Of a stretch of 53,744 bases of DNA, positions 1 through 53,744 are shown in pieces. The DNA lies in assembly GCA_020723165.1 (NCBI GenBank), contig DYJK01000010.1, forward strand, positions 1 to 53,744, in the 5' to 3' direction. The stretch is from Melioribacter roseus. Lineage in GTDB: Bacteria; Bacteroidota; Ignavibacteria; Ignavibacteriales; Melioribacteraceae. A program made the position numbers and the translations under genes. The stretch's first letter is position 1. Each line of letters opens with the position of its first letter. The notes under the pieces are model-generated. The model did no database searches. It was given only the letters and a program-made list of their open reading frames with translations, and had not been told where the DNA came from.

Positions 1-169
1 TGTCTATTACATATAAATAATTTTCATCTACGGCTATTCCTTGCCTTGCTTCCGGCGCAGAAAATTTTCTTTTCTCAACAAATTCTCTTTTAGTATTTAC
101 CTGAAAAGCTATAAATCCTACGAAAATATTTAATATAAAAACTGATTTAATTATTGACTTCAGAAACAT
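1..169 (-). CDS. Secreted propeller-like protein, N-terminal fragment
   Basis: This is the first 56 codons of a gene that runs off the left edge. It begins at an ATG at 169-167. The N-terminus has two lysines followed by a hydrophobic stretch (about residues 8-21), which fits a signal peptide or anchor. The only recognisable downstream motif is QGIAVDENYLYVID (about residues 43-56), the style of a blade in a secreted beta-propeller; the family cannot be named from so little. It lies 22 bases downstream of the glycerophosphodiesterase gene on the same strand and is probably in its operon, so it may help sense or bind the same substrates. That last point is inference from position only. Confidence 0.6.
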   Translation of the reverse strand, partial: MFLKSIIKSVFILNIFVGFIAFQVNTKREFVEKRKFSAPEARQGIAVDENYLYVID

Positions 170-191
170 ATTTACCCCACAAAAAAATCTG

Positions 192-974
192 TTATTTATG
201 AACCAATGGTAAAGTTTTTTCTACGTTGTTAACTAAAACAAAATCCACTCCTGAATCAAAAAGATATCTCGCTTTTTCAATATCATCTGCAAAATAGAAA
301 TTTATTTTTATTTCATTAGTTTTTAATACTGGAACCAATTTATGAATCATCGGAAATTCTCTTTCGGTTAACTGAATGAAATCCGCTTTTATTCTAATAG
401 TTTCTTCAACATAAGCTTTAGGAGAATCTTTTCTGTCCATACAGCAAATTATGAAACTGCTGTCAATTTCTCTTACAGCATCTATTGCTTCTTCATCAAT
501 AGCAAGTATTGCATTTGAAAACAGATTTTTCTTTTTCAAAAGTAATGCAGTTTTTACAGCAGCTTCCTTATCACTTTTTATATGAATGTTCATCCAGATA
601 TTGGAAGGGATAAGATTCAACGTCTCTTCGAGTGTCGGTATCTTTTCTCCTCTAAATTTTTCTCCTTTCCACATTCCGGCATCAAGGGTTCTTAACTCTG
701 AAAAGAGAAGTTCGTTAACATTTTTTTTACAACCGGTAGTTTTTTCAAGATTTGAATTATGAACAATTACAAGTACTGAATCCTTAGTCATTCTAACATC
801 AAACTCTATCATTTGAACACCGAGACTGATTGCTTCATTAAAGGCTGCTAAAGTATTTTCTGGATGAGTAAATGATGCTCCGCGGTGCGCACAAATACCG
901 TTATTAGGTAATCTTTGAGCTGTAATACAACTAAGTGTAATTAAATAAAATACCAGAATAAATTGTATTCTCAT
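192..974 (-). CDS. Secreted glycerophosphodiester phosphodiesterase (GDPD family)
   Basis: The enzyme hydrolyses glycerophosphodiesters (deacylated phospholipids) to glycerol-3-phosphate and an alcohol. The 260-residue protein has a signal peptide (about residues 1-19), so it should act outside the cytoplasm. The GDPD core is clear: catalytic HRG at 30-32, PENT at 38-41, metal ligands E57 and D59 in the EFD motif, and the second catalytic His at 72 (VHNSNLEKTTG). The C-terminal half is shorter and weaker than in long GlpQ proteins but fits the UgpQ-size TIM barrel. Its start lies four bases after the stop of the upstream OPA transporter gene, so the two are almost surely co-transcribed. The pairing makes sense because the product, glycerol-3-phosphate, is a typical OPA substrate. 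Exact substrate range is unknown. Confidence 0.9.
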   Translation of the reverse strand: MRIQFILVFYLITLSCITAQRLPNNGICAHRGASFTHPENTLAAFNEAISLGVQMIEFDVRMTKDSVLVIVHNSNLEKTTGCKKNVNELLFSELRTLDAGMWKGEKFRGEKIPTLEETLNLIPSNIWMNIHIKSDKEAAVKTALLLKKKNLFSNAILAIDEEAIDAVREIDSSFIICCMDRKDSPKAYVEETIRIKADFIQLTEREFPMIHKLVPVLKTNEIKINFYFADDIEKARYLFDSGVDFVLVNNVEKTLPLVHK

Positions 975-978
975 GAAA

Positions 979-2322
979 TTATTCTTTCGGTTTTACATTC
1001 CAAACAGTTAGCGCTAATATCATTGATAGTACAGAGGCGCCAATCCAAAAAACAAAGGCACTATGAAAATCATAGACCATTTTGCCATTTACCATTAGCC
1101 CGCTGTTCTCGATTAAAAAACCGCTTATCCAATCTTGAGTTGCCGCACCAATATAACTGAACATTCCAATAAGTCCTTTAACAGTTCCGGCTGTTGCCTT
1201 TGGCGTAATATCAACGGCAATCAAACCGGCAAGAAATACAATCAGCCCTCCAACACCAAAACCGAACAAACCCATCGCTATCATATCGAGCCATTCGTTG
1301 CCGGCTGGTGTAATAAAGAGTAAAATAACTCCACTTGTTTGAATAATTCCATAAATCAAAGTTGGAATATTTCTTCTTGAACTAAAAAATTTATCTGAAA
1401 TAAATCCAGAAAATGATGCCCCGATAAATCCCATAATGGGATAGGCGCTCATTACAAAACTAGCTTCAACTAGTTCATAATTTTTGGATTCCTGGAGAAA
1501 TAATATTGCCCAATTGTTAATTGCATATCGTACAACATACATCAGCGCACTGCTAAGTCCCAGTATCCAAACATATGGATTGCGTAGAACTTGTTTTTGC
1601 AATTTGGAAATATTTTCCTGGATCGGTTTTCCGGCAGAATAATCTTTTTTAAAATCTGCAACATGCGGCAATCCGTAAGTCTGTGGTCTATCTGCAAGTG
1701 TTTGATACAAAACTAATGCAACAAAAAGACAGATGATACCGGGACCAATAAAACCGGCCCGCCAGCCAAATGAACTAACCAAGAATGCAGTTCCAACAAA
1801 TGTAAGTCCCTCTCCAATATTATGTGCACCCGCCCATATACCGTATCTTGTTCCGCGTTCACGATTACTATACCACTGACAAATGGAGACTACGCTTGGT
1901 GCTGAACCTATAGATTGAAACCAGCCGTTAAATCCCCATAGTATTACAAAAAGAATAAATAAATTTGTTAATCCAAACAATATATTTATAACAGCAGAGA
2001 ATAAAAGAGCTATGGACATAAATCTTTTTATGTTGGCTCTATCCGAAAGGATTCCATTGGTGAATTTTCCTACTGCATATACATATAAAAGAACCGACCC
2101 GATAATTCCCATCTCTGAAACAGAAAGTATACCGGCATCTAGTATCGGTTTCTTTGCTACTGAAAGTCCTAATCTACATGTATAAAAAAAACCATACCCG
2201 AGAATCAGTGAGATAAAAACACTCCATCGTTTATGATCGTATATTCTTTTTATCTCATCTTCATCTTGTAATAGAGGTTTGTCTTCTCCGGTTTTAAAGA
2301 ACAAAATTATTTTTTTCAGCAT
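979..2322 (-). CDS. OPA-family MFS transporter, GlpT/UhpT-like organophosphate:phosphate antiporter
   Basis: This 447-residue, 12-helix inner-membrane carrier of the organophosphate:phosphate antiporter family imports phosphorylated compounds such as glycerol-3-phosphate in exchange for phosphate. The two arginines that bind phosphate in E. coli GlpT (R45 and R269) have good counterparts here: R50 in FFYTCRLGLSVAKK and R265 in MYVVRYAINNW. The family block GFNGWFQSIGSAPSVV is at about 130-144, and WAGAHNIGEG at about 163-172. Length is normal for the family. It is the first gene of a unit followed immediately by the glycerophosphodiesterase gene, which would supply its substrate. Which organophosphate it prefers cannot be told from the sequence. 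The 171-base gap upstream, which also carries the TonB gene's terminator, should hold its promoter. Confidence 0.9.
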   Translation of the reverse strand: MLKKIILFFKTGEDKPLLQDEDEIKRIYDHKRWSVFISLILGYGFFYTCRLGLSVAKKPILDAGILSVSEMGIIGSVLLYVYAVGKFTNGILSDRANIKRFMSIALLFSAVINILFGLTNLFILFVILWGFNGWFQSIGSAPSVVSICQWYSNRERGTRYGIWAGAHNIGEGLTFVGTAFLVSSFGWRAGFIGPGIICLFVALVLYQTLADRPQTYGLPHVADFKKDYSAGKPIQENISKLQKQVLRNPYVWILGLSSALMYVVRYAINNWAILFLQESKNYELVEASFVMSAYPIMGFIGASFSGFISDKFFSSRRNIPTLIYGIIQTSGVILLFITPAGNEWLDMIAMGLFGFGVGGLIVFLAGLIAVDITPKATAGTVKGLIGMFSYIGAATQDWISGFLIENSGLMVNGKMVYDFHSAFVFWIGASVLSMILALTVWNVKPKE

Positions 2323-2454
2323 GTTCGGCTCGGAATAATTTTAATTATCGCTCATCTGTCTATTTATTCTTTTGGAAAATTGAGCAAAGGAAATTTTACG
2401 AAATATTAAATTTTGGTTTTTCAAATAAACTTTTAAAGAAAGTGAACAAGCAAA

Positions 2455-2482
2455 AAGCGGTGAATAAAATTATCCACCGCTT
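2455..2482 (-). terminator. Rho-independent terminator of the TonB receptor gene
   Basis: On the minus strand an 8-bp perfect stem (AAGCGGTG with CACCGCTT, arms 2455-2462 and 2475-2482, 12-base loop) begins 11 bases after the stop codon of the TonB receptor gene and is followed by a short T run. It separates the receptor transcript from the downstream transporter gene. Confidence 0.8.
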
Positions 2483-2493
2483 AAAAAGAAAAA

Positions 2494-5187
2494 TTACAAT
2501 TTGTAAGAAATACCAAAGGTACCATACGAATTGAATTTTGCCCATTGCTGTATTTTAGAATAACTTTCCGAAGGATCGCCGAACACTTGTCTTTCTTCTT
2601 GATCTGTCAAATTATTCAGCTGCAAATAAACTGTGAGATTGTCCATGATCCTCTGGGTTACGGAAATATCTAAATGATATTCTTTCTGGAAATACGAATC
2701 ATGGTATTTATCCTCGCCAACAAACTGCAAAATGTCATCGCGGAAATTGTTGGATATTACAAACGACAATCCTATTTCAGGATTATCATACATAATAGCA
2801 AAGTTGATCACATTTTCTGGACTGCTGCCTAATGGTAATTTTCTACCTCCAACCTCAATTTCTGCCTTAGTATATGTATAGTTTGCGTAGATGCTGAAGT
2901 AATTTAAAAACGGAACATTAAGAAAATTCAATCTTTGATTTAATGCTAATTCCAATCCATATATTGTTGCTTCATCATCACCATTAATAGGCATTGTAAT
3001 TTCATAAAGCTGTGTACCGTTTTCGAATGGGAGTTCTTCGGTATGAACCGAACCAACTATAATATTCGACATTAATTTGTAATATACACCGGCACTAATT
3101 AAACCTAAATACGGTGTGTAGCTTTCATACATAAGATCAAAGTTATGAGAATTTGTCGGTTCAAGATCAGGATTTCCCTTGCTGATTGTTCTTTCATCAT
3201 CATCTCTGAATTCATAAGGAACTAACGATTTATAATTCGGTCTTGAAATACCGGTAGAATAAGCAAGTCTTAAATTCATATTTTCGGTAAAACGATAAGT
3301 AAAATGGATTGACGGCAGAATATTGGAATAGCTTGCATCAGATTCTGATTTGTTAACAGATGTTACCGCTAATGTTTTATACTTATTATTAGTATTCTCA
3401 AATCTTAATCCGGCAAGTACACTGAATTTTTCGGAAAAATTTAAATTGGTCATTCCGTAAGCAGCAATTACTAATTCCGACGCATCATAATTATCGCCTG
3501 ATTGATCGAGATATTCTGACCTTGTAGAACCGAGATAGTGAGTATCGTTTGGATCAACGATAACTTCTTCATAGCCAAATTCACCTTCTCCTATAGTATG
3601 TGCTTCAGGAAAATTTCTCAATTGAAGTCTGCGAGCTTCGTATTTAACACTCTTGCTAACAATTTTAGAACCAACCTTAACAGTACTGTTCTGCCCCATA
3701 ATATGATAAGGTATTGTTAAATTCACCGCTCCGGACAAATCAGCATCTTCTTTCATTTTATCATCAACCCTAACTCTATTTAGCGTTAACACTTCTTGCC
3801 CGGTAAACTTTGTAGTAGGACTAAACTCTTTAATTTCATCATTAGTATATCCGGAGAAATCGAAATCTCTTTGGAAACGGAAATATGTACGTGCCGGCAT
3901 ATCTTCAATTGCTTTAATCCAGCTCAGTGTGTAATCCAATTTTATACCGTTTATATTATGATTACCGCCGAACATTGCGCTTGTTAAAAATTGATCTTCA
4001 ACACGGTTCCTGGTTTCTTTAGTTTCTTCATCATCATCAATTATCCATTCATCAAGTCTTCTTATTTCTTTATCGAAATACCGGTTGTGATTCAAATTCA
4101 AATAAACTTTATTGAATTCGTCAAATTTATATTCCGTGTTTAAGTTTATTCCCCAGCGCTCTCTTAATACATCATAATCATTAGAGTGTTGTGCAAAAAT
4201 GTGTCCGGCTGTTAAATCGTCATATTCAAATTCCCGTAATGTGGAGCCGCGGTTTGTTTTGTAATAACTGCCGGCAAAAAGTATTCCCAGTTTATTATCG
4301 AAAAATCTTTGACCGGTATATGCGGAGACATCAACTATATCATTTCCGAAAGCGTTATAATCCGAATGCTGAATATTATATCCGCCTCCAAGATTGATAG
4401 CATACATTCCTTCATCCGGCGCTTGTTTCATTTGAAAATTTATATTGCCCCCGATTGCATCGGCATCAATATCCGGAGTTAATGCTTTTACAACAACAAT
4501 ATTTTCCATTAAATCCTGGTTTAATAAATCCAATCCTACTTCTCTTCCTAAATCGGGATCGGGTGCCGGAATTCTCTGACCGTTAACAGTAAGCGAATTA
4601 TACTGCGGACTTATTCCCCTGATTTGCACAAGTTCTCCTTCACCTTGATCATATTGAATTGAAACGCCGGGAATTCTGCCGACTGTTTCTGCAGCATTTC
4701 TATCCGGGAATAATTGAAATTGCTCTGCAGATACTACGTTTTTAATATTGGCAGAATTTTTCTGCTCGTTCAATGATTTTGCCTGACCACGCGTCAGTGA
4801 TCCATAAACCGTCACTTCGCCTATCTCTCGGGTTGTTTCGTTCAATTCAAAATTTACCATAACAATTTTGTTTGCAACAACTTCAACAGAGAAAGATTTT
4901 TTTTCATATCCTAAAAATGAACAGGTAACGGTATAACTGCCAGGATCAACATTAGAGATAACATATCTGCCGTCCTGATCCGACGAGGCACCAAACCGGG
5001 TTCCTTCAATTATAATATTAGCGCCGGGTAATGCAGTTCGTGATGTGGCTTCAATAACTTTTCCAACAATTTTACCGGTACTTTGTGAAAAGAGGTTTAC
5101 CGGCAAAATCATTAGAAAAATTATTAGAGAAAAAGCGAGTTTGAGAATTAATTTGCTTATGGAAAAACCGGTATCATTCAACCTCAT
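2494..5187 (-). CDS. TonB-dependent outer-membrane receptor with CarboxypepD-like N-terminal domain
   Basis: This is an 897-residue outer-membrane active transporter powered by TonB. In order it has a long signal sequence (about 1-34), a carboxypeptidase-regulatory-like beta domain (about 38-120, ending in the SFLGYEKKSF motif), a plug domain (about 130-260, with GRIPGVSIQYDQGEGELVQIRG and DADAIGGNINF), and a 22-strand-type barrel to the C-terminus. The plug resembles the Caulobacter-type receptor subfamily (TIGR01782). It follows the secreted phosphoesterase gene by 92 bases, and the next genes downstream are an organophosphate transporter and a glycerophosphodiesterase. A phosphorylated organic substrate or its breakdown product is therefore a reasonable guess, but this is from context only. 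A strong ribosome binding site (AGAGGAGGTT) precedes the ATG, and a hairpin terminator follows the stop. Confidence 0.92.
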   Translation of the reverse strand: MRLNDTGFSISKLILKLAFSLIIFLMILPVNLFSQSTGKIVGKVIEATSRTALPGANIIIEGTRFGASSDQDGRYVISNVDPGSYTVTCSFLGYEKKSFSVEVVANKIVMVNFELNETTREIGEVTVYGSLTRGQAKSLNEQKNSANIKNVVSAEQFQLFPDRNAAETVGRIPGVSIQYDQGEGELVQIRGISPQYNSLTVNGQRIPAPDPDLGREVGLDLLNQDLMENIVVVKALTPDIDADAIGGNINFQMKQAPDEGMYAINLGGGYNIQHSDYNAFGNDIVDVSAYTGQRFFDNKLGILFAGSYYKTNRGSTLREFEYDDLTAGHIFAQHSNDYDVLRERWGINLNTEYKFDEFNKVYLNLNHNRYFDKEIRRLDEWIIDDDEETKETRNRVEDQFLTSAMFGGNHNINGIKLDYTLSWIKAIEDMPARTYFRFQRDFDFSGYTNDEIKEFSPTTKFTGQEVLTLNRVRVDDKMKEDADLSGAVNLTIPYHIMGQNSTVKVGSKIVSKSVKYEARRLQLRNFPEAHTIGEGEFGYEEVIVDPNDTHYLGSTRSEYLDQSGDNYDASELVIAAYGMTNLNFSEKFSVLAGLRFENTNNKYKTLAVTSVNKSESDASYSNILPSIHFTYRFTENMNLRLAYSTGISRPNYKSLVPYEFRDDDERTISKGNPDLEPTNSHNFDLMYESYTPYLGLISAGVYYKLMSNIIVGSVHTEELPFENGTQLYEITMPINGDDEATIYGLELALNQRLNFLNVPFLNYFSIYANYTYTKAEIEVGGRKLPLGSSPENVINFAIMYDNPEIGLSFVISNNFRDDILQFVGEDKYHDSYFQKEYHLDISVTQRIMDNLTVYLQLNNLTDQEERQVFGDPSESYSKIQQWAKFNSYGTFGISYKL

Positions 5188-5190
5188 TTT

Positions 5191-5200
5191 AACCTCCTCT
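5191..5200 (-). promoter_or_regulatory. Strong Shine-Dalgarno of the TonB receptor gene
   Basis: AGAGGAGGTT on the minus strand lies directly before the ATG at 5187. It is nearly a full complement to the 16S 3' end, unlike the weak sites in front of most genes here, and supports both the chosen start and high expression. Confidence 0.7.
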
Positions 5201-5279
5201 TTAATTGCGTGTTCTTAATTAAATTATAACTGAAAATAAACTGTTATTATAAATTCACAATTAATAGTTCGTTAATAAA

Positions 5280-7001
5280 TTATTGTTTTTTCAACCGTAG
5301 CTCATCTATCAATTCGGCTTTGATATTAAAAGTCTGTATCTGAATTGTCTTATTCTGAACAGTTATATAGCTATAATTATAAGTAGACTTAAATTTTTTA
5401 TTGCTCTTTATTCTGCTGGTGCCGGTTTTATTTAATGCTCCGCCGCCGCCGGCAGAAACAACATAATTTACTCCATTCACTTTACCTCTATTATACCCGT
5501 GGATATGTCCCGAAAAACTGAAATCAACATTATATTTTTCGAATAACGGGACTAAATATTTTTCACAATCGGGATAAATATCTTGTCTATCCAAGACATA
5601 AACTGGTACATGACTTATAACAAAAAGCCAGTCAGCTTCTTGTGCCTCTTTTGATGATAATTGTTTTTCAAGCCAATTATACTGAACACTGCCTGGTTTA
5701 AAATCCGTGAAATAGGTTTTCTCCGGATATGCTGCGAGAGGGTTATCCAGGAAAACAAAAAAACAATTTGAGTATTTGAATGAATAAAAACTTTCATGAT
5801 CCGTTGCCGGTGTGGAAAAATTTAAACGATAATTTAGCGAGTTTAGATCGTGATTTCCGATTGCACAATAAATCGGTTTACTACCGATTATTTCTTTAAG
5901 TGGAGTAAAAAATTCAGTATCCCAATCATTTCTAGGTCCTCTTTGAACAACATCACCACAATTTATTATAAAATCAAAGTTGTAATTTTTAAAGCGCTCC
6001 GTAATTTCAGTATGACGCAAAAAATTCAGCTGGTTATCGCCATATAAAATAAAATTGAATTTGTTAGTATCAATACCTGGTGTTGCAAATGAGTGCCATC
6101 CACTTGAAATATTACCAGATTTTACTTTATAAAAATATTTAATTGATGGTGTTAATTTTTTAAGTTTTATTTCATGCAGTACTGTTGAATCGTTGTTGCT
6201 AACTTTTACTACATTGCTTTCATCAGAATAATATTCAACTATCGAATTGGATCTTTTGCTAGTGCGCCACATTATAGTTACGCTATCGCCTAATAAATTC
6301 TGTAAATAAGGTCCGCGTTCTATTGCAAAAATTTCTTTCTGCGGCCTTATTTGATACTGTGAGTATATTGTTACGTCGTCAAAGAAAGATCCCAAATTGG
6401 CTATTGAAACAAATCCAAATTTTCCGGATGCAGTATCATCATTGATTGCCGAAAACGTTTTAGAATCATCCAGGTATACATGTATTGAGTCGGAATTAAC
6501 AAATAGAGTGACTGAAAATTTGCAATTATGCCATTCTTGATTTCTAATTTCACTGATAAGGATCGTTACCCCGTTTACTTTTTTATCATATCTTATTGTT
6601 TGGTCTTGGCTTGATAGAATAAACCGATGGTAATTTTTTTCATCATCATACTTAAATATTACCCCTATATAATCGTCATCAGTACATACCACATTCGCTC
6701 TAAGAACATAATTATTAAAACTATTTTTATTGTAAAGAGCCATACTTCCCAATAAATTACCCCGACTTTCTACATCAGTATCCTGAATTAAATATCCTTT
6801 TTCCAAATACCAGTTTGATTTAATATTATCTGTTTCGTCAACTATTATCCAGTCTTCAACTTTGTTTTGATCAAACTTCTCTTGAAAAATTATGTTGTTG
6901 TTTAAGGAATCGGAACTTGTAATTAGCCGGGATTTACTAAAAGAAATAGATGTTAAAATAGAAACTACTGTGATAGTAACTGTAATAAAAATATTCTGCA
7001 T
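5280..7001 (-). CDS. Secreted purple-acid-phosphatase-like metallophosphoesterase with N-terminal lectin-like domain
   Basis: This 573-residue secreted hydrolase probably releases phosphate from organic phosphates. Domains in order: signal peptide (about 1-22); a concanavalin/LamG-like beta-sandwich (about 38-215, with NNYVLRANV and YIGVIFKYDDEKNYHRFIL); a fibronectin-like purple acid phosphatase N-terminal domain (about 226-308); and a calcineurin-like metallophosphoesterase domain (about 314-520). The dimetal motifs are present: GDNQ 321-324, GD 349-350, GNHD 382-385, H464 and GHIH 498-501. The extra N-terminal sandwich is unusual for plain purple acid phosphatases and may bind a polymer or carbohydrate. 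A sigma54-like -24/-12 sequence lies just upstream, and the next gene upstream is an activator-type regulator. Phosphatase versus phosphodiesterase activity cannot be decided by eye. Confidence 0.88.
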   Translation of the reverse strand: MQNIFITVTITVVSILTSISFSKSRLITSSDSLNNNIIFQEKFDQNKVEDWIIVDETDNIKSNWYLEKGYLIQDTDVESRGNLLGSMALYNKNSFNNYVLRANVVCTDDDYIGVIFKYDDEKNYHRFILSSQDQTIRYDKKVNGVTILISEIRNQEWHNCKFSVTLFVNSDSIHVYLDDSKTFSAINDDTASGKFGFVSIANLGSFFDDVTIYSQYQIRPQKEIFAIERGPYLQNLLGDSVTIMWRTSKRSNSIVEYYSDESNVVKVSNNDSTVLHEIKLKKLTPSIKYFYKVKSGNISSGWHSFATPGIDTNKFNFILYGDNQLNFLRHTEITERFKNYNFDFIINCGDVVQRGPRNDWDTEFFTPLKEIIGSKPIYCAIGNHDLNSLNYRLNFSTPATDHESFYSFKYSNCFFVFLDNPLAAYPEKTYFTDFKPGSVQYNWLEKQLSSKEAQEADWLFVISHVPVYVLDRQDIYPDCEKYLVPLFEKYNVDFSFSGHIHGYNRGKVNGVNYVVSAGGGGALNKTGTSRIKSNKKFKSTYNYSYITVQNKTIQIQTFNIKAELIDELRLKKQ

Positions 7002-7036
7002 TTTTCACTACACTCTTAACGGATTCATTAAGAAAT

Positions 7037-7051
7037 GCAAATTACATTCCA
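7037..7051 (-). promoter_or_regulatory. Candidate sigma54-type (-24/-12) promoter for the metallophosphoesterase gene
   Basis: Read on the minus strand, TGGAATGTAATTTGCAT has the invariant GG (7050-7049) and GC (7038-7037) separated by exactly ten bases, with TTGCAT matching the -12 element; the -24 side (TGGAAT) is weaker than the TGGCAC consensus. A transcript would start near 7026, giving a leader of about 25 bases before the ATG at 7001. Only two short elements match, so chance is possible. Confidence 0.4.
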
Positions 7052-7129
7052 CATAAGTTCTTATAAAAGTATTATAAATTACTTTATTTTCAGTGGTTTT
7101 CAGGAGGGATGTAATGTTATGTTAACACT

Positions 7130-7153
7130 AATTCCCACAGCATTGTGGGAATT
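7130..7153. repeat. Perfect inverted repeat between regulator and phosphoesterase genes
   Basis: Two perfect 10-bp arms (AATTCCCACA and TGTGGGAATT) flank a GCAT spacer. It lies 20 bases after the regulator's stop codon and about 80 bases upstream of the candidate -24/-12 promoter. No T run follows on the minus strand, so it is a poor intrinsic terminator; an operator or enhancer-type binding site is equally plausible. Confidence 0.55.
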
Positions 7154-7172
7154 GTGTGGGTTTACCAAATCC

Positions 7173-9929
7173 TTAATTTTTTCTCTTATCTACGAACTCA
7201 GTTAAATAGTCATGGTATTCTTTAGGTAAATTTTTGAATAAAGATTCGCCCTCTTTACCATTATCTTTGGAGGAAATATTATTTATATAACCTTCTATTT
7301 TTTGTTTTACAGTGGTAGATAAAACTTCATCTTTTGATCCTACTATCATTTCTACGGCTTTATCAATATCCCAATTAGATTTTTGTAATGCTTTCAGACA
7401 TAGACCTTTTAAATGGTGAGAAAGTGTGTGAGAACCTTTTTTAAAACCTAGTTTTTCTTCACAAAGATTTATTTTGAAATTATTTTCCCTCAATACATTC
7501 AATTTTTTCAATTCAATTTCATTAAAGCTTTCGTTCAATATTCTGGATTGAACTTCTATTGTAATGGGTTTATTAAGTGCCGGAAAATATTTGGGGGAAA
7601 CAATTTGATTTCCTTCAATACGTGCACTTTCACAAGCAATTTCAATTAACACTTTTAATTCGGCAATGTTGCCATCAGAAAAATTGTGACTACGTAATAA
7701 GTTCATTGTATCTTCTGTCAACTGAAGAGTAATATTATTTTTTGTACAGTATAGTTTTATAAAATGATCCACTAATAAAGGTATATCATTTCCTCTCTCC
7801 CTCAATGGCGGAATCTCAACTTTATTAAAGCTACCCCCGATTCTTCTGTATAGGTCCTTTCTAAACAAACCCTCCTTTACTTTTTGTTCTAAATTTAAGT
7901 GTGAAGCAAATAAAAATCTTACATCAACTTGTATACTCCTAGATTTACCGGCTGCCGGATGAAAGTCAAGGCCGTCAACAGCTCTCAAAATTTGTGCTTG
8001 AGTTTCCAATGGTAAAGCATCAACATCATCAATCAGCAAGGTTCCTCCATTACACTCTTCAATTATTCCTTTCTGCCCGTTCTTATCAATTCCGAATATG
8101 CCGTGCCCAACACCATAACCAAAAAGTTTACCTAAAATAATCATAGGATCGGCAGCAGAAAATTCAGAAGCAGTGAAAACCTGATATGATTTTTTTGATC
8201 GCGGACTTAAAGTATGAATAACATATCCCAATGCTGATTTACCAACACCGGATTCACCGTAAATCCATGTTGGTATGCTCATTTGGCTCATTGGAACAAC
8301 AAATCTCAAAACTTTTAATATCTTGGGATCATTCCCGATTAACAAATTTCGTCTAACTTCTTTAAGAACCGGATATTCATCTTCATACATTTTTATTCTT
8401 TCTTCTAAAACTTTATCCGGTTCTTTTTCATACTCATGGCGCCAATATGTTGCAAGTTCTTTTTTTGCTTCGTTCAATTTTAAATTAACAACTTCAAGAT
8501 CGGCTACATATTTGTTAATCTTTTTATCTTTTTCGTTCAGCTCATCTGCTAAATTAAGAACTCTTTTAGATAGTGTTTGTATTTCATCAATTCTCGATGG
8601 AATTTTTTCTACGCTGTAATCTTGCTTTCCAATTTTTGATAAGGCCAAATTAAGCTCTTTCATAGGTTTTGCAATCCACCTTGCAAGTAAGAAAGATAAA
8701 ACTATAATCCCCAGTGACAAAAATATTGCAAGAAAAATTACACGGTTTTTTGAATCGTCTATTATCGCTTCTAATTCTTTAGATAATGTAGAAGATGTAT
8801 CCATAAATTTTTTAAGTGAGGTACCTACAGATACAGCGCCAAATATTCCGTACTTTTTATAAGATCCGGTTGAATAATAGATCGGGGCATAAGCACGCGT
8901 TCTAACAATACCATCGGTCTCACCATAAATACCCATCGATTTCATAGTAGTAATAGCTGTCTCGCCACGTTGTACTCTCTTTATAATAGCACTCATAGGT
9001 TCATTTGTGTAAATATCCTTCAGGCGCCAATCCATCATCAGTAAATTAATCGGGATTGTACCGGCGCTATATTTCCATTTGGGAGTGTACTCCGAAAGAG
9101 GCTCAACTTGATTCCCTTCTTTATCTAAACCGCGGATATCCCATAATTTCTGATGGGCGATTATCCATCCTTCATCATCAACAATATAAGTATAGCTACC
9201 AGTCTTGTACTTTTTAACAAAGGCATCTTTATCAATTATTTGATAATCAACAAAATCTAAAAGATGAACATAATCTAACGCAATCATATAAATACCGGCA
9301 AAGTTGCCTGACGAATCAAATATTTTCTTACAAAATCGAACTATCCCCTCAAAAGCTTTTCCTTTCTCAAGTTGTTCCTGACGACTTATGTACCATCCGG
9401 TTAAGTGTGTCACATAAATACTATCGGCGCTATTTTGGGTATCGATAAAATATGTTTCTGAAAGATAGGTTGTATTACCTGGAAGACTTACATTTTTTAA
9501 TTGGGGTTCTTTAATAATAGCACCCTCTACAATTTTTATCTTTTCATTTCCGTACTTATCTATTAAAGCAACCTCTTTGTATAACCGTTTCTTCGTTTTC
9601 AACGAATTCAGATATCTGAAATTATCCTCAGCAAATTTTTTATATGATTCAGAGTTCTTAGAAATATTGCTTAGATCTAATAAATCCGATTCGCAACTAT
9701 AAAGAAAGTCTGATGCTCGTTTTGCCAAATTTTGTGCATATGATTTGTAAAGCTGAGTTGTTTGTTCCTTAAATGTGGTTTCAATTGTCTTGGTAGCTAA
9801 CTGCCTTGTATAATTAAGACTATAAATGGATTGGCTTATTAGAATGATTATCGGTATTAATGAGAATAGAGCAAATACAATTAGAAGAACTAAAAAAATA
9901 TTGATTTTGAATTTAAATTTTACCGGCAT
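7173..9929 (-). CDS. Membrane-bound Cache-HAMP-AAA+ regulator, sigma54-activator family with atypical GAFTGA loop
   Basis: This is a 918-residue one-component receptor-regulator. Order: TM helix 11-33; a large periplasmic dCache-like sensor (about 40-390); TM helix 398-417; HAMP (about 418-465); coiled coil (about 465-500); an AAA+ domain of the NtrC class (about 525-770); and a C-terminal helical region that is not a clear Fis helix-turn-helix. Walker A is GESGVGKS (558-565), Walker B is LLIDDVD (631-637), and the arginine-finger region FRKDLYRR is intact. The loop that normally reads GAFTGA and contacts sigma54 reads GHGIFGI here (about 608-614), and the usual YPWPGNVREL motif is HNFSDGNIAEL. 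It may therefore have lost normal sigma54 coupling or use a modified contact. Its position points to control of the phosphoesterase/TonB genes by an extracellular small molecule. Confidence 0.85.
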   Translation of the reverse strand: MPVKFKFKINIFLVLLIVFALFSLIPIIILISQSIYSLNYTRQLATKTIETTFKEQTTQLYKSYAQNLAKRASDFLYSCESDLLDLSNISKNSESYKKFAEDNFRYLNSLKTKKRLYKEVALIDKYGNEKIKIVEGAIIKEPQLKNVSLPGNTTYLSETYFIDTQNSADSIYVTHLTGWYISRQEQLEKGKAFEGIVRFCKKIFDSSGNFAGIYMIALDYVHLLDFVDYQIIDKDAFVKKYKTGSYTYIVDDEGWIIAHQKLWDIRGLDKEGNQVEPLSEYTPKWKYSAGTIPINLLMMDWRLKDIYTNEPMSAIIKRVQRGETAITTMKSMGIYGETDGIVRTRAYAPIYYSTGSYKKYGIFGAVSVGTSLKKFMDTSSTLSKELEAIIDDSKNRVIFLAIFLSLGIIVLSFLLARWIAKPMKELNLALSKIGKQDYSVEKIPSRIDEIQTLSKRVLNLADELNEKDKKINKYVADLEVVNLKLNEAKKELATYWRHEYEKEPDKVLEERIKMYEDEYPVLKEVRRNLLIGNDPKILKVLRFVVPMSQMSIPTWIYGESGVGKSALGYVIHTLSPRSKKSYQVFTASEFSAADPMIILGKLFGYGVGHGIFGIDKNGQKGIIEECNGGTLLIDDVDALPLETQAQILRAVDGLDFHPAAGKSRSIQVDVRFLFASHLNLEQKVKEGLFRKDLYRRIGGSFNKVEIPPLRERGNDIPLLVDHFIKLYCTKNNITLQLTEDTMNLLRSHNFSDGNIAELKVLIEIACESARIEGNQIVSPKYFPALNKPITIEVQSRILNESFNEIELKKLNVLRENNFKINLCEEKLGFKKGSHTLSHHLKGLCLKALQKSNWDIDKAVEMIVGSKDEVLSTTVKQKIEGYINNISSKDNGKEGESLFKNLPKEYHDYLTEFVDKRKN

Positions 9930-10142
9930 ATTTAGTTGCCCAATGCATTTCTGTTTAGAAATCTACAAATATATTTCTATTGCCTCAAGAAAACTTGAAA
10001 TCAAACTGTTATAATTCTTTTAACAGCTATAAAATGTTCAAACTATTGTAATCGATACATTAAATAGTAATAGTATGTAATTAAAGATAAGAAGTATATT
10101 CTGGGGAACTGGTTTTTATAAAATTTAGGTTGACTAATGATT

Positions 10143-11177
10143 TTAATTCGATAATTCTACACCTAGAAGTAAATTCCCACCTTCAAATAAGTAATCCTTA
10201 TATACTAAATCGTTATGGAAATAACTTCCCTTGATATACAATTCTATCGTATCTGATAAATCATATCCAATTTTTAAACTAATTTGATTTTCCAGATTGA
10301 AGGGTGAATAAAGAATTGAGATTCGTTCATCAACTTCTTTTCTTTTTATGTCTCTTAAACAATAATCGACCAGTAAAAATATTGAAAAACCGTTAGCCAT
10401 AAGTTTACCGGCTACCATTCTAATAGAGTGCTCGAAAGAAGGATATTCTGTTCTGTTTGAAATATGCTGAAGTAATCTATATTGGCCGTTAATTACAAAG
10501 TCCTTTAAATAATAGAGTTCAACCTCCGGGCCTACTCTATAGCCGGTAATCTTCTCTTTGGTTTTAATAAAGTTGTTCGTAATCTCTCCCTCAATAGTAA
10601 ATCTCTCAACATAAAATCCATAACCGAATCTTAGATAAGATCCCAAAAAGGAATTTGCCTTCCCCTCAAAATAAATAATATCATGGTTCTGATCTGTTCC
10701 GGAATCAATGGTTTGATAAGCGTAACCGAGAAGAAATGCAATGGGAATATTTTCAATCCAATAAAATACGGTATTACCTTGCAATGAAAAGATATCGTAA
10801 CTCAAATCGAAGTCTTTGCCGGAGATTTTATTAAACTGTCTTTTAATATTCAAACCCCAATCAAAATTCTTTTCACGGCGTTGTAAATCCCCGTTTGCTC
10901 TAAAGGTTAACGTTGAGAGCTCGTTTTTAAGCGTGTAAAATTCCGGTCTCAGTTTTAGGTCTGCAAATAATTCAGTGTTCTCCATTTTATATTTGTAACC
11001 AAACTTACCTTCAAGAGCAAAAAGTAAATCGTTTTTGTTTGTAAGAATATCGCCGGCAGATTTATAAAACCCGGTTTCAATATTCCCTTGTAAATTAATT
11101 TGGGCTGTTACAACAGAGAATGTAATAGTAGTGAGTAAAATAGCGGTATGTGATAATTTTAACACAAGGCGGTTCAC
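10143..11177 (-). CDS. Outer-membrane beta-barrel protein of unknown function
   Basis: The 344-residue protein has a signal peptide (about 1-25, cleavage after VTAQ) followed by alternating amphipathic strands throughout, typical of a 12- to 16-strand outer-membrane barrel. I do not recognise a family. The start codon overlaps the stop of the upstream coiled-coil gene by four bases (ATGA), so translation is coupled. It is the last gene of a four-gene operon headed by a histidine kinase and an NtrC-type regulator. That arrangement suggests the two envelope proteins either feed a signal to the kinase or are its main output. The neighbouring genes give no clue to a transported substrate. Confidence 0.75.
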   Translation of the reverse strand: MNRLVLKLSHTAILLTTITFSVVTAQINLQGNIETGFYKSAGDILTNKNDLLFALEGKFGYKYKMENTELFADLKLRPEFYTLKNELSTLTFRANGDLQRREKNFDWGLNIKRQFNKISGKDFDLSYDIFSLQGNTVFYWIENIPIAFLLGYAYQTIDSGTDQNHDIIYFEGKANSFLGSYLRFGYGFYVERFTIEGEITNNFIKTKEKITGYRVGPEVELYYLKDFVINGQYRLLQHISNRTEYPSFEHSIRMVAGKLMANGFSIFLLVDYCLRDIKRKEVDERISILYSPFNLENQISLKIGYDLSDTIELYIKGSYFHNDLVYKDYLFEGGNLLLGVELSN

Positions 11178-12211
11178 TTAAAAGCGCTGATTTTATTTTT
11201 TAATACCAAACGGTAATCAGAAAGACGTTTCTCTACTTCACCAAGCAATTCCGAATATTCCTGGAGCGAAAGATTTTCATTTTTAGAATTAAATATAAAA
11301 CTCTCTTTGTTTTTTATATCCGTTTCCATTTTATAATCAAGCTGATCGAGCAGATACAAGTAAGTGTTTATCTGGAAAACCTCCTGGCCATCACCAATAC
11401 CATTTGTATAACCGGGTGTAGTTGTTTCCCGTGAACCGGTTTTACTGCTCAGTGCAAGTGCAGAGCGACCAAAGGCAGAACTAAATTCAACATCCTCCAG
11501 GAATTTTTTTGTTTTTTTCTGAAGCTGAACTATTTGCTTAACCTCGTTATTTAGATTCCTAACCTGGTGAAGTTTAGATTCTGTTTCCTTTAATGCTTCA
11601 TCTAAGTATTCACGGAAAATCTTTTTCTCTTCGTTCGACCCGGCACTCGACGGATTTAATGAAACAATTTTTTCGGGGTTGTAGGATAATAAATTTATTT
11701 TCGGAGTAATTAATATTTTCTTTTCGGTTATAAGCAATATTTCTTTCTCTATTTCATCTTTATTACCGGAGTAACTTTCAGAATTCTTTAATTCTGCCAG
11801 CGAGTCTAGAATAACTGAATATTTCTTTTCCAAGTTACCTTTTATCTTTTCGATCTCACTTTCAAGTGATGCAACCTTCTTTTGCTGATCGTCTATTTTA
11901 TTTGATAAACCGACCGAAGCAGCCATCAATTTCTTGATAGTATTTTGATCAGCATTCTTTCTTTTCTTTTGAGCATCAATTTCTTTTGTGCGTTCGGTAT
12001 AGATAGTCTGCAATGAATCGAGCTTTCCGCTTTCCAATACTAACCGGGAATTTAAATCTCTAAGTTTTAATTCCAATGATGAAACTGACTGGCCGTAATA
12101 TAATCCAAACCCGTTGACAAGAAAGAAGAATAAAATAAATTTTAGATACCTATTACATAAGAAGATTATGAAGCTGGGTAAATTATTTTTTAAAGTAATG
12201 TTAGTTTTCAT
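11174..12211 (-). CDS. Envelope coiled-coil protein of unknown function
   Basis: The 345-residue protein starts with a positively charged N-terminus and one hydrophobic segment (about residues 23-41, signal peptide or anchor). A long Lys/Glu-rich heptad-like coiled coil follows (about 45-140), then more helical sequence and a second coiled region (about 195-240). A low-complexity Ser/Thr/Gly stretch (about 245-270) and a helical C-terminus complete it. It resembles no enzyme I know. It overlaps the barrel gene by four bases and follows the response regulator by ten, so all are co-expressed. It may bridge the inner and outer membranes beside the barrel, as coiled-coil adaptors of export systems do; that is a guess from shape. 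Confidence 0.7.
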   Translation of the reverse strand: MKTNITLKNNLPSFIIFLCNRYLKFILFFFLVNGFGLYYGQSVSSLELKLRDLNSRLVLESGKLDSLQTIYTERTKEIDAQKKRKNADQNTIKKLMAASVGLSNKIDDQQKKVASLESEIEKIKGNLEKKYSVILDSLAELKNSESYSGNKDEIEKEILLITEKKILITPKINLLSYNPEKIVSLNPSSAGSNEEKKIFREYLDEALKETESKLHQVRNLNNEVKQIVQLQKKTKKFLEDVEFSSAFGRSALALSSKTGSRETTTPGYTNGIGDGQEVFQINTYLYLLDQLDYKMETDIKNKESFIFNSKNENLSLQEYSELLGEVEKRLSDYRLVLKNKISAFK

Positions 12212-12221
12212 TTTAAACTCT

Positions 12222-13598
12222 TTACAACAAATTAAATTTTTCGAGCTTATAGTAAAGTACGCTGGTATTAATACCTAGAATTTTTGCAGCTTTATTTTTA
12301 ACACCCCCGGCTTTTCTCATCGCTTCTATAATTAAATTTTTCTCGAAGGAATAAACAGCTTCTTCAAGCGGCAGATTCCCGTAGCCGTTAAAAACATTTA
12401 TCGATCTCCCGATATGCTGTGCTATTAGTGCCGCATCAATTTCTTTACTTGTCGATATAACCGATAATCTTTCTATTAGGTTTTCCACCTCACGAATATT
12501 ACCCGGCCATGGATAATCGATCAAAAGTTTTAATCCTTCCTTGTTGATTGTTTTTAATTCTGTATGATTCTTCTCGGATGTCTTTTTAAGAAAATGATCG
12601 ACTAAATCAACAATGTCTTCTTTCCTTTCCCGTAAGGAAGGGATATTTATCGGTATTACACTTAAGCGGTAATAAAGATCCTCTCTAAATTTCCCTTCTA
12701 TAATTAATTTTTGAAGATCTTTATTAGTAGCGCATATAACCCTAACATCCGTCTTTATAGTTTCTTCTCCGCCGACACGTTCAAACTCTCCTTCCTGGAG
12801 AACTCTCAATAACTTAACTTGCATCGCCGGTGAAACGTCCCCGATCTCATCAAGGAATAGTGTTCCCTTGTCTGCAAGTTCAAATCTTCCCTTCTTGTTT
12901 TTGATTGCACCGGTGAAGGCGCCTTTTTCATGACCGAATAATTCGCTCTCTAAAAGATTTTCGTTAAGAGCGCCGCAATTAATTTTTATAAATGAATTAG
13001 CAGAGCGATTGCTTTTTCTATGGATTGCTCGCGCTACAAGTTCTTTGCCGGTTCCGCTTTCCCCCTGAATTAAAACAACACTGCCTTTATCGGCAACTTG
13101 TTCAATGATTGAAAAGATTTTTTTTATCGGCGAGGATTTACCGACGATATCATCATAACCGGTATATAATTCCTCATTCAATAAGCGGTTGTGTTCCAGC
13201 AAATCTTCAATTTTCTGTTCGTTGTTAATTTTTTCAAAAACTTTTTTTACCCTAAGACGAAGTTCATCAGGGGAGAATGGCTTTGTTAGAAAATCGAATG
13301 CGCCAAGCTGCATTGCCTTAACCGCTGTTTCAACTGTTCCATATGCGGAAATCATTATTACTTCTGTTTTCGGGTTAATCCTTTTTAACTCTGCAAGTAC
13401 GGTAATACCGTCCATCGGTTCCATTTTTAGGTCAACAATTGCAGCCGGTGCCGGATTCAACAAAAAATTCTTAAGTGCTTCGGGTCCATTTTCAAAAGCA
13501 GAAACAATATAGTTTTCTCGCTTTAAACTCTCTGTTAATCCGATCCGCATTGTTTCATTATCTTCTACTATCAGTATCTTCTCAGGTTTCATTTTCAT
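12222..13598 (-). CDS. NtrC-family sigma54-dependent response regulator
   Basis: This 458-residue transcription activator has the full three-domain layout. The receiver domain (about 5-120) has acidic pocket residues E12/D13, phosphoacceptor D56 and K106 in LTKPF. The AAA+ domain (about 150-380) has Walker A GESGTGKE 179-186, intact GAFTGA 226-231 and Walker B TLFLDEIG 246-253. A Fis-type helix-turn-helix ends the protein (about 420-458, NKAAKILGINTSVLYYKLEKF). All residues needed for phosphorylation, ATP hydrolysis and sigma54 contact are present, in contrast to the regulator at 7173-9929. Its start overlaps the end of the partner kinase gene by 17 bases. Likely targets include the two envelope genes that follow, but I find no convincing -24/-12 element in this operon. 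Confidence 0.95.
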   Translation of the reverse strand: MKMKPEKILIVEDNETMRIGLTESLKRENYIVSAFENGPEALKNFLLNPAPAAIVDLKMEPMDGITVLAELKRINPKTEVIMISAYGTVETAVKAMQLGAFDFLTKPFSPDELRLRVKKVFEKINNEQKIEDLLEHNRLLNEELYTGYDDIVGKSSPIKKIFSIIEQVADKGSVVLIQGESGTGKELVARAIHRKSNRSANSFIKINCGALNENLLESELFGHEKGAFTGAIKNKKGRFELADKGTLFLDEIGDVSPAMQVKLLRVLQEGEFERVGGEETIKTDVRVICATNKDLQKLIIEGKFREDLYYRLSVIPINIPSLRERKEDIVDLVDHFLKKTSEKNHTELKTINKEGLKLLIDYPWPGNIREVENLIERLSVISTSKEIDAALIAQHIGRSINVFNGYGNLPLEEAVYSFEKNLIIEAMRKAGGVKNKAAKILGINTSVLYYKLEKFNLL

Positions 13599-15006
13599 CA
13601 GCCCCGCTTATTATAACTGCTGTTCCTTTACCGATGTTATTTTGTACTGCTATCTGCGCCCTATTTTCGGTACATAATTTTTTGCAAATCGCCAGCCCAA
13701 GCCCGGTTCCGTTCTTCTTAGTTGTAAAGAACGGATCGAATATTGAAGTTAAATTCTCATCCGGTATTCCGGAACCGTCGTCGGAAATAATTATCCGCCA
13801 ACTTCCTTTTTCTGCTTTTGCAGAGATCGAGATATTACCATTATCATTAACAGCATCAATCGAGTTGGCAAGTATGTTAGTCAAAATTTGTTTTAGATGG
13901 CCACGGTCAAAAAAGATGTTCCCTTTTTTAATATCCTTATCAACCCTATATTTTTTTGATTTTAGACGATCGCTCAAGTTATCAAGTGTTTCCTTAACCA
14001 AATCATCTAAATTGCACAACTGCGGTGATGCCGGTTCAGGTTTGCTAAATTCTAAAAATGAAGTGATTAACCGCTTTAACCCGTTTACCTCGCTGATAAT
14101 TTTTTCTATATAACCGGCATTCAATTGGTTCTTAACAATATCCTCTTTTGTTAATCCGGCCAATAGTTCAATTCCGCCAAGAGGATTTCTAATTTCATGT
14201 GCAATTTGAGCCAGAATTTTTTCCCTCTCTTTTTGGTTTGCTGCCAGATCAATTTTCATTTTCTCCATTACATTGCCGAGTAGATTAAACTCTCCTTTTA
14301 TACCCGGCGGAAGTTTAACACTAAAATTACCTTTACCTATCTGCGAACTGTACTTTGATAAAACTTCAACCGGTTTGGAAATCGATTTAGCAATAAACCA
14401 GCTTAATATAAAAGCGAAAACAATTCCGGCTAACCCAATATAAAAGAACTTAACCGAGAGCTGGTCGATCTCTTCCAGTTTGGATGCACTTACTTTTATT
14501 CCCAGCCAAAAATTTTCACTCAATCTATTAAAGCCCCAGAGATACCATCTTCCGTCATCACCTTTAAATGGTAATGATGTTATAGAGCTTTCAACCGGCA
14601 ATTCTAAAATCTCTTTTTCACTAATCTGTAATCTAGGTTCTTTAGTACCGGTGCTAAATTGCTTGCTGGAATGAATTAGTATGTTAAAATCTTTTTCAAA
14701 AATAAAAATATCGGAATTAGGTTCAATCTCAATATAACCGGTAAAGAAATCATCGAAATATTTTTTAACCGTTACTGTCGGGGGTCCAATCTCTAATAAT
14801 CCAAGGTAATTTTTATTAACCTGGTTTGCCATCAAGCCGGAAACAGTGTTTACCTTTTCCGTTAGATTTGTTAAGTATAAATCTTTTACAAAAACATATC
14901 CCGTCCACGACATCAAGACAACCAGGATTATAGTTACAGCACAAAATGTAATTATAACCCGTAGTTTGTAATACGAGCGGTTGAAAAAGTTTTTAACTCT
15001 TTCCAT
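13582..15006 (-). CDS. Membrane sensor histidine kinase, partner of the NtrC-type regulator
   Basis: This sensor kinase has two TM helices flanking a periplasmic sensor domain of about 140 residues, then HAMP, HisKA and HATPase domains. The phosphoacceptor His is in AHEIRNPLGG (residue 270 from the ATG used here). The ATP-binding lid shows N (NSIDAVNDNG), DDGSGIP, FDPFFTT and GTGLGL boxes. I use the ATG at 15006; an in-frame GTG at 15042 would add 12 residues but has no visible ribosome binding site and would extend a short cytoplasmic tail. It heads the operon with the regulator (17-base overlap), the coiled-coil protein and the barrel. The signal sensed is unknown. The 199-base gap upstream carries several hairpins. 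Confidence 0.92.
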   Translation of the reverse strand: MERVKNFFNRSYYKLRVIITFCAVTIILVVLMSWTGYVFVKDLYLTNLTEKVNTVSGLMANQVNKNYLGLLEIGPPTVTVKKYFDDFFTGYIEIEPNSDIFIFEKDFNILIHSSKQFSTGTKEPRLQISEKEILELPVESSITSLPFKGDDGRWYLWGFNRLSENFWLGIKVSASKLEEIDQLSVKFFYIGLAGIVFAFILSWFIAKSISKPVEVLSKYSSQIGKGNFSVKLPPGIKGEFNLLGNVMEKMKIDLAANQKEREKILAQIAHEIRNPLGGIELLAGLTKEDIVKNQLNAGYIEKIISEVNGLKRLITSFLEFSKPEPASPQLCNLDDLVKETLDNLSDRLKSKKYRVDKDIKKGNIFFDRGHLKQILTNILANSIDAVNDNGNISISAKAEKGSWRIIISDDGSGIPDENLTSIFDPFFTTKKNGTGLGLAICKKLCTENRAQIAVQNNIGKGTAVIISGADENET

Positions 15007-15108
15007 AATTTGTCGTTCTTTATCCGCTTTAAAATATATCACATAACCACGAGTTACAAATCAAATGTAAAATCCGTGCTCTATTCGCGGATTCCTTCCA
15101 CCCTAGCC

Positions 15109-15175
15109 CGTTTCGACTGCTAAAATAAGTTGAAACGAGGCGAGCCCGCTATGCCTCGACCGTATCGATCGAGGC
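15109..15175. repeat. GC-rich palindromic cluster upstream of the kinase gene
   Basis: Three inverted repeats overlap: CGTTTC/GAAACG (15109-15114 and 15132-15137), CGAGGC/GCCTCG (15136-15141 and 15153-15158), and GCCTCGA/TCGAGGC (15153-15159 and 15169-15175). The last two share an arm and so cannot form together. The block is much more GC-rich than its surroundings, like a REP-type dispersed element. Confidence 0.5.
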
Positions 15176-15208
15176 GATAAGAACAGAAATTACACTTATC
15201 TTCTCTTG

Positions 15209-15224
15209 TCCGTTTCAAGACGGA
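15209..15224. repeat. Small hairpin after the lipoprotein gene
   Basis: TCCGT and ACGGA flank a six-base TTCAAG loop. It is 18 bases downstream of the stop of the minus-strand lipoprotein gene and could act in termination, but no T run follows on that strand. Confidence 0.35.
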
Positions 15225-15241
15225 TTAAAATTTATCTTTTA

Positions 15242-15820
15242 TTATTTAAACAAATTTAGAACAGATTTATAAACATCACCGACAATCAGAGGAGAACCTT
15301 CCTTTTCTATCTTTAAATTATCAACATACACATCGGCAAAAACAATTCCGCCAACCATAATTTCCAAAATTATTTTTTTGCCAGCCGGTACATAAAGATA
15401 TCCTTCCGATTGATAAAGCTTCCATTCGGTTGTGTTCACCTCAACATTCAATTGATCTTTTTCATCATAATAAGCATCTGATCTGAGAATCAAATGTGCT
15501 TGTTGAGAGGGCTGCCCCATCTTAGCCAGGAAACTGAATTTATATTTACCTTCGCCGGGTGAATCAAACTCTATTGATGCTGCCGGTTGAATACATCCTC
15601 CACCAAGATGAATAGAAAATTTTCCGCTATCGGCCATAGATTCGTTAGCAAAAGTATCTTTTGTTAATCCATGCCAGCCGGTTGTATCTTCAAAACTTTC
15701 GAACGAATTAAAATAAAACGCCCTACTTGATTTATCATTTTCTGTTACATTTGTGCTCGAATCACTGCAAGCAGAAAATATAAATACAGAAATAACCATT
15801 CCGATTAGTTTGTATTTCAT
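15242..15820 (-). CDS. Small lipoprotein with carbohydrate-binding-like beta-sandwich
   Basis: The 192-residue protein has a lipoprotein signal (FSAC lipobox, Cys18) and one domain. Its pattern of paired strands (SFESFEDTTGWHG near the N-terminus, KYKFSFLAKMG, a terminal VFADVYVDNLKIEKEG) is typical of jelly-roll carbohydrate-binding modules, in which the last strand carries the DNLKI motif. No catalytic residues are evident. It is third in a tight set with a serpin and a large barrel (15-base gap to the barrel). It probably sits at the outer membrane and may form a surface complex with the barrel. The ligand is unknown. Confidence 0.75.
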   Translation of the reverse strand: MKYKLIGMVISVFIFSACSDSSTNVTENDKSSRAFYFNSFESFEDTTGWHGLTKDTFANESMADSGKFSIHLGGGCIQPAASIEFDSPGEGKYKFSFLAKMGQPSQQAHLILRSDAYYDEKDQLNVEVNTTEWKLYQSEGYLYVPAGKKIILEIMVGGIVFADVYVDNLKIEKEGSPLIVGDVYKSVLNLFK

Positions 15821-15835
15821 TTTACCCCCTATTGG

Positions 15836-17644
15836 TTAGAAATGTGCTTCAAAACTAAGCCACCACTGTGAAATACGGAAAAGATTTTCTAATTCCGGAT
15901 CTACAAGCAAGTTAATTCTAAACTCTGAATTTATATCGGCATTAAATTTTACAAAGAGATCTGTCTTGTTCTCTGTATATTTTTCATCTGCCGGTGAATA
16001 TCTCTCGGCAAAATTAGTCTCCTGGTTAATTACGCCGTTCTCATTTCTTTTTCTTATAGTGAAATATGCTACAGTTTCTTCCTCAATGTTCCAATTCTTC
16101 AGCATTCTATTTATTCCAAGCGTAATTCCAAAATACTGGTTGATAGTGAAATCTATAATTACCGGTATTTGTATTGTCCAATAATCCGAAGTATAATCCC
16201 ACTCCAATCTTTTTACTTCATCAAGAATGATTAAGCTGTTATACTCGTAATTATAATTACCGGTACTTTTGCTATGATACTCGGAATATTGGTAAGCAGT
16301 TACCGGTTCGGTTGTGTTGATCTCATATGATCTTTTATTGACGTAGAAACCGGCTGTTAATTTACTCCACGGCGTTAACTCCGTTACTAAATTTATCATT
16401 GCCTCATGATTATCTTCAATGCGGCTGCCATTACCATACCGAATATCTCTAACAGCAGATTTACCGTTGTAATCATAAATGTCTTCAATGTTATTATACA
16501 TATTCGTCCAATGAGAAATATAATTTGATGTATCCATAATTACAGAAGAATTGGTTATATCCTGATCGCCATTTGTATAGCGGTAATAACCGTTAATTGT
16601 TTTTCCTTCGCCCGGTTTATAAATAAAGTTTAGTCCGAAATATTTATTAGTTCCATCATGTTTCCAGTTTTGACGGTTATCGGAATTTGAAAAACTACTG
16701 CTCCAATCATCGTACGATGTATCGTTATATTCATACTTATAATTATCAACCGAAATTAATTTTTGTTCGGCGAGACCGTTAAGAATTCCAAGTTTAATTC
16801 CGGCTTTGAATTTTTCGGTAACGTTATACATAACTCCAACGCTAAAATCTGTATGGCTGTAGTCTTGTTCCTTATCGCGCTGATTTCTGTTTTCCCAAAT
16901 ATTGTTATCAATGTTACCGTATTCATCGTTATTAGCATTTAGATAGCCGCCTTCCCTATTGTGAGAGACGCTGTTGATATACAAACCGATACTTAACTTC
17001 TCATCAAAGCTGTAACCGGAAAAAAACGAAAGCAAGTGAGCTTCGGTAGTCATTTCGTCTTTACCTGAATAGCGATCCACAATAGGAACATCCGCTAATC
17101 CTTCCGCTCTGTTGCCAAATGAATCGTACAAATAAGATGTATTGTAAATCCAGTAAGGCGATGTATAAAATCCTTCTTCTCTACGGAGTAACTGATAAGT
17201 TGCACCTACATAAAAGTTTTCAACAATATCTTTGATCGGGTTGATCAAAACGCCAAAGGAAAACGTGGGCTCCGGCTCATCACGTGTTATTGTAATCCAT
17301 CGGCGGTCAAACGTAGGTCTCCAAATATAATCTGCGTAATACGGCATAACATAACCATTAACGACTTCTTCCTCGGTTCTATCACCCCTAAAATCAAGAT
17401 AGAATATTGTACTGTTCTCTTTAAAGTTTGGAATTAGTGCCGGGTTTAAGTAAACATTCAGGAACGGATCATCGATCATTCCTACAGAAACATTTTTAAA
17501 ATTCTTCATCCCGAAAGTATTTAAGTAATGACTGTTGAAATAAAGGTCGGATTGTTCAAAGCTCTGCTCGGTAGTTCTCTCGTTATAATATTGAGCTATA
17601 ACAAACGAATGAATTACAAAGAACAGAAATATTAATTTTTTCAT
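15836..17644 (-). CDS. Large outer-membrane beta-barrel protein of unknown function
   Basis: This 602-residue protein has a signal peptide (about 1-17, cleavage after VIAQ). A barrel-like sequence of alternating polar and aromatic residues follows, ending in a C-terminal Phe (SFEAHF), the usual signal for the BAM assembly machine. It is rich in Tyr, Asn and Asp, with long, polar putative extracellular loops. I recognise no substrate class; FadL-like porins have a similar size but their plug motif is not visible. The gene lies 11 bases after the serpin gene and 15 before a lipoprotein gene, so the three products are likely to work together at the cell surface. Confidence 0.8.
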   Translation of the reverse strand: MKKLIFLFFVIHSFVIAQYYNERTTEQSFEQSDLYFNSHYLNTFGMKNFKNVSVGMIDDPFLNVYLNPALIPNFKENSTIFYLDFRGDRTEEEVVNGYVMPYYADYIWRPTFDRRWITITRDEPEPTFSFGVLINPIKDIVENFYVGATYQLLRREEGFYTSPYWIYNTSYLYDSFGNRAEGLADVPIVDRYSGKDEMTTEAHLLSFFSGYSFDEKLSIGLYINSVSHNREGGYLNANNDEYGNIDNNIWENRNQRDKEQDYSHTDFSVGVMYNVTEKFKAGIKLGILNGLAEQKLISVDNYKYEYNDTSYDDWSSSFSNSDNRQNWKHDGTNKYFGLNFIYKPGEGKTINGYYRYTNGDQDITNSSVIMDTSNYISHWTNMYNNIEDIYDYNGKSAVRDIRYGNGSRIEDNHEAMINLVTELTPWSKLTAGFYVNKRSYEINTTEPVTAYQYSEYHSKSTGNYNYEYNSLIILDEVKRLEWDYTSDYWTIQIPVIIDFTINQYFGITLGINRMLKNWNIEEETVAYFTIRKRNENGVINQETNFAERYSPADEKYTENKTDLFVKFNADINSEFRINLLVDPELENLFRISQWWLSFEAHF

Positions 17645-17655
17645 ATGCCCTCTAT

Positions 17656-18897
17656 TTAAGATGGATTAATGATTTTTCCGGCAAATAGAATTGTGTTTGT
17701 ATTTTTTTCGTAAATGAAAAACAAGAAAGGTTTATCAACACGGAATTCGGTATCATCACCAATTGACGTTCGTGAAAATCCTATCGATGTAACCGCTGCG
17801 GCTTCTGTACCTTCTTCGTTAACTTCGACAAATGTTTTATGTTTTACTTCGCTGATATAAATCTGGTCTGCTGTTGTAATCTTTGAGAAATCAGCATTTC
17901 CGGGATCGAATGCATCGGTCATACCTAATGCAATCAAATAATCATTCAATTTAGATTCATACTCAAGCTTAAATCTTGGAAACATAAGTGTCAGTTCTTG
18001 TTCGGTAAAATTCGATTTCATCTGAGCAAATTTATCTGCATCAAAATTTTGTATTAGATTATCAATGTTGGTCCCCTGATTGGGAAGAACAACAATCATT
18101 TCGTAAGCATCGTTTCCATATGGTAGTTCAATTGATTTGAACTCTGCATTACTATAAAAACTGAATTTATTTTTTTGTACCATCATTTTTATAGGAACGG
18201 TACCGCCGCCAATTATATTAAACTGATCATCGCGTGTGAGATTCTTATCAAATTGATACTGCCATGTGCCCTTGAAATAAATTGCATTTATCAAATACAT
18301 CACTACATCGCGGTCTATATATTCGATTATCTTCTCAATCTTGTCGTTTGTCGCATCTTTAACCCAGTTATTAATAAAATTGACCGTGGCCGGATCAGAA
18401 AAATCAGCATCTGTAACTTCCGCATCAAAAAATTCTCTGTTCACATTAAGGAAATTGCTTTCTACCTGGAAGCCGGTCCGGTACCAAATTGAATTGGCTG
18501 ATGTAAACACAACTTTATTGTCAATGCCGGTTAACAAATTGTTCAAGCTTTTGTAAGAGCCGTTAATATCATCCCGGTTCATGTTAATTAATCCAAGAAC
18601 GTCTCTCATTTGTTCATAAGTCAGGTTCTCAGCCCCGTTCAGTGCCATACCGAAAGCAGTTGAAATACTCAGTGGAGAAATGATAATATTTTGATCAGTT
18701 TCTGTTTTTGATATTTCTTTAAAAAGATTTAATCCAAAATTTGATGAGGACGTAACAATTTGCTCTTCGGTTTTTGATAATGCTCTTACATGATTCTCTT
18801 GCAGATTACTTGCACCGGTCTCACAGCTAATAAGGTATAATGATATGAAAACAATTAGAGATATGATTACGATATTAATTAACTTTTCTTTTTTCAT
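17656..18897 (-). CDS. Serpin-family protease inhibitor, lipoprotein
   Basis: Serpins are suicide inhibitors that trap serine or cysteine proteases through a mobile reactive-centre loop. The 413-residue protein has a lipobox (LISC, Cys25) and so should be membrane-anchored, probably at the outer membrane. Serpin hallmarks: NxxSPLSIS near the N-terminus (IIISPLSISTAFGMALNGA), the NAIYFKGTW block, the FLFFIYEKNTNTILFAGKI C-terminus, and an inhibitory-type hinge EEGTEAAAVTS at 361-371 with small residues at P12-P9. Counting from the hinge puts the scissile bond near R376-T377-S378. The alanine-rich hinge argues for a true inhibitor rather than a non-inhibitory serpin. It heads an operon with a barrel and a lipoprotein. 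The target protease is unknown: an own secreted enzyme or a competitor's. Confidence 0.92.
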   Translation of the reverse strand: MKKEKLINIVIISLIVFISLYLISCETGASNLQENHVRALSKTEEQIVTSSSNFGLNLFKEISKTETDQNIIISPLSISTAFGMALNGAENLTYEQMRDVLGLINMNRDDINGSYKSLNNLLTGIDNKVVFTSANSIWYRTGFQVESNFLNVNREFFDAEVTDADFSDPATVNFINNWVKDATNDKIEKIIEYIDRDVVMYLINAIYFKGTWQYQFDKNLTRDDQFNIIGGGTVPIKMMVQKNKFSFYSNAEFKSIELPYGNDAYEMIVVLPNQGTNIDNLIQNFDADKFAQMKSNFTEQELTLMFPRFKLEYESKLNDYLIALGMTDAFDPGNADFSKITTADQIYISEVKHKTFVEVNEEGTEAAAVTSIGFSRTSIGDDTEFRVDKPFLFFIYEKNTNTILFAGKIINPS

Positions 18898-19058
18898 ATT
18901 CCCCTCTTATACGTATTGTTTGTCTGTCTAAAGACAATAATTGTACCGAAGAAAAGATTCCGTTTTTCGTAGAGAATTGATGGTTATTTATGATAAACTA
19001 AGAAGGGCGTTATCAGATTTTTAAACTACTATCAGTTTTCTGAGGGTATTTTTTGCAG

Positions 19059-21389
19059 CTATTTAATAAGCAGCATCTTTTTTGTCTCCTGAAACTCCGT
19101 TTGCGAGTCTGCGGAGGAGCTAATGCTTAACGTGTAAAAATATACGCCACTTGGTAGAGACGTTGCACCCGTCAAGCCTCCGCCTTGTCGAGGCTGATGC
19201 AACTTCTCTACATTAAATTGCACCGAATAATTTCCCGGGGTTTTATATTCATTAACAAGTACTGCAACTTCTCTACCAAGAATATCATAAACCTTTAACG
19301 AAACAAATCCGGTTGTTGATAATTGATAATTAATAATTGTTGTTGGATTAAATGGATTGGGGTAGTTTTGGTTAAGCTTATAACTTGTTTCTTCACCATC
19401 AAAGTAAGCAACGCTGTTACTTGAACTTAAATCGTAGTAAGACTTTCTTCTCAGCAATTCACCATTTGCACCTACTGTAAATATATCGCCGAATTTATTT
19501 ACTTCGATTTTTCTTAAAGGACCTTTTAGCGGTAAATTCAAGCTTACTTCATTCCATGTTTTTCCTTTGTCCCTTGATGAAACAAAATATGAACTATGAG
19601 GAGAATAAATTGAATTATCGGTAATTTGAATTAGAATTCTCGTAGAGTCAATAAAATCATAGCTTGCTATTAGTCGATTTGGCTGGTTACCATATATTCC
19701 TTCCCAAGAATTACCAGCATCTGTAGTTCGTAAGATATTAGTATCATTGAGGATATAACCTATAGACCCGCTAACAAATTCAATTTGTTTATAGATATCA
19801 CTTAACTCAACCACTCTCCAAAGATTGCCTTTATTATAGCAAAAAAATAGTATCCCTCGTGTAATACCCAACTCATTAAAAACCCCGGTACCAATAATTA
19901 AATTTTTGTTTACGAATTTGATAGAACTCAAGTTTACTCTATAATCGATCGGTATCGTTTCCCATGTAGCACCACCATCATTGCTAATGACGAGCTTTGG
20001 TAAACCATTTATATTTACGGTAGCAGCAATTAATTTGTTGCTAAAAACAGCAAGGTTCTTAATTGATTGATTATATGGAAACCACCATCCTCTCCAAGAA
20101 TTTCCGAAATCATCTGAAATGAAAACATCTTCGCCTCCACTCCTCATAATTATCATTCCATCAATTATATCTATCGACTTAGTCCCGTAGTCAATGTAAT
20201 CCGAGAAATATTTCATTTCCCAATCTCTGCCACCATTTTTACTCAATAAATATTTTTTACTTTCCGAATATGCAATCGATAATTGTTCGTTGACAGTACC
20301 GTGTATATCCATTTTTATATCGGTTACCTTAAGATCAAAACCACTATTTATTTTATTATAACTTGCACCGTTATCTGCTGATTTATAAAATCCCCGTGAT
20401 GTAGAAACAAGAATTGTTTTAAATTTCGGTATGTAGGCAGCAGAATAAAAAGTACTTAAATCTTCGTGTCCGAAAGGATAATAATTTATTTCCCAGTTTG
20501 CCGCAGTATCATCACTTGAAAATAAAATTGCAACACTCTCTCTGTTGCCGTAAATAAACCAATTGCCTATGTCTACATTAACAATATATGTTAAATTAAC
20601 ATTATCATATTTCTGCCATTCCCATGTTAAACCAAAATCATTTGATCTTAATATTAATCCGGATTTTCTATTCTCCCCAGTATAATAGATCTCACCAACG
20701 GCTATTCCAATTCCGCTTTTATTAAATTTTATATCATAAAAACTTAGCTGTTCACTCTCATTATAGCCTAATCCAGGAATTTTTATTTTCGTCCAATAAT
20801 GTCCCCCATTGGTGGAATACAGAATTGAACCTTCGCCATATTGATGATAAGAAGAAACAATCCACATTTTATTTTCACCGAGAGCAAATATTCGTTCGGG
20901 ATTGTACAAAAATTTCAAATCTGGTGATGGGAAATTATTCCAAGTATTGCCACCATCGTACGTTTTTTCACACCTTCCAGTTGATAACACTATCCCCACT
21001 TTATTATTAATATAAATTCCAATAGAACCGTAAAGAGAATAAGGAGATATCCAGTATCTTCCGCCATTTGTGGTGTAGTAGCTCCCATTATCATATAATA
21101 TTCCGTTTAAACTATCTCTAAAAAATACTTTCTGAAACCCACCTCTAAATGAATTATTATCCGATATGTTAGAATACGTTCCATATAAAAAACTCTCTCC
21201 CAAATCATCAGTTCTTAAGAAAGTCTTCATCTCCCCCCCAAAAATTGCGCTATTCCCTACTGTAATTGCAGTTGTTAAATTATTGTTTGTCGGATAATAA
21301 TTTATCCATTCCCAATCACTTTGTGCATAATTCACAAAGTAATTGAAAACTATAATTGCTGCTGTCAAAAATTTGTTTTTCATTACCAC
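19059..21389 (-). CDS. Secreted BNR/YCF48-like beta-propeller protein with T9SS-type C-terminal sorting domain
   Basis: The 776-residue protein has a signal peptide (about 1-22), then about 640 residues of repeated blades carrying Asp-box-like motifs (YTTNGGRYW, YDGGNTWNNF, YSTNGGHYW, ISNDGGATW, TTDAGNSW). These motifs are typical of sialidase-type and YCF48-like propellers. No sialidase active-site set is visible, so this is likely a binding or adhesion protein. The last 110 residues form a sorting domain: NYPNPFNPTTIINY at about 675-688, the LKVYDILGREVAVLV strand, LPSGVYFY, and a terminal ETKKMLLIK. This type directs export across the outer membrane by the type IX system. An in-frame insertion of about 16 residues (about 729-744) interrupts it. 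The start overlaps the upstream lipoprotein gene by seven bases. Confidence 0.85.
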   Translation of the reverse strand: MVMKNKFLTAAIIVFNYFVNYAQSDWEWINYYPTNNNLTTAITVGNSAIFGGEMKTFLRTDDLGESFLYGTYSNISDNNSFRGGFQKVFFRDSLNGILYDNGSYYTTNGGRYWISPYSLYGSIGIYINNKVGIVLSTGRCEKTYDGGNTWNNFPSPDLKFLYNPERIFALGENKMWIVSSYHQYGEGSILYSTNGGHYWTKIKIPGLGYNESEQLSFYDIKFNKSGIGIAVGEIYYTGENRKSGLILRSNDFGLTWEWQKYDNVNLTYIVNVDIGNWFIYGNRESVAILFSSDDTAANWEINYYPFGHEDLSTFYSAAYIPKFKTILVSTSRGFYKSADNGASYNKINSGFDLKVTDIKMDIHGTVNEQLSIAYSESKKYLLSKNGGRDWEMKYFSDYIDYGTKSIDIIDGMIIMRSGGEDVFISDDFGNSWRGWWFPYNQSIKNLAVFSNKLIAATVNINGLPKLVISNDGGATWETIPIDYRVNLSSIKFVNKNLIIGTGVFNELGITRGILFFCYNKGNLWRVVELSDIYKQIEFVSGSIGYILNDTNILRTTDAGNSWEGIYGNQPNRLIASYDFIDSTRILIQITDNSIYSPHSSYFVSSRDKGKTWNEVSLNLPLKGPLRKIEVNKFGDIFTVGANGELLRRKSYYDLSSSNSVAYFDGEETSYKLNQNYPNPFNPTTIINYQLSTTGFVSLKVYDILGREVAVLVNEYKTPGNYSVQFNVEKLHQPRQGGGLTGATSLPSGVYFYTLSISSSADSQTEFQETKKMLLIK
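19154..19211. repeat. In-frame palindromic element inside the sorting domain
   Basis: Outer arms GTAGAGA-c-GTTGCA (19154-19167) and TGCAAC-t-TCTCTAC (19198-19211) match except for one central position. An inner stem AGCCTC/GAGGCT (19175-19180 and 19190-19195) sits inside. Together they encode the extra residues about 729-744 of the propeller protein. A third copy of TTGGTAGAGAAGTTGCA lies nearby on the minus strand (about 19263-19280, encoding LGREVA). Confidence 0.75.
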
Positions 21390-22162
21390 GATTCCATTAA
21401 AACGTCATGATGTAATAATAGATTAGGATAAAGTTTATAAGTTTGAACAACGTCCTGGTATCCTTTTCGTTTGAATAAAAGGTTTACTGTACTTGTTACA
21501 AATCTCGTATTCTGCATCTCCTCTCTGTCATAATAGTTTTCTACAAAAGTTTTTGCAATAAATGTGTCTTCATAATTAAAAACAAAAACCCCTTCATCGT
21601 TAGTTACTTGATAAGGATACTTTGTATTTCTTATTAAAAGAAATTCTTTGGAATCATTATATTCTATTCCGTTTTCATCCTTTGCATATAGCGAATATTT
21701 GTATATCCCGTGAACTAAATTCAAACTATCTAATATTTTTCCGATCGCTACTTGGTATAATCCATGCGGTAAATCAGTTTGATAGACATATAGTTCCTCA
21801 GAATTCCTAGCATCTTGAAATGATAATTTAATGCTACTTTCCATTGGCAAGGAGAACTTGATAAAACTATCGCTGGTAAACGGGTTTGGATAATTTTGAT
21901 ATAATTTAAAATCAAAAGACGAAGGTTGTAATAAGGCAACAGATTCTTTGAAAAGTGCGTTTAAGGATCCGGCGTTATAATTAAACAAATAATAAACCTC
22001 TACACTGTCTAAAATCTCACCGTAATAATTTCTAACAATTCCTTTAACTCCAAAAATTTCCTTTTCTTCTTCATATACCGAGTTGTATTCACAAGAATAA
22101 AAGGAAAAAATGAGAAGCAGTCCATGTAAAAAAAATTTGAAATTTCCCTTCATGTTGCTCAT
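21383..22162 (-). CDS. Lipoprotein with internal YPNPF (FlgD/T9SS-like) domain
   Basis: The 259-residue protein has a lipoprotein-like signal (FYSC, Cys24). Its first part resembles a regulatory or carboxypeptidase-like strand region (GVKGIVRNYYGEILDSVEVYY). In the middle it has YQNYPNPFTSDSFIKFSLP (about 86-104) and the remaining strands of the Ig-like fold, ending in KEFLLI. This is the fold normally found as the C-terminal sorting domain, here followed by about 80 more residues with a second carboxypeptidase-regulatory-like segment (YQVTNDEGVFVFNYEDTF). A mid-protein position is incompatible with ordinary type IX sorting, so here the domain may be structural. Translation is coupled to the propeller protein gene by a seven-base overlap. 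No named family recognised. Confidence 0.65.
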   Translation of the reverse strand: MSNMKGNFKFFLHGLLLIFSFYSCEYNSVYEEEKEIFGVKGIVRNYYGEILDSVEVYYLFNYNAGSLNALFKESVALLQPSSFDFKLYQNYPNPFTSDSFIKFSLPMESSIKLSFQDARNSEELYVYQTDLPHGLYQVAIGKILDSLNLVHGIYKYSLYAKDENGIEYNDSKEFLLIRNTKYPYQVTNDEGVFVFNYEDTFIAKTFVENYYDREEMQNTRFVTSTVNLLFKRKGYQDVVQTYKLYPNLLLHHDVLMESW

Positions 22163-22338
22163 TTTTTTAGTTGTCAGGACTTAATACAAACTAAATAATA
22201 AGACTAATAATTACAATGTAATATTTCAGGTATCATATTATAAACAGTATAATCTTATGATATAATAACATTGCCAATATATCATACATTCTCAAACAAA
22301 AATTCTTATTTTTCGAGCAACATTAAGGATTACTATTC
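22163..22338. promoter_or_regulatory. Divergent intergenic region before the glycan locus
   Basis: This AT-rich gap lies between the minus-strand lipoprotein gene and the first plus-strand gene of the surface-glycan locus and should hold both promoters. TATAAT hexamers occur at 22248-22253 and 22261-22266, but no good -35 element pairs with them. AAGGA at about 22325-22329 is the ribosome binding site for the ATG at 22339. Confidence 0.4.
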
Positions 22339-23391
22339 ATGAAATTTCATCTCGTTTCCGGCGCGTGCGGTTTTGTAGGACGCAATACGGCAAAACAACT
22401 TCTGAAACGCACAAACGATAATGTGTTAATGATTGATGATCTCTCCGTAGGCACGCATCCATCAACATGGCTGACTGAATTTACCTCAAAAAAACTTAAA
22501 GACATTGAAATAATCGGAAAGGAAGAAAGATTATTTTACTGGAAAATGGATTTCAGAAAATTTTTGCAGAAACTCCAAGATAATCCTAATTGGTTAACTA
22601 ACGATTATGGTTTAAAAGTTGAGCTCGGCGATGCGTTTCACTTTGCTGCAATTGTTGGCGGACGAGCAAAAATTGAAGGCGACCCGATGGCTGTTGCACT
22701 TGATCTTTCCATTGATGCAGAATTTTTTAACTGGATTGCAAAAGCAAAACCGGAACGCGTTCTTTATCCAAGTTCTTCTGCCGCTTATCCAATCCACATG
22801 CAGACAGAAAATGAGGCGGTCGCACTCAAAGAGAGTGATATTAATATAGATGGAAATATTTTAGGAATGCCCGATTTAACTTACGGCTGGACAAAAATGA
22901 CTGGAGAATTTTTAGCCAAGATTGCTGCCCGCAATTACGGAATATCAATTGTGTGCATAAGACCATTTTCCGGTTACGGTGAAGATCAAGATTTAACTTA
23001 CCCGGTCCCGGCAATTGCACGGCGCGCGGCAAAAAAAGAAAATCCGTTTGAAGTTTGGGGTTCCGGCAAACAAGGACGCGACTTTGTTCACATCGATGAT
23101 GTAATGGGTTGTATGTTCGTTGCAATGGATAAGATTCATGACGGTACCGCTATTAATATTGGTTCTGGAAAGTTAACTTCATTTATCGATCTTATAAAAG
23201 TATTCAGCAAATTTGCCGGTTACAACCCGACAATAAAACCATTGTTAGATAAACCGGTAGGTGTTCATTCACGCTATTGTGATATGAGTTTTGTTAAAGA
23301 GCGGCTTGGGTGGGAACCAAAAATTTCTTTGGAAGAAGGGATGAAGCGCGTATATGATGTTGCAGTTGAAAATCTAAAACGGGAAAAGTGA
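22339..23391 (+). CDS. NAD-dependent sugar-nucleotide epimerase/dehydratase (extended SDR)
   Basis: The 350-residue enzyme of the extended short-chain dehydrogenase family acts on nucleotide sugars. It has an N-terminal Rossmann motif GACGFVG (8-14), a catalytic Ser region (LYPSSSAAYP), the catalytic pair YGWTK, and the substrate-side GSGKQGRDFVHIDDVM block. These features place it near UDP-glucose 4-epimerases and GDP-sugar epimerases, but the exact reaction cannot be told. It is the first plus-strand gene after a divergent intergenic region and opens the glycan locus. A palindromic repeat separates it from the next glycosyltransferase. It probably makes a sugar donor for one of the transferases downstream. 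Confidence 0.88.
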   Translation: MKFHLVSGACGFVGRNTAKQLLKRTNDNVLMIDDLSVGTHPSTWLTEFTSKKLKDIEIIGKEERLFYWKMDFRKFLQKLQDNPNWLTNDYGLKVELGDAFHFAAIVGGRAKIEGDPMAVALDLSIDAEFFNWIAKAKPERVLYPSSSAAYPIHMQTENEAVALKESDINIDGNILGMPDLTYGWTKMTGEFLAKIAARNYGISIVCIRPFSGYGEDQDLTYPVPAIARRAAKKENPFEVWGSGKQGRDFVHIDDVMGCMFVAMDKIHDGTAINIGSGKLTSFIDLIKVFSKFAGYNPTIKPLLDKPVGVHSRYCDMSFVKERLGWEPKISLEEGMKRVYDVAVENLKREK

Positions 23392-23416
23392 AACACGAAT
23401 AATTAACCACCCCCAT

Positions 23417-23461
23417 TTCCCCCTCCGTCACTCTGAGTTTGTCGAAGAGACGGAGGGGGAA
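23417..23461. repeat. 13-bp-arm inverted repeat with CTCTGAG...GTCGAAGAG core
   Basis: Perfect arms TTCCCCCTCCGTC (23417-23429) and GACGGAGGGGGAA (23449-23461) surround a core reading CACTCTGAGTTTGTCGAAGA. The core matches a short dispersed repeat I recall from many Bacteroidota-type genomes. It fills the gap between the epimerase and the GT4 gene and could also act as a hairpin in the transcript. Confidence 0.7.
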
Positions 23462-23508
23462 CTAAAAGGGGAGGTCTCTTAAAAAGATTGACTCCTTTAA
23501 ATATAGAT

Positions 23509-24777
23509 ATGAAAAAAATTGTAATCTTCGGTCCGGGTCCGCAGTTCAAAGGCGGTATTGCTAATTACACTACTTCGCTTGCAAAAACATTGGACAAACT
23601 CGGCGCAGAAGTTCATATTGTATCATGGATTCAACAATATCCTTCTATCATACCGCGTGATTTTATTGACCGGTCAAGTAAAGCTAATCCGTTTGAGGAG
23701 ACAAACATAAAAGTTAAATACATAACCAATTATAACAACCCTTTCTCCTGGGAAAAAACAGTTCTACTTATAAATAAAATTAACCCCGACGTTGTTGTTT
23801 TCCAGTGGGCTATTGCAATACAAGGATTACCAATGGGTTTTATTGCAATGGGGTTAAGACGGAACAATAACTGCGAAATTATTTTTGACCTTCATGTTGT
23901 TGCTCAAAAAGAAGGAAGCTTGATTGATAAAATAATGCTTGGATATGCACTTTCTAAACCGCATACTTTTATTGTTCATTCGTTAAAGACTTTTGAGGAA
24001 TTAAAAAAAGTTTTTCCACGTAAATCATTTACTCTTATCAACCACGAACAAAGAACCAAGAACGAAACAACACAATCAGTAATTAAACTCTACCACCCCG
24101 TTTACGATATGTTTACCCCCGATCCCAACTTTGATAAGGAAAAAACAAAAAAAGAATTGGGACTTAGGAAACACGTATTTCTCTTTTTCGGTTTTATCAG
24201 AAAGTACAAAGGTCTGCATAATGTAATCCGCTCCTTCGCTAAATTGGCAAAAGAAAGAGACGATGTTTCTCTGCTGATTGTTGGCGAATCTTTTTGGAAT
24301 ACACTCGATACAAAAAAAATATCAACAAAAATCAAACAGAACATTTTCGGATTGGTTAAAAAATTTCTTGTTAAATCAAGCGATGATGAAAGCAGCTACC
24401 GCCCGCTCGATTTAATCGATGTGCTGGGTATAAAAGATCAGGTAGTGGTCGTTAACCGCTATGTGGGGAATGAAGAGGTACACAAATATTTTCAAGTGGC
24501 AGACTGTAATGTTTTATTTTATCTTGTTGCAACGCCATCCGGAGTGGAATCGATAGCTTATAATTTTAAGCTTCCGACTATTGCAACACAAGTCGGGCAC
24601 TTCCCTGAAACAATAAAACACGGTTACAATGGTTATCTTGCAGAACCGGAAAATATAGATTCCATGTACAATGTAATGAAAGAGTTTTTGAGTAATCCCA
24701 TTCCGCGTGAACGTGTAGAAGAGCAAGCAAAAAATATGAGCTGGGAAAATTATGCGAGTGTTATTTTAAATTATTAA
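23509..24777 (+). CDS. Glycosyltransferase family 4 (GT-B fold)
   Basis: This 422-residue cytoplasmic glycosyltransferase has the two Rossmann-like halves of the GT-B fold. The N-terminal half starts MKKIVIFGPGPQFKGGIANYT, where the glycine-rich GGIANYT binds the acceptor side. The C-terminal half contains FFGFIRKYKGLHNVIRSFAKL, then LIVGES, VVVNRYVGNEEVHKYFQVADCNV, and the SGVESIAYNFKLPTIAT block that binds the donor nucleotide in GT4 enzymes. I prefer the ATG at 23509 over an in-frame TTG at 23488. There is no strong ribosome binding site at either. It should add one sugar to the lipid-linked glycan. Donor and acceptor are unknown. Confidence 0.88.
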   Translation: MKKIVIFGPGPQFKGGIANYTTSLAKTLDKLGAEVHIVSWIQQYPSIIPRDFIDRSSKANPFEETNIKVKYITNYNNPFSWEKTVLLINKINPDVVVFQWAIAIQGLPMGFIAMGLRRNNNCEIIFDLHVVAQKEGSLIDKIMLGYALSKPHTFIVHSLKTFEELKKVFPRKSFTLINHEQRTKNETTQSVIKLYHPVYDMFTPDPNFDKEKTKKELGLRKHVFLFFGFIRKYKGLHNVIRSFAKLAKERDDVSLLIVGESFWNTLDTKKISTKIKQNIFGLVKKFLVKSSDDESSYRPLDLIDVLGIKDQVVVVNRYVGNEEVHKYFQVADCNVLFYLVATPSGVESIAYNFKLPTIATQVGHFPETIKHGYNGYLAEPENIDSMYNVMKEFLSNPIPRERVEEQAKNMSWENYASVILNY

Positions 24778-24890
24778 CTCTGCGTGCTTAGCGTTTTCTT
24801 TGCGATCTCCGCGTGCAAATCTTTTAAAACCAATCACGCAAAGACTGCAAGGAAATTTCGCAAGGCACGCAAAGGAAAAACGGAGATTAA
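24777..24890. repeat. Dispersed 'TTTGCG/CGCAAAG' repeat block upstream of the yfhO-like gene
   Basis: The block contains mirrored short motifs (CTTTGCG, GATCTCCGCG, CACGCAAAGACTGCAAGG, CGCAAGGCACGCAAAGG) that recur in the gap 42110-42200. It is more GC-rich than the flanks. Its right end carries CGGAG (24881-24885), which is the ribosome binding site for the ATG at 24891. Confidence 0.55.
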
Positions 24891-27419
24891 ATGTCAAAGC
24901 AGAAAAAGGTTTCATCGCAGCAGACACAAAAAAAGGAAGTTGGTTTTTCATTCGAAAAAATAATTCCCGAAAAATTTCAAACTCCGGCATTATTAATCTT
25001 GCTGCTACTTTTAATCATAATCTTTTTTGAGCCAATCTTCTTTGGCGGCAAAACCGTTGCTTCCGGCGATTTGGTACAAGTAAAAAGCTTGCGCGAGTAT
25101 GCTACAAAAGATCGCGACACATATTCTCTTTGGAATCCATACATCTTCTGCGGTATGCCGGCTGTTGTTACTTCAGCTTCTCCGCGCTGGTTTGATCTAA
25201 CTTCAGCACTTTATTCAATCACAACACTTGCCTTGCTGCAAATTGCCGATGATTACAGTGTAACGTACGTATTGAGTTTTATTATTCTCGCGTTTTCGAC
25301 TTTCTTTTTGATGAGACAATTCGGTTTGAGCCGCAGCGTAAGTTTTATAACTGCCGCAGCTATAACTTTCAGCACCGGGATAAGCGTTCTGTTCTTTATC
25401 GGGCACATAACCAAACTTAAAAGTCTCGCAGTCTTTCCTTTTATTCTAATGATGCTTTTCCGTTTCCAGAAAGAAATAAAAATTCTTGATGTTCTGCTTT
25501 TCGTTCTCGGAATACATCTCCTAGCTCTCGGCGCCCATGTGCAGATTGTATTTTACTTCCTACTAACAGTTATGATCTACTTTATTTATTACCTCACAAG
25601 ATCCTTCATTAAAAAAGATAAACCTTTACAAAAGCAGTTGATAAAATCTTTAGTGATTTCTGTTATCGCCGGCGTAATTGCACTGATGATGTCATACGAT
25701 ACATACTCTCAACTTTACGAGTACAAACCATATTCAACAAGGGGGACAAAAAGTGTAACAGAAATAGAAAATCCTGGTAAACCATCGCAATCAAATTCAT
25801 ATGAATACAATACGAGCTGGTCATTCTCTCCGGGAGAAGTTTTAACTTTCATAGTTCCGTCGTATTACGGATTTGGAAAATCAACTTATAACGGACCGCT
25901 CACAAATAACCGGGATTACGAGGTGAATACCTATTTCGGGCAGATGCCTTTTGTTGATACCGCTATGTATATGGGAGTAATAGTGTTTGCACTTGGGCTG
26001 TTCACACTTTTTGTAAAATGGAAAGAACCGCTCGTTCAATTCTTCGGGATTATAATTGTTTTATTTATCCTGATATCATTCGGAAAAAACTTTCCGGTGA
26101 TTTATAATTTGATGTACTACTATTTTCCGTTGTTCGATAACTTCCGTGTTCCATCAATGATACTTCATGTTGTACAAATTATTTTTCCGCTGCTTGCTGG
26201 ATTAGGTGTGATGAAAATTATATCACTTAGAAATGAAAAAAATCCAGGAATAGAAAAAGGGTTGAAAAATACCGCTATTGTTTTCTCTGTGCTATTTATT
26301 TTCTCTTTATTGCTAAGTTCAAGCATTAACTCATGGTTTGTCGGAAGAGTGAATAATTATGCATTGGGACTTGGGCAGACACAAGAAGCACAAATGTTTT
26401 CAGCTTTTTCTGAATATATGTCCGGGATGTTTACCGGTGACCTTCAAATTGCATTGGCTTTACTTGCACTCACCTTCGGAATCAGTTTTGCATTTGCGTC
26501 TTCAAAGATTAACAAAGAGTTGTTCATACTTCTCCTTTCGGTATTTGTTTTGTTTGATCTCTTCAGGATTAGTAATCGGGGTGCGGAGTATGCCGATGTT
26601 TCTACTATAAATGAAAGATTCAGAGAACCCGAATACATCTCGGTGATTAAGCAGCAGAATGAAAAAGAACCGTACCGGATTTTGAATCTAAAACAAGATG
26701 GTTCGATGGGAACTGTTTCTTCGCAAAATTCCAATTTCAATGTTTATTTCCTACAAGAAGATTTTTTCGGATATTCCGCGGCAAAACCGAGAAGTTACCA
26801 GGATATTATGGATGTTGTTGGACCGGTTAATGTTACACTTTGGAGAATGCTCGGTGTAAAATATGTTGTTACTGATCGTCAATTCAATCCCGATGGGTTT
26901 GTAAACATTTACCAGTCAGAAAAAACTTTTGTATATAGAAACGACCGTGCGCTGCCGCGTGTTTATTTTGTAGACAGTGTTGCACAAAAATCTTCTTCTG
27001 AAATTTTAAATGAAATCAAGAATGATTCGTTCGATCCGCAAAAATTAGCATTTGTTGATAAACTTGATTTTTCAGTCAATAGAATCGATTCAACAACATC
27101 CGCAGTAATTACAAATTACAAAGATGAGCTGGTAAGTATTGATGTAACCGCAAACGGAAACAACTTTTTATTCTTTGGTACCACATTTATGCCCGGCTGG
27201 AAAGCCTTAGTTGATGGAACGGAGACAAAAGTTTATAAAACAAATCATGGATTCCAGGGAATTGTAGTACCTCAAGGAAAGCATAAAGTAGAATTTATAT
27301 ACGAGCCAAGCGGTTTTTCTCTTGGGAAAAATCTTTCACTTGTTCTCAATATTTTATTGTTAGGAGGAATTATTGTTTTGATTTTTGTTAGCAAACAAAA
27401 AAACAAAACAGCAAAATGA
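24891..27419 (+). CDS. YfhO-like multi-pass membrane protein
   Basis: This 842-residue inner-membrane protein has about 12 or more TM helices (from residue 33 to about 570) and a soluble C-terminal domain (about 580-810), ending with one more helix. The N-terminal loop with SGDLVQVKSLREYA and LWNPYIFCGMPA matches the YfhO family of GT-C-fold-like proteins, which are linked to adding sugars to cell-wall or lipid-linked polymers using polyprenyl donors. The C-terminal part ends with the typical FFGTTFMPGWKALVDG segment. Its stop overlaps the start of the flippase gene (ATGA). A role in polymerising or decorating the glycan on the periplasmic face is inferred; the exact reaction of this family is poorly known. 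Confidence 0.85.
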   Translation: MSKQKKVSSQQTQKKEVGFSFEKIIPEKFQTPALLILLLLLIIIFFEPIFFGGKTVASGDLVQVKSLREYATKDRDTYSLWNPYIFCGMPAVVTSASPRWFDLTSALYSITTLALLQIADDYSVTYVLSFIILAFSTFFLMRQFGLSRSVSFITAAAITFSTGISVLFFIGHITKLKSLAVFPFILMMLFRFQKEIKILDVLLFVLGIHLLALGAHVQIVFYFLLTVMIYFIYYLTRSFIKKDKPLQKQLIKSLVISVIAGVIALMMSYDTYSQLYEYKPYSTRGTKSVTEIENPGKPSQSNSYEYNTSWSFSPGEVLTFIVPSYYGFGKSTYNGPLTNNRDYEVNTYFGQMPFVDTAMYMGVIVFALGLFTLFVKWKEPLVQFFGIIIVLFILISFGKNFPVIYNLMYYYFPLFDNFRVPSMILHVVQIIFPLLAGLGVMKIISLRNEKNPGIEKGLKNTAIVFSVLFIFSLLLSSSINSWFVGRVNNYALGLGQTQEAQMFSAFSEYMSGMFTGDLQIALALLALTFGISFAFASSKINKELFILLLSVFVLFDLFRISNRGAEYADVSTINERFREPEYISVIKQQNEKEPYRILNLKQDGSMGTVSSQNSNFNVYFLQEDFFGYSAAKPRSYQDIMDVVGPVNVTLWRMLGVKYVVTDRQFNPDGFVNIYQSEKTFVYRNDRALPRVYFVDSVAQKSSSEILNEIKNDSFDPQKLAFVDKLDFSVNRIDSTTSAVITNYKDELVSIDVTANGNNFLFFGTTFMPGWKALVDGTETKVYKTNHGFQGIVVPQGKHKVEFIYEPSGFSLGKNLSLVLNILLLGGIIVLIFVSKQKNKTAK

Positions 27420-28903
27420 AAGAAAAAGTTTTCGGCACACTAAAACATTCTGCTATTTACAGCATCGGTAATATTGCTCTCAAAGGAATGGGGATAATAA
27501 CTTTACCCATTTATTTAAATTTTCTAACAAAAACCGAAGTGGGGATTTTTGGTTTACTTGACGTAACCATCAATATTATTGCGGAGATTTTAATCCTCGG
27601 GCAAGCAAATTCAATAATTCTTTTCAACAATAAAAAAGATTATGAAGAAAAAAGAGATTCCGTTTTCTTTACAATAACCTCCATAGTTCTGCTCGTTAAT
27701 CTTATGTTCATCCTTGCAGCAGAATTATTTGGTTCATCCATTCTTTCAATTTCTAAATCCACACAAGATATTGCTGCTTATCTTCCGTTTATAATCTATA
27801 TCAGTTTAATCAGGGTAATAAATAACCTATTCTTAAATAAATTGCGGGCGGACGAAAGGTCGGTATTTTATACCTCGGTTACACTTGTTAAAATTGTTTC
27901 GTTCATTGGTTTAATCTTTTACACGGTAGTTTATCTCAAGTTATCTGTCTATGGAATAATGTATTCCTATTTGATAAGTGAAATGATTGTCCTGATAGTT
28001 TTATTGCCTGGAATGATTATAAAAATGAAACCGGTTTTTGAAAAAGATGCATTAAAGGAAGCACTTAAATTCGGTACGCCTCTTATATTCAGTTCAATTG
28101 GAATCATGATCTTAAATCTTAGCGATAGATATTTAATAAATCTTTATTTGAATTTAGAAGAAGTTGGAACTTACGACATCGCATATCGCATTGCTGGAAT
28201 CGTAAATATGTTTTTGATCCTTCCGTTTAATCAAGCAATGCTTCCTTCTGCATTCAAGGTTTATAATGATCCTAACAGCAACCGGTACTTAAGCAAATTA
28301 ATGACTTATATGTGTTACGTTACCATTTGGGGTGGATTAGCAATTTCAATCTTCGGCGAAGAAATTATTCTAATACTTGGTAATGAAAATTATTCCGCTG
28401 CTGTTTCTTATATCCCATTTATTGTTCTTGCCTATATACTAAGTGCTATGAGAAATGTTGCTTCTAACGGAATGCTCTTTGCAGAAAAAACTCTATTGAT
28501 TGCAGTGATAACAATCGGCTCCGGTATTTTGAATATTGCACTGAATATTATCTTTATACCGGTTTACGGAACTATTGCCGCAGCATATACAACTTTGATT
28601 TCTTTTATTGTTTTCTATTTTGTTACTTATCTAACTGCTAATAAGTTTTATAAGATTGGTTACGAAAATTTTAAGATAGCACAGTTAATAGTGTTTGGGG
28701 TGATCATTTTCTTTATTCAGGAGTATATTCACTTCGATAACTTTTTTGTAATGCTGCTAGTTAAATTTGTTTTTGTTCTTTCTTTTCCTTTTCTGCTTTT
28801 GTTAATCGGGTTTTATGAAAAGATAGAGCTGGAAACAATTAAAACAAGTCTGCGCTCTTTAAGAAGTCCGGGACAAATAATAAAAAACTTGCTGGATAAA
28901 TGA
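27416..28903 (+). CDS. Wzx-like lipid-linked oligosaccharide flippase (polysaccharide transporter family)
   Basis: This 495-residue MOP-superfamily membrane protein has about 12-14 TM helices and moves undecaprenyl-linked repeat units across the inner membrane. The N-terminus (KHSAIYSIGNIALKGMGIITLPIYLNFLTKTEVG) is typical of the PST family. The GTYDIAYRIAGIVNMFLILPF block in the middle is also family-like. It overlaps both neighbours by four bases (ATGA at each end), so expression is tightly coupled to the YfhO-like protein and the GT2. Its presence indicates a Wzx-dependent pathway; no obvious separate Wzy polymerase is seen, unless the YfhO-like protein fills that place. Confidence 0.9.
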   Translation: MKEKVFGTLKHSAIYSIGNIALKGMGIITLPIYLNFLTKTEVGIFGLLDVTINIIAEILILGQANSIILFNNKKDYEEKRDSVFFTITSIVLLVNLMFILAAELFGSSILSISKSTQDIAAYLPFIIYISLIRVINNLFLNKLRADERSVFYTSVTLVKIVSFIGLIFYTVVYLKLSVYGIMYSYLISEMIVLIVLLPGMIIKMKPVFEKDALKEALKFGTPLIFSSIGIMILNLSDRYLINLYLNLEEVGTYDIAYRIAGIVNMFLILPFNQAMLPSAFKVYNDPNSNRYLSKLMTYMCYVTIWGGLAISIFGEEIILILGNENYSAAVSYIPFIVLAYILSAMRNVASNGMLFAEKTLLIAVITIGSGILNIALNIIFIPVYGTIAAAYTTLISFIVFYFVTYLTANKFYKIGYENFKIAQLIVFGVIIFFIQEYIHFDNFFVMLLVKFVFVLSFPFLLLLIGFYEKIELETIKTSLRSLRSPGQIIKNLLDK

Positions 28904-29802
28904 TGCCGAAAATCTCTGTTATAATATGCACATACAACCGGGAAAAATTTTTACCGAAAGCACTTGCTTCTCTCGTTAATCAAACGATCGCACCGCATGA
29001 ATATGAAATTGTAATTGTAAACAATAATTCAACCGACAGCACAGAACAGATAGTCAAGGAATTTATTGCGAGCCACCCTGAATTAAATATTAAATATGTA
29101 GTTGAGACAAAAAAAGGTTTATCAGCGGCGCGCAACAAAGGAATTGCTGAATCATCTTCTAATCTTATTGCTTTTATTGACGACGACGCAGAAGTAGAAA
29201 GAAATTATTTGGAAACAGCAATTATCTTTTTCAATGAATATCCGGCTGTCTCAGCGATGGGCGGCAAAGTTATTCCAGTTTATGAAAATGGAAAAGAGCC
29301 CGAATGGCTTTCACCACCACTTTGGGGATTAGTTACAAAAGTAGATTGGGGAAACAAAACAAAAAAGTATCCGCCAAGTAAATACCCGGCCGGCTGCAGT
29401 ATGGTTTTTCGTAAATCCGTCTTTGATGATGTTGGAATGTTTAATACAGACCTATATCTTCGGAGTGATGATAAATACATTTTCCGTCAGTTAGAAAAAT
29501 TTGATAAAGAATTTTTGTATTACCCAAAGTTAGTTGTAAAACACAATATTGACGCCTATCGCGTAACACTGGAATCAGTTAAAAAGATTTCTTTGATTGT
29601 CGGTGCAAGTGAGCGTGCGCGCTTAAAAAATTCCGGTATCCTCAAAAACATAAAAAAAGTAATTGAATATAAATTTAAGCTTATCGCAGCAATAGTGATT
29701 GCTGTTTATTTTCTTTTTAGATTTCAATCCAAGAAAGCGGAATATATTATTAGAAATAGATGGTACACATTAATAGGTTATTTTAAAAAAAATCTTCTAT
29801 GA
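28900..29802 (+). CDS. Glycosyltransferase family 2
   Basis: The 300-residue GT-A fold transferase starts with ISVIICTYNREKFLPKALASL (4-24), has the nucleotide-binding VNNNSTDST (40-48), the DDD metal motif (94-96 in AFIDDDAEVE), and a C-terminal hydrophobic helix (about 258-272) that may tie it to the membrane. It overlaps the flippase and the next gene by four bases each. It should transfer one sugar during assembly of the lipid-linked unit. The donor cannot be predicted. Confidence 0.9.
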   Translation: MMPKISVIICTYNREKFLPKALASLVNQTIAPHEYEIVIVNNNSTDSTEQIVKEFIASHPELNIKYVVETKKGLSAARNKGIAESSSNLIAFIDDDAEVERNYLETAIIFFNEYPAVSAMGGKVIPVYENGKEPEWLSPPLWGLVTKVDWGNKTKKYPPSKYPAGCSMVFRKSVFDDVGMFNTDLYLRSDDKYIFRQLEKFDKEFLYYPKLVVKHNIDAYRVTLESVKKISLIVGASERARLKNSGILKNIKKVIEYKFKLIAAIVIAVYFLFRFQSKKAEYIIRNRWYTLIGYFKKNLL

Positions 29803-30686
29803 ATAGTGCTCAAAAGTTTATCGATGAATTATTTCAAACTCTCTTTTCATTTCTGAAAATCATTCTGCTTTCAAAATTTTTTGTCTCTTTGAAAAAGTAT
29901 AACTCCCCCGACGAAGAAGTTGTTATTCTTGCAAACGGTCCATGTTTAACCAGGGATCTTGAATTGAATTCGAATTTCATTTCAGCACGGAAAAAATTTT
30001 GTGTTAATTTCTTTGCCATAGCCAAAGAATATGAATTGCTAAAGCCTGATTACTACGCTTTAGCTGCACCTGAATATTGGCTGGTTAAAATCAGTGATTA
30101 TTTCAAACAAAAAAAAGAAGAACTGATAAAAAGTCTAATTGAAAAAACGGTTTGGCATCTCACTTTACTAATTCCTTACCAAGCTAAGGGATCAGATTTC
30201 CATAAAAGAGTCGGCACAAATAAAATGATTCGATTCGTTTTTTATAACAACACTCCGGTTGAAGGATTAAATATATTCAACCGTTTCTTTTTCAAATTGA
30301 ATCTCGGAATGCCGCGTCCTCACAATATTCTGAATCCGTCTATTTTTTTAGCGTTGAATCTCGGATTCAAAAAAATAGTACTTTTTGGTGCAGATCATTC
30401 GTGGCATGAAGAAATTAAAGTTGATAAGACGAATAAGGTAACTGTTAACCATGAACACTTTTATGATGGAGGAAAAGTACAGCTACCCATGTACAAACTT
30501 GAAGGTACTGAATATTTCATTCACGACATTTTCCGGAAGCTCCATTTGGCATTCAAAGGATATTTCGTACTTAAAAATTATGCGGATAGTTTAAATGCTA
30601 AAATTTACAATGCAAGTTCAAAAAGCTATATAGATGCGTTTGAAAAGATTACAATAAAAAAATCACTACAATTCCCCAACTGTTAA
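29799..30686 (+). CDS. Putative nonulosonic-acid glycosyltransferase (GT42/Maf/DUF115-like)
   Basis: The 295-residue protein is not clearly a known family. It has an early VVILANGPCLTRDLELNS motif (about 45-62), followed later by KKIVLFGADHSWHEE (about 193-207). The same order, GNGPSL near the N-terminus and a glycine/aspartate motif after a long helical part, is seen in the Rossmann-like core of GT42 sialyltransferases and of Maf/DUF115 flagellin glycosylation proteins, which transfer nonulosonic acids from CMP donors. The gene lies directly before the pseudaminic acid genes and overlaps the GT2 gene by four bases. A role as the pseudaminyl transferase is therefore attractive, but rests on weak motifs and context. 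Confidence 0.55.
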   Translation: MNSAQKFIDELFQTLFSFLKIILLSKFFVSLKKYNSPDEEVVILANGPCLTRDLELNSNFISARKKFCVNFFAIAKEYELLKPDYYALAAPEYWLVKISDYFKQKKEELIKSLIEKTVWHLTLLIPYQAKGSDFHKRVGTNKMIRFVFYNNTPVEGLNIFNRFFFKLNLGMPRPHNILNPSIFLALNLGFKKIVLFGADHSWHEEIKVDKTNKVTVNHEHFYDGGKVQLPMYKLEGTEYFIHDIFRKLHLAFKGYFVLKNYADSLNAKIYNASSKSYIDAFEKITIKKSLQFPNC

Positions 30687-30738
30687 TCCAACAGATAAAT
30701 AATTTTCATAAATTCGCTTAAGATAAAAATGAGGAACT

Positions 30739-31764
30739 ATGAACGGTAAAACCATTCTCATTACCGGCGGTACCGGTTCTTTCGGTAAAAAATTTATTGA
30801 AACTGTCCTAAAGAAATATAATCCTAAAAAAATAATTATCTACAGCCGAGATGAATTGAAACAATACGAGATGCAGCAAGATTCACGTTACAAAAAAGAT
30901 AATGTATTAACCCGTTATTTTATCGGTGATGTAAGGGACGAAAAACGATTGGCGATGGCAATGACTGACGTTGATATCGTTATTCATGCTGCTGCCCTGA
31001 AACAAGTACCGGCTGCCGAATACAATCCTTTCGAAGCTGTGAAGACAAATGTTATAGGTGGGCAGAATGTTATCGATGCAAGTTTTTCTGCCGGTGTAAA
31101 AAAAATAATTGCACTCAGCACGGATAAAGCCGCCGCTCCTATAAACCTATACGGTGCAACAAAACTAACATCTGACAAACTTTTCATAGCGGCAAACAAT
31201 TACCGAGGATGGAAAGATATAAAATTCTCCGTAGTCAGGTATGGAAATGTTATGGGCAGCCGCGGTTCGGTAATTCCCTTCTTCATTGAAAAAGCAAAAA
31301 GGGGTACGCTTCCTATAACGGACGAACGAATGACCCGTTTTAATATTACTTTACAAGAAGGTGTTGACTTTGTTCTTATGGCACTCAATAAAATGTGGGG
31401 CGGTGAACTTTTTGTTCCCAAAATTCCCTCTTACAATATTTTAGATTTGGCAAAAGCTATTGCGCCAAACGCAAAACTCGAAAATGTCGGTATTCGCCCT
31501 GGCGAAAAATTACACGAGGAAATGATAACCGTTACCGATGCAATTAACACTGTAGAGTTCGATGATTACTACGTTATACTTCCTTCGACACCGGTTTGGG
31601 ATATAAATAAATTCCGGAAAGAGAGTAATAGAAAAGAAGGAAAGTTTTGTCAATACGGATTCAGTTACAACAGCGGCACAAATGCAAAGTTTTTAACTGT
31701 TGATGAACTTCGTTCGTTAATAAAAAATAATGTTGATGGCGGAGAAATAACTTATGGGGATTAA
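30739..31764 (+). CDS. pseB: UDP-N-acetylglucosamine 4,6-dehydratase (inverting), PseB
   Basis: This enzyme performs the first step of pseudaminic acid synthesis: UDP-GlcNAc is dehydrated at C4/C6 with inversion at C5 to a 4-keto-6-deoxy sugar. The 341-residue extended SDR has GGTGSFG (9-15), the RDELKQYEMQQ block typical of PseB/FlaA1-type dehydratases, GDVRDEKRL, HAAALKQVPAAEYNP (a strong family motif) and the YGATK catalytic pair. Length matches short soluble PseB rather than the membrane-bound long forms. A GAGGAAC ribosome binding site precedes it. The next gene, pseC, begins two bases after the stop. Confidence is high because the whole downstream pathway is present. Confidence 0.95.
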   Translation: MNGKTILITGGTGSFGKKFIETVLKKYNPKKIIIYSRDELKQYEMQQDSRYKKDNVLTRYFIGDVRDEKRLAMAMTDVDIVIHAAALKQVPAAEYNPFEAVKTNVIGGQNVIDASFSAGVKKIIALSTDKAAAPINLYGATKLTSDKLFIAANNYRGWKDIKFSVVRYGNVMGSRGSVIPFFIEKAKRGTLPITDERMTRFNITLQEGVDFVLMALNKMWGGELFVPKIPSYNILDLAKAIAPNAKLENVGIRPGEKLHEEMITVTDAINTVEFDDYYVILPSTPVWDINKFRKESNRKEGKFCQYGFSYNSGTNAKFLTVDELRSLIKNNVDGGEITYGD

Positions 31765-31766
31765 TA

Positions 31767-32945
31767 TTGAATAAATTTTTTTCATATGGCAAACAAACAA
31801 TTACCCAAGACGACATCGACGCTGTCATTGAAATACTTAAATCCGATTGGATGACACAAGGACCAACAATTGCAAAATTCGAAAAAGTGCTGTGTGAAAA
31901 GTTTGGAGGTAAATATGCTTCTGTTGTCGCCAATGGAACTGCCGCACTTCATTTAATTGCTTTAGGACTTGAATGGGCAAAAGATGATATTATTATTACA
32001 TCACCAATTACTTTTCTTGCAAGCGCAAATTGTGCTATATATGTGGGAGCTAAAGTTGATTTTGTAGATATTGATTCAAAGACATATACAATCGATCCGG
32101 AAAAACTCGAAGAAAAATTAAAACTCTACGCGGCACAAAATAAAAAGGTTAAAGCTGTTGTTGCTGTTGATTATGCCGGTCATCCGTGTAATTGGGATGC
32201 ACTTAAAACATTAAAAGAAAAATTTGGATTTCAATTGATCAATGATTACTGCCATGCATTAGGCGCAGAATATAATAATGATGCTCAATATGCAATTAAA
32301 TATGCTGAGGCTGTAAATTTTAGTTTTCATCCGGTTAAACATATCACAACGGGTGAGGGCGGTACAGTACTTACTAACAATGAAAAACTTGATAAAAGAA
32401 TTAAAACATTCCGTACACATGGAATGACTAAGGATGAATTCTTTCTTGAAAAAAATGACGGTCCTTGGTACTACGAAATGCATGAAGTCGGTTTCAATTA
32501 CCGCATCACCGATCTTCAATGCGCACTTGGAATCAGCCAGCTTTCTAAATTAGATAAATTTATAGCGCGCAGAAGTGAGATAGCAAGGTTTTATGACGAT
32601 ATCTTTTCAAAAGATGACCGATTTATTTTTCCTTACGTTTCGAAAAATGTTAAACATGCTTATCACCTTTATCCTCTGCAAATAAAATTTGATCAACTAA
32701 AAATTTCTAGAAAAGATTTTTTTGCGAAACTCAAAGAACAAAGAATCATCGGGCAAGTTCATTATATACCGGTTCATCTTCAGCCGTATTACAGAAATAA
32801 TTTCGGATTTAAACCGGGTGATTTTCCGGTAGCTGAGAGATTTTATGAACGGGAGATTTCCATCCCGATGTATCCTTCTCTTACAGATGAAGATCTAAAT
32901 TACATTTCATCAGCAATCATCGAAACATTGAATAAATCAGTATGA
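31767..32945 (+). CDS. pseC: UDP-4-amino-4,6-dideoxy-N-acetyl-beta-L-altrosamine transaminase, PseC
   Basis: This PLP-dependent aminotransferase of the DegT/DnrJ family adds the 4-amino group to the product of PseB. The 392-residue protein has the family start FFSYGKQTITQDDIDAVIEILKS, the ANGTAALHL phosphate-binding region, and FHPVKHITTGEGG, in which the Lys forms the PLP Schiff base. GFNYRITDLQCALGISQL follows, another typical block. The only suitable start is a TTG at 31767, two bases after pseB; the GGGGA at about 31756 serves as ribosome binding site. The stop overlaps the start of pseG by four bases. Confidence 0.95.
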   Translation: MNKFFSYGKQTITQDDIDAVIEILKSDWMTQGPTIAKFEKVLCEKFGGKYASVVANGTAALHLIALGLEWAKDDIIITSPITFLASANCAIYVGAKVDFVDIDSKTYTIDPEKLEEKLKLYAAQNKKVKAVVAVDYAGHPCNWDALKTLKEKFGFQLINDYCHALGAEYNNDAQYAIKYAEAVNFSFHPVKHITTGEGGTVLTNNEKLDKRIKTFRTHGMTKDEFFLEKNDGPWYYEMHEVGFNYRITDLQCALGISQLSKLDKFIARRSEIARFYDDIFSKDDRFIFPYVSKNVKHAYHLYPLQIKFDQLKISRKDFFAKLKEQRIIGQVHYIPVHLQPYYRNNFGFKPGDFPVAERFYEREISIPMYPSLTDEDLNYISSAIIETLNKSV

Positions 32946-33925
32946 AAGTTTCGATCATAACAGAAGGATTTCAGAATACCGGGTACGGACACATCACGCG
33001 TTGTCTTTCACTTTACCAGGCATTTGAAGAAAGGAATATTTTTCCTACTCTATACATCAACGGTGATGAAACATCTAAATTATATGCGCCTAATTCTCAA
33101 TTAAAGATTATCGATTGGATTAAGTATCCTACCAAGCTTGCCGGTGAAATTAAGAACTCCGATATATTGATTATTGATTCATACATTGGCGGTATTGATC
33201 ACTATAAAAATTTTTCGATGCTTTCCAAAATCTCTTTGTTCATTGATGATAACCTCCGCATTGAATACCCAAACGGAATAATTCTAAACGGGACCATAAA
33301 TGCAGAAACCTTACCATACAAAAAAGAACCTGGTAAAGAATATCTGTTAGGCGCTCAATATATTCCTATCAGAAAAGAATTCTGGAATCTGCAGCAGAGA
33401 AAAATTAATCGGGATATTTCTTCCATTCTTATTACTTACGGCGGACAAGATGTTAAAGATTTAACATTGCCAACATTAAAAACTATCGAAGAGATTTTCC
33501 CGGATGTAAAGATTAACGTTGTACTAGGTAACAATAAAAATGTAAGAGATAAAATTTCAAAAACAGAGAATGTTACTGTATGGCATTCTATTGAAGCGGA
33601 ACAAATGTTAGGGTTAATGTTAAATTCAGACATTGCAATTACCGCTGCCGGACAAACTCTTTACGAACTTGCTGTTACCGGCACACCGACTATTGCCGTT
33701 GCTGTAGCAGACAATCAAAGAAACAATATACTTGGATGGAAGAAGTGCGGGTTTTTAATAAACCCAATTTTTCACAATGACATAAATTTACATAGGAAAA
33801 TAATTGAGCAGATAAATACTTTACACTCCGTCCAAGTAAGAAAGAAATTAAGTTATGCCGGTGAAAAAAACGTTAATGGACAGGGAGCGCGATCGACTAT
33901 CGCCTTGCTGTTGTCAAAATTTTAA
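32942..33925 (+). CDS. pseG: UDP-2,4-diacetamido-2,4,6-trideoxy-beta-L-altropyranose hydrolase, PseG
   Basis: PseG removes UDP from the fully acetylated intermediate, giving 6-deoxy-AltdiNAc for condensation by PseI. The 327-residue GT-B-like protein has the catalytic-site motif GYGHITRCLSLYQAF (about 14-28), DILIIDSYIGG (about 78-88), LITYGGQD (about 163-170) and the nucleotide-binding ITAAGQTLYELAVTGTPTIAV block near the C-terminus. It follows pseC with a four-base overlap. The order pseB-pseC-pseG is compact, and the acetyltransferase that should act before PseG is found two genes further on. Confidence 0.93.
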   Translation: MKVSIITEGFQNTGYGHITRCLSLYQAFEERNIFPTLYINGDETSKLYAPNSQLKIIDWIKYPTKLAGEIKNSDILIIDSYIGGIDHYKNFSMLSKISLFIDDNLRIEYPNGIILNGTINAETLPYKKEPGKEYLLGAQYIPIRKEFWNLQQRKINRDISSILITYGGQDVKDLTLPTLKTIEEIFPDVKINVVLGNNKNVRDKISKTENVTVWHSIEAEQMLGLMLNSDIAITAAGQTLYELAVTGTPTIAVAVADNQRNNILGWKKCGFLINPIFHNDINLHRKIIEQINTLHSVQVRKKLSYAGEKNVNGQGARSTIALLLSKF

Positions 33926-33936
33926 TCTAGAGTGTT

Positions 33937-34821
33937 ATGACAACTATTCCAAAAACAAAAAAAATTAGAGAATATAGGCAGCTCTCAAGCAAACCGACTC
34001 AAATAGTGCTGAAGAAATATTATCAAAATATCTATTTTCAACAAAGCAAAGGATCATATAGTAAAAAATATTCTGATGAAGAAATAAAATATTTTCATAA
34101 TAATCTTAGAATGATAGAATGCAGTATAATTAAAATTCTAAAAAGCGAACTAACCGGAAAAACTTTTCTTGATTTGGGCTGCGGTGAAGGTTGGGCGTTA
34201 AATCATTTTTACAATGCTGGATGTAAAGTTATGGGGGTTGATTACACTTCTTATGGAATAAAAAAATTCAACAAGGGTATGTTGAATTATTTTAAGCAAA
34301 AATCCCTGGATGAGTTTATATCTAATTCATTTAAGAATAAGATAAAGTATGATATAATAAATATGACCAATATAATCGAACATGTACTTAAGCCTGAGAA
34401 ACTATTGATAGCGGTAAAAAAAATTCTTAATAATAATAGTGTCCTATGTATAACTTTCCCGAATGATTTTTCCCCGTTGCAAAGTGTGCTACTGAAAAAG
34501 AAAAAGATATCAAATGAATTTTGGATAGCTTTCCCTGATCATATTTCCTACTTCAACAAAAAGTCATTTATCAAACTTTCATCAAGATTAGGATTTAAAC
34601 CGTTGTTGTTTTTAGCAGATTTCCCTATAGATTTGTTTTTACTAAATGATTATTCTAATTATGTAAACGACAGTCTCAAGGGTAAGCAAGCACATTTTTC
34701 CCGGATTGATTTTGTAAATTTACTATGTAATTTAAACATAACTGAAACTTTGAATTTATTTTTAACCCTTGGGAAAATAGGACTAGGTAGAAATCTTACA
34801 GTATTTTTGAAGAAAAAATGA
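33937..34821 (+). CDS. SAM-dependent class I methyltransferase
   Basis: The 294-residue cytoplasmic methyltransferase has the class I SAM-binding motif FLDLGCGEGWALNHFY (motif I, about residues 74-89), VMGVDY (motif II) and NMTNIIEHVLKPEKLL (motif IV/post). The acceptor is not obvious. It lies between pseG and pseH, overlapping pseH by four bases, and so belongs to the nonulosonic acid unit. Together with the FkbH-like protein and acyl carrier protein it could methylate a glyceroyl group attached to pseudaminic acid, or the sugar itself. By eye this gene is AT-richer than pseB-pseG, which hints at separate acquisition. Confidence 0.82.
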   Translation: MTTIPKTKKIREYRQLSSKPTQIVLKKYYQNIYFQQSKGSYSKKYSDEEIKYFHNNLRMIECSIIKILKSELTGKTFLDLGCGEGWALNHFYNAGCKVMGVDYTSYGIKKFNKGMLNYFKQKSLDEFISNSFKNKIKYDIINMTNIIEHVLKPEKLLIAVKKILNNNSVLCITFPNDFSPLQSVLLKKKKISNEFWIAFPDHISYFNKKSFIKLSSRLGFKPLLFLADFPIDLFLLNDYSNYVNDSLKGKQAHFSRIDFVNLLCNLNITETLNLFLTLGKIGLGRNLTVFLKKK

Positions 34822-35393
34822 AAAATTTATTAAAAGGAAATTTAATTTCTTTTGTTCCAGTTAAAGCAAGTCATTTAGCTTTAATGGTTAAATGGAGAAA
34901 TGATCCGAATGTTTCCAATATGTTATTCGACCGGAGAAAGTTTACACTTGCCAAACAAAAAAAGTGGTTTGAAGAATCAAAGAAAAGTAAATCACGTAAA
35001 CAATTTATTATAATTGAAAATAAAAACAGCACCCCAATTGGCGCTATTAATCTAATGAATATTGACAAAAAAAATCTGCACTGCGATTGGGGTTACTATA
35101 TCGGTGAAATTTCTTTTAGGATGGGTGGTTATGCCATTGAAGCAGAATATATGATACTAAAATATGCTTTCGAAATACTACGAATGAATAAAGTTTATTG
35201 TCAAACTTTTTCTTACAATAATAAGGTGATTAGTATTCATACTAAATTCGGTTTCAAAACTGACGGTGTATTGAGACAACATTACAAAGAAAATAATTCC
35301 TATGCAGATATAGTAATAATGTCAATATTAAAAGAAGAATTTTACACAACATCAAAAGAAATAGTTCATTTATTAAATTATTATAAAAGATAG
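34818..35393 (+). CDS. pseH: GNAT N-acyltransferase, PseH-like
   Basis: PseH acetylates the 4-amino group of the PseC product before PseG acts. The 191-residue GNAT protein has the expected start (LISFVPVKASHLALMVKWRNDPNVSNMLF, very like PseH/RimJ-type proteins), the acyl-CoA binding core (MGGYAIEAEYMILKYAF) and the C-terminal NKVISIHTKFGFKTDGVLRQH block common in PseH. It overlaps the methyltransferase by four bases. Since an acyl carrier protein and FkbH-like loader lie three genes downstream, this enzyme could use an acyl-ACP donor instead of acetyl-CoA; that is speculation. Confidence 0.85.
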   Translation: MKNLLKGNLISFVPVKASHLALMVKWRNDPNVSNMLFDRRKFTLAKQKKWFEESKKSKSRKQFIIIENKNSTPIGAINLMNIDKKNLHCDWGYYIGEISFRMGGYAIEAEYMILKYAFEILRMNKVYCQTFSYNNKVISIHTKFGFKTDGVLRQHYKENNSYADIVIMSILKEEFYTTSKEIVHLLNYYKR

Positions 35394-35394
35394 T

Positions 35395-35799
35395 ATGATA
35401 ATTCATCACATTGGTTTAGTAGTAAAAAATATTGAGGATCACTTTACAAAGTATTTTAAAAATGCTCTTGGTTATAATGAAATTTCTCAAATTTATAATG
35501 ATAATATCATAGGTGTTAGGGTCGCTTTTGTCAATCTCAATAATTTAATCAATATTGAACTTGTGGAACCATTAAACAGTGATTCCCCGGTTAGTAACTA
35601 TCTACAAAAACGAGGTCAAACATTACACCATCTTTGTTTTGAAGTTAATAATTTAGAAACAGAATGTGAACGATTAAGAGACAACAATTATTTTATTACT
35701 ATGCCGCCAACTCCAGCTGTTGCATTTGGAGGAAGAAAAGTAGCTTTCTTGATGTCTAAAGATGAAAATTACCTAATAGAATTATTACAAGAAAAATGA
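35395..35799 (+). CDS. VOC-superfamily (glyoxalase/methylmalonyl-CoA epimerase-like) protein
   Basis: The 134-residue single-domain VOC protein has two beta-alpha-beta-beta-beta modules. Likely metal ligands include His in MIIHHIGLVV (about residue 5), His in QTLHHLCFEV, and a Glu in the final strand (LIELLQEK). Pattern and length are closest to methylmalonyl-CoA epimerases, which handle CoA- or carrier-bound acids. It starts one base after pseH and overlaps the FkbH-like gene by four bases, so a role in the acyl-carrier-linked side branch is likely. The substrate is unknown. Confidence 0.75.
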   Translation: MIIHHIGLVVKNIEDHFTKYFKNALGYNEISQIYNDNIIGVRVAFVNLNNLINIELVEPLNSDSPVSNYLQKRGQTLHHLCFEVNNLETECERLRDNNYFITMPPTPAVAFGGRKVAFLMSKDENYLIELLQEK

Positions 35800-37481
35800 C
35801 TATCGCAATACTTACAAGTTATAATTCAGATCTTCTTAAAAAGGATTTCGAAAAATTTCTCTACTCAAAAAATATCGATATAACTTGCTGGTGGAATAGT
35901 TTTAATTTACAAGAGAAAGCGATTTTTGATCTTACCAGTCCTTTTTATTTGGTTAAACCAGATATTGCCCTAATGCATTTTGAAATTGAATGGTTACTCG
36001 GAGATATTATTCATGATATTTTAAAGTATAATTTACATGATAGGAAAAGCAAACTTGAAGAAGCTAAAATAAAATTTTCATCATTGGTAAGCCTAATTTC
36101 CAATAATCTTCCTAACACAAAAATTGTAATTGAGAATTTCATTTTTCGCAATAAAACATACCTTGGCCACTTAGATATCAATATTGAAATGGGATTATAT
36201 GAAATCATTAATTCATTTAATACCTTTTTGCTTACAATAAAAAGTCAGTTCCCCGATAAGATTATATTACACGACTATTCATCACTAATAGAAAATATAG
36301 GTAGAAACCATTGTTATGATAACCGGATTTTTCATCTAGCTAAAAACCCATTTGCCCGGTCGTTCTATCAAAAACTTTTCGAACATTATTATTCTGTTAT
36401 TTCTATAGTTACTCTCCCCCGTAAAAAATGTTTAGTTGTAGACTTAGACAACACGTTATGGGGTGGCATTATCGGGCAAGATGGTATTGACAATATTGAA
36501 CTCGGCAACAGCGGAATTGGTGAAGCTTATGTTCAGTTTCAAAAGTATCTATTAAACTATTATCGTAAAGGAATTTTCCTTTCTGTCTGCAGCAAAAATA
36601 ATTATAACGATGCTATTGAGGTGATTGAAAAACATCCCGATATGATCCTTAGAAAAGAATATTTTTCCGCCTTAAAGATAAACTGGTCAGATAAGGTAAC
36701 CAATCTTAAAGCTATCGCAAAAGATTTAAATATTGGAATAGATTCATTAGTATTTATTGACGATAATCCGGCAGAATGTGAGCTGGTTAAGCAACAGCTT
36801 CCAGAAGTTGAAGTTATAAATTTAACCGGCGATCCTGATAATTATATTAATCAAATGAATTCGGTGGATTCATTAAATACCATTTTTCTTACCGAAGAAG
36901 ATCTCAACCGTAACAGAATGTATGTTGCTGATGAAAAAAGAAAAGAGCTGGAACATAGCTATACAAACTTGGACGAATATTTAACATCTCTTGAAATGCA
37001 AGCATTTATTAAGGTAAACAACCCAACACATGCACAACGGGTTTCACAGTTAACACAAAAAACTAACCAGTTCAATCTCACTACCAAACGATATACAATT
37101 GAAGATATAAAAAATTTCTTAACTGATAACAAACACAGAATATATACTCTGCACCTGGTAGATAAGTTTGGCGATAATGGAATTGTAGTGATGGCTATCG
37201 TTGAGCTAAAAAATGACAAATGGATTATTGATACCTTTTTAATGAGTTGTAGGGTAATCGGTCGTCAAGCTGAAACCGCACTATTAAACTCTATTCTTGA
37301 AGATGCGACAAAATCTAATATAAATATTGTACGCGGTGAGTTCATAAAAACAAAGAAAAATGAACCAGCAGAGGATTTTTATTCTAAGCACGGATTCACT
37401 AGTTTTTCAACCAACGAATGGAGTATAAAATTTCCATTTACAATAAACAAACATTTTGTTAAAATTAATAGAGAGTTGTAA
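35796..37481 (+). CDS. FkbH-like HAD-family protein (glyceroyl/acyl carrier loading)
   Basis: The 561-residue protein has an N-terminal alpha/beta domain (about 1-200), a HAD-IIIC domain with the nucleophile motif DLDNTLWGG (D216 and D218 catalytic) and FIDDNPAE, and a C-terminal GNAT-like domain (about 400-561, with NQFNLTTKRYT and MSCRVIGRQ). The architecture is that of FkbH, which in polyketide pathways takes D-1,3-bisphosphoglycerate, removes phosphate and loads glyceroyl onto a carrier protein. The stop overlaps by one base the start of a free acyl carrier protein gene, exactly the partner expected. In this setting it probably makes glyceroyl-ACP for decoration of the nonulosonic acid. 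That use is inferred from context. Confidence 0.88.
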   Translation: MTIAILTSYNSDLLKKDFEKFLYSKNIDITCWWNSFNLQEKAIFDLTSPFYLVKPDIALMHFEIEWLLGDIIHDILKYNLHDRKSKLEEAKIKFSSLVSLISNNLPNTKIVIENFIFRNKTYLGHLDINIEMGLYEIINSFNTFLLTIKSQFPDKIILHDYSSLIENIGRNHCYDNRIFHLAKNPFARSFYQKLFEHYYSVISIVTLPRKKCLVVDLDNTLWGGIIGQDGIDNIELGNSGIGEAYVQFQKYLLNYYRKGIFLSVCSKNNYNDAIEVIEKHPDMILRKEYFSALKINWSDKVTNLKAIAKDLNIGIDSLVFIDDNPAECELVKQQLPEVEVINLTGDPDNYINQMNSVDSLNTIFLTEEDLNRNRMYVADEKRKELEHSYTNLDEYLTSLEMQAFIKVNNPTHAQRVSQLTQKTNQFNLTTKRYTIEDIKNFLTDNKHRIYTLHLVDKFGDNGIVVMAIVELKNDKWIIDTFLMSCRVIGRQAETALLNSILEDATKSNINIVRGEFIKTKKNEPAEDFYSKHGFTSFSTNEWSIKFPFTINKHFVKINREL

Positions 37482-37714
37482 TGCAAATAGATCCAAAATT
37501 AATTATGATAATTGCAAAGCATTTTAATCTTAAACAAAAAGATATAAATCTAAGCACATCTAAAGATTTAATAGAAGAGTGGGATTCACTTGAACATATA
37601 AAACTAATTTTAGAGATAGAAGAAGAATTTAAAATAAAATTTCCACTTGATATAGTACCTTATATTACATCTGTTAAAGCTATCCAAAACGAAATAGAAA
37701 AATTAAAAGCTTAA
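37481..37714 (+). CDS. Discrete acyl carrier protein
   Basis: The 77-residue four-helix carrier has the phosphopantetheine attachment Ser36 in the EEWDSLEHIKLILEIEEEF motif. It is distinct from housekeeping AcpP (DSLD/EL) in sequence and sits within the glycan operon, overlapping the FkbH-like gene by one base and ending one base before pseI. It should carry the C3 unit loaded by the FkbH-like protein. A dedicated phosphopantetheinyl transferase is not in the window. Confidence 0.88.
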   Translation: MQIDPKLIMIIAKHFNLKQKDINLSTSKDLIEEWDSLEHIKLILEIEEEFKIKFPLDIVPYITSVKAIQNEIEKLKA

Positions 37715-37715
37715 A

Positions 37716-38768
37716 ATGAATAATCCCCTGGTCCAGATCGGAAATTTTATAATTGGCAACAATTCTAAAACGTTCATAATAGCAGAACTCTCCGCAAATC
37801 ATAATCAGGATTTTGATATTGCTATTAAAACAATTAAAGCTGCTAAAGAAAGTGGAGCTGATGCTATCAAACTTCAGACTTACACACCAGATACCATCAC
37901 GTTAGACTGTAAGAATGAATATTTTCAAATTAAACAAGGGACCATTTGGGACGGGACTACACTATACCAACTATACCAGAAAGCATATACGCCATGGGAA
38001 TGGCAGCCTAAATTAAAACTATATGCTGAAGAATTAGGATTGATTTGTTTCTCTTCGCCTTTTGATAAAAGTGCTGTTGATTTTCTTGAAAATATGGATG
38101 TACCAGCTTATAAAATTGCATCGTTTGAAATAGTTGATATTCCACTAATTGAATACACAGCATCTAAAGGTAAGCCCATCATTATATCTACCGGTATTGC
38201 TCTTGAAGATGATATACAAGAGGCAATTGATGCATGCAAACGTATGGATAACAATCAGATCATTCTCTTAAAATGCACGTCCGAATACCCGACACCAATT
38301 GAAGATGCTAACTTAAATTCAATCCCATACCTTAGAGAAAAGTTTGGCTTACCGGTTGGTTTATCAGATCATACTACCGGTACATCCGTACCAACAATTG
38401 CTGTTTCACTTGGAGCTTGTATAATAGAAAAACATTTCATTCTTGATAGAACTATCAGCAGTCCTGACGCCAGATTTTCTCTCACTCCTAATCTATTTAA
38501 AGAGATGGTTAATTCTGTAAGGGATGCAGAAAAAGCATTGGGAAAATCATCTTTGTTTCTTTCTGAAAAGGTATTAAAAAGTAAAGAACATTCCCGTTCA
38601 CTTTTTGCTGTAAAAGATATTAAAGAAGGAGAACTTTTTACGGAAGAGAATATTAAATCGATCCGTCCGGCGTTTGGGTTACATCCTCGGTATTTAAAAC
38701 AACTTCTAGGAAAATTATCGAAACGAAATATCAAAAGAGGAACACCTTTAAATGAAGAAGATCTTTAA
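37716..38768 (+). CDS. pseI: Pseudaminic acid synthase, PseI (NeuB family)
   Basis: PseI condenses 6-deoxy-AltdiNAc with phosphoenolpyruvate to make pseudaminic acid. The 350-residue protein has the NeuB TIM barrel with AELSANHNQDFDIA (about 24-37), GADAIKLQTYTPDTIT (about 49-64), and the PseI-type TIWDGTTLYQLYQKAYTPW segment rather than the sialic acid synthase equivalent. SDHTTG and EKHFILDR metal and PEP motifs follow. A C-terminal SAF (antifreeze-like) domain is present (about 288-350). The last 17 bases overlap a lipoprotein gene. The subfamily assignment is good because pseB, pseC, pseG and pseH are all adjacent. Confidence 0.95.
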   Translation: MNNPLVQIGNFIIGNNSKTFIIAELSANHNQDFDIAIKTIKAAKESGADAIKLQTYTPDTITLDCKNEYFQIKQGTIWDGTTLYQLYQKAYTPWEWQPKLKLYAEELGLICFSSPFDKSAVDFLENMDVPAYKIASFEIVDIPLIEYTASKGKPIIISTGIALEDDIQEAIDACKRMDNNQIILLKCTSEYPTPIEDANLNSIPYLREKFGLPVGLSDHTTGTSVPTIAVSLGACIIEKHFILDRTISSPDARFSLTPNLFKEMVNSVRDAEKALGKSSLFLSEKVLKSKEHSRSLFAVKDIKEGELFTEENIKSIRPAFGLHPRYLKQLLGKLSKRNIKRGTPLNEEDL

Positions 38769-39723
38769 TTCAGCAGCATTAATATTGCACAAGCTAAAAT
38801 ACCTATCCGCTTTATTTACAATCCTAATATTACAGCTTTCTTGCTCTGAAACAACAAGTTGGGAAACAGATATCTCCTGGAATGATTATTCGGGCAACCC
38901 CATTTTAACATCAGAAAACACTAAATCACCTTATGGTCCTTATTTTGGTAGAGTATTATTTGACAATGGAAAATTCAAAATGTGGTTTTCTAATAGTCAG
39001 GGAAGCGATAAATATTATGTAGGTTATGCTGAATCTGACAATGGATTAAGCTGGGCTGTAATTAATAATGCTGTTATTGAACCGGGACCCGAAGGTGCCT
39101 GGGATAGTTATGGTGTTCATGCTGGTGCAATTATTAAAGAAAATGGAATTTTTAAAATGTATTATACCGGGCAATCAAAAGCTAACGATCCAGATAATAG
39201 AAAAATAGGTTTGGCAACTTCGTTAGACGGTATTTCTTGGACTAAATTCCCTGAATCAGTAACTGATCAGATTAATATCATCGGTTACTCAACACATATT
39301 ATTAAAGTGATGGGAGTTTATTATTTATACTATGGTAACCATTTACAAATTAGCGTGGCAAAATCTAGTGACGGGCTTAATTGGAAGAAAATCAAAAATT
39401 CTATAATTACTGCTACTTATGATTGGGAAGGCAATCGGGTTCTTTCATGCACTGTTATTTATGAACACAATAAATTTAAAATGCTTTATTCAAACAGTAG
39501 TTTATTCAATGCCTTTGGATACGCTGAATCTAATGACGGTATATACTGGATTAAGAAAAATTCCCCGGTTTTTGATTATAATGAAACGTCAAACCAATGG
39601 CCTTTTGATATCAGATACCCTTATTTAGTAAAAGCTAACAAAACATATTTTATTTTTTATTCAACTGTGTCACAATACCACGAAAGAAAAATAGGTGTAG
39701 CTACAACAACTTCTTTGTATTAA
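38752..39723 (+). CDS. Lipoprotein with five-bladed-propeller glycosidase-like fold (GH43/GH32/GH130-like)
   Basis: The 323-residue protein has an N-terminal signal with an imperfect lipobox (QLSC, Cys31) and a propeller of repeated blades of the kind FDNGKFKMWFSNSQ, KYYVGYAESDNGLSW, NGIFKMYYTGQS, RKIGLATSLDGISWTKF, VYYLYYGNHL, NKFKMLYSNSS and TYFIFYSTVS. These repeats are typical of GH43/GH32/GH130-type proteins, but I cannot place the three acidic catalytic residues with confidence, so activity is unproven. It overlaps pseI by 17 bases and is thus made together with the sugar synthase, odd for an exported protein. It may trim or bind the finished glycan at the surface. Confidence 0.7.
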   Translation: MKKIFNSAALILHKLKYLSALFTILILQLSCSETTSWETDISWNDYSGNPILTSENTKSPYGPYFGRVLFDNGKFKMWFSNSQGSDKYYVGYAESDNGLSWAVINNAVIEPGPEGAWDSYGVHAGAIIKENGIFKMYYTGQSKANDPDNRKIGLATSLDGISWTKFPESVTDQINIIGYSTHIIKVMGVYYLYYGNHLQISVAKSSDGLNWKKIKNSIITATYDWEGNRVLSCTVIYEHNKFKMLYSNSSLFNAFGYAESNDGIYWIKKNSPVFDYNETSNQWPFDIRYPYLVKANKTYFIFYSTVSQYHERKIGVATTTSLY

Positions 39724-39863
39724 TAAACAAATAACATAATGCATCTAAGCAGTAAATATAATATTGACTATTATCACCTATGAGAGACTCTATTATTAGG
39801 AACAACGAGTTTAATTTATAACTCATAAATTCTAAAAAAAACTTATAAATAATTGAAAGTTTT

Positions 39864-40616
39864 ATGAAAGGTTTTATAATTATTGCCATCATTCAGGCCC
39901 GTTTCGGTTCAACACGTTTGCCGGGCAAAATATTTAAAGACCTTTCCGGCAAACCGGTGCTATGGCATGTTGTGAACCGGCTTTCATATTCCAAACTTTG
40001 TAACAAAGTAATTGTTGCAACAACTACCGAAATTGAAGACGATCAAACAGAAAATTTCTGTGTTGAGCATAATATTCCATACTACCGCGGAAGTTCCGAT
40101 AATGTTCTTTCCCGTTATTACGAAACAGCAAAAGTTTTTGGTGCAGAGATTGTAATTCGAATTACTTCCGACTGCCCTTTAATTGATCCCATTATACTTG
40201 ATAAGATGATAGATGATTTTCTCATTACCAATAAATCAGAACAACTTGATTATTTAAGCAATTCAATCGTGCGTACTTATCCTCGTGGTTTGGATGTTGA
40301 AATATTTTCTTTTGAGGCTCTGGACAAAACATACAAACAAGCAACACTGCCTTACGAATTTGAACATGTTACTCCGTACATTTACCAGCACCCCGATTTA
40401 TTCAAATTAAAAAACTTTGCAAATGACAAAAATCTATCTTTCCATAGATGGACTGTTGATACATCGGAAGATTTTAGTTTAATCAAAAAAATTTATGATG
40501 AACTCTACATACCGGGAAAAATATTTTTACTTAATGATATATTAAAACTGTTCGATAAAAACCCTGAACTAATTAAAATTAATCAGAACATTAAACAAAA
40601 AAGTCTCAGGGAGTAA
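39864..40616 (+). CDS. SpsF-like cytidylyltransferase, probable CMP-pseudaminate synthase
   Basis: The 250-residue enzyme of the SpsF/CMP-KDO synthetase family starts with the nucleotide-binding motif IIAIIQARFGSTRLPGKIF (6-24), followed by VIVATTTEIEDDQTENFC, YYRGSSDNVLSRYY and RITSDCPLIDP. It should activate pseudaminic acid with CTP, the last step before transfer. Classical PseF is of the CMP-NeuAc synthetase type; an SpsF-type protein in that place is a variation known from spore-coat-type clusters. A 140-base gap separates it from the preceding lipoprotein gene, so it may have its own promoter; the next gene begins directly after its stop. Confidence 0.82.
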   Translation: MKGFIIIAIIQARFGSTRLPGKIFKDLSGKPVLWHVVNRLSYSKLCNKVIVATTTEIEDDQTENFCVEHNIPYYRGSSDNVLSRYYETAKVFGAEIVIRITSDCPLIDPIILDKMIDDFLITNKSEQLDYLSNSIVRTYPRGLDVEIFSFEALDKTYKQATLPYEFEHVTPYIYQHPDLFKLKNFANDKNLSFHRWTVDTSEDFSLIKKIYDELYIPGKIFLLNDILKLFDKNPELIKINQNIKQKSLRE

Positions 40617-41582
40617 ATGAAAATATCACGAAGAGATTTTGTTAAAACCGGCTCAATATTTAGTGGTGGATTAATACTAAATAGCGCTCTACCCCAAAAT
40701 TTATTTCCTAAATCCTTGATCGAAGGTAAGAAACCAATCGTCCTATCAACATGGGCACCTAACATAAAAGCAAATGAAAAGGCAATTGAAATATTACTGA
40801 ATGATAAATCATCGCTTGATGCAATCGAAGAAGGAATCAAGGTAACGGAAGCAGACCCAAACGATCATTCGGTTGGATATGGTGGTCTCCCGGATGCGGA
40901 AGGAATTGTTACGCTCGATGCTTCAATAATGGATTGGAATGGCAATGCCGGTTCTGTTGCATTTCTTCAGAATATAATGCACCCGATTTCAGTCGCGAGA
41001 ATGGTGATGGAAAAAACTTCTCATGTAATGCTTGCCGGCGAAGGTGCTAAAAAATTCGCTCTGCAAAATGGATTCAAGGAAGAAAATTTATTAACTGAAG
41101 AAGCAAAACAATCATGGCTGAATTGGAAACAAACCCAAAACAAGAATGAAAATCACGATACAATTGGAATGCTTGCTATAGATAATTTCGGAAATATGAG
41201 CGGCGGTGTTTCAACAAGCGGACTTGCATTCAAACTACATGGACGTGTCGGCGATTCACCAATCATCGGTGCAGCTATGTTTGTTGATAACGAAGTGGGC
41301 GGCGCAGTTGCAACCGGTAACGGAGAATTTGTAATGCGTACGCTCGGTGCTTTCCTAATCGTAGAAAAAATGCGAGAAGGTCTATCTTCACAAAAGGCAT
41401 GTGAGTTTGCTATTGAGCGGATTTACAAAACACACAAGGACCTTTCAAACATGAATGTAAGCTATCTTGCTTTATCAAAAACCGGGGAGCTTGGCGCTTA
41501 TTCATTAAAATCAGGGTTCACATACTGTTACACAACGCAAAAGGAGAATAAATCTTACACCAGTGATTTTCTGATGAAATAG
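40617..41582 (+). CDS. Tat-exported glycosylasparaginase / isoaspartyl peptidase family (Ntn hydrolase)
   Basis: This Ntn hydrolase self-cleaves to expose a catalytic Thr and hydrolyses the GlcNAc-Asn bond (glycosylasparaginase) or isoaspartyl peptides. The 321-residue protein has a perfect twin-arginine signal (SRRDFVK at 4-10, then a hydrophobic stretch), so it is exported folded. The autocleavage site is HDTIGMLAID with nucleophile Thr182, and substrate-side residues GRVGDSP and ATGNGE follow as in glycosylasparaginases. HDT argues for the glycosylasparaginase branch rather than the plant-type asparaginase (GT). It starts at the base after the cytidylyltransferase stop. A role in turnover of N-linked glycopeptides outside the cytoplasm is inferred. 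Confidence 0.85.
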   Translation: MKISRRDFVKTGSIFSGGLILNSALPQNLFPKSLIEGKKPIVLSTWAPNIKANEKAIEILLNDKSSLDAIEEGIKVTEADPNDHSVGYGGLPDAEGIVTLDASIMDWNGNAGSVAFLQNIMHPISVARMVMEKTSHVMLAGEGAKKFALQNGFKEENLLTEEAKQSWLNWKQTQNKNENHDTIGMLAIDNFGNMSGGVSTSGLAFKLHGRVGDSPIIGAAMFVDNEVGGAVATGNGEFVMRTLGAFLIVEKMREGLSSQKACEFAIERIYKTHKDLSNMNVSYLALSKTGELGAYSLKSGFTYCYTTQKENKSYTSDFLMK

Positions 41583-41636
41583 AAACAGATACTGTTGTTG
41601 AGCGTCTTAAGTTGTGTAAACAAAATTGGGCTTGTT

Positions 41637-42074
41637 ATGAAAAAAATTATTCTACTCTTCGTTATCGTTTTACTTATTCCATACTTATCAAATGCACAGA
41701 CAGTAGAAGATTCTCTTGCTATCAAACAGACAGCAATGAATTATATTGAAGGATATTATGAAGGGAATGTTGAACGGATGGAAAAAGCTTTGCATCCTGA
41801 ACTTGCAAAGAGAATTATTAGAACCGATCCTCAATCAGGAAGGCAGCGTCTCGATCAAATGAGTGCGCTTACACTTCTCAATATTACCAAATCGGGCGGA
41901 GGCAAAATGATTCCGGTCGATCAGCGAATTTTTGAATTCAAGATTCTCGATATCACCGGAAACAATGCAAGTGTTCGAACAGTCGCAAAAGGTTTCTTTG
42001 ATTATATTCACATGGCAAAGTGGAATGGTGAGTGGAAAATTGTGAATGTACTTTGGGACTTTGTGAAAAATTAA
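41637..42074 (+). CDS. Secreted NTF2-fold (putative lumazine-binding-like) protein
   Basis: The 145-residue protein, from the ATG at 41637, has a clear signal peptide (MKKIILLFVIVLLIPYLSNAQ) and one NTF2/SnoaL-like domain: a first helix (AIKQTAMNYIEGYYEGNVERMEKALHP), a mid region with RQRLDQMSA and a closing pair of strands (WNGEWKIVNVLWDF). It matches the putative lumazine-binding family (PF12893) in style. A longer reading frame from a TTG at 41595 would spoil the signal peptide and is not used. Function is unknown. It ends the plus-strand locus and is followed by a repeat-rich gap. Confidence 0.78.
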   Translation: MKKIILLFVIVLLIPYLSNAQTVEDSLAIKQTAMNYIEGYYEGNVERMEKALHPELAKRIIRTDPQSGRQRLDQMSALTLLNITKSGGGKMIPVDQRIFEFKILDITGNNASVRTVAKGFFDYIHMAKWNGEWKIVNVLWDFVKN

Positions 42075-42109
42075 TTGTTAGTTCAGATAAAAAGTAGTTT
42101 CTCTTTTTA

Positions 42110-42200
42110 AAGAAAAGAGTCACGCAAAAAGCGCAAAGGTACATGCCGAGATCGCAGAGTTTATTAATCCTTTGCGAAAACTTTACGTCTTTGCATGCAA
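42110..42200. repeat. Dispersed 'CGCAAAG/CTTTGCG' repeat block, second copy
   Basis: The gap between the converging NTF2-fold and prfA genes has CACGCAAAAAGCGCAAAGG, GAGATCGCAGAG, CCTTTGCG and TTTGCATGCAAATCCTTT, motifs shared with the block at 24777-24890. A weak AT-rich inverted repeat (CTCTTTT/AAAAGAG, 42101-42119) lies just before and could terminate the plus-strand gene. Confidence 0.5.
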
Positions 42201-42268
42201 ATCCTTTATCTCTTTTAAATAACTTTTAAAAATTCTTCTTACCTCAAAGCCTCTGAGCTGGGGGATAA

Positions 42269-43342
42269 TTATAAAGTGCTTTGAAGTTTTTCGGTTCTAT
42301 CGGCGAGTTTTAATTTTTCTAGTAGCTCGTGAAGATCGCCTTCAATAATTTCGGAGAGATTGTAAAGTGTTAGTCCTATACGATGATCGGTAACTCTGTT
42401 CTGCGGAAAATTGTATGTTCTGATTTTGTCGCTCCGGTCGCCGCTCTTAACCATCAATTTTCTCTGTTGTGCAATTTCTTTATTCTGCGCTTGAAGTTTC
42501 ATATCATATAAACGTGCTTTCAAAACCTTCATTGCTTTCTGTCTATTCTTCAATTGCGAGCGTTCATCCTGACATTGAACTACAAGTCCGGTTGGTATAT
42601 GTGTAATCCTTATCGCAGTTTCAACTTTATTAACATTTTGACCCCCGGCGCCGCCGCTTCGGTAAACATCAATGCGCAAATCATTCTGATCGATATTCAC
42701 TTCAACATCTTCAACTTCCGGTAACACAACTACTGATGCAGCCGAAGTGTGAACTCTTCCGCTTCCTTCTGTTGCCGGTACGCGTTGAACGCGATGTACG
42801 CCGCTTTCAAATTTTAATTCGCCAAAAGCACCAATACCGGTAATACTAAAAACAACTTCTTTAATTCCGCCTATACCGGTATCGCTGATATCGATCAATT
42901 CTTTTTTCCATCCCCGGATTTCCGCGTAACGTGAATACATTCTATAAAGATCAGCGGCAAACAACCCGGCTTCATCTCCGCCGGTACCGGCACGTATTTC
43001 CATAATCACATCTTTATCGTCATCCGGATCCCTCGGTATAAGTAAAACTTTTATCGCTTCTTCTAATGCTAACCGTTTTTCTTTCAACTCTTTCAATTCG
43101 TTCTCTGCTATATCGGTCAATTCTCTGTCATCGGAAGTGTCTATTATCTCCTGGTTCCCCTCAATGTTGCGGATTAACACGTCGTATTGATTAAATGCAT
43201 CTACTATTTCGGTTAACTGTGTTCTTTCCTTACTTAGAGAAATGTATTTTGCTTGATCGGACATAATATTTGGATCGGAGAGCTGCTCGTTTATCCTATC
43301 AAATTTTTCTTTTATCGATTTTAATTTATCGTACAGTTCCAT
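42269..43342 (-). CDS. prfA: Peptide chain release factor 1
   Basis: RF1 ends translation at UAA and UAG by binding the ribosomal A site and triggering peptidyl-tRNA hydrolysis. The 357-residue protein has the RF1-specific stop-recognition tripeptide PAT (189-191) in [19 protein letters not shown] and the catalytic GGQ (233-235) in [18 protein letters not shown]. The N-terminal helical domain and length are normal. RF2 would read SPF and is excluded. The gene is single with an 89-base gap to the upstream GT2 gene. Confidence 0.98.
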
Positions 43343-43431
43343 AATTCCTTTTCAAGTTAAATCAATTTGAAAAAAAGCGCGCAAAATATACGAAAGTTTG
43401 GCTTAATTAGTTGTTAAACAATGGCTGTTGA

Positions 43432-44787
43432 TCAATTACAAAAATAATTAGAAAACGATCTAAGAGCTTTGAGATATTCGATTTGTTGATTAATGTCCGG
43501 AATAATCTCATTTCTATTAACACGAAACTCGTAACCTAAAACTGCAAACATTCTATCAAGTGCATCAAACATATCTACCTGGGTATAACCATTATCGCGT
43601 AGGAAGTGGATTAACTTAAGAGTACGGAATCCATCGAACCATGTTAATTTCTGTTTTTGAATCTGTCTTTCAGTCTTGGAACTTTCAAGAATCTTTTTCC
43701 ACTGTTTATCAAATAGATTAGTATCTAAGAAATTTTTTAAAGAAGGATCGATACGGGCGGCTTCAATTAAATATTCATCTGCGTTCATTAATTTGGAAGA
43801 GTAAAATAATTCGTTCCAGTTTTTTAAAATTCTAAAAACTTCCGGGTTGTGAAGAAGGTATTCATTGTTGTCCCCGTTAAGAAACCGATTTACCCTTTGT
43901 CCCGTTCCGAAGGGAACACGCCACGAGCCGCGGCTTGAGGGGTGCACTGTTGTGTTATCTATTTTATGAATTTCAGTTACCTTGGCAAGTTTTTCCATGA
44001 AATAAAAATCCTCCGCTGCTTTGCATTTATTCATTCCGCCCACTTGAATATAACTTTCATAATCACAGACCATTGTTGAGCCAATAGTTGGAAAAGCATA
44101 CGGTGACTTTGCATATTTTAATCCGAGCACATAGTAACGGAGAAATATCTCGTAACATATTATCGCAAGTTTTTGGTCTTTATCTTCAGGAAGAGAATGT
44201 TCATATTCAACATAGCCGGCTTTTAGATTTTGATGATTAAACATATCTATTACCGTTGTTAGATAATTATTATCAACCGTGCAATCCGCATCAAGACAGA
44301 TAATTATTTTTTTCTGATCCGATTGATAATCAAAAACCGTCAGCGCCAAATCCATACCAATTTTCCGAGCCAGCCCAACTCCACCGTCTTTTTCCGGTAG
44401 TTCCAATCCTTTAGATGATGCGTCTACATAGCCAATATTCAACCCGCTCTCTAAAATTTTTTTTATTAACTCTTTTTTTCCCTTCCCTTCCGCAATACTC
44501 CTAAGAAACGAAATTGTAAACTGATTATCCTTGATAATCTCTTCATTCGAACTTTTTAAATTGTTTACAACAAAAAGAACTAGTGTGCTTTCAAAATATT
44601 TTTTATCGTTTTGGATTAATGATTCTAAAAGAGGATATAAATTTTCGAATTCAGCCAACACCGGTACAACAATCACATTATCAAATTTCTTAGCGGGATC
44701 AAAACTAATCTCCCATTTTGTTAATCCATACTTTCCTAAATAATTTTTTACCGTAACTGGTAATTCGGAATGTTGATTCGATTTCAT
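43432..44787 (-). CDS. Glycosyltransferase family 2-like protein
   Basis: The 451-residue protein has a GT-A core: NVIVVPVLAEFENLYPLLESL (about 37-57), the metal-binding DAD in IICLDADCTVDNNYL, and a downstream KAAEDFYFMEKLAKV segment of the kind that carries the catalytic base (ED). A helical C-terminal domain of about 150 residues follows. It lacks TM helices. Its start overlaps the miaA stop by four bases, so it is translated with miaA, which is odd for a surface-sugar enzyme. Donor and acceptor are unknown; a cytoplasmic solute or lipid role is possible. Confidence 0.75.
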   Translation of the reverse strand: MKSNQHSELPVTVKNYLGKYGLTKWEISFDPAKKFDNVIVVPVLAEFENLYPLLESLIQNDKKYFESTLVLFVVNNLKSSNEEIIKDNQFTISFLRSIAEGKGKKELIKKILESGLNIGYVDASSKGLELPEKDGGVGLARKIGMDLALTVFDYQSDQKKIIICLDADCTVDNNYLTTVIDMFNHQNLKAGYVEYEHSLPEDKDQKLAIICYEIFLRYYVLGLKYAKSPYAFPTIGSTMVCDYESYIQVGGMNKCKAAEDFYFMEKLAKVTEIHKIDNTTVHPSSRGSWRVPFGTGQRVNRFLNGDNNEYLLHNPEVFRILKNWNELFYSSKLMNADEYLIEAARIDPSLKNFLDTNLFDKQWKKILESSKTERQIQKQKLTWFDGFRTLKLIHFLRDNGYTQVDMFDALDRMFAVLGYEFRVNRNEIIPDINQQIEYLKALRSFSNYFCN

Positions 44788-45692
44788 GAGAAGTAATTCG
44801 TGTTAATAATATGTTCGGCAGATTTATAATCACCAGCATCGAGCCAGTGAATGTTTATTCCTTCACGCTCCATTTTCCTAAACCAGGTCATCTGTCTCTT
44901 AGCAAAATCATGTATTGCACTATTCAGTTTCTGGTACATATCGTTGTAATTTAATTCCCCTCTTAGATATCTGCCGATGAATTTGTATTCAAGGCCAAAA
45001 AAATCAAGTTTACTATAAGTAAGCCCGGAATCAATTAACCTTTTTACTTCTTCTACCATTCCGTTTTCTAACCTTTGCTTTAATCTTTTTGTAATTTTCT
45101 TTTTCACTTCGGTTCTTTCCAACTTAATACCCAGCGTTAAAGAGTTAATAACAATTTCATCAGCCGGTTGTTTCTCTTTTCGACTGCTCGATACAATTAT
45201 TGCTTTTACAATACGGTCCTTATCTAATAAATCGGTAGTGTTGTGTAAAGTTAGATTTATTTTCTTCAGGTATTCTTGTAATTCAGGTATGGTACGGTTA
45301 TTCAAATTCGAAAACTCTTCATCATGAAAATTAACTTTAGTAAGATCATACTGTTTCAGGATCGAATGTAAATAGAGCCCGGTGCCGCCAACCAAAAAAG
45401 GAATTTTATTACTTGAAGCGATTCCGGAAAACGATTTGTAAAACAATTCCTTAAAAAGAAAGAGATTAAATTCTTCATCCGGTTTTAATACATCAACCAA
45501 ATGAACCGGAATTGTTTTGTCATTAACAACATAATCATTCAGATCTTTGCCGGTGCCAATATCCATCCCTTTATATACTTGTCTTGAATCTGCGGAAATA
45601 ATTTCTCCATTGAAGCGATCCGCGAGTAACACAGCTAACCGTGTTTTACCAACAGCGGTTGGGCCCAAAATTGTAACCAGGTTGTATTTCAT
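44784..45692 (-). CDS. miaA: tRNA dimethylallyltransferase
   Basis: MiaA adds a dimethylallyl group to A37 of tRNAs that read codons beginning with U. The 302-residue protein has the P-loop GPTAVGKT (9-16), the ISADSRQVYKGMDIGTGK block (binding substrate and DMAPP), PFLVGGTGLYLHSIL and the C-terminal FAKRQMTWFRK motif. All are standard. It comes first of a pair with the GT2-like gene. The P-loop-containing N-terminus supports the start at MKYNLVTILG. Confidence 0.97.
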   Translation of the reverse strand: MKYNLVTILGPTAVGKTRLAVLLADRFNGEIISADSRQVYKGMDIGTGKDLNDYVVNDKTIPVHLVDVLKPDEEFNLFLFKELFYKSFSGIASSNKIPFLVGGTGLYLHSILKQYDLTKVNFHDEEFSNLNNRTIPELQEYLKKINLTLHNTTDLLDKDRIVKAIIVSSSRKEKQPADEIVINSLTLGIKLERTEVKKKITKRLKQRLENGMVEEVKRLIDSGLTYSKLDFFGLEYKFIGRYLRGELNYNDMYQKLNSAIHDFAKRQMTWFRKMEREGINIHWLDAGDYKSAEHIINTNYFS

Positions 45693-45780
45693 TTAATTGC
45701 TGAATTATAACGGGGGATAAATTACAAATAATTTAGTAGATGAATTTATTGATATAAAGCCAGAGAAAGTAAATCAATTA

Positions 45781-48198
45781 TTAAAACGGTGTTGCGATTG
45801 GCAAAGTAATTATGAATGTAGCTCCGCCGCCAAGTGTACTTTCAACTTGAATAGTACCGGTATGTGCTTCTACAACTTGTTTAGTAATTGATAATCCTAA
45901 ACCGGTTCCTTCTTTTTTGCCGTGCGTCATGAACGGCTCAAAAATTTTGTCCTTGAACATATCGGGAATACCAAGCCCGGTATCGCGGAAAAAGACTTTT
46001 ACTTTTTTATCCTCACGCTTAGTAGAAATATAAATTGTGCCTCCATCGGGCATGGCATCGCAAGCGTTTTTTACAATGTGCATATAACACTGGTAAAATT
46101 CTTTAACATCTAGCTTCACTGTTACATCTTTATCATATTCATTAATAATTCTACAATTCCTCGATTCTACATAAGCGCCGATCCTCGCACAATAATCGGT
46201 TAATGTATTATTTAAAGTTACATTAAGCGTACGCAGTATTGTTTTCCCTTCCGAATAGCTAGAAGTTGTCTGAACTAAATCGGCAACCTGGCTCAATTGT
46301 TCTAACAGCATTTCCACAATTTGCGCATTATCCGGTTGTAAACTTTTACTTTTTAAATGTTCTGCATAACGCTTACTAACAAGAATCGGTTTTTTAATAT
46401 CTTGAATTAAAAAGTTTGCCATTTTGCCGAGTGATTGTACCCTTTCTGCTTGCAGTAGTTTTTCCAGCATCTCGGCATTTTGAAGAGCAAGTGCCGAATG
46501 GATAGACATTGCATTGAGAAGTTCTTCATCAAGTTTTGAAAACTCACCTTTGTTACTGTTGAGCAATTGAAGCACACCGATAATTTCATGCCGGTTATTC
46601 TTTATCGGAAATGTTAAAACCGTTTTAGTAACATATCCGCTTGATTTATCAAAATCTGAACGGAAACGCGAATCCAATCTTGCATCTTTAATGTTAAGAG
46701 TATCACCGGTTTTTGCTACATAACCGGCTAAACCTTCGCCAATTTTTAATCTTATCTCTTTCTTTTCGTTTCCCATTGCAATTAAAGACCAAAGTTCATT
46801 TTTCTCGCGATCTAAAATATAAAGAGTTCCCCTATCGGCACTCGTCAGATTTGTTGCTACTTCAACAATATTCTTTAATACTTCATCAATTTTAATTGTT
46901 GAGTTTACCAATTCGGCTGCTTTAATTATCATCTGCAACTGATCATTATTCATACTGCCTCCCTCTATTGCAGTAAAAAACGGAGCGGGTTGAATTTCTT
47001 TCGGTTCATCTTCGGCAAAAATCTTTTTTATTTTTTCGTCGGCTTCACTAAGTATCTGTTCGGTTTCAAAATCATCTACCGGCTGTTCCGGTATCTGTTC
47101 TTCTTTAATGCGCGCGGCAGACTGCTGCGGAAGTTCAAACTTGTCTTCCTTTTTTTGTTCGGCGATCTCATCACTAGCAAAATCATTTTTTTCTTCTTCG
47201 GCATCATATTTCATCCCGGCAAAAAATGTTTCGTCCGAATCTTTTAGATCATCTGCTTTCGTTTCAGATACTGGCTGAAACGATGTCGTTTCGTTACCGC
47301 TCAGCAGACTGAAAAGGGCGTCGTCCAGATTATCTTCTACCCTGGTTTTTCTTAACGGTTCTTGCGGAGTTTCGATTTCGGGTTTTGAAATAGTTTCTTC
47401 GCCGGGTATATTTTCTTCTTCAGATTCAATTTCCGGTGTTGCAGATGGAATCTTATCGGATTCTAAGCCGGTATGCGGGGAAATTATTTCTTCTTTCTCA
47501 GATTCCTGTTCTGTTAAATCAATTTCTGCTTTGGGTATTCCATCTTCATTTAAGAAAACGCTCTCGTCAAAATCTTCTGCAGTATATCTTTTATTATCAG
47601 TAACCGGTTCTTGTTCTTGCAAAGGTTGAACCAACTCGTTTTCATCTAATCGTGATGTTTGAGCAATCGAAGTAAAAAATTGTTCTTGAGGTTCTTCCTT
47701 TTCTTTTTCTGGAACGGGATAGTCATCACCTAAGGTTTTTCTAAGATCATGGAGCTCAAAATCGAATCCGTCTTTGTAAGTTTCCGGTGCCGGTTCAACT
47801 TGTTCAATGGAAGGTTCGCATAGATTAAGTTCAATTTGGCTGTCTTGATTCACCAGGTATTCAATTTCTTCACGTGATAAAGAAATTAGGTATGTATCCC
47901 TAAGAGCAACCGCGGTGGAAAATCTTGATGTCTCTTCAAAATATTCATCGTGACCTAAAAATTCATTCTCACCAAAGATATATGATTTAGCTTTTCCGAG
48001 GGTTCTTTTTTTCAGTACGTTTATTTCGCCGCTTATTATAAGGTAAATACTGTCTGCCGGATCACTTTCGCGGTAAAGTATTTCACCTTCCGTTTTGGTA
48101 ATTAATTTCCCCTTAACCTGGTTTAGGTTAATTGAGGAAATATCTACATTTTTAAGCAGCTTATTTTTTCCAAGTACTATCGAAAGTTGATTTTCCAT
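45781..48198 (-). CDS. cNMP-binding / acidic linker / GAF / histidine-kinase-like protein without phosphoacceptor His
   Basis: The 805-residue cytoplasmic signalling protein has, in order: a cyclic-nucleotide-binding CRP-like domain (about 10-120; LYRESDPADSIYLIISGEINV); a Glu/Pro-rich linker of about 275 residues (about 130-405), predicted disordered; a GAF domain (about 420-575); and a kinase module. In the HisKA helix the H-box reads LIQDIKKPI, so Gln599 stands where the phosphoacceptor His should be. The ATPase domain looks intact: NACDAMPDGG, DTGLGIP, FEPFMT and GTGLGL. It may bind ATP without autophosphorylating and regulate a partner. It is divergent from the alkA-type gene with only 28 bases between the starts. 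Confidence 0.85.
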   Translation of the reverse strand: MENQLSIVLGKNKLLKNVDISSINLNQVKGKLITKTEGEILYRESDPADSIYLIISGEINVLKKRTLGKAKSYIFGENEFLGHDEYFEETSRFSTAVALRDTYLISLSREEIEYLVNQDSQIELNLCEPSIEQVEPAPETYKDGFDFELHDLRKTLGDDYPVPEKEKEEPQEQFFTSIAQTSRLDENELVQPLQEQEPVTDNKRYTAEDFDESVFLNEDGIPKAEIDLTEQESEKEEIISPHTGLESDKIPSATPEIESEEENIPGEETISKPEIETPQEPLRKTRVEDNLDDALFSLLSGNETTSFQPVSETKADDLKDSDETFFAGMKYDAEEEKNDFASDEIAEQKKEDKFELPQQSAARIKEEQIPEQPVDDFETEQILSEADEKIKKIFAEDEPKEIQPAPFFTAIEGGSMNNDQLQMIIKAAELVNSTIKIDEVLKNIVEVATNLTSADRGTLYILDREKNELWSLIAMGNEKKEIRLKIGEGLAGYVAKTGDTLNIKDARLDSRFRSDFDKSSGYVTKTVLTFPIKNNRHEIIGVLQLLNSNKGEFSKLDEELLNAMSIHSALALQNAEMLEKLLQAERVQSLGKMANFLIQDIKKPILVSKRYAEHLKSKSLQPDNAQIVEMLLEQLSQVADLVQTTSSYSEGKTILRTLNVTLNNTLTDYCARIGAYVESRNCRIINEYDKDVTVKLDVKEFYQCYMHIVKNACDAMPDGGTIYISTKREDKKVKVFFRDTGLGIPDMFKDKIFEPFMTHGKKEGTGLGLSITKQVVEAHTGTIQVESTLGGGATFIITLPIATPF

Positions 48199-48226
48199 CT
48201 AGCCATCGTTATTAAAGGAAGAAAAA

Positions 48227-48856
48227 ATGATTAACGATCAAATCACAATTGCGCTCACTCATCTTTCAAAACATGATAAAGTGCTATCAACATTAATAAA
48301 AATCATCGGCACATGCAATTTACAACCTCATAAGAAATACTTCAATTTACTTCTTAGATCAATTGTCGGACAGCAACTATCGGTAAAAGCAGCAGATTCC
48401 ATAGGAAGGAAGTTTTTATCATATTATAATGACGAACCGACACCGGAGGCAATAATTAATACCCAACATGAAGATTTACGTGCACTTGGATTATCCAACG
48501 CAAAAGCGCGATATGTAAAGGATCTCTCGCAAAAAATAATGGATGGAATAGTTAATCTTCAAGGACTTTCTGTGAAAAACGATGATGAAATAATTACCGA
48601 GCTAACCCGGGTTAAAGGGATTGGCGTTTGGACAGTGCACATGTTTTTGATCTTTACCCTCGGCAGAATGAATGTTCTTCCTTACTCCGATCTTGGCATT
48701 CGGAAAGCAGTAATGCTAAATTACGGTTTAAGAAAATTACCCGACGAGAAAAAAATTTTGAAGCTGGCTAAAAAAAATAATTGGCATCCATACTGTTCAA
48801 TTGTAAGTTTGTACATGTGGAAAAGTTTAGATGCTGAATTTGAATCCTTACTTTAA
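48227..48856 (+). CDS. DNA-3-methyladenine glycosylase II (AlkA-type HhH-GPD)
   Basis: This base-excision repair enzyme removes alkylated purines such as 3-methyladenine. The 209-residue protein is the minimal HhH-GPD core: SIVGQQLSVKAADSIG (about 45-60), the helix-hairpin-helix TRVKGIGVWTVHMFLIF (127-143), and the catalytic Asp155 in VLPYSDLGIRKA. The lack of a Cys cluster excludes endonuclease III. It lacks the N-terminal domain of E. coli AlkA, as is common in compact homologues. An AAAGGAAG ribosome binding site stands before the ATG. The ECF sigma gene starts 17 bases after its stop, so the three genes to 49687 may be one unit. Confidence 0.9.
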   Translation: MINDQITIALTHLSKHDKVLSTLIKIIGTCNLQPHKKYFNLLLRSIVGQQLSVKAADSIGRKFLSYYNDEPTPEAIINTQHEDLRALGLSNAKARYVKDLSQKIMDGIVNLQGLSVKNDDEIITELTRVKGIGVWTVHMFLIFTLGRMNVLPYSDLGIRKAVMLNYGLRKLPDEKKILKLAKKNNWHPYCSIVSLYMWKSLDAEFESLL

Positions 48857-48873
48857 AAGAAACATCTCATTTT

Positions 48874-49440
48874 ATGGAAGAATTAAAATTAATTGAATTA
48901 GCACAGAACGGAGATAGAAAAGCTTTAACCGATCTTGTAAAAATGTACGAGCAGACGGTTTACAATTTCTCTTTTAAAATATGCCGGCATAAAGACCGCG
49001 CCGAACATACAATGCAAGAAACTTTTTTAAGTATGGTTAAAAGTATTAACCAGTTCAGCGGACAGTCAAAACTTTCAACATGGTTATACCGTGTTGTTGC
49101 CAATCATTGCCTGATGCTTGCACGTTCCGAAAATAAATACGGTTTTACATCTATCGATGATGATGATGCGGTAATTGATGAAAAATCTATTGCCGATTGG
49201 AAAATTACACCGGATAAAATTGCGGAGAATAACGAGTTAAAACAGATTCTCGATGAATCAATTCAAAAGCTTGAACCGGAATACCGGATTGTATTCATGC
49301 TGCGCGATGTTGAAGGATTATCTACGGAAGAAACTGCAAAGATTGTCGAGCTTTCAATTCCGGCAGTTAAATCGCGTTTGCACCGTGCACGTGCATTTTT
49401 AAGGAATGAACTAAACGAGAGATTCAAATATGAGCAATGA
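48874..49440 (+). CDS. ECF-family RNA polymerase sigma factor
   Basis: The 188-residue sigma70-family factor has region 2 (about 22-90; DRAEHTMQETFLSMVKSINQF and STWLYRVVANHCL) and region 4 (about 130-180; EYRIVFMLRDVEGLSTEETA, then the recognition helix SIPAVKSRLHRARAFLR). There is no region 3, as expected for ECF (RpoE-like) factors. Its last 11 bases overlap the next gene, which encodes a zinc-type anti-sigma factor; this is the classic pairing. Targets are unknown; an ECF-type promoter could not be found by eye before the nearby lipoprotein gene. Confidence 0.95.
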   Translation: MEELKLIELAQNGDRKALTDLVKMYEQTVYNFSFKICRHKDRAEHTMQETFLSMVKSINQFSGQSKLSTWLYRVVANHCLMLARSENKYGFTSIDDDDAVIDEKSIADWKITPDKIAENNELKQILDESIQKLEPEYRIVFMLRDVEGLSTEETAKIVELSIPAVKSRLHRARAFLRNELNERFKYEQ

Positions 49441-49687
49441 AAATCAAACATTAAAAATAGGCATGCCTACATGCAAAGATGTTATGGCTCATATATGCGA
49501 TAATCTTGGCGAAGAGCTCAATTCGCCAAGGTGCATCGAAATTAAAACCCATCTTGAGAACTGCGATAACTGCCAGCATTACTTTAAATCTGTTGAAACA
49601 ACAATTCAATTCTATAAAAAGTATAATGTTCAAATTTCGGATGAAGCTCATAAAAGATTAATTGACTTTTTAGGATTGAAGGAATAA
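49430..49687 (+). CDS. Small soluble zinc-finger anti-sigma factor (ZAS/zf-HC2-like)
   Basis: The 85-residue protein holds its partner sigma factor inactive. It has the zinc-binding HxxxCxxC motif (HLENCDNC, about 42-49) preceded by an upstream Cys (TCKDVMAHIC), the usual ZAS layout. There is no TM segment, so unlike many anti-sigma factors it is wholly cytoplasmic. That resembles redox- or metal-responsive RsrA-like proteins, where a signal acts by releasing zinc. It overlaps the sigma gene by 11 bases, giving coupled expression. Confidence 0.85.
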   Translation: MSNENQTLKIGMPTCKDVMAHICDNLGEELNSPRCIEIKTHLENCDNCQHYFKSVETTIQFYKKYNVQISDEAHKRLIDFLGLKE

Positions 49688-49835
49688 GAACTCATTTCAA
49701 ACCGCCCAAATAAAACCACATATCTTGTTTAATGTTTCATCAAATTAATTCTGATTGACAATCAAAATATTTTTAATCAATTTCTACACGCCCATCCTCT
49801 TCTTTTCCTCATGAATAAATAAATATGGAGGTTAT

Positions 49836-52241
49836 ATGAAGAAGCAATTATACCTCCTTCTATTGATTTTCTTTTCTCTCATAATTATTCAGAACTGTAA
49901 TAAAGAAACCGGTCCTACTGAACCGGAACAGCCCAGCGAAGAGAACATTAAAATCGGTACCGTAGTAGATATAACAACTCAAACAATAGGAACCGGCGGA
50001 GGAACAATTACTATCTCAAAACCGGGTGACCCAATTAACGGTATGCAGATTACAATAGAACCAAATTCATTCTCAACTGCACAGAATTTTAATATCTCAT
50101 ACGCTCCGATTACATCTCACAACTTTGATCAGGATTTTTCCGCAGAATCACCGTTAATCAAAATCAGCAGCGCATCTGAATTTGCATCAAAGAACATCAA
50201 CTTCAAAGTTCCTATTACACTTAACAACGGTGAAATCGCGATGGCATTTATTTATAATGATAACGATGGTACTCTTGAGGGTTTGCCTATAAATGATTTA
50301 ACCAACGAGTATATAGAGTTTTCCACAAGACGTTTATCTTCTAACCCGTCAATGGCAAAAAAATTATTCAATAATGATGAACACACAAACTTAGTAATCT
50401 TTAGCATCCTCGAATCAAAACTCGAAGGGAAGACAATGCTAGCAACTGGCTTCGAACCGGGCACGGATGACTGGGAGTTTAGAAATTGGGGTTCATATAT
50501 TTCACCGAGCGGAAATTGCGCCGGTCAATCCGTAACCGGACTCTGGTATTATTCAGAAAAAAAACTAAAAGGTAACGGTTCACTCTTTCACCAGTACGAT
50601 AAAATTTGCGATGCCAATAATGCTGAATTTATGTGGCAAGATAATCCACGGGGATACCGCTTTGCTTCTGTTGTTCAAAAGGATTTTAATATGAATCCAG
50701 AAGGAATACACGATAAATACGAGTTCCAGGAAAAAGATGAGCGCTTTGTTTGGTGGTCTTTAATTATGGCAATAGTCTTAACAAAAGAACCGCAATTTCT
50801 TATTGTGCATAATAAAGATAGCCCGGTAGCACATGCAGTTATAGTGTACAAAATCGGTCTTACAGATAGAAAAATATATATAGCCGATCCAAATTATCCG
50901 GGAAATAAAAATTTATTTACCACTTACAATAGTGTTGCAAAAAAAATCGAACCTTACACAACTAAATTAAATGCAGACTCCCCTAATTTAACTTTCAATA
51001 ATTTTGCATTTTTCGGGAGGTACATTTTCATCGACAAAACAAAAATTGATTACCGCTGGAACCAATTCGAAAACGGAACTATAGGCAACAGCATTTTTCC
51101 CGATTACAGTTTAATTGATAATAAAGACAACTCAATTGTATATGATGACTACACTTCAGGAGAAGCATCGCTTACTTTAAGTTGCAGAGCAGTTTGTGCA
51201 AGTTCAATTTCAGGCACAACCAATTTGCAGCCATTTGCTATAATCGATACTAACGGCGTGTACATTGTCCAGGAACAAGAGGTGATTTCAAATTCTGGTA
51301 AAGGTACAATCCAGCTTAAAGAAGGGAAGAATAAATTTGGTTTTATAATTTACGGGTACGCAATACCCGGTTCAAAGCCACATTATATTGATTTTAAATG
51401 GATAACAATTAATTACAATCCCACACAGAACCAATTGATAATTAATCCTTCCCAGCTTAATGCAACTTTGTACGGCAGATATACTTTCAACGTAAGTTAT
51501 ACCGGAACACTTCCTTCAAATTACGTGATCTGGTGGTATTGTAATGACGATGCGGTAATGCATAGTGTACAAAATGGATTGTCATTCAAGCACCAGTTTA
51601 AATCGGAAGGTAATTATAAAATTTACGTTGATTTATATGACAACACTTTTCCAAATCCGCCTAAGATTGGTTCAGCTGTAGGTAACATAACTGTAGCACG
51701 CGGAGCTTTGAGTGATCTTTACAATACTGCCTACATCTTTTTAAGAATACAAGGTGATTGTGAAAAAGAAAATACAGACTATACCGGTTTTTCATTTAGC
51801 ATAAACACCACTGTGATTGGCTCTATCGCAAAACTTGAATGGGAGGGAACAAATTTCTCTTCAGACTACAGTTATAGTGAGGCGGCAATGACCGGCGCTG
51901 GTGATTCATTAAAATATACCGGAAACATTAATGGTACAGTTTCAAACGACGGATTAACTATTTCAACATTTAATCTAACACAAAATATTAAACACAATAG
52001 AACTCCATACAAAAGTGATTTTTCTATCAGCTTAACAAACTTGCTTTTACAAAAAGTTGAATATCCGGGATCTTATAAACTAAGCTTTTTGCTGAAGGGC
52101 GCTGATGTTCAAAATCATGTGGTTAGTTTATCGTGGTCTGTTTTTACACTTGATACAAATACCAATGAATGGAAAACAATATCATTGAGAAGATTTATTT
52201 ACAACGCAAATTCAGAACTTCAATTAGACTTCTATCCTTAA
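49836..52241 (+). CDS. Large lipoprotein with ZU5-like and papain-like cysteine peptidase domains
   Basis: The 801-residue protein starts with a lipoprotein-like signal (Cys21 in IIIQNCNKE). A ZU5-like strand region follows (about 45-135; IGTGGGTITI, then INGMQITIEPNSFS). The central domain (about 210-370) has SGNCAGQSVTGLWYY with Cys228, SPVAHAVIVYKI with His333 and YIADPNY with Asp351. This order and spacing fit a C39/papain-like Cys-His-Asp triad. The C-terminal 400 residues contain Ig/PKD-like beta modules (FSFKHQFKSEGNYKIYVDLYD type). It likely sits on the outer membrane and may cleave peptides. The AAATATGGAGGTTAT ribosome binding site is strong. Catalytic activity is not proven. Confidence 0.7.
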   Translation: MKKQLYLLLLIFFSLIIIQNCNKETGPTEPEQPSEENIKIGTVVDITTQTIGTGGGTITISKPGDPINGMQITIEPNSFSTAQNFNISYAPITSHNFDQDFSAESPLIKISSASEFASKNINFKVPITLNNGEIAMAFIYNDNDGTLEGLPINDLTNEYIEFSTRRLSSNPSMAKKLFNNDEHTNLVIFSILESKLEGKTMLATGFEPGTDDWEFRNWGSYISPSGNCAGQSVTGLWYYSEKKLKGNGSLFHQYDKICDANNAEFMWQDNPRGYRFASVVQKDFNMNPEGIHDKYEFQEKDERFVWWSLIMAIVLTKEPQFLIVHNKDSPVAHAVIVYKIGLTDRKIYIADPNYPGNKNLFTTYNSVAKKIEPYTTKLNADSPNLTFNNFAFFGRYIFIDKTKIDYRWNQFENGTIGNSIFPDYSLIDNKDNSIVYDDYTSGEASLTLSCRAVCASSISGTTNLQPFAIIDTNGVYIVQEQEVISNSGKGTIQLKEGKNKFGFIIYGYAIPGSKPHYIDFKWITINYNPTQNQLIINPSQLNATLYGRYTFNVSYTGTLPSNYVIWWYCNDDAVMHSVQNGLSFKHQFKSEGNYKIYVDLYDNTFPNPPKIGSAVGNITVARGALSDLYNTAYIFLRIQGDCEKENTDYTGFSFSINTTVIGSIAKLEWEGTNFSSDYSYSEAAMTGAGDSLKYTGNINGTVSNDGLTISTFNLTQNIKHNRTPYKSDFSISLTNLLLQKVEYPGSYKLSFLLKGADVQNHVVSLSWSVFTLDTNTNEWKTISLRRFIYNANSELQLDFYP

Positions 52242-52247
52242 AATTAA

Positions 52248-52280
52248 AAACCCGGTTCCGTTTTGTGCGGAATCGGGTTT
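52248..52280. terminator. Bidirectional hairpin terminator
   Basis: A 12-bp stem (AACCCGGTTCCG with CGGAATCGGGTT, one G-T wobble) sits between the converging lipoprotein and DUF4097-like genes. On the minus strand the hairpin is followed by TTTTAATTTTAA, a good T-rich tail; on the plus strand only TTT follows, so it acts best on the minus-strand gene. Confidence 0.85.
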
Positions 52281-52303
52281 AGTATGCATTCGGGATAAGT
52301 AAA

Positions 52304-53512
52304 TCAACTTTTCTTCAAGTAAACATCACCGTTGGTCGTTCTTATTTTTATTTTATGTTTCCCACCATTCACTTCGCCTTTACCGGATAAATATTTCCTC
52401 GGCGTACCTTTAGAATCGTCCCATTCTTTCGATTTCTCTTTTTTAACAATATCAAAATCACTGTATATGTTTACTTCGCCTTTTTTATTCCATTCATCTT
52501 TTGTGTAAGCAATTTCAATATCAACATCCATAGATAGTCCGGGAGGAACGGTAAGCACAACATCTCCACCCATCGAGGTAAGTGAGACAGAACGGTCGCC
52601 TACATTGGGATCGCCAACCATAGTAACTTCAACATCGCCACCCATTGTTTTGGCTTTAACATAACCATCAATCGAATTAATGTTGATATCTCCGCCGTAA
52701 GTTTCCGCTTCAACAAATTTAACTGCATTAATCACCTTAATATCACCGCCCATAGTTTTTACTTTTGCACCACTCAATGCCCGGTCAACATCAATATCTC
52801 CACCCATTGTAGAAATGTTTACTTCACTGCCGGCATCACCGCTTTTACTTTTTACATTAGTCTGTTTTATTTTGCCGCCCATTGTTTTAGCACTAAGATC
52901 TCCCACAACATTTTCTACAATAACTTCCCCTCCCATTGTATGTACTTGTCCATCTACTTCACAGTCCTTAACTGTTATATCACCGCCCATAGTTGAAAGA
53001 TCTAACTCCCCTTTTACCCCGTATATTTCAAGTTCGCCGCCCATTGTTTTACCGCTGAACTCACCTGAAACATCTTTCAATTTTACATCACCGCCCATTG
53101 TAGAAAATTCGAGATTAAAATTCTTTGGCATTTTGATTACAAACTTTCCACCTGAGTTATAGCTATCTTCATACCCATCATAGTATGAAGAGACTTCTAC
53201 ATCGTTTCCGTGCTGATCAAATTCAACTTGAATATCCTCGGCGTTTTTACCACTGATAGTGACATCAACACTTACAATATTTTTATCCCAACCTTCAATA
53301 TCGATAGCACTGCCCGTTCTAAGATCAAGTGTAAGTTTTCCTTTTCCCGTGACATTAAACTCTTTATGCTGATTTTTATCATCCGAAGATTGAATAACTG
53401 AAGCTTTCACCGCATGTTTAACCGGAAAATCAATATACGCCGGGTTTAATACTGCGGCAGTAAAGAGAATTCCGATCATTAATAGTCCGCTTATTATAAA
53501 TAACTTTTTCAT
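52304..53512 (-). CDS. DUF4097-like secreted repeat protein (ten MGG/YGG repeats)
   Basis: The 402-residue protein has a signal peptide (about 1-20) and a right-handed beta-solenoid-like region of ten repeats, each about 20 residues and marked by TMGGD/E/K (eight copies), TYGGD or SMGGD. This is typical of DUF4097/putative adhesin (auto-transporter head-like) proteins. The repeats alternate short Gly turns with hydrophobic strands such as VKLKDVSGEFSGK. The C-terminus (KHKIKIRTTNGDVYLKKS) closes the solenoid. No enzymatic residues are visible. It follows a similar upstream gene by 16 bases. The close DNA repeats could allow expansion or contraction of the array. Confidence 0.85.
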   Translation of the reverse strand: MKKLFIISGLLMIGILFTAAVLNPAYIDFPVKHAVKASVIQSSDDKNQHKEFNVTGKGKLTLDLRTGSAIDIEGWDKNIVSVDVTISGKNAEDIQVEFDQHGNDVEVSSYYDGYEDSYNSGGKFVIKMPKNFNLEFSTMGGDVKLKDVSGEFSGKTMGGELEIYGVKGELDLSTMGGDITVKDCEVDGQVHTMGGEVIVENVVGDLSAKTMGGKIKQTNVKSKSGDAGSEVNISTMGGDIDVDRALSGAKVKTMGGDIKVINAVKFVEAETYGGDININSIDGYVKAKTMGGDVEVTMVGDPNVGDRSVSLTSMGGDVVLTVPPGLSMDVDIEIAYTKDEWNKKGEVNIYSDFDIVKKEKSKEWDDSKGTPRKYLSGKGEVNGGKHKIKIRTTNGDVYLKKS

Positions 53513-53528
53513 AATTCCCCCGTAAAAT

Positions 53529-53744
53529 TTATTTAGATTTTTTCAAAGTGATATTTTCATTAACAGATTTAGCATAAATCTTTCCGCCGCCACCGTTGAT
53601 AACGTAAGTTGCTTTAATGCTTCTGCTGTCGTCATCGGTTGTATAAGATTTAGCATCGAACTCGGAATAAATCTTATAAGCATCTTTCATGGATTTCCAA
53701 TAACCGCGTATTCCAATTTCTGCCTCAATTGTTGTTCTTGCGGA
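53529..53744 (-). CDS. C-terminal fragment of a secreted protein, probably DUF4097-like
   Basis: Only the last 71 residues are in the window; the gene enters from the right edge. The visible tail contains IRGYWKSMKDAYKIYSEFD and ends INGGGGKIYAKSVNENITLKKSK, similar in style to the last strands of the neighbouring DUF4097-like protein (which ends NGDVYLKKS). The stop codon at 53529-53531 is 16 bases before the start of that gene, so the two are probably one operon. The family cannot be assigned firmly from this fragment. Confidence 0.65.
   Translation of the reverse strand, partial: SARTTIEAEIGIRGYWKSMKDAYKIYSEFDAKSYTTDDDSRSIKATYVINGGGGKIYAKSVNENITLKKSK

Follow-up and report, generated by a model that had tools for sequence, protein, structure and literature searches.

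The window, meaning the whole 53,744-nucleotide stretch from Melioribacter roseus that was analysed, carries on its forward strand a run of pseudaminic acid genes interleaved with genes for a methyltransferase (MT), a VOC-fold protein, an FkbH-like protein and a discrete acyl carrier protein (ACP). Every gene that an earlier note on this DNA had named (pseB, pseC, pseG, pseH, pseI, MT, VOC, FkbH, ACP and an SpsF-type cytidylyltransferase) was recovered at its place by profile scores, with NCBIfam profiles and their curated cut-offs used for equivalog calls and Pfam used for domains:

29799..30686, +, MptE-like protein, upstream (PF01973, below gathering score)
30739..31764, +, PseB, UDP-GlcNAc 4,6-dehydratase (inverting); TIGR03589 519.7 bits (cut-off 407.75); 86% identity to genus-mate
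31767..32945, +, PseC, C4 aminotransferase; TIGR03588 489.4 bits (cut-off 423.5); 79% identity to genus-mate
32942..33925, +, PseG, UDP-sugar hydrolase, 327 amino acids, without the C-terminal GNAT domain of relatives; TIGR03590 138.1 bits, below the cut-off of 153.55
33937..34821, +, SAM methyltransferase (MT); PF13489; family also in PseI clusters without FkbH
34818..35393, +, PseH-type GNAT, proposed cassette N-acyltransferase; TIGR03585 107.3 bits (cut-off 93.1)
35395..35799, +, VOC-fold enzyme resembling methylmalonyl-CoA epimerase/glyoxalase; TIGR03081 81.4 bits, below the cut-off of 114.95
35796..37481, +, FkbH (FkbH_N, HAD-IIIC phosphatase, C-terminal region), proposed glyceroyl-ACP synthase; TIGR01686 334.6 bits (cut-off 146.65)
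37481..37714, +, discrete ACP, 77 amino acids, WDSL motif, Ser36 the expected phosphopantetheine site; Pfam PP-binding 19.1, below the gathering score of 20.8
37716..38768, +, PseI, pseudaminic acid synthase; TIGR03586 505.6 bits (cut-off 340.25); 71% identity to genus-mate
38752..39723, +, GH130-like protein; PF04041 49.8 bits
39864..40616, +, SpsF-like cytidylyltransferase in the PseF position; CTP_transf_3 PF02348 109.9 bits; 69% identity to genus-mate

PseB, PseC and PseI all exceed their curated equivalog cut-offs. PseG is collinear with the PseG of the genus-mate, at 62% identity, and the latter (149.3 bits) likewise falls below the cut-off. The layout described in the earlier note, a tight run with the cassette between pseG and pseI, stood up, except that PseH belongs to the cassette itself, flanked by MT and VOC, and that the GH130-like gene sits between PseI and the cytidylyltransferase. 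The order is thus PseG–MT–PseH–VOC–FkbH–ACP–PseI, with junctions from MT to PseI of -4, +1, -4, -1 and +1 nt by ORF coordinates. The GH130-like protein probably lies outside the cassette; a relative adjoins PseI in locus L168, and FkbH was not matched in the genome of that locus (G035).

The cytidylyltransferase belongs to CTP_transf_3 and scores just 29.3 bits against the PseF profile (cut-off 205.7), so the label ‘SpsF-type’ is fair. No PseF above the cut-off was found in the whole genome of the organism, and this protein is predicted to stand in for PseF. The MptE-like protein is a candidate pseudaminic acid transferase, and its kin lie about 2.5 kb or less from PseB in four loci (L171, L173, L174 and L180).

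FkbH has the motifs DLDNT, CSKN, FIDDN and SCR and matches PDB 3slr at 172 bits, and the VOC protein retains four aligned H/E/H/E positions. The window thus has both an FkbH domain that carries the HAD motifs and, next to it, an ACP that has its attachment serine, and by analogy with known systems the two are likely to form a glyceroyl-ACP maker tied to the pseudaminic pathway.

The place of the PseG-fused GNAT domain

Neighbourhoods were taken for 47 of the 48 PseI places over the cut-off outside the window (G589 was left out). Among 40 PseI neighbourhoods, the PseG slot was scored solely in the 22 in which PseG reaches at least 200 bits; in the other 18, PseG is weak, cut off or missing. The slot holds a PseG–GNAT fusion in 19 of the 22, a separate GNAT in one and a formyltransferase, by Pfam, in two. 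Within the family of the window, the fusion occurs in 18 of the 19 members with PseG of at least 200 bits. One locus of this family that was left out of the count (L180) has a weak PseG and no recognised fused or adjacent GNAT, and two loci (L168 and L175) have the fusion plus a second, separate GNAT.

When the window PseG is aligned to its fused relatives, the alignment stops at the linker. The operon of the genus-mate (genome G019) matches the window DNA up to 33791 and again from 37735; between these matches lie 614 nt in the genus-mate versus 3943 nt in the window, and no match to FkbH was found in the genus-mate genome. The five block genes have a GC content of 0.23–0.31 versus 0.35–0.39 for PseB, PseC, PseG and PseI. 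In a tree, the window GNAT falls outside the strongly supported clade of the replaced GNAT domains; its top identity to any other row is 30% and the branches are weak. Judged from these sequence comparisons, a block of five low-GC genes that includes an unrelated GNAT appears to take the place of the PseG-fused GNAT domain, and this replacement is the strongest evidence for a link to pseudaminic acylation. An imported block may have displaced the GNAT domain of a former PseG–GNAT fusion.

Lowish GC also extends outside the block, to the flippase (0.319), MptE-like (0.328), GH130-like (0.328) and cytidylyltransferase (0.339) genes. The lowish GC of flanking genes is a point against reading the block as imported.

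The enzyme in the replaced slot is expected to decide which acyl group goes on N4 of the UDP-sugar (N7 of pseudaminic acid), and a 7-N-glyceroyl pseudaminic acid is therefore predicted. Together with the acetyl and formyl cases, this FkbH-type case points to a modular exchange of the N4-acylation step in pseudaminic acid synthesis.

The window PseH exceeds its equivalog cut-off, a score that is silent on the acyl donor, and it retains an RxxGxA loop (RMGGYA). This loop is the motif of CoA-using GNATs, and tested PseH members use acetyl-CoA. Among GNAT or GNAT-like proteins near FkbH, the loop is apparently missing in L086, L043, L039 and L212 (the last with just a weak Pfam GNAT match) and retained in L029. 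Proteins of L201–L203, which resemble a GNAT solely through their similarity to the L212 protein (the L203 protein has no Pfam match), were left out of this comparison. The CoA-type loop and the PseH score of the window GNAT are points against ACP as the donor.

The methyltransferase and the spread of the FkbH module

The earlier note had suggested that O-methylation perhaps follows transfer of the glyceroyl group. Methylation of the glyceroyl unit found no support, because the window MT belongs to another family: it scores at most 29 bits against six MTs of FkbH cassettes, which score at least 130 among themselves, and it has two relatives in PseI clusters that lack FkbH. The BioC-like cassette methyltransferase of the Campylobacter set is likewise not matched (at most 29 bits). 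The AlphaFold model of the MT has a mean pLDDT of 84.9, and its first structural matches belong to class I methyltransferases of diverse function, NDP-sugar C-methyltransferases included; one of five models was confident. An acyl unit tailored on ACP with the help of this MT, such as O-methylglyceroyl rather than plain glyceroyl, would fit the abutting of MT and PseH in one run, the di-O-methylglyceroyl of C. jejuni NCTC 11168 and the tailoring of FkbH products in polyketide pathways. Yet the family of the MT, its kin beside PseI without FkbH and the absence of dehydrogenase families from the block in the Pfam and NCBIfam scan make such a unit highly doubtful.

FkbH was found as a single copy in the 3.8 Mb assembly. 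Within the family of the window, it exceeds the cut-off in just 4 of 79 genomes, which rules out the cassette as a wider family trait. Two of the four have a pseudaminic or legionaminic context, namely the window and locus L085, in which FkbH–ACP lies inside a legionaminic-type cluster; in the others, FkbH is on a 3.8 kb contig (G942) or has no Pse gene within 20 kb (G066). The earlier note had suggested a search for co-occurrence of FkbH and ACP with pseI. Among 391 genomes of the class, PseI exceeds the cut-off in 48, and FkbH does so as well solely in that of the window. At a looser threshold, some PseI/NeuB-type gene is present in 13 of 32 FkbH genomes of the class, so links between FkbH and nonulosonic acids may have another mechanism; in one genome (G140) the two genes share a contig, 23 kb apart. 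In the order around G143, FkbH occurs in 11 of 128 genomes, several of them already in other counts. A first contig scan with the FkbH protein as query gave no matches. Plasmid records yielded FkbH-like matches in 109 cases; in the two whose FkbH regions were inspected, no Pse genes were matched.

We compared 57 other FkbH loci, mostly the best-scoring ones (20 from 27 genomes, 14 from 32 and 23 from 43); several are on short contigs, so misses there carry little weight. ACP lies within 3 kb of FkbH in 49 of the 57 and VOC in 27, all 27 of which also have ACP. A PseI/NeuB-type gene within 7 kb was found in only four. The earlier note had counted a cassette set apart from nonulosonic acid genes in relatives against its own reading; this condition holds in part, for 53 loci at that distance, 8 of which nevertheless lie beside pseB/pseC. 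Most loci are without a near PseI/NeuB-type gene, which makes this a portable module and not one reserved for pseudaminic acid. Its neighbouring acyltransferases vary, with an MBOAT in L083 and L032 (by Pfam), a hexapeptide type in L037, a GNAT in L086 and an AAC(3)-like transferase in C. jejuni. The exact cassette of the window was seen only once among the loci examined.

These counts are what might be expected if VOC, FkbH and ACP served another sugar or a lipid and were in the pseudaminic operon by co-transcription alone. Set against them are the overlapping or abutting genes from MT to PseI, the presence of PseH within the block, the replaced GNAT domain and the legionaminic-type cluster of L085, and we regard such an unrelated product as quite improbable.

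Known systems and the predicted sugar

The closest known locus is the flagellar glycan locus of Campylobacter jejuni, which we take to be the cj1293 to cj1317 region and which we examined in C. jejuni subsp. jejuni 414 (L127/L128). There, pseB and pseC are followed by ACP–MT–VOC–FkbH, with pseF, pseG, pseH and pseI further on; the gene kinds are like those of the window, and in both ACP, VOC and FkbH adjoin pseudaminic genes. One published passage calls cj1302 an fkbH-domain gene. The earlier note had cited the sugar of Campylobacter but had made no mention of the like gene set in the C. jejuni locus; since that locus already has such a set, the combination of FkbH/ACP with pse genes is not new in itself. 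What is new here is the swap of the PseG slot by the cassette.

C. jejuni differs from the window in having Cj1295-like, AAC(3)-like and FabH-like proteins, a second ACP, a separate PseH and an MT of another family. In strain NCTC 11168, a di-O-methylglyceroyl group is on N5 of pseudaminic acid, and the Campylobacter study ties only Cj1295, as a proposed deacylase, to the glyceroyl group. This N5 position is a point against N7.

A Campylobacter-like route, with PseH as an ordinary acetyltransferase and glyceroyl from FkbH and ACP added to N5 or a hydroxyl group after pseudaminic acid is made, would agree with the N5 position in NCTC 11168, with the like gene kinds near pseB/pseC and a separate PseH gene in C. 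jejuni, and with the CoA-type loop of the window PseH. The set with Cj1295-like and AAC(3)-like proteins, however, occurs in 8 of 20 Campylobacterota FkbH neighbourhoods, and the whole genome of the window has no match to AAC(3) (Antibiotic_NAT), for which the same search was positive in 5 of 14 control genomes. The 20 window proteins scanned (with Campylobacter and L085 proteins as comparison) include no member of a PIG-L or Cj1295-type family, and the block occupies the slot of the N4-acyltransferase domain. We therefore consider this route unlikely. The different MT family and the absence of AAC(3) rule out the window cassette as a copy of the Campylobacter one.

Other systems share parts of the arrangement. 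The Pse5Am7Gra of Tannerella forsythia, which in the passages cited has N-glyceroyl on C7, already present on the CMP-sugar, is a product precedent for the predicted sugar; its glyceroyl genes are described there as unidentified (PMC6120980; PMC6388019). The polyketide work cited proposes that FkbH and ACP give glyceryl-ACP (PMC7489565), and the tetronate and methoxymalonyl pathways pair an FkbH-like enzyme with a discrete ACP, as in the window; unlike them, the window block has no ketosynthase or dehydrogenase families, and the genome of the window has one FkbH. Aeromonas group II flagellar islands combine pse genes and an ACP gene, but the ACP is accompanied by genes of fatty-acid type (3-oxoacyl-ACP reductase, AMP-dependent synthetase, luxE and luxC), and FkbH is not named in the passages cited (PMC7874193). 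On pSymB of Sinorhizobium meliloti, VOC–MBOAT–ACP–HAD groups VOC, ACP and an FkbH-like gene upstream of capsule genes, with an annotated MBOAT acyltransferase where the window has a GNAT; no pseudaminic genes were matched in 17 kb. Our literature search, mostly of open-access texts, found no assignment of FkbH/ACP to pseudaminic acylation. The claim that FkbH and ACP may supply glyceroyl-ACP to the pseudaminic pathway gains from this comparison: Campylobacter provides a precedent for the gene set, and Tannerella one for the product.

Our preferred reading, to which we give a probability of about one half, is that the operon product is a pseudaminic acid bearing a glyceric-acid-type acyl group where the usual sugar has 7-N-acetyl, with both the acyl donor and the position being predictions. 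From their family membership, PseB and PseC would give UDP-4-amino-4,6-dideoxy-AltNAc. FkbH, by its biochemistry in polyketide pathways, would load D-glycerate from 1,3-bisphosphoglycerate onto the discrete ACP, and the acyl group, once on ACP, may be a substrate of VOC, possibly for epimerization, the weakest step of the scheme. The PseH-type GNAT, given its position in the cassette and the domain swap, would acylate the 4-amino group with acyl-ACP as the donor; hydrolysis by PseG, condensation by PseI and CMP activation by the SpsF-like enzyme would then yield CMP-Pse5Ac7Gra or a close variant. The MT may methylate the sugar or the acyl group at some position, and glycerate need not be the acceptor.

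More tentatively, and with the odds somewhat against it, the PseH slot may be an interchangeable acyl socket. The imported GNAT–VOC–FkbH–ACP block would switch it from acetyl-CoA to acyl-ACP dependence, so that a carrier-protein-fed N-acyltransferase within the core pseudaminic pathway fixes glyceroyl at N7, and like genes would be the missing Pse5Am7Gra genes of Tannerella.

Five compactly arranged genes of the window, with one obvious transferase among them, are candidates for placing glyceroyl on pseudaminic acid, and the genus-mate, with a like operon minus the cassette, is a natural control; the question is thus testable with few purified proteins. The glyceric-acid-type modification is known in other bacteria, and the window cassette provides candidate genes for it, probably replacing the role of the ordinary acetylating domain. 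If the N4-acyl step is modular, surface sugars would be easier to predict from genomes.

Probable replacement of an acetyltransferase domain

The pseudaminic acid run described in the earlier note, with a methyltransferase, a VOC protein, FkbH and an ACP between PseG and PseI, was found in full at 30739-40616. All genes lie on the plus strand, in the order PseB, PseC, PseG, a SAM methyltransferase (MT), a PseH-type GNAT (PseH), a VOC-fold enzyme (VOC), FkbH, ACP, PseI, a GH130-like gene and an SpsF-like cytidylyltransferase, and neighbouring genes abut or overlap from MT through PseI. One FkbH copy was found in the 3.8 Mb assembly (98% complete), so no second FkbH-type pathway is seen in the genome. 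The GH130-like gene (38752-39723), wedged between PseI and the cytidylyltransferase, has a relative at the same place in another neighbourhood (L168).

PseI exceeds the curated cut-off in 48 of the 391 genomes of the class, and we fetched 40 PseI neighbourhoods and later 7 more, which together cover 47 of the 48 over-cut-off places outside the window. Among the 22 of the first 40 that have a good PseG, this protein is 486-495 amino acids long in 19, a length due to a fused C-terminal GNAT domain; the other three have an unfused PseG of normal length, followed by a GNAT gene (one) or a formyltransferase gene (two). Within the window's own family (members among PseI neighbourhoods L157-L195, good PseG only) the fusion, probably a two-step pseudaminic enzyme, occurs in 18 of 19. 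Formyltransferases also occupy this slot in two loci with weaker PseG (L163 and L167), and L163 encodes a GNAT and a PIG-L deacetylase as well. The four formyltransferase loci hint at pseudaminic acids carrying N-formyl groups.

Formyltransferases in the PseH slot of four PseI loci
L165:1397-2026, formyltransferase
L167:1585-2187, formyltransferase
L179:8862-9458, formyltransferase
L163:11190-11888, formyltransferase

The window PseG (327 amino acids) aligns with the fused relatives throughout and ends where their GNAT domain starts. A genus-mate that has the operon without the cassette (G019) shares 86% protein identity in PseB, 79% in PseC, 62% in PseG, 71% in PseI and 69% in the cytidylyltransferase. 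The DNA match between the two runs up to window position 33791 and resumes from 37735, enclosing 3943 nt in the window as against 614 nt in G019. The five intervening genes have GC fractions of 0.285, 0.274, 0.291, 0.314 and 0.231, compared with 0.385, 0.347, 0.353 and 0.350 for PseB, PseC, PseG and PseI; other neighbours are intermediate (0.32-0.34). Window PseH scores 107 bits against the PseH profile, whereas the native GNAT domain scores 35. We rejected the idea that window PseH is the lost domain preserved as a separate gene: its score to that domain is only 7.9 bits (E = 0.0035 in a small set), and it falls outside that domain's well-supported clade. Judged from the PseG end point, the comparison with G019, GC content and the unrelated PseH, the acetyltransferase domain appears to have been replaced by a block that brought its own PseH-type GNAT. 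From its place and fold, the lost domain would have made the N4-acetyl group.

Because the genus-mate DNA match extends into it, an Asparaginase_2-family gene (40617-41582) that begins directly 3' of the cytidylyltransferase, with a start resembling an export signal, lies outside the cassette.

Known glyceroyl systems and the methyltransferase

The combination of FkbH and ACP with pseudaminic acid genes, read in the earlier note as a possible ACP-dependent route to acylated nonulosonic acids, is not new: the same co-occurrence exists in Campylobacter jejuni, the nearest known system. In C. jejuni subsp. jejuni 414 the order is pseB-pseC-Cj1295-like-AAC(3)-like-ACP-MT-VOC-FkbH-FabH-ACP, with pseF, pseG, pseH and pseI further on. 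FkbH matches occur in 43 of 298 Campylobacterota genomes, and a C. jejuni-type set lies beside pseB/pseC in 8 of 20 Campylobacterota FkbH neighbourhoods (the VOC match is missing in three of the eight). What is new in the window is the gene arrangement, the absence of the other Campylobacter genes and, probably, the N7 position. A product precedent for the N7 glyceroyl proposed here is Tannerella forsythia ATCC 43037, which carries Pse5Am7Gra with glyceroyl on N7, already present on the CMP-sugar.

Pairwise scores divide the compared methyltransferases into two families, with at most 30 bits across the split. Six from FkbH clusters, including Campylobacter, score 130-484 bits among themselves; the window MT groups with those of L176, L218 and L217 (203-380 bits). 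L176 and L218 are PseI clusters with MT ahead of a GNAT, as in the window, and a search for FkbH in these two clusters found none. O-methylation of the glyceroyl group, which the earlier note had envisaged as a possible step, is therefore not indicated, though it may occur. Window-type MTs occur in 5 of 391 genomes of the class, one match being weak. In L176:3243-11200 and L218:8663-14767, MT, GNAT and a HAD-family protein precede PseI with no PseG match, possibly a PseG-independent route. The L217 relative (9505-10401; 60% identity) is an orphan: the surrounding 11.8 kb gave no match to Pse proteins.

We infer the acyl donor and regiochemistry of the cassette. Window PseH has the RxxGxA loop, a motif of CoA-using GNATs, which counts against acyl-ACP use; the loop is seemingly missing from the GNAT or GNAT-like proteins of four other FkbH clusters and kept in one.

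VOC-FkbH-ACP as a portable unit

Among 57 other FkbH loci, an ACP lies within 3 kb of FkbH in 49 and a VOC in 27, all 27 of which also have the ACP. VOC-FkbH-ACP is thus a portable unit, and the 4-nt VOC/FkbH overlap is retained in L083 and L037, whose FkbH proteins are the closest to that of the window (42 and 41% identity). The adjoining acyltransferase differs, being an MBOAT (L083 and L032), a hexapeptide protein (L037), a GNAT (L086) or AAC(3)-like (Campylobacter), which suggests that the unit provides acyl-ACP as the donor for the local transferase of each cluster, PseH in the window. Four metal-ligand-like aligned positions are kept in all 14 VOC sequences compared; the window VOC falls under the epimerase cut-off. 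On Sinorhizobium meliloti pSymB (L234:3358-9239), VOC, MBOAT, an annotated TonB-dependent receptor gene, ACP and an FkbH-like gene lie upstream of capsule genes, likely an acyl-ACP-fed polysaccharide acylation module. Elsewhere (L035:8798-11882 and L084:8515-11586), FkbH-ACP-VOC lies beside a small gene that, in our reading, resembles a GNAT; the surroundings look like housekeeping genes and not like a sugar cluster.

FkbH matches at 1e-20 occur in 32 of the 391 genomes of the class, and the window genome is the sole one that also has PseI over the cut-off. A looser PseI threshold, which admits NeuB types, gives matches in 13 of the 32. Besides the window, two same-contig cases of FkbH with a PseI/NeuB-type gene are known, in G140 (23 kb apart) and in G584, from the window's family. 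The latter (L085:1-13900) reads LegB-LegC-NeuD-like-ACP-FkbH-PIG-L deacetylase-NeuB-type synthase-PseG-like, with a PseF-like cytidylyltransferase further on; LegC is over its cut-off, NeuB and PseF are just below theirs and LegB is interrupted by the contig end. This looks like FkbH-ACP within a legionaminic-type pathway. As PseI/NeuB-type genes also lie within 7 kb of FkbH in three Campylobacterota loci (L200, L205 and L210), FkbH-ACP has probably entered nonulosonic acid pathways more than once.
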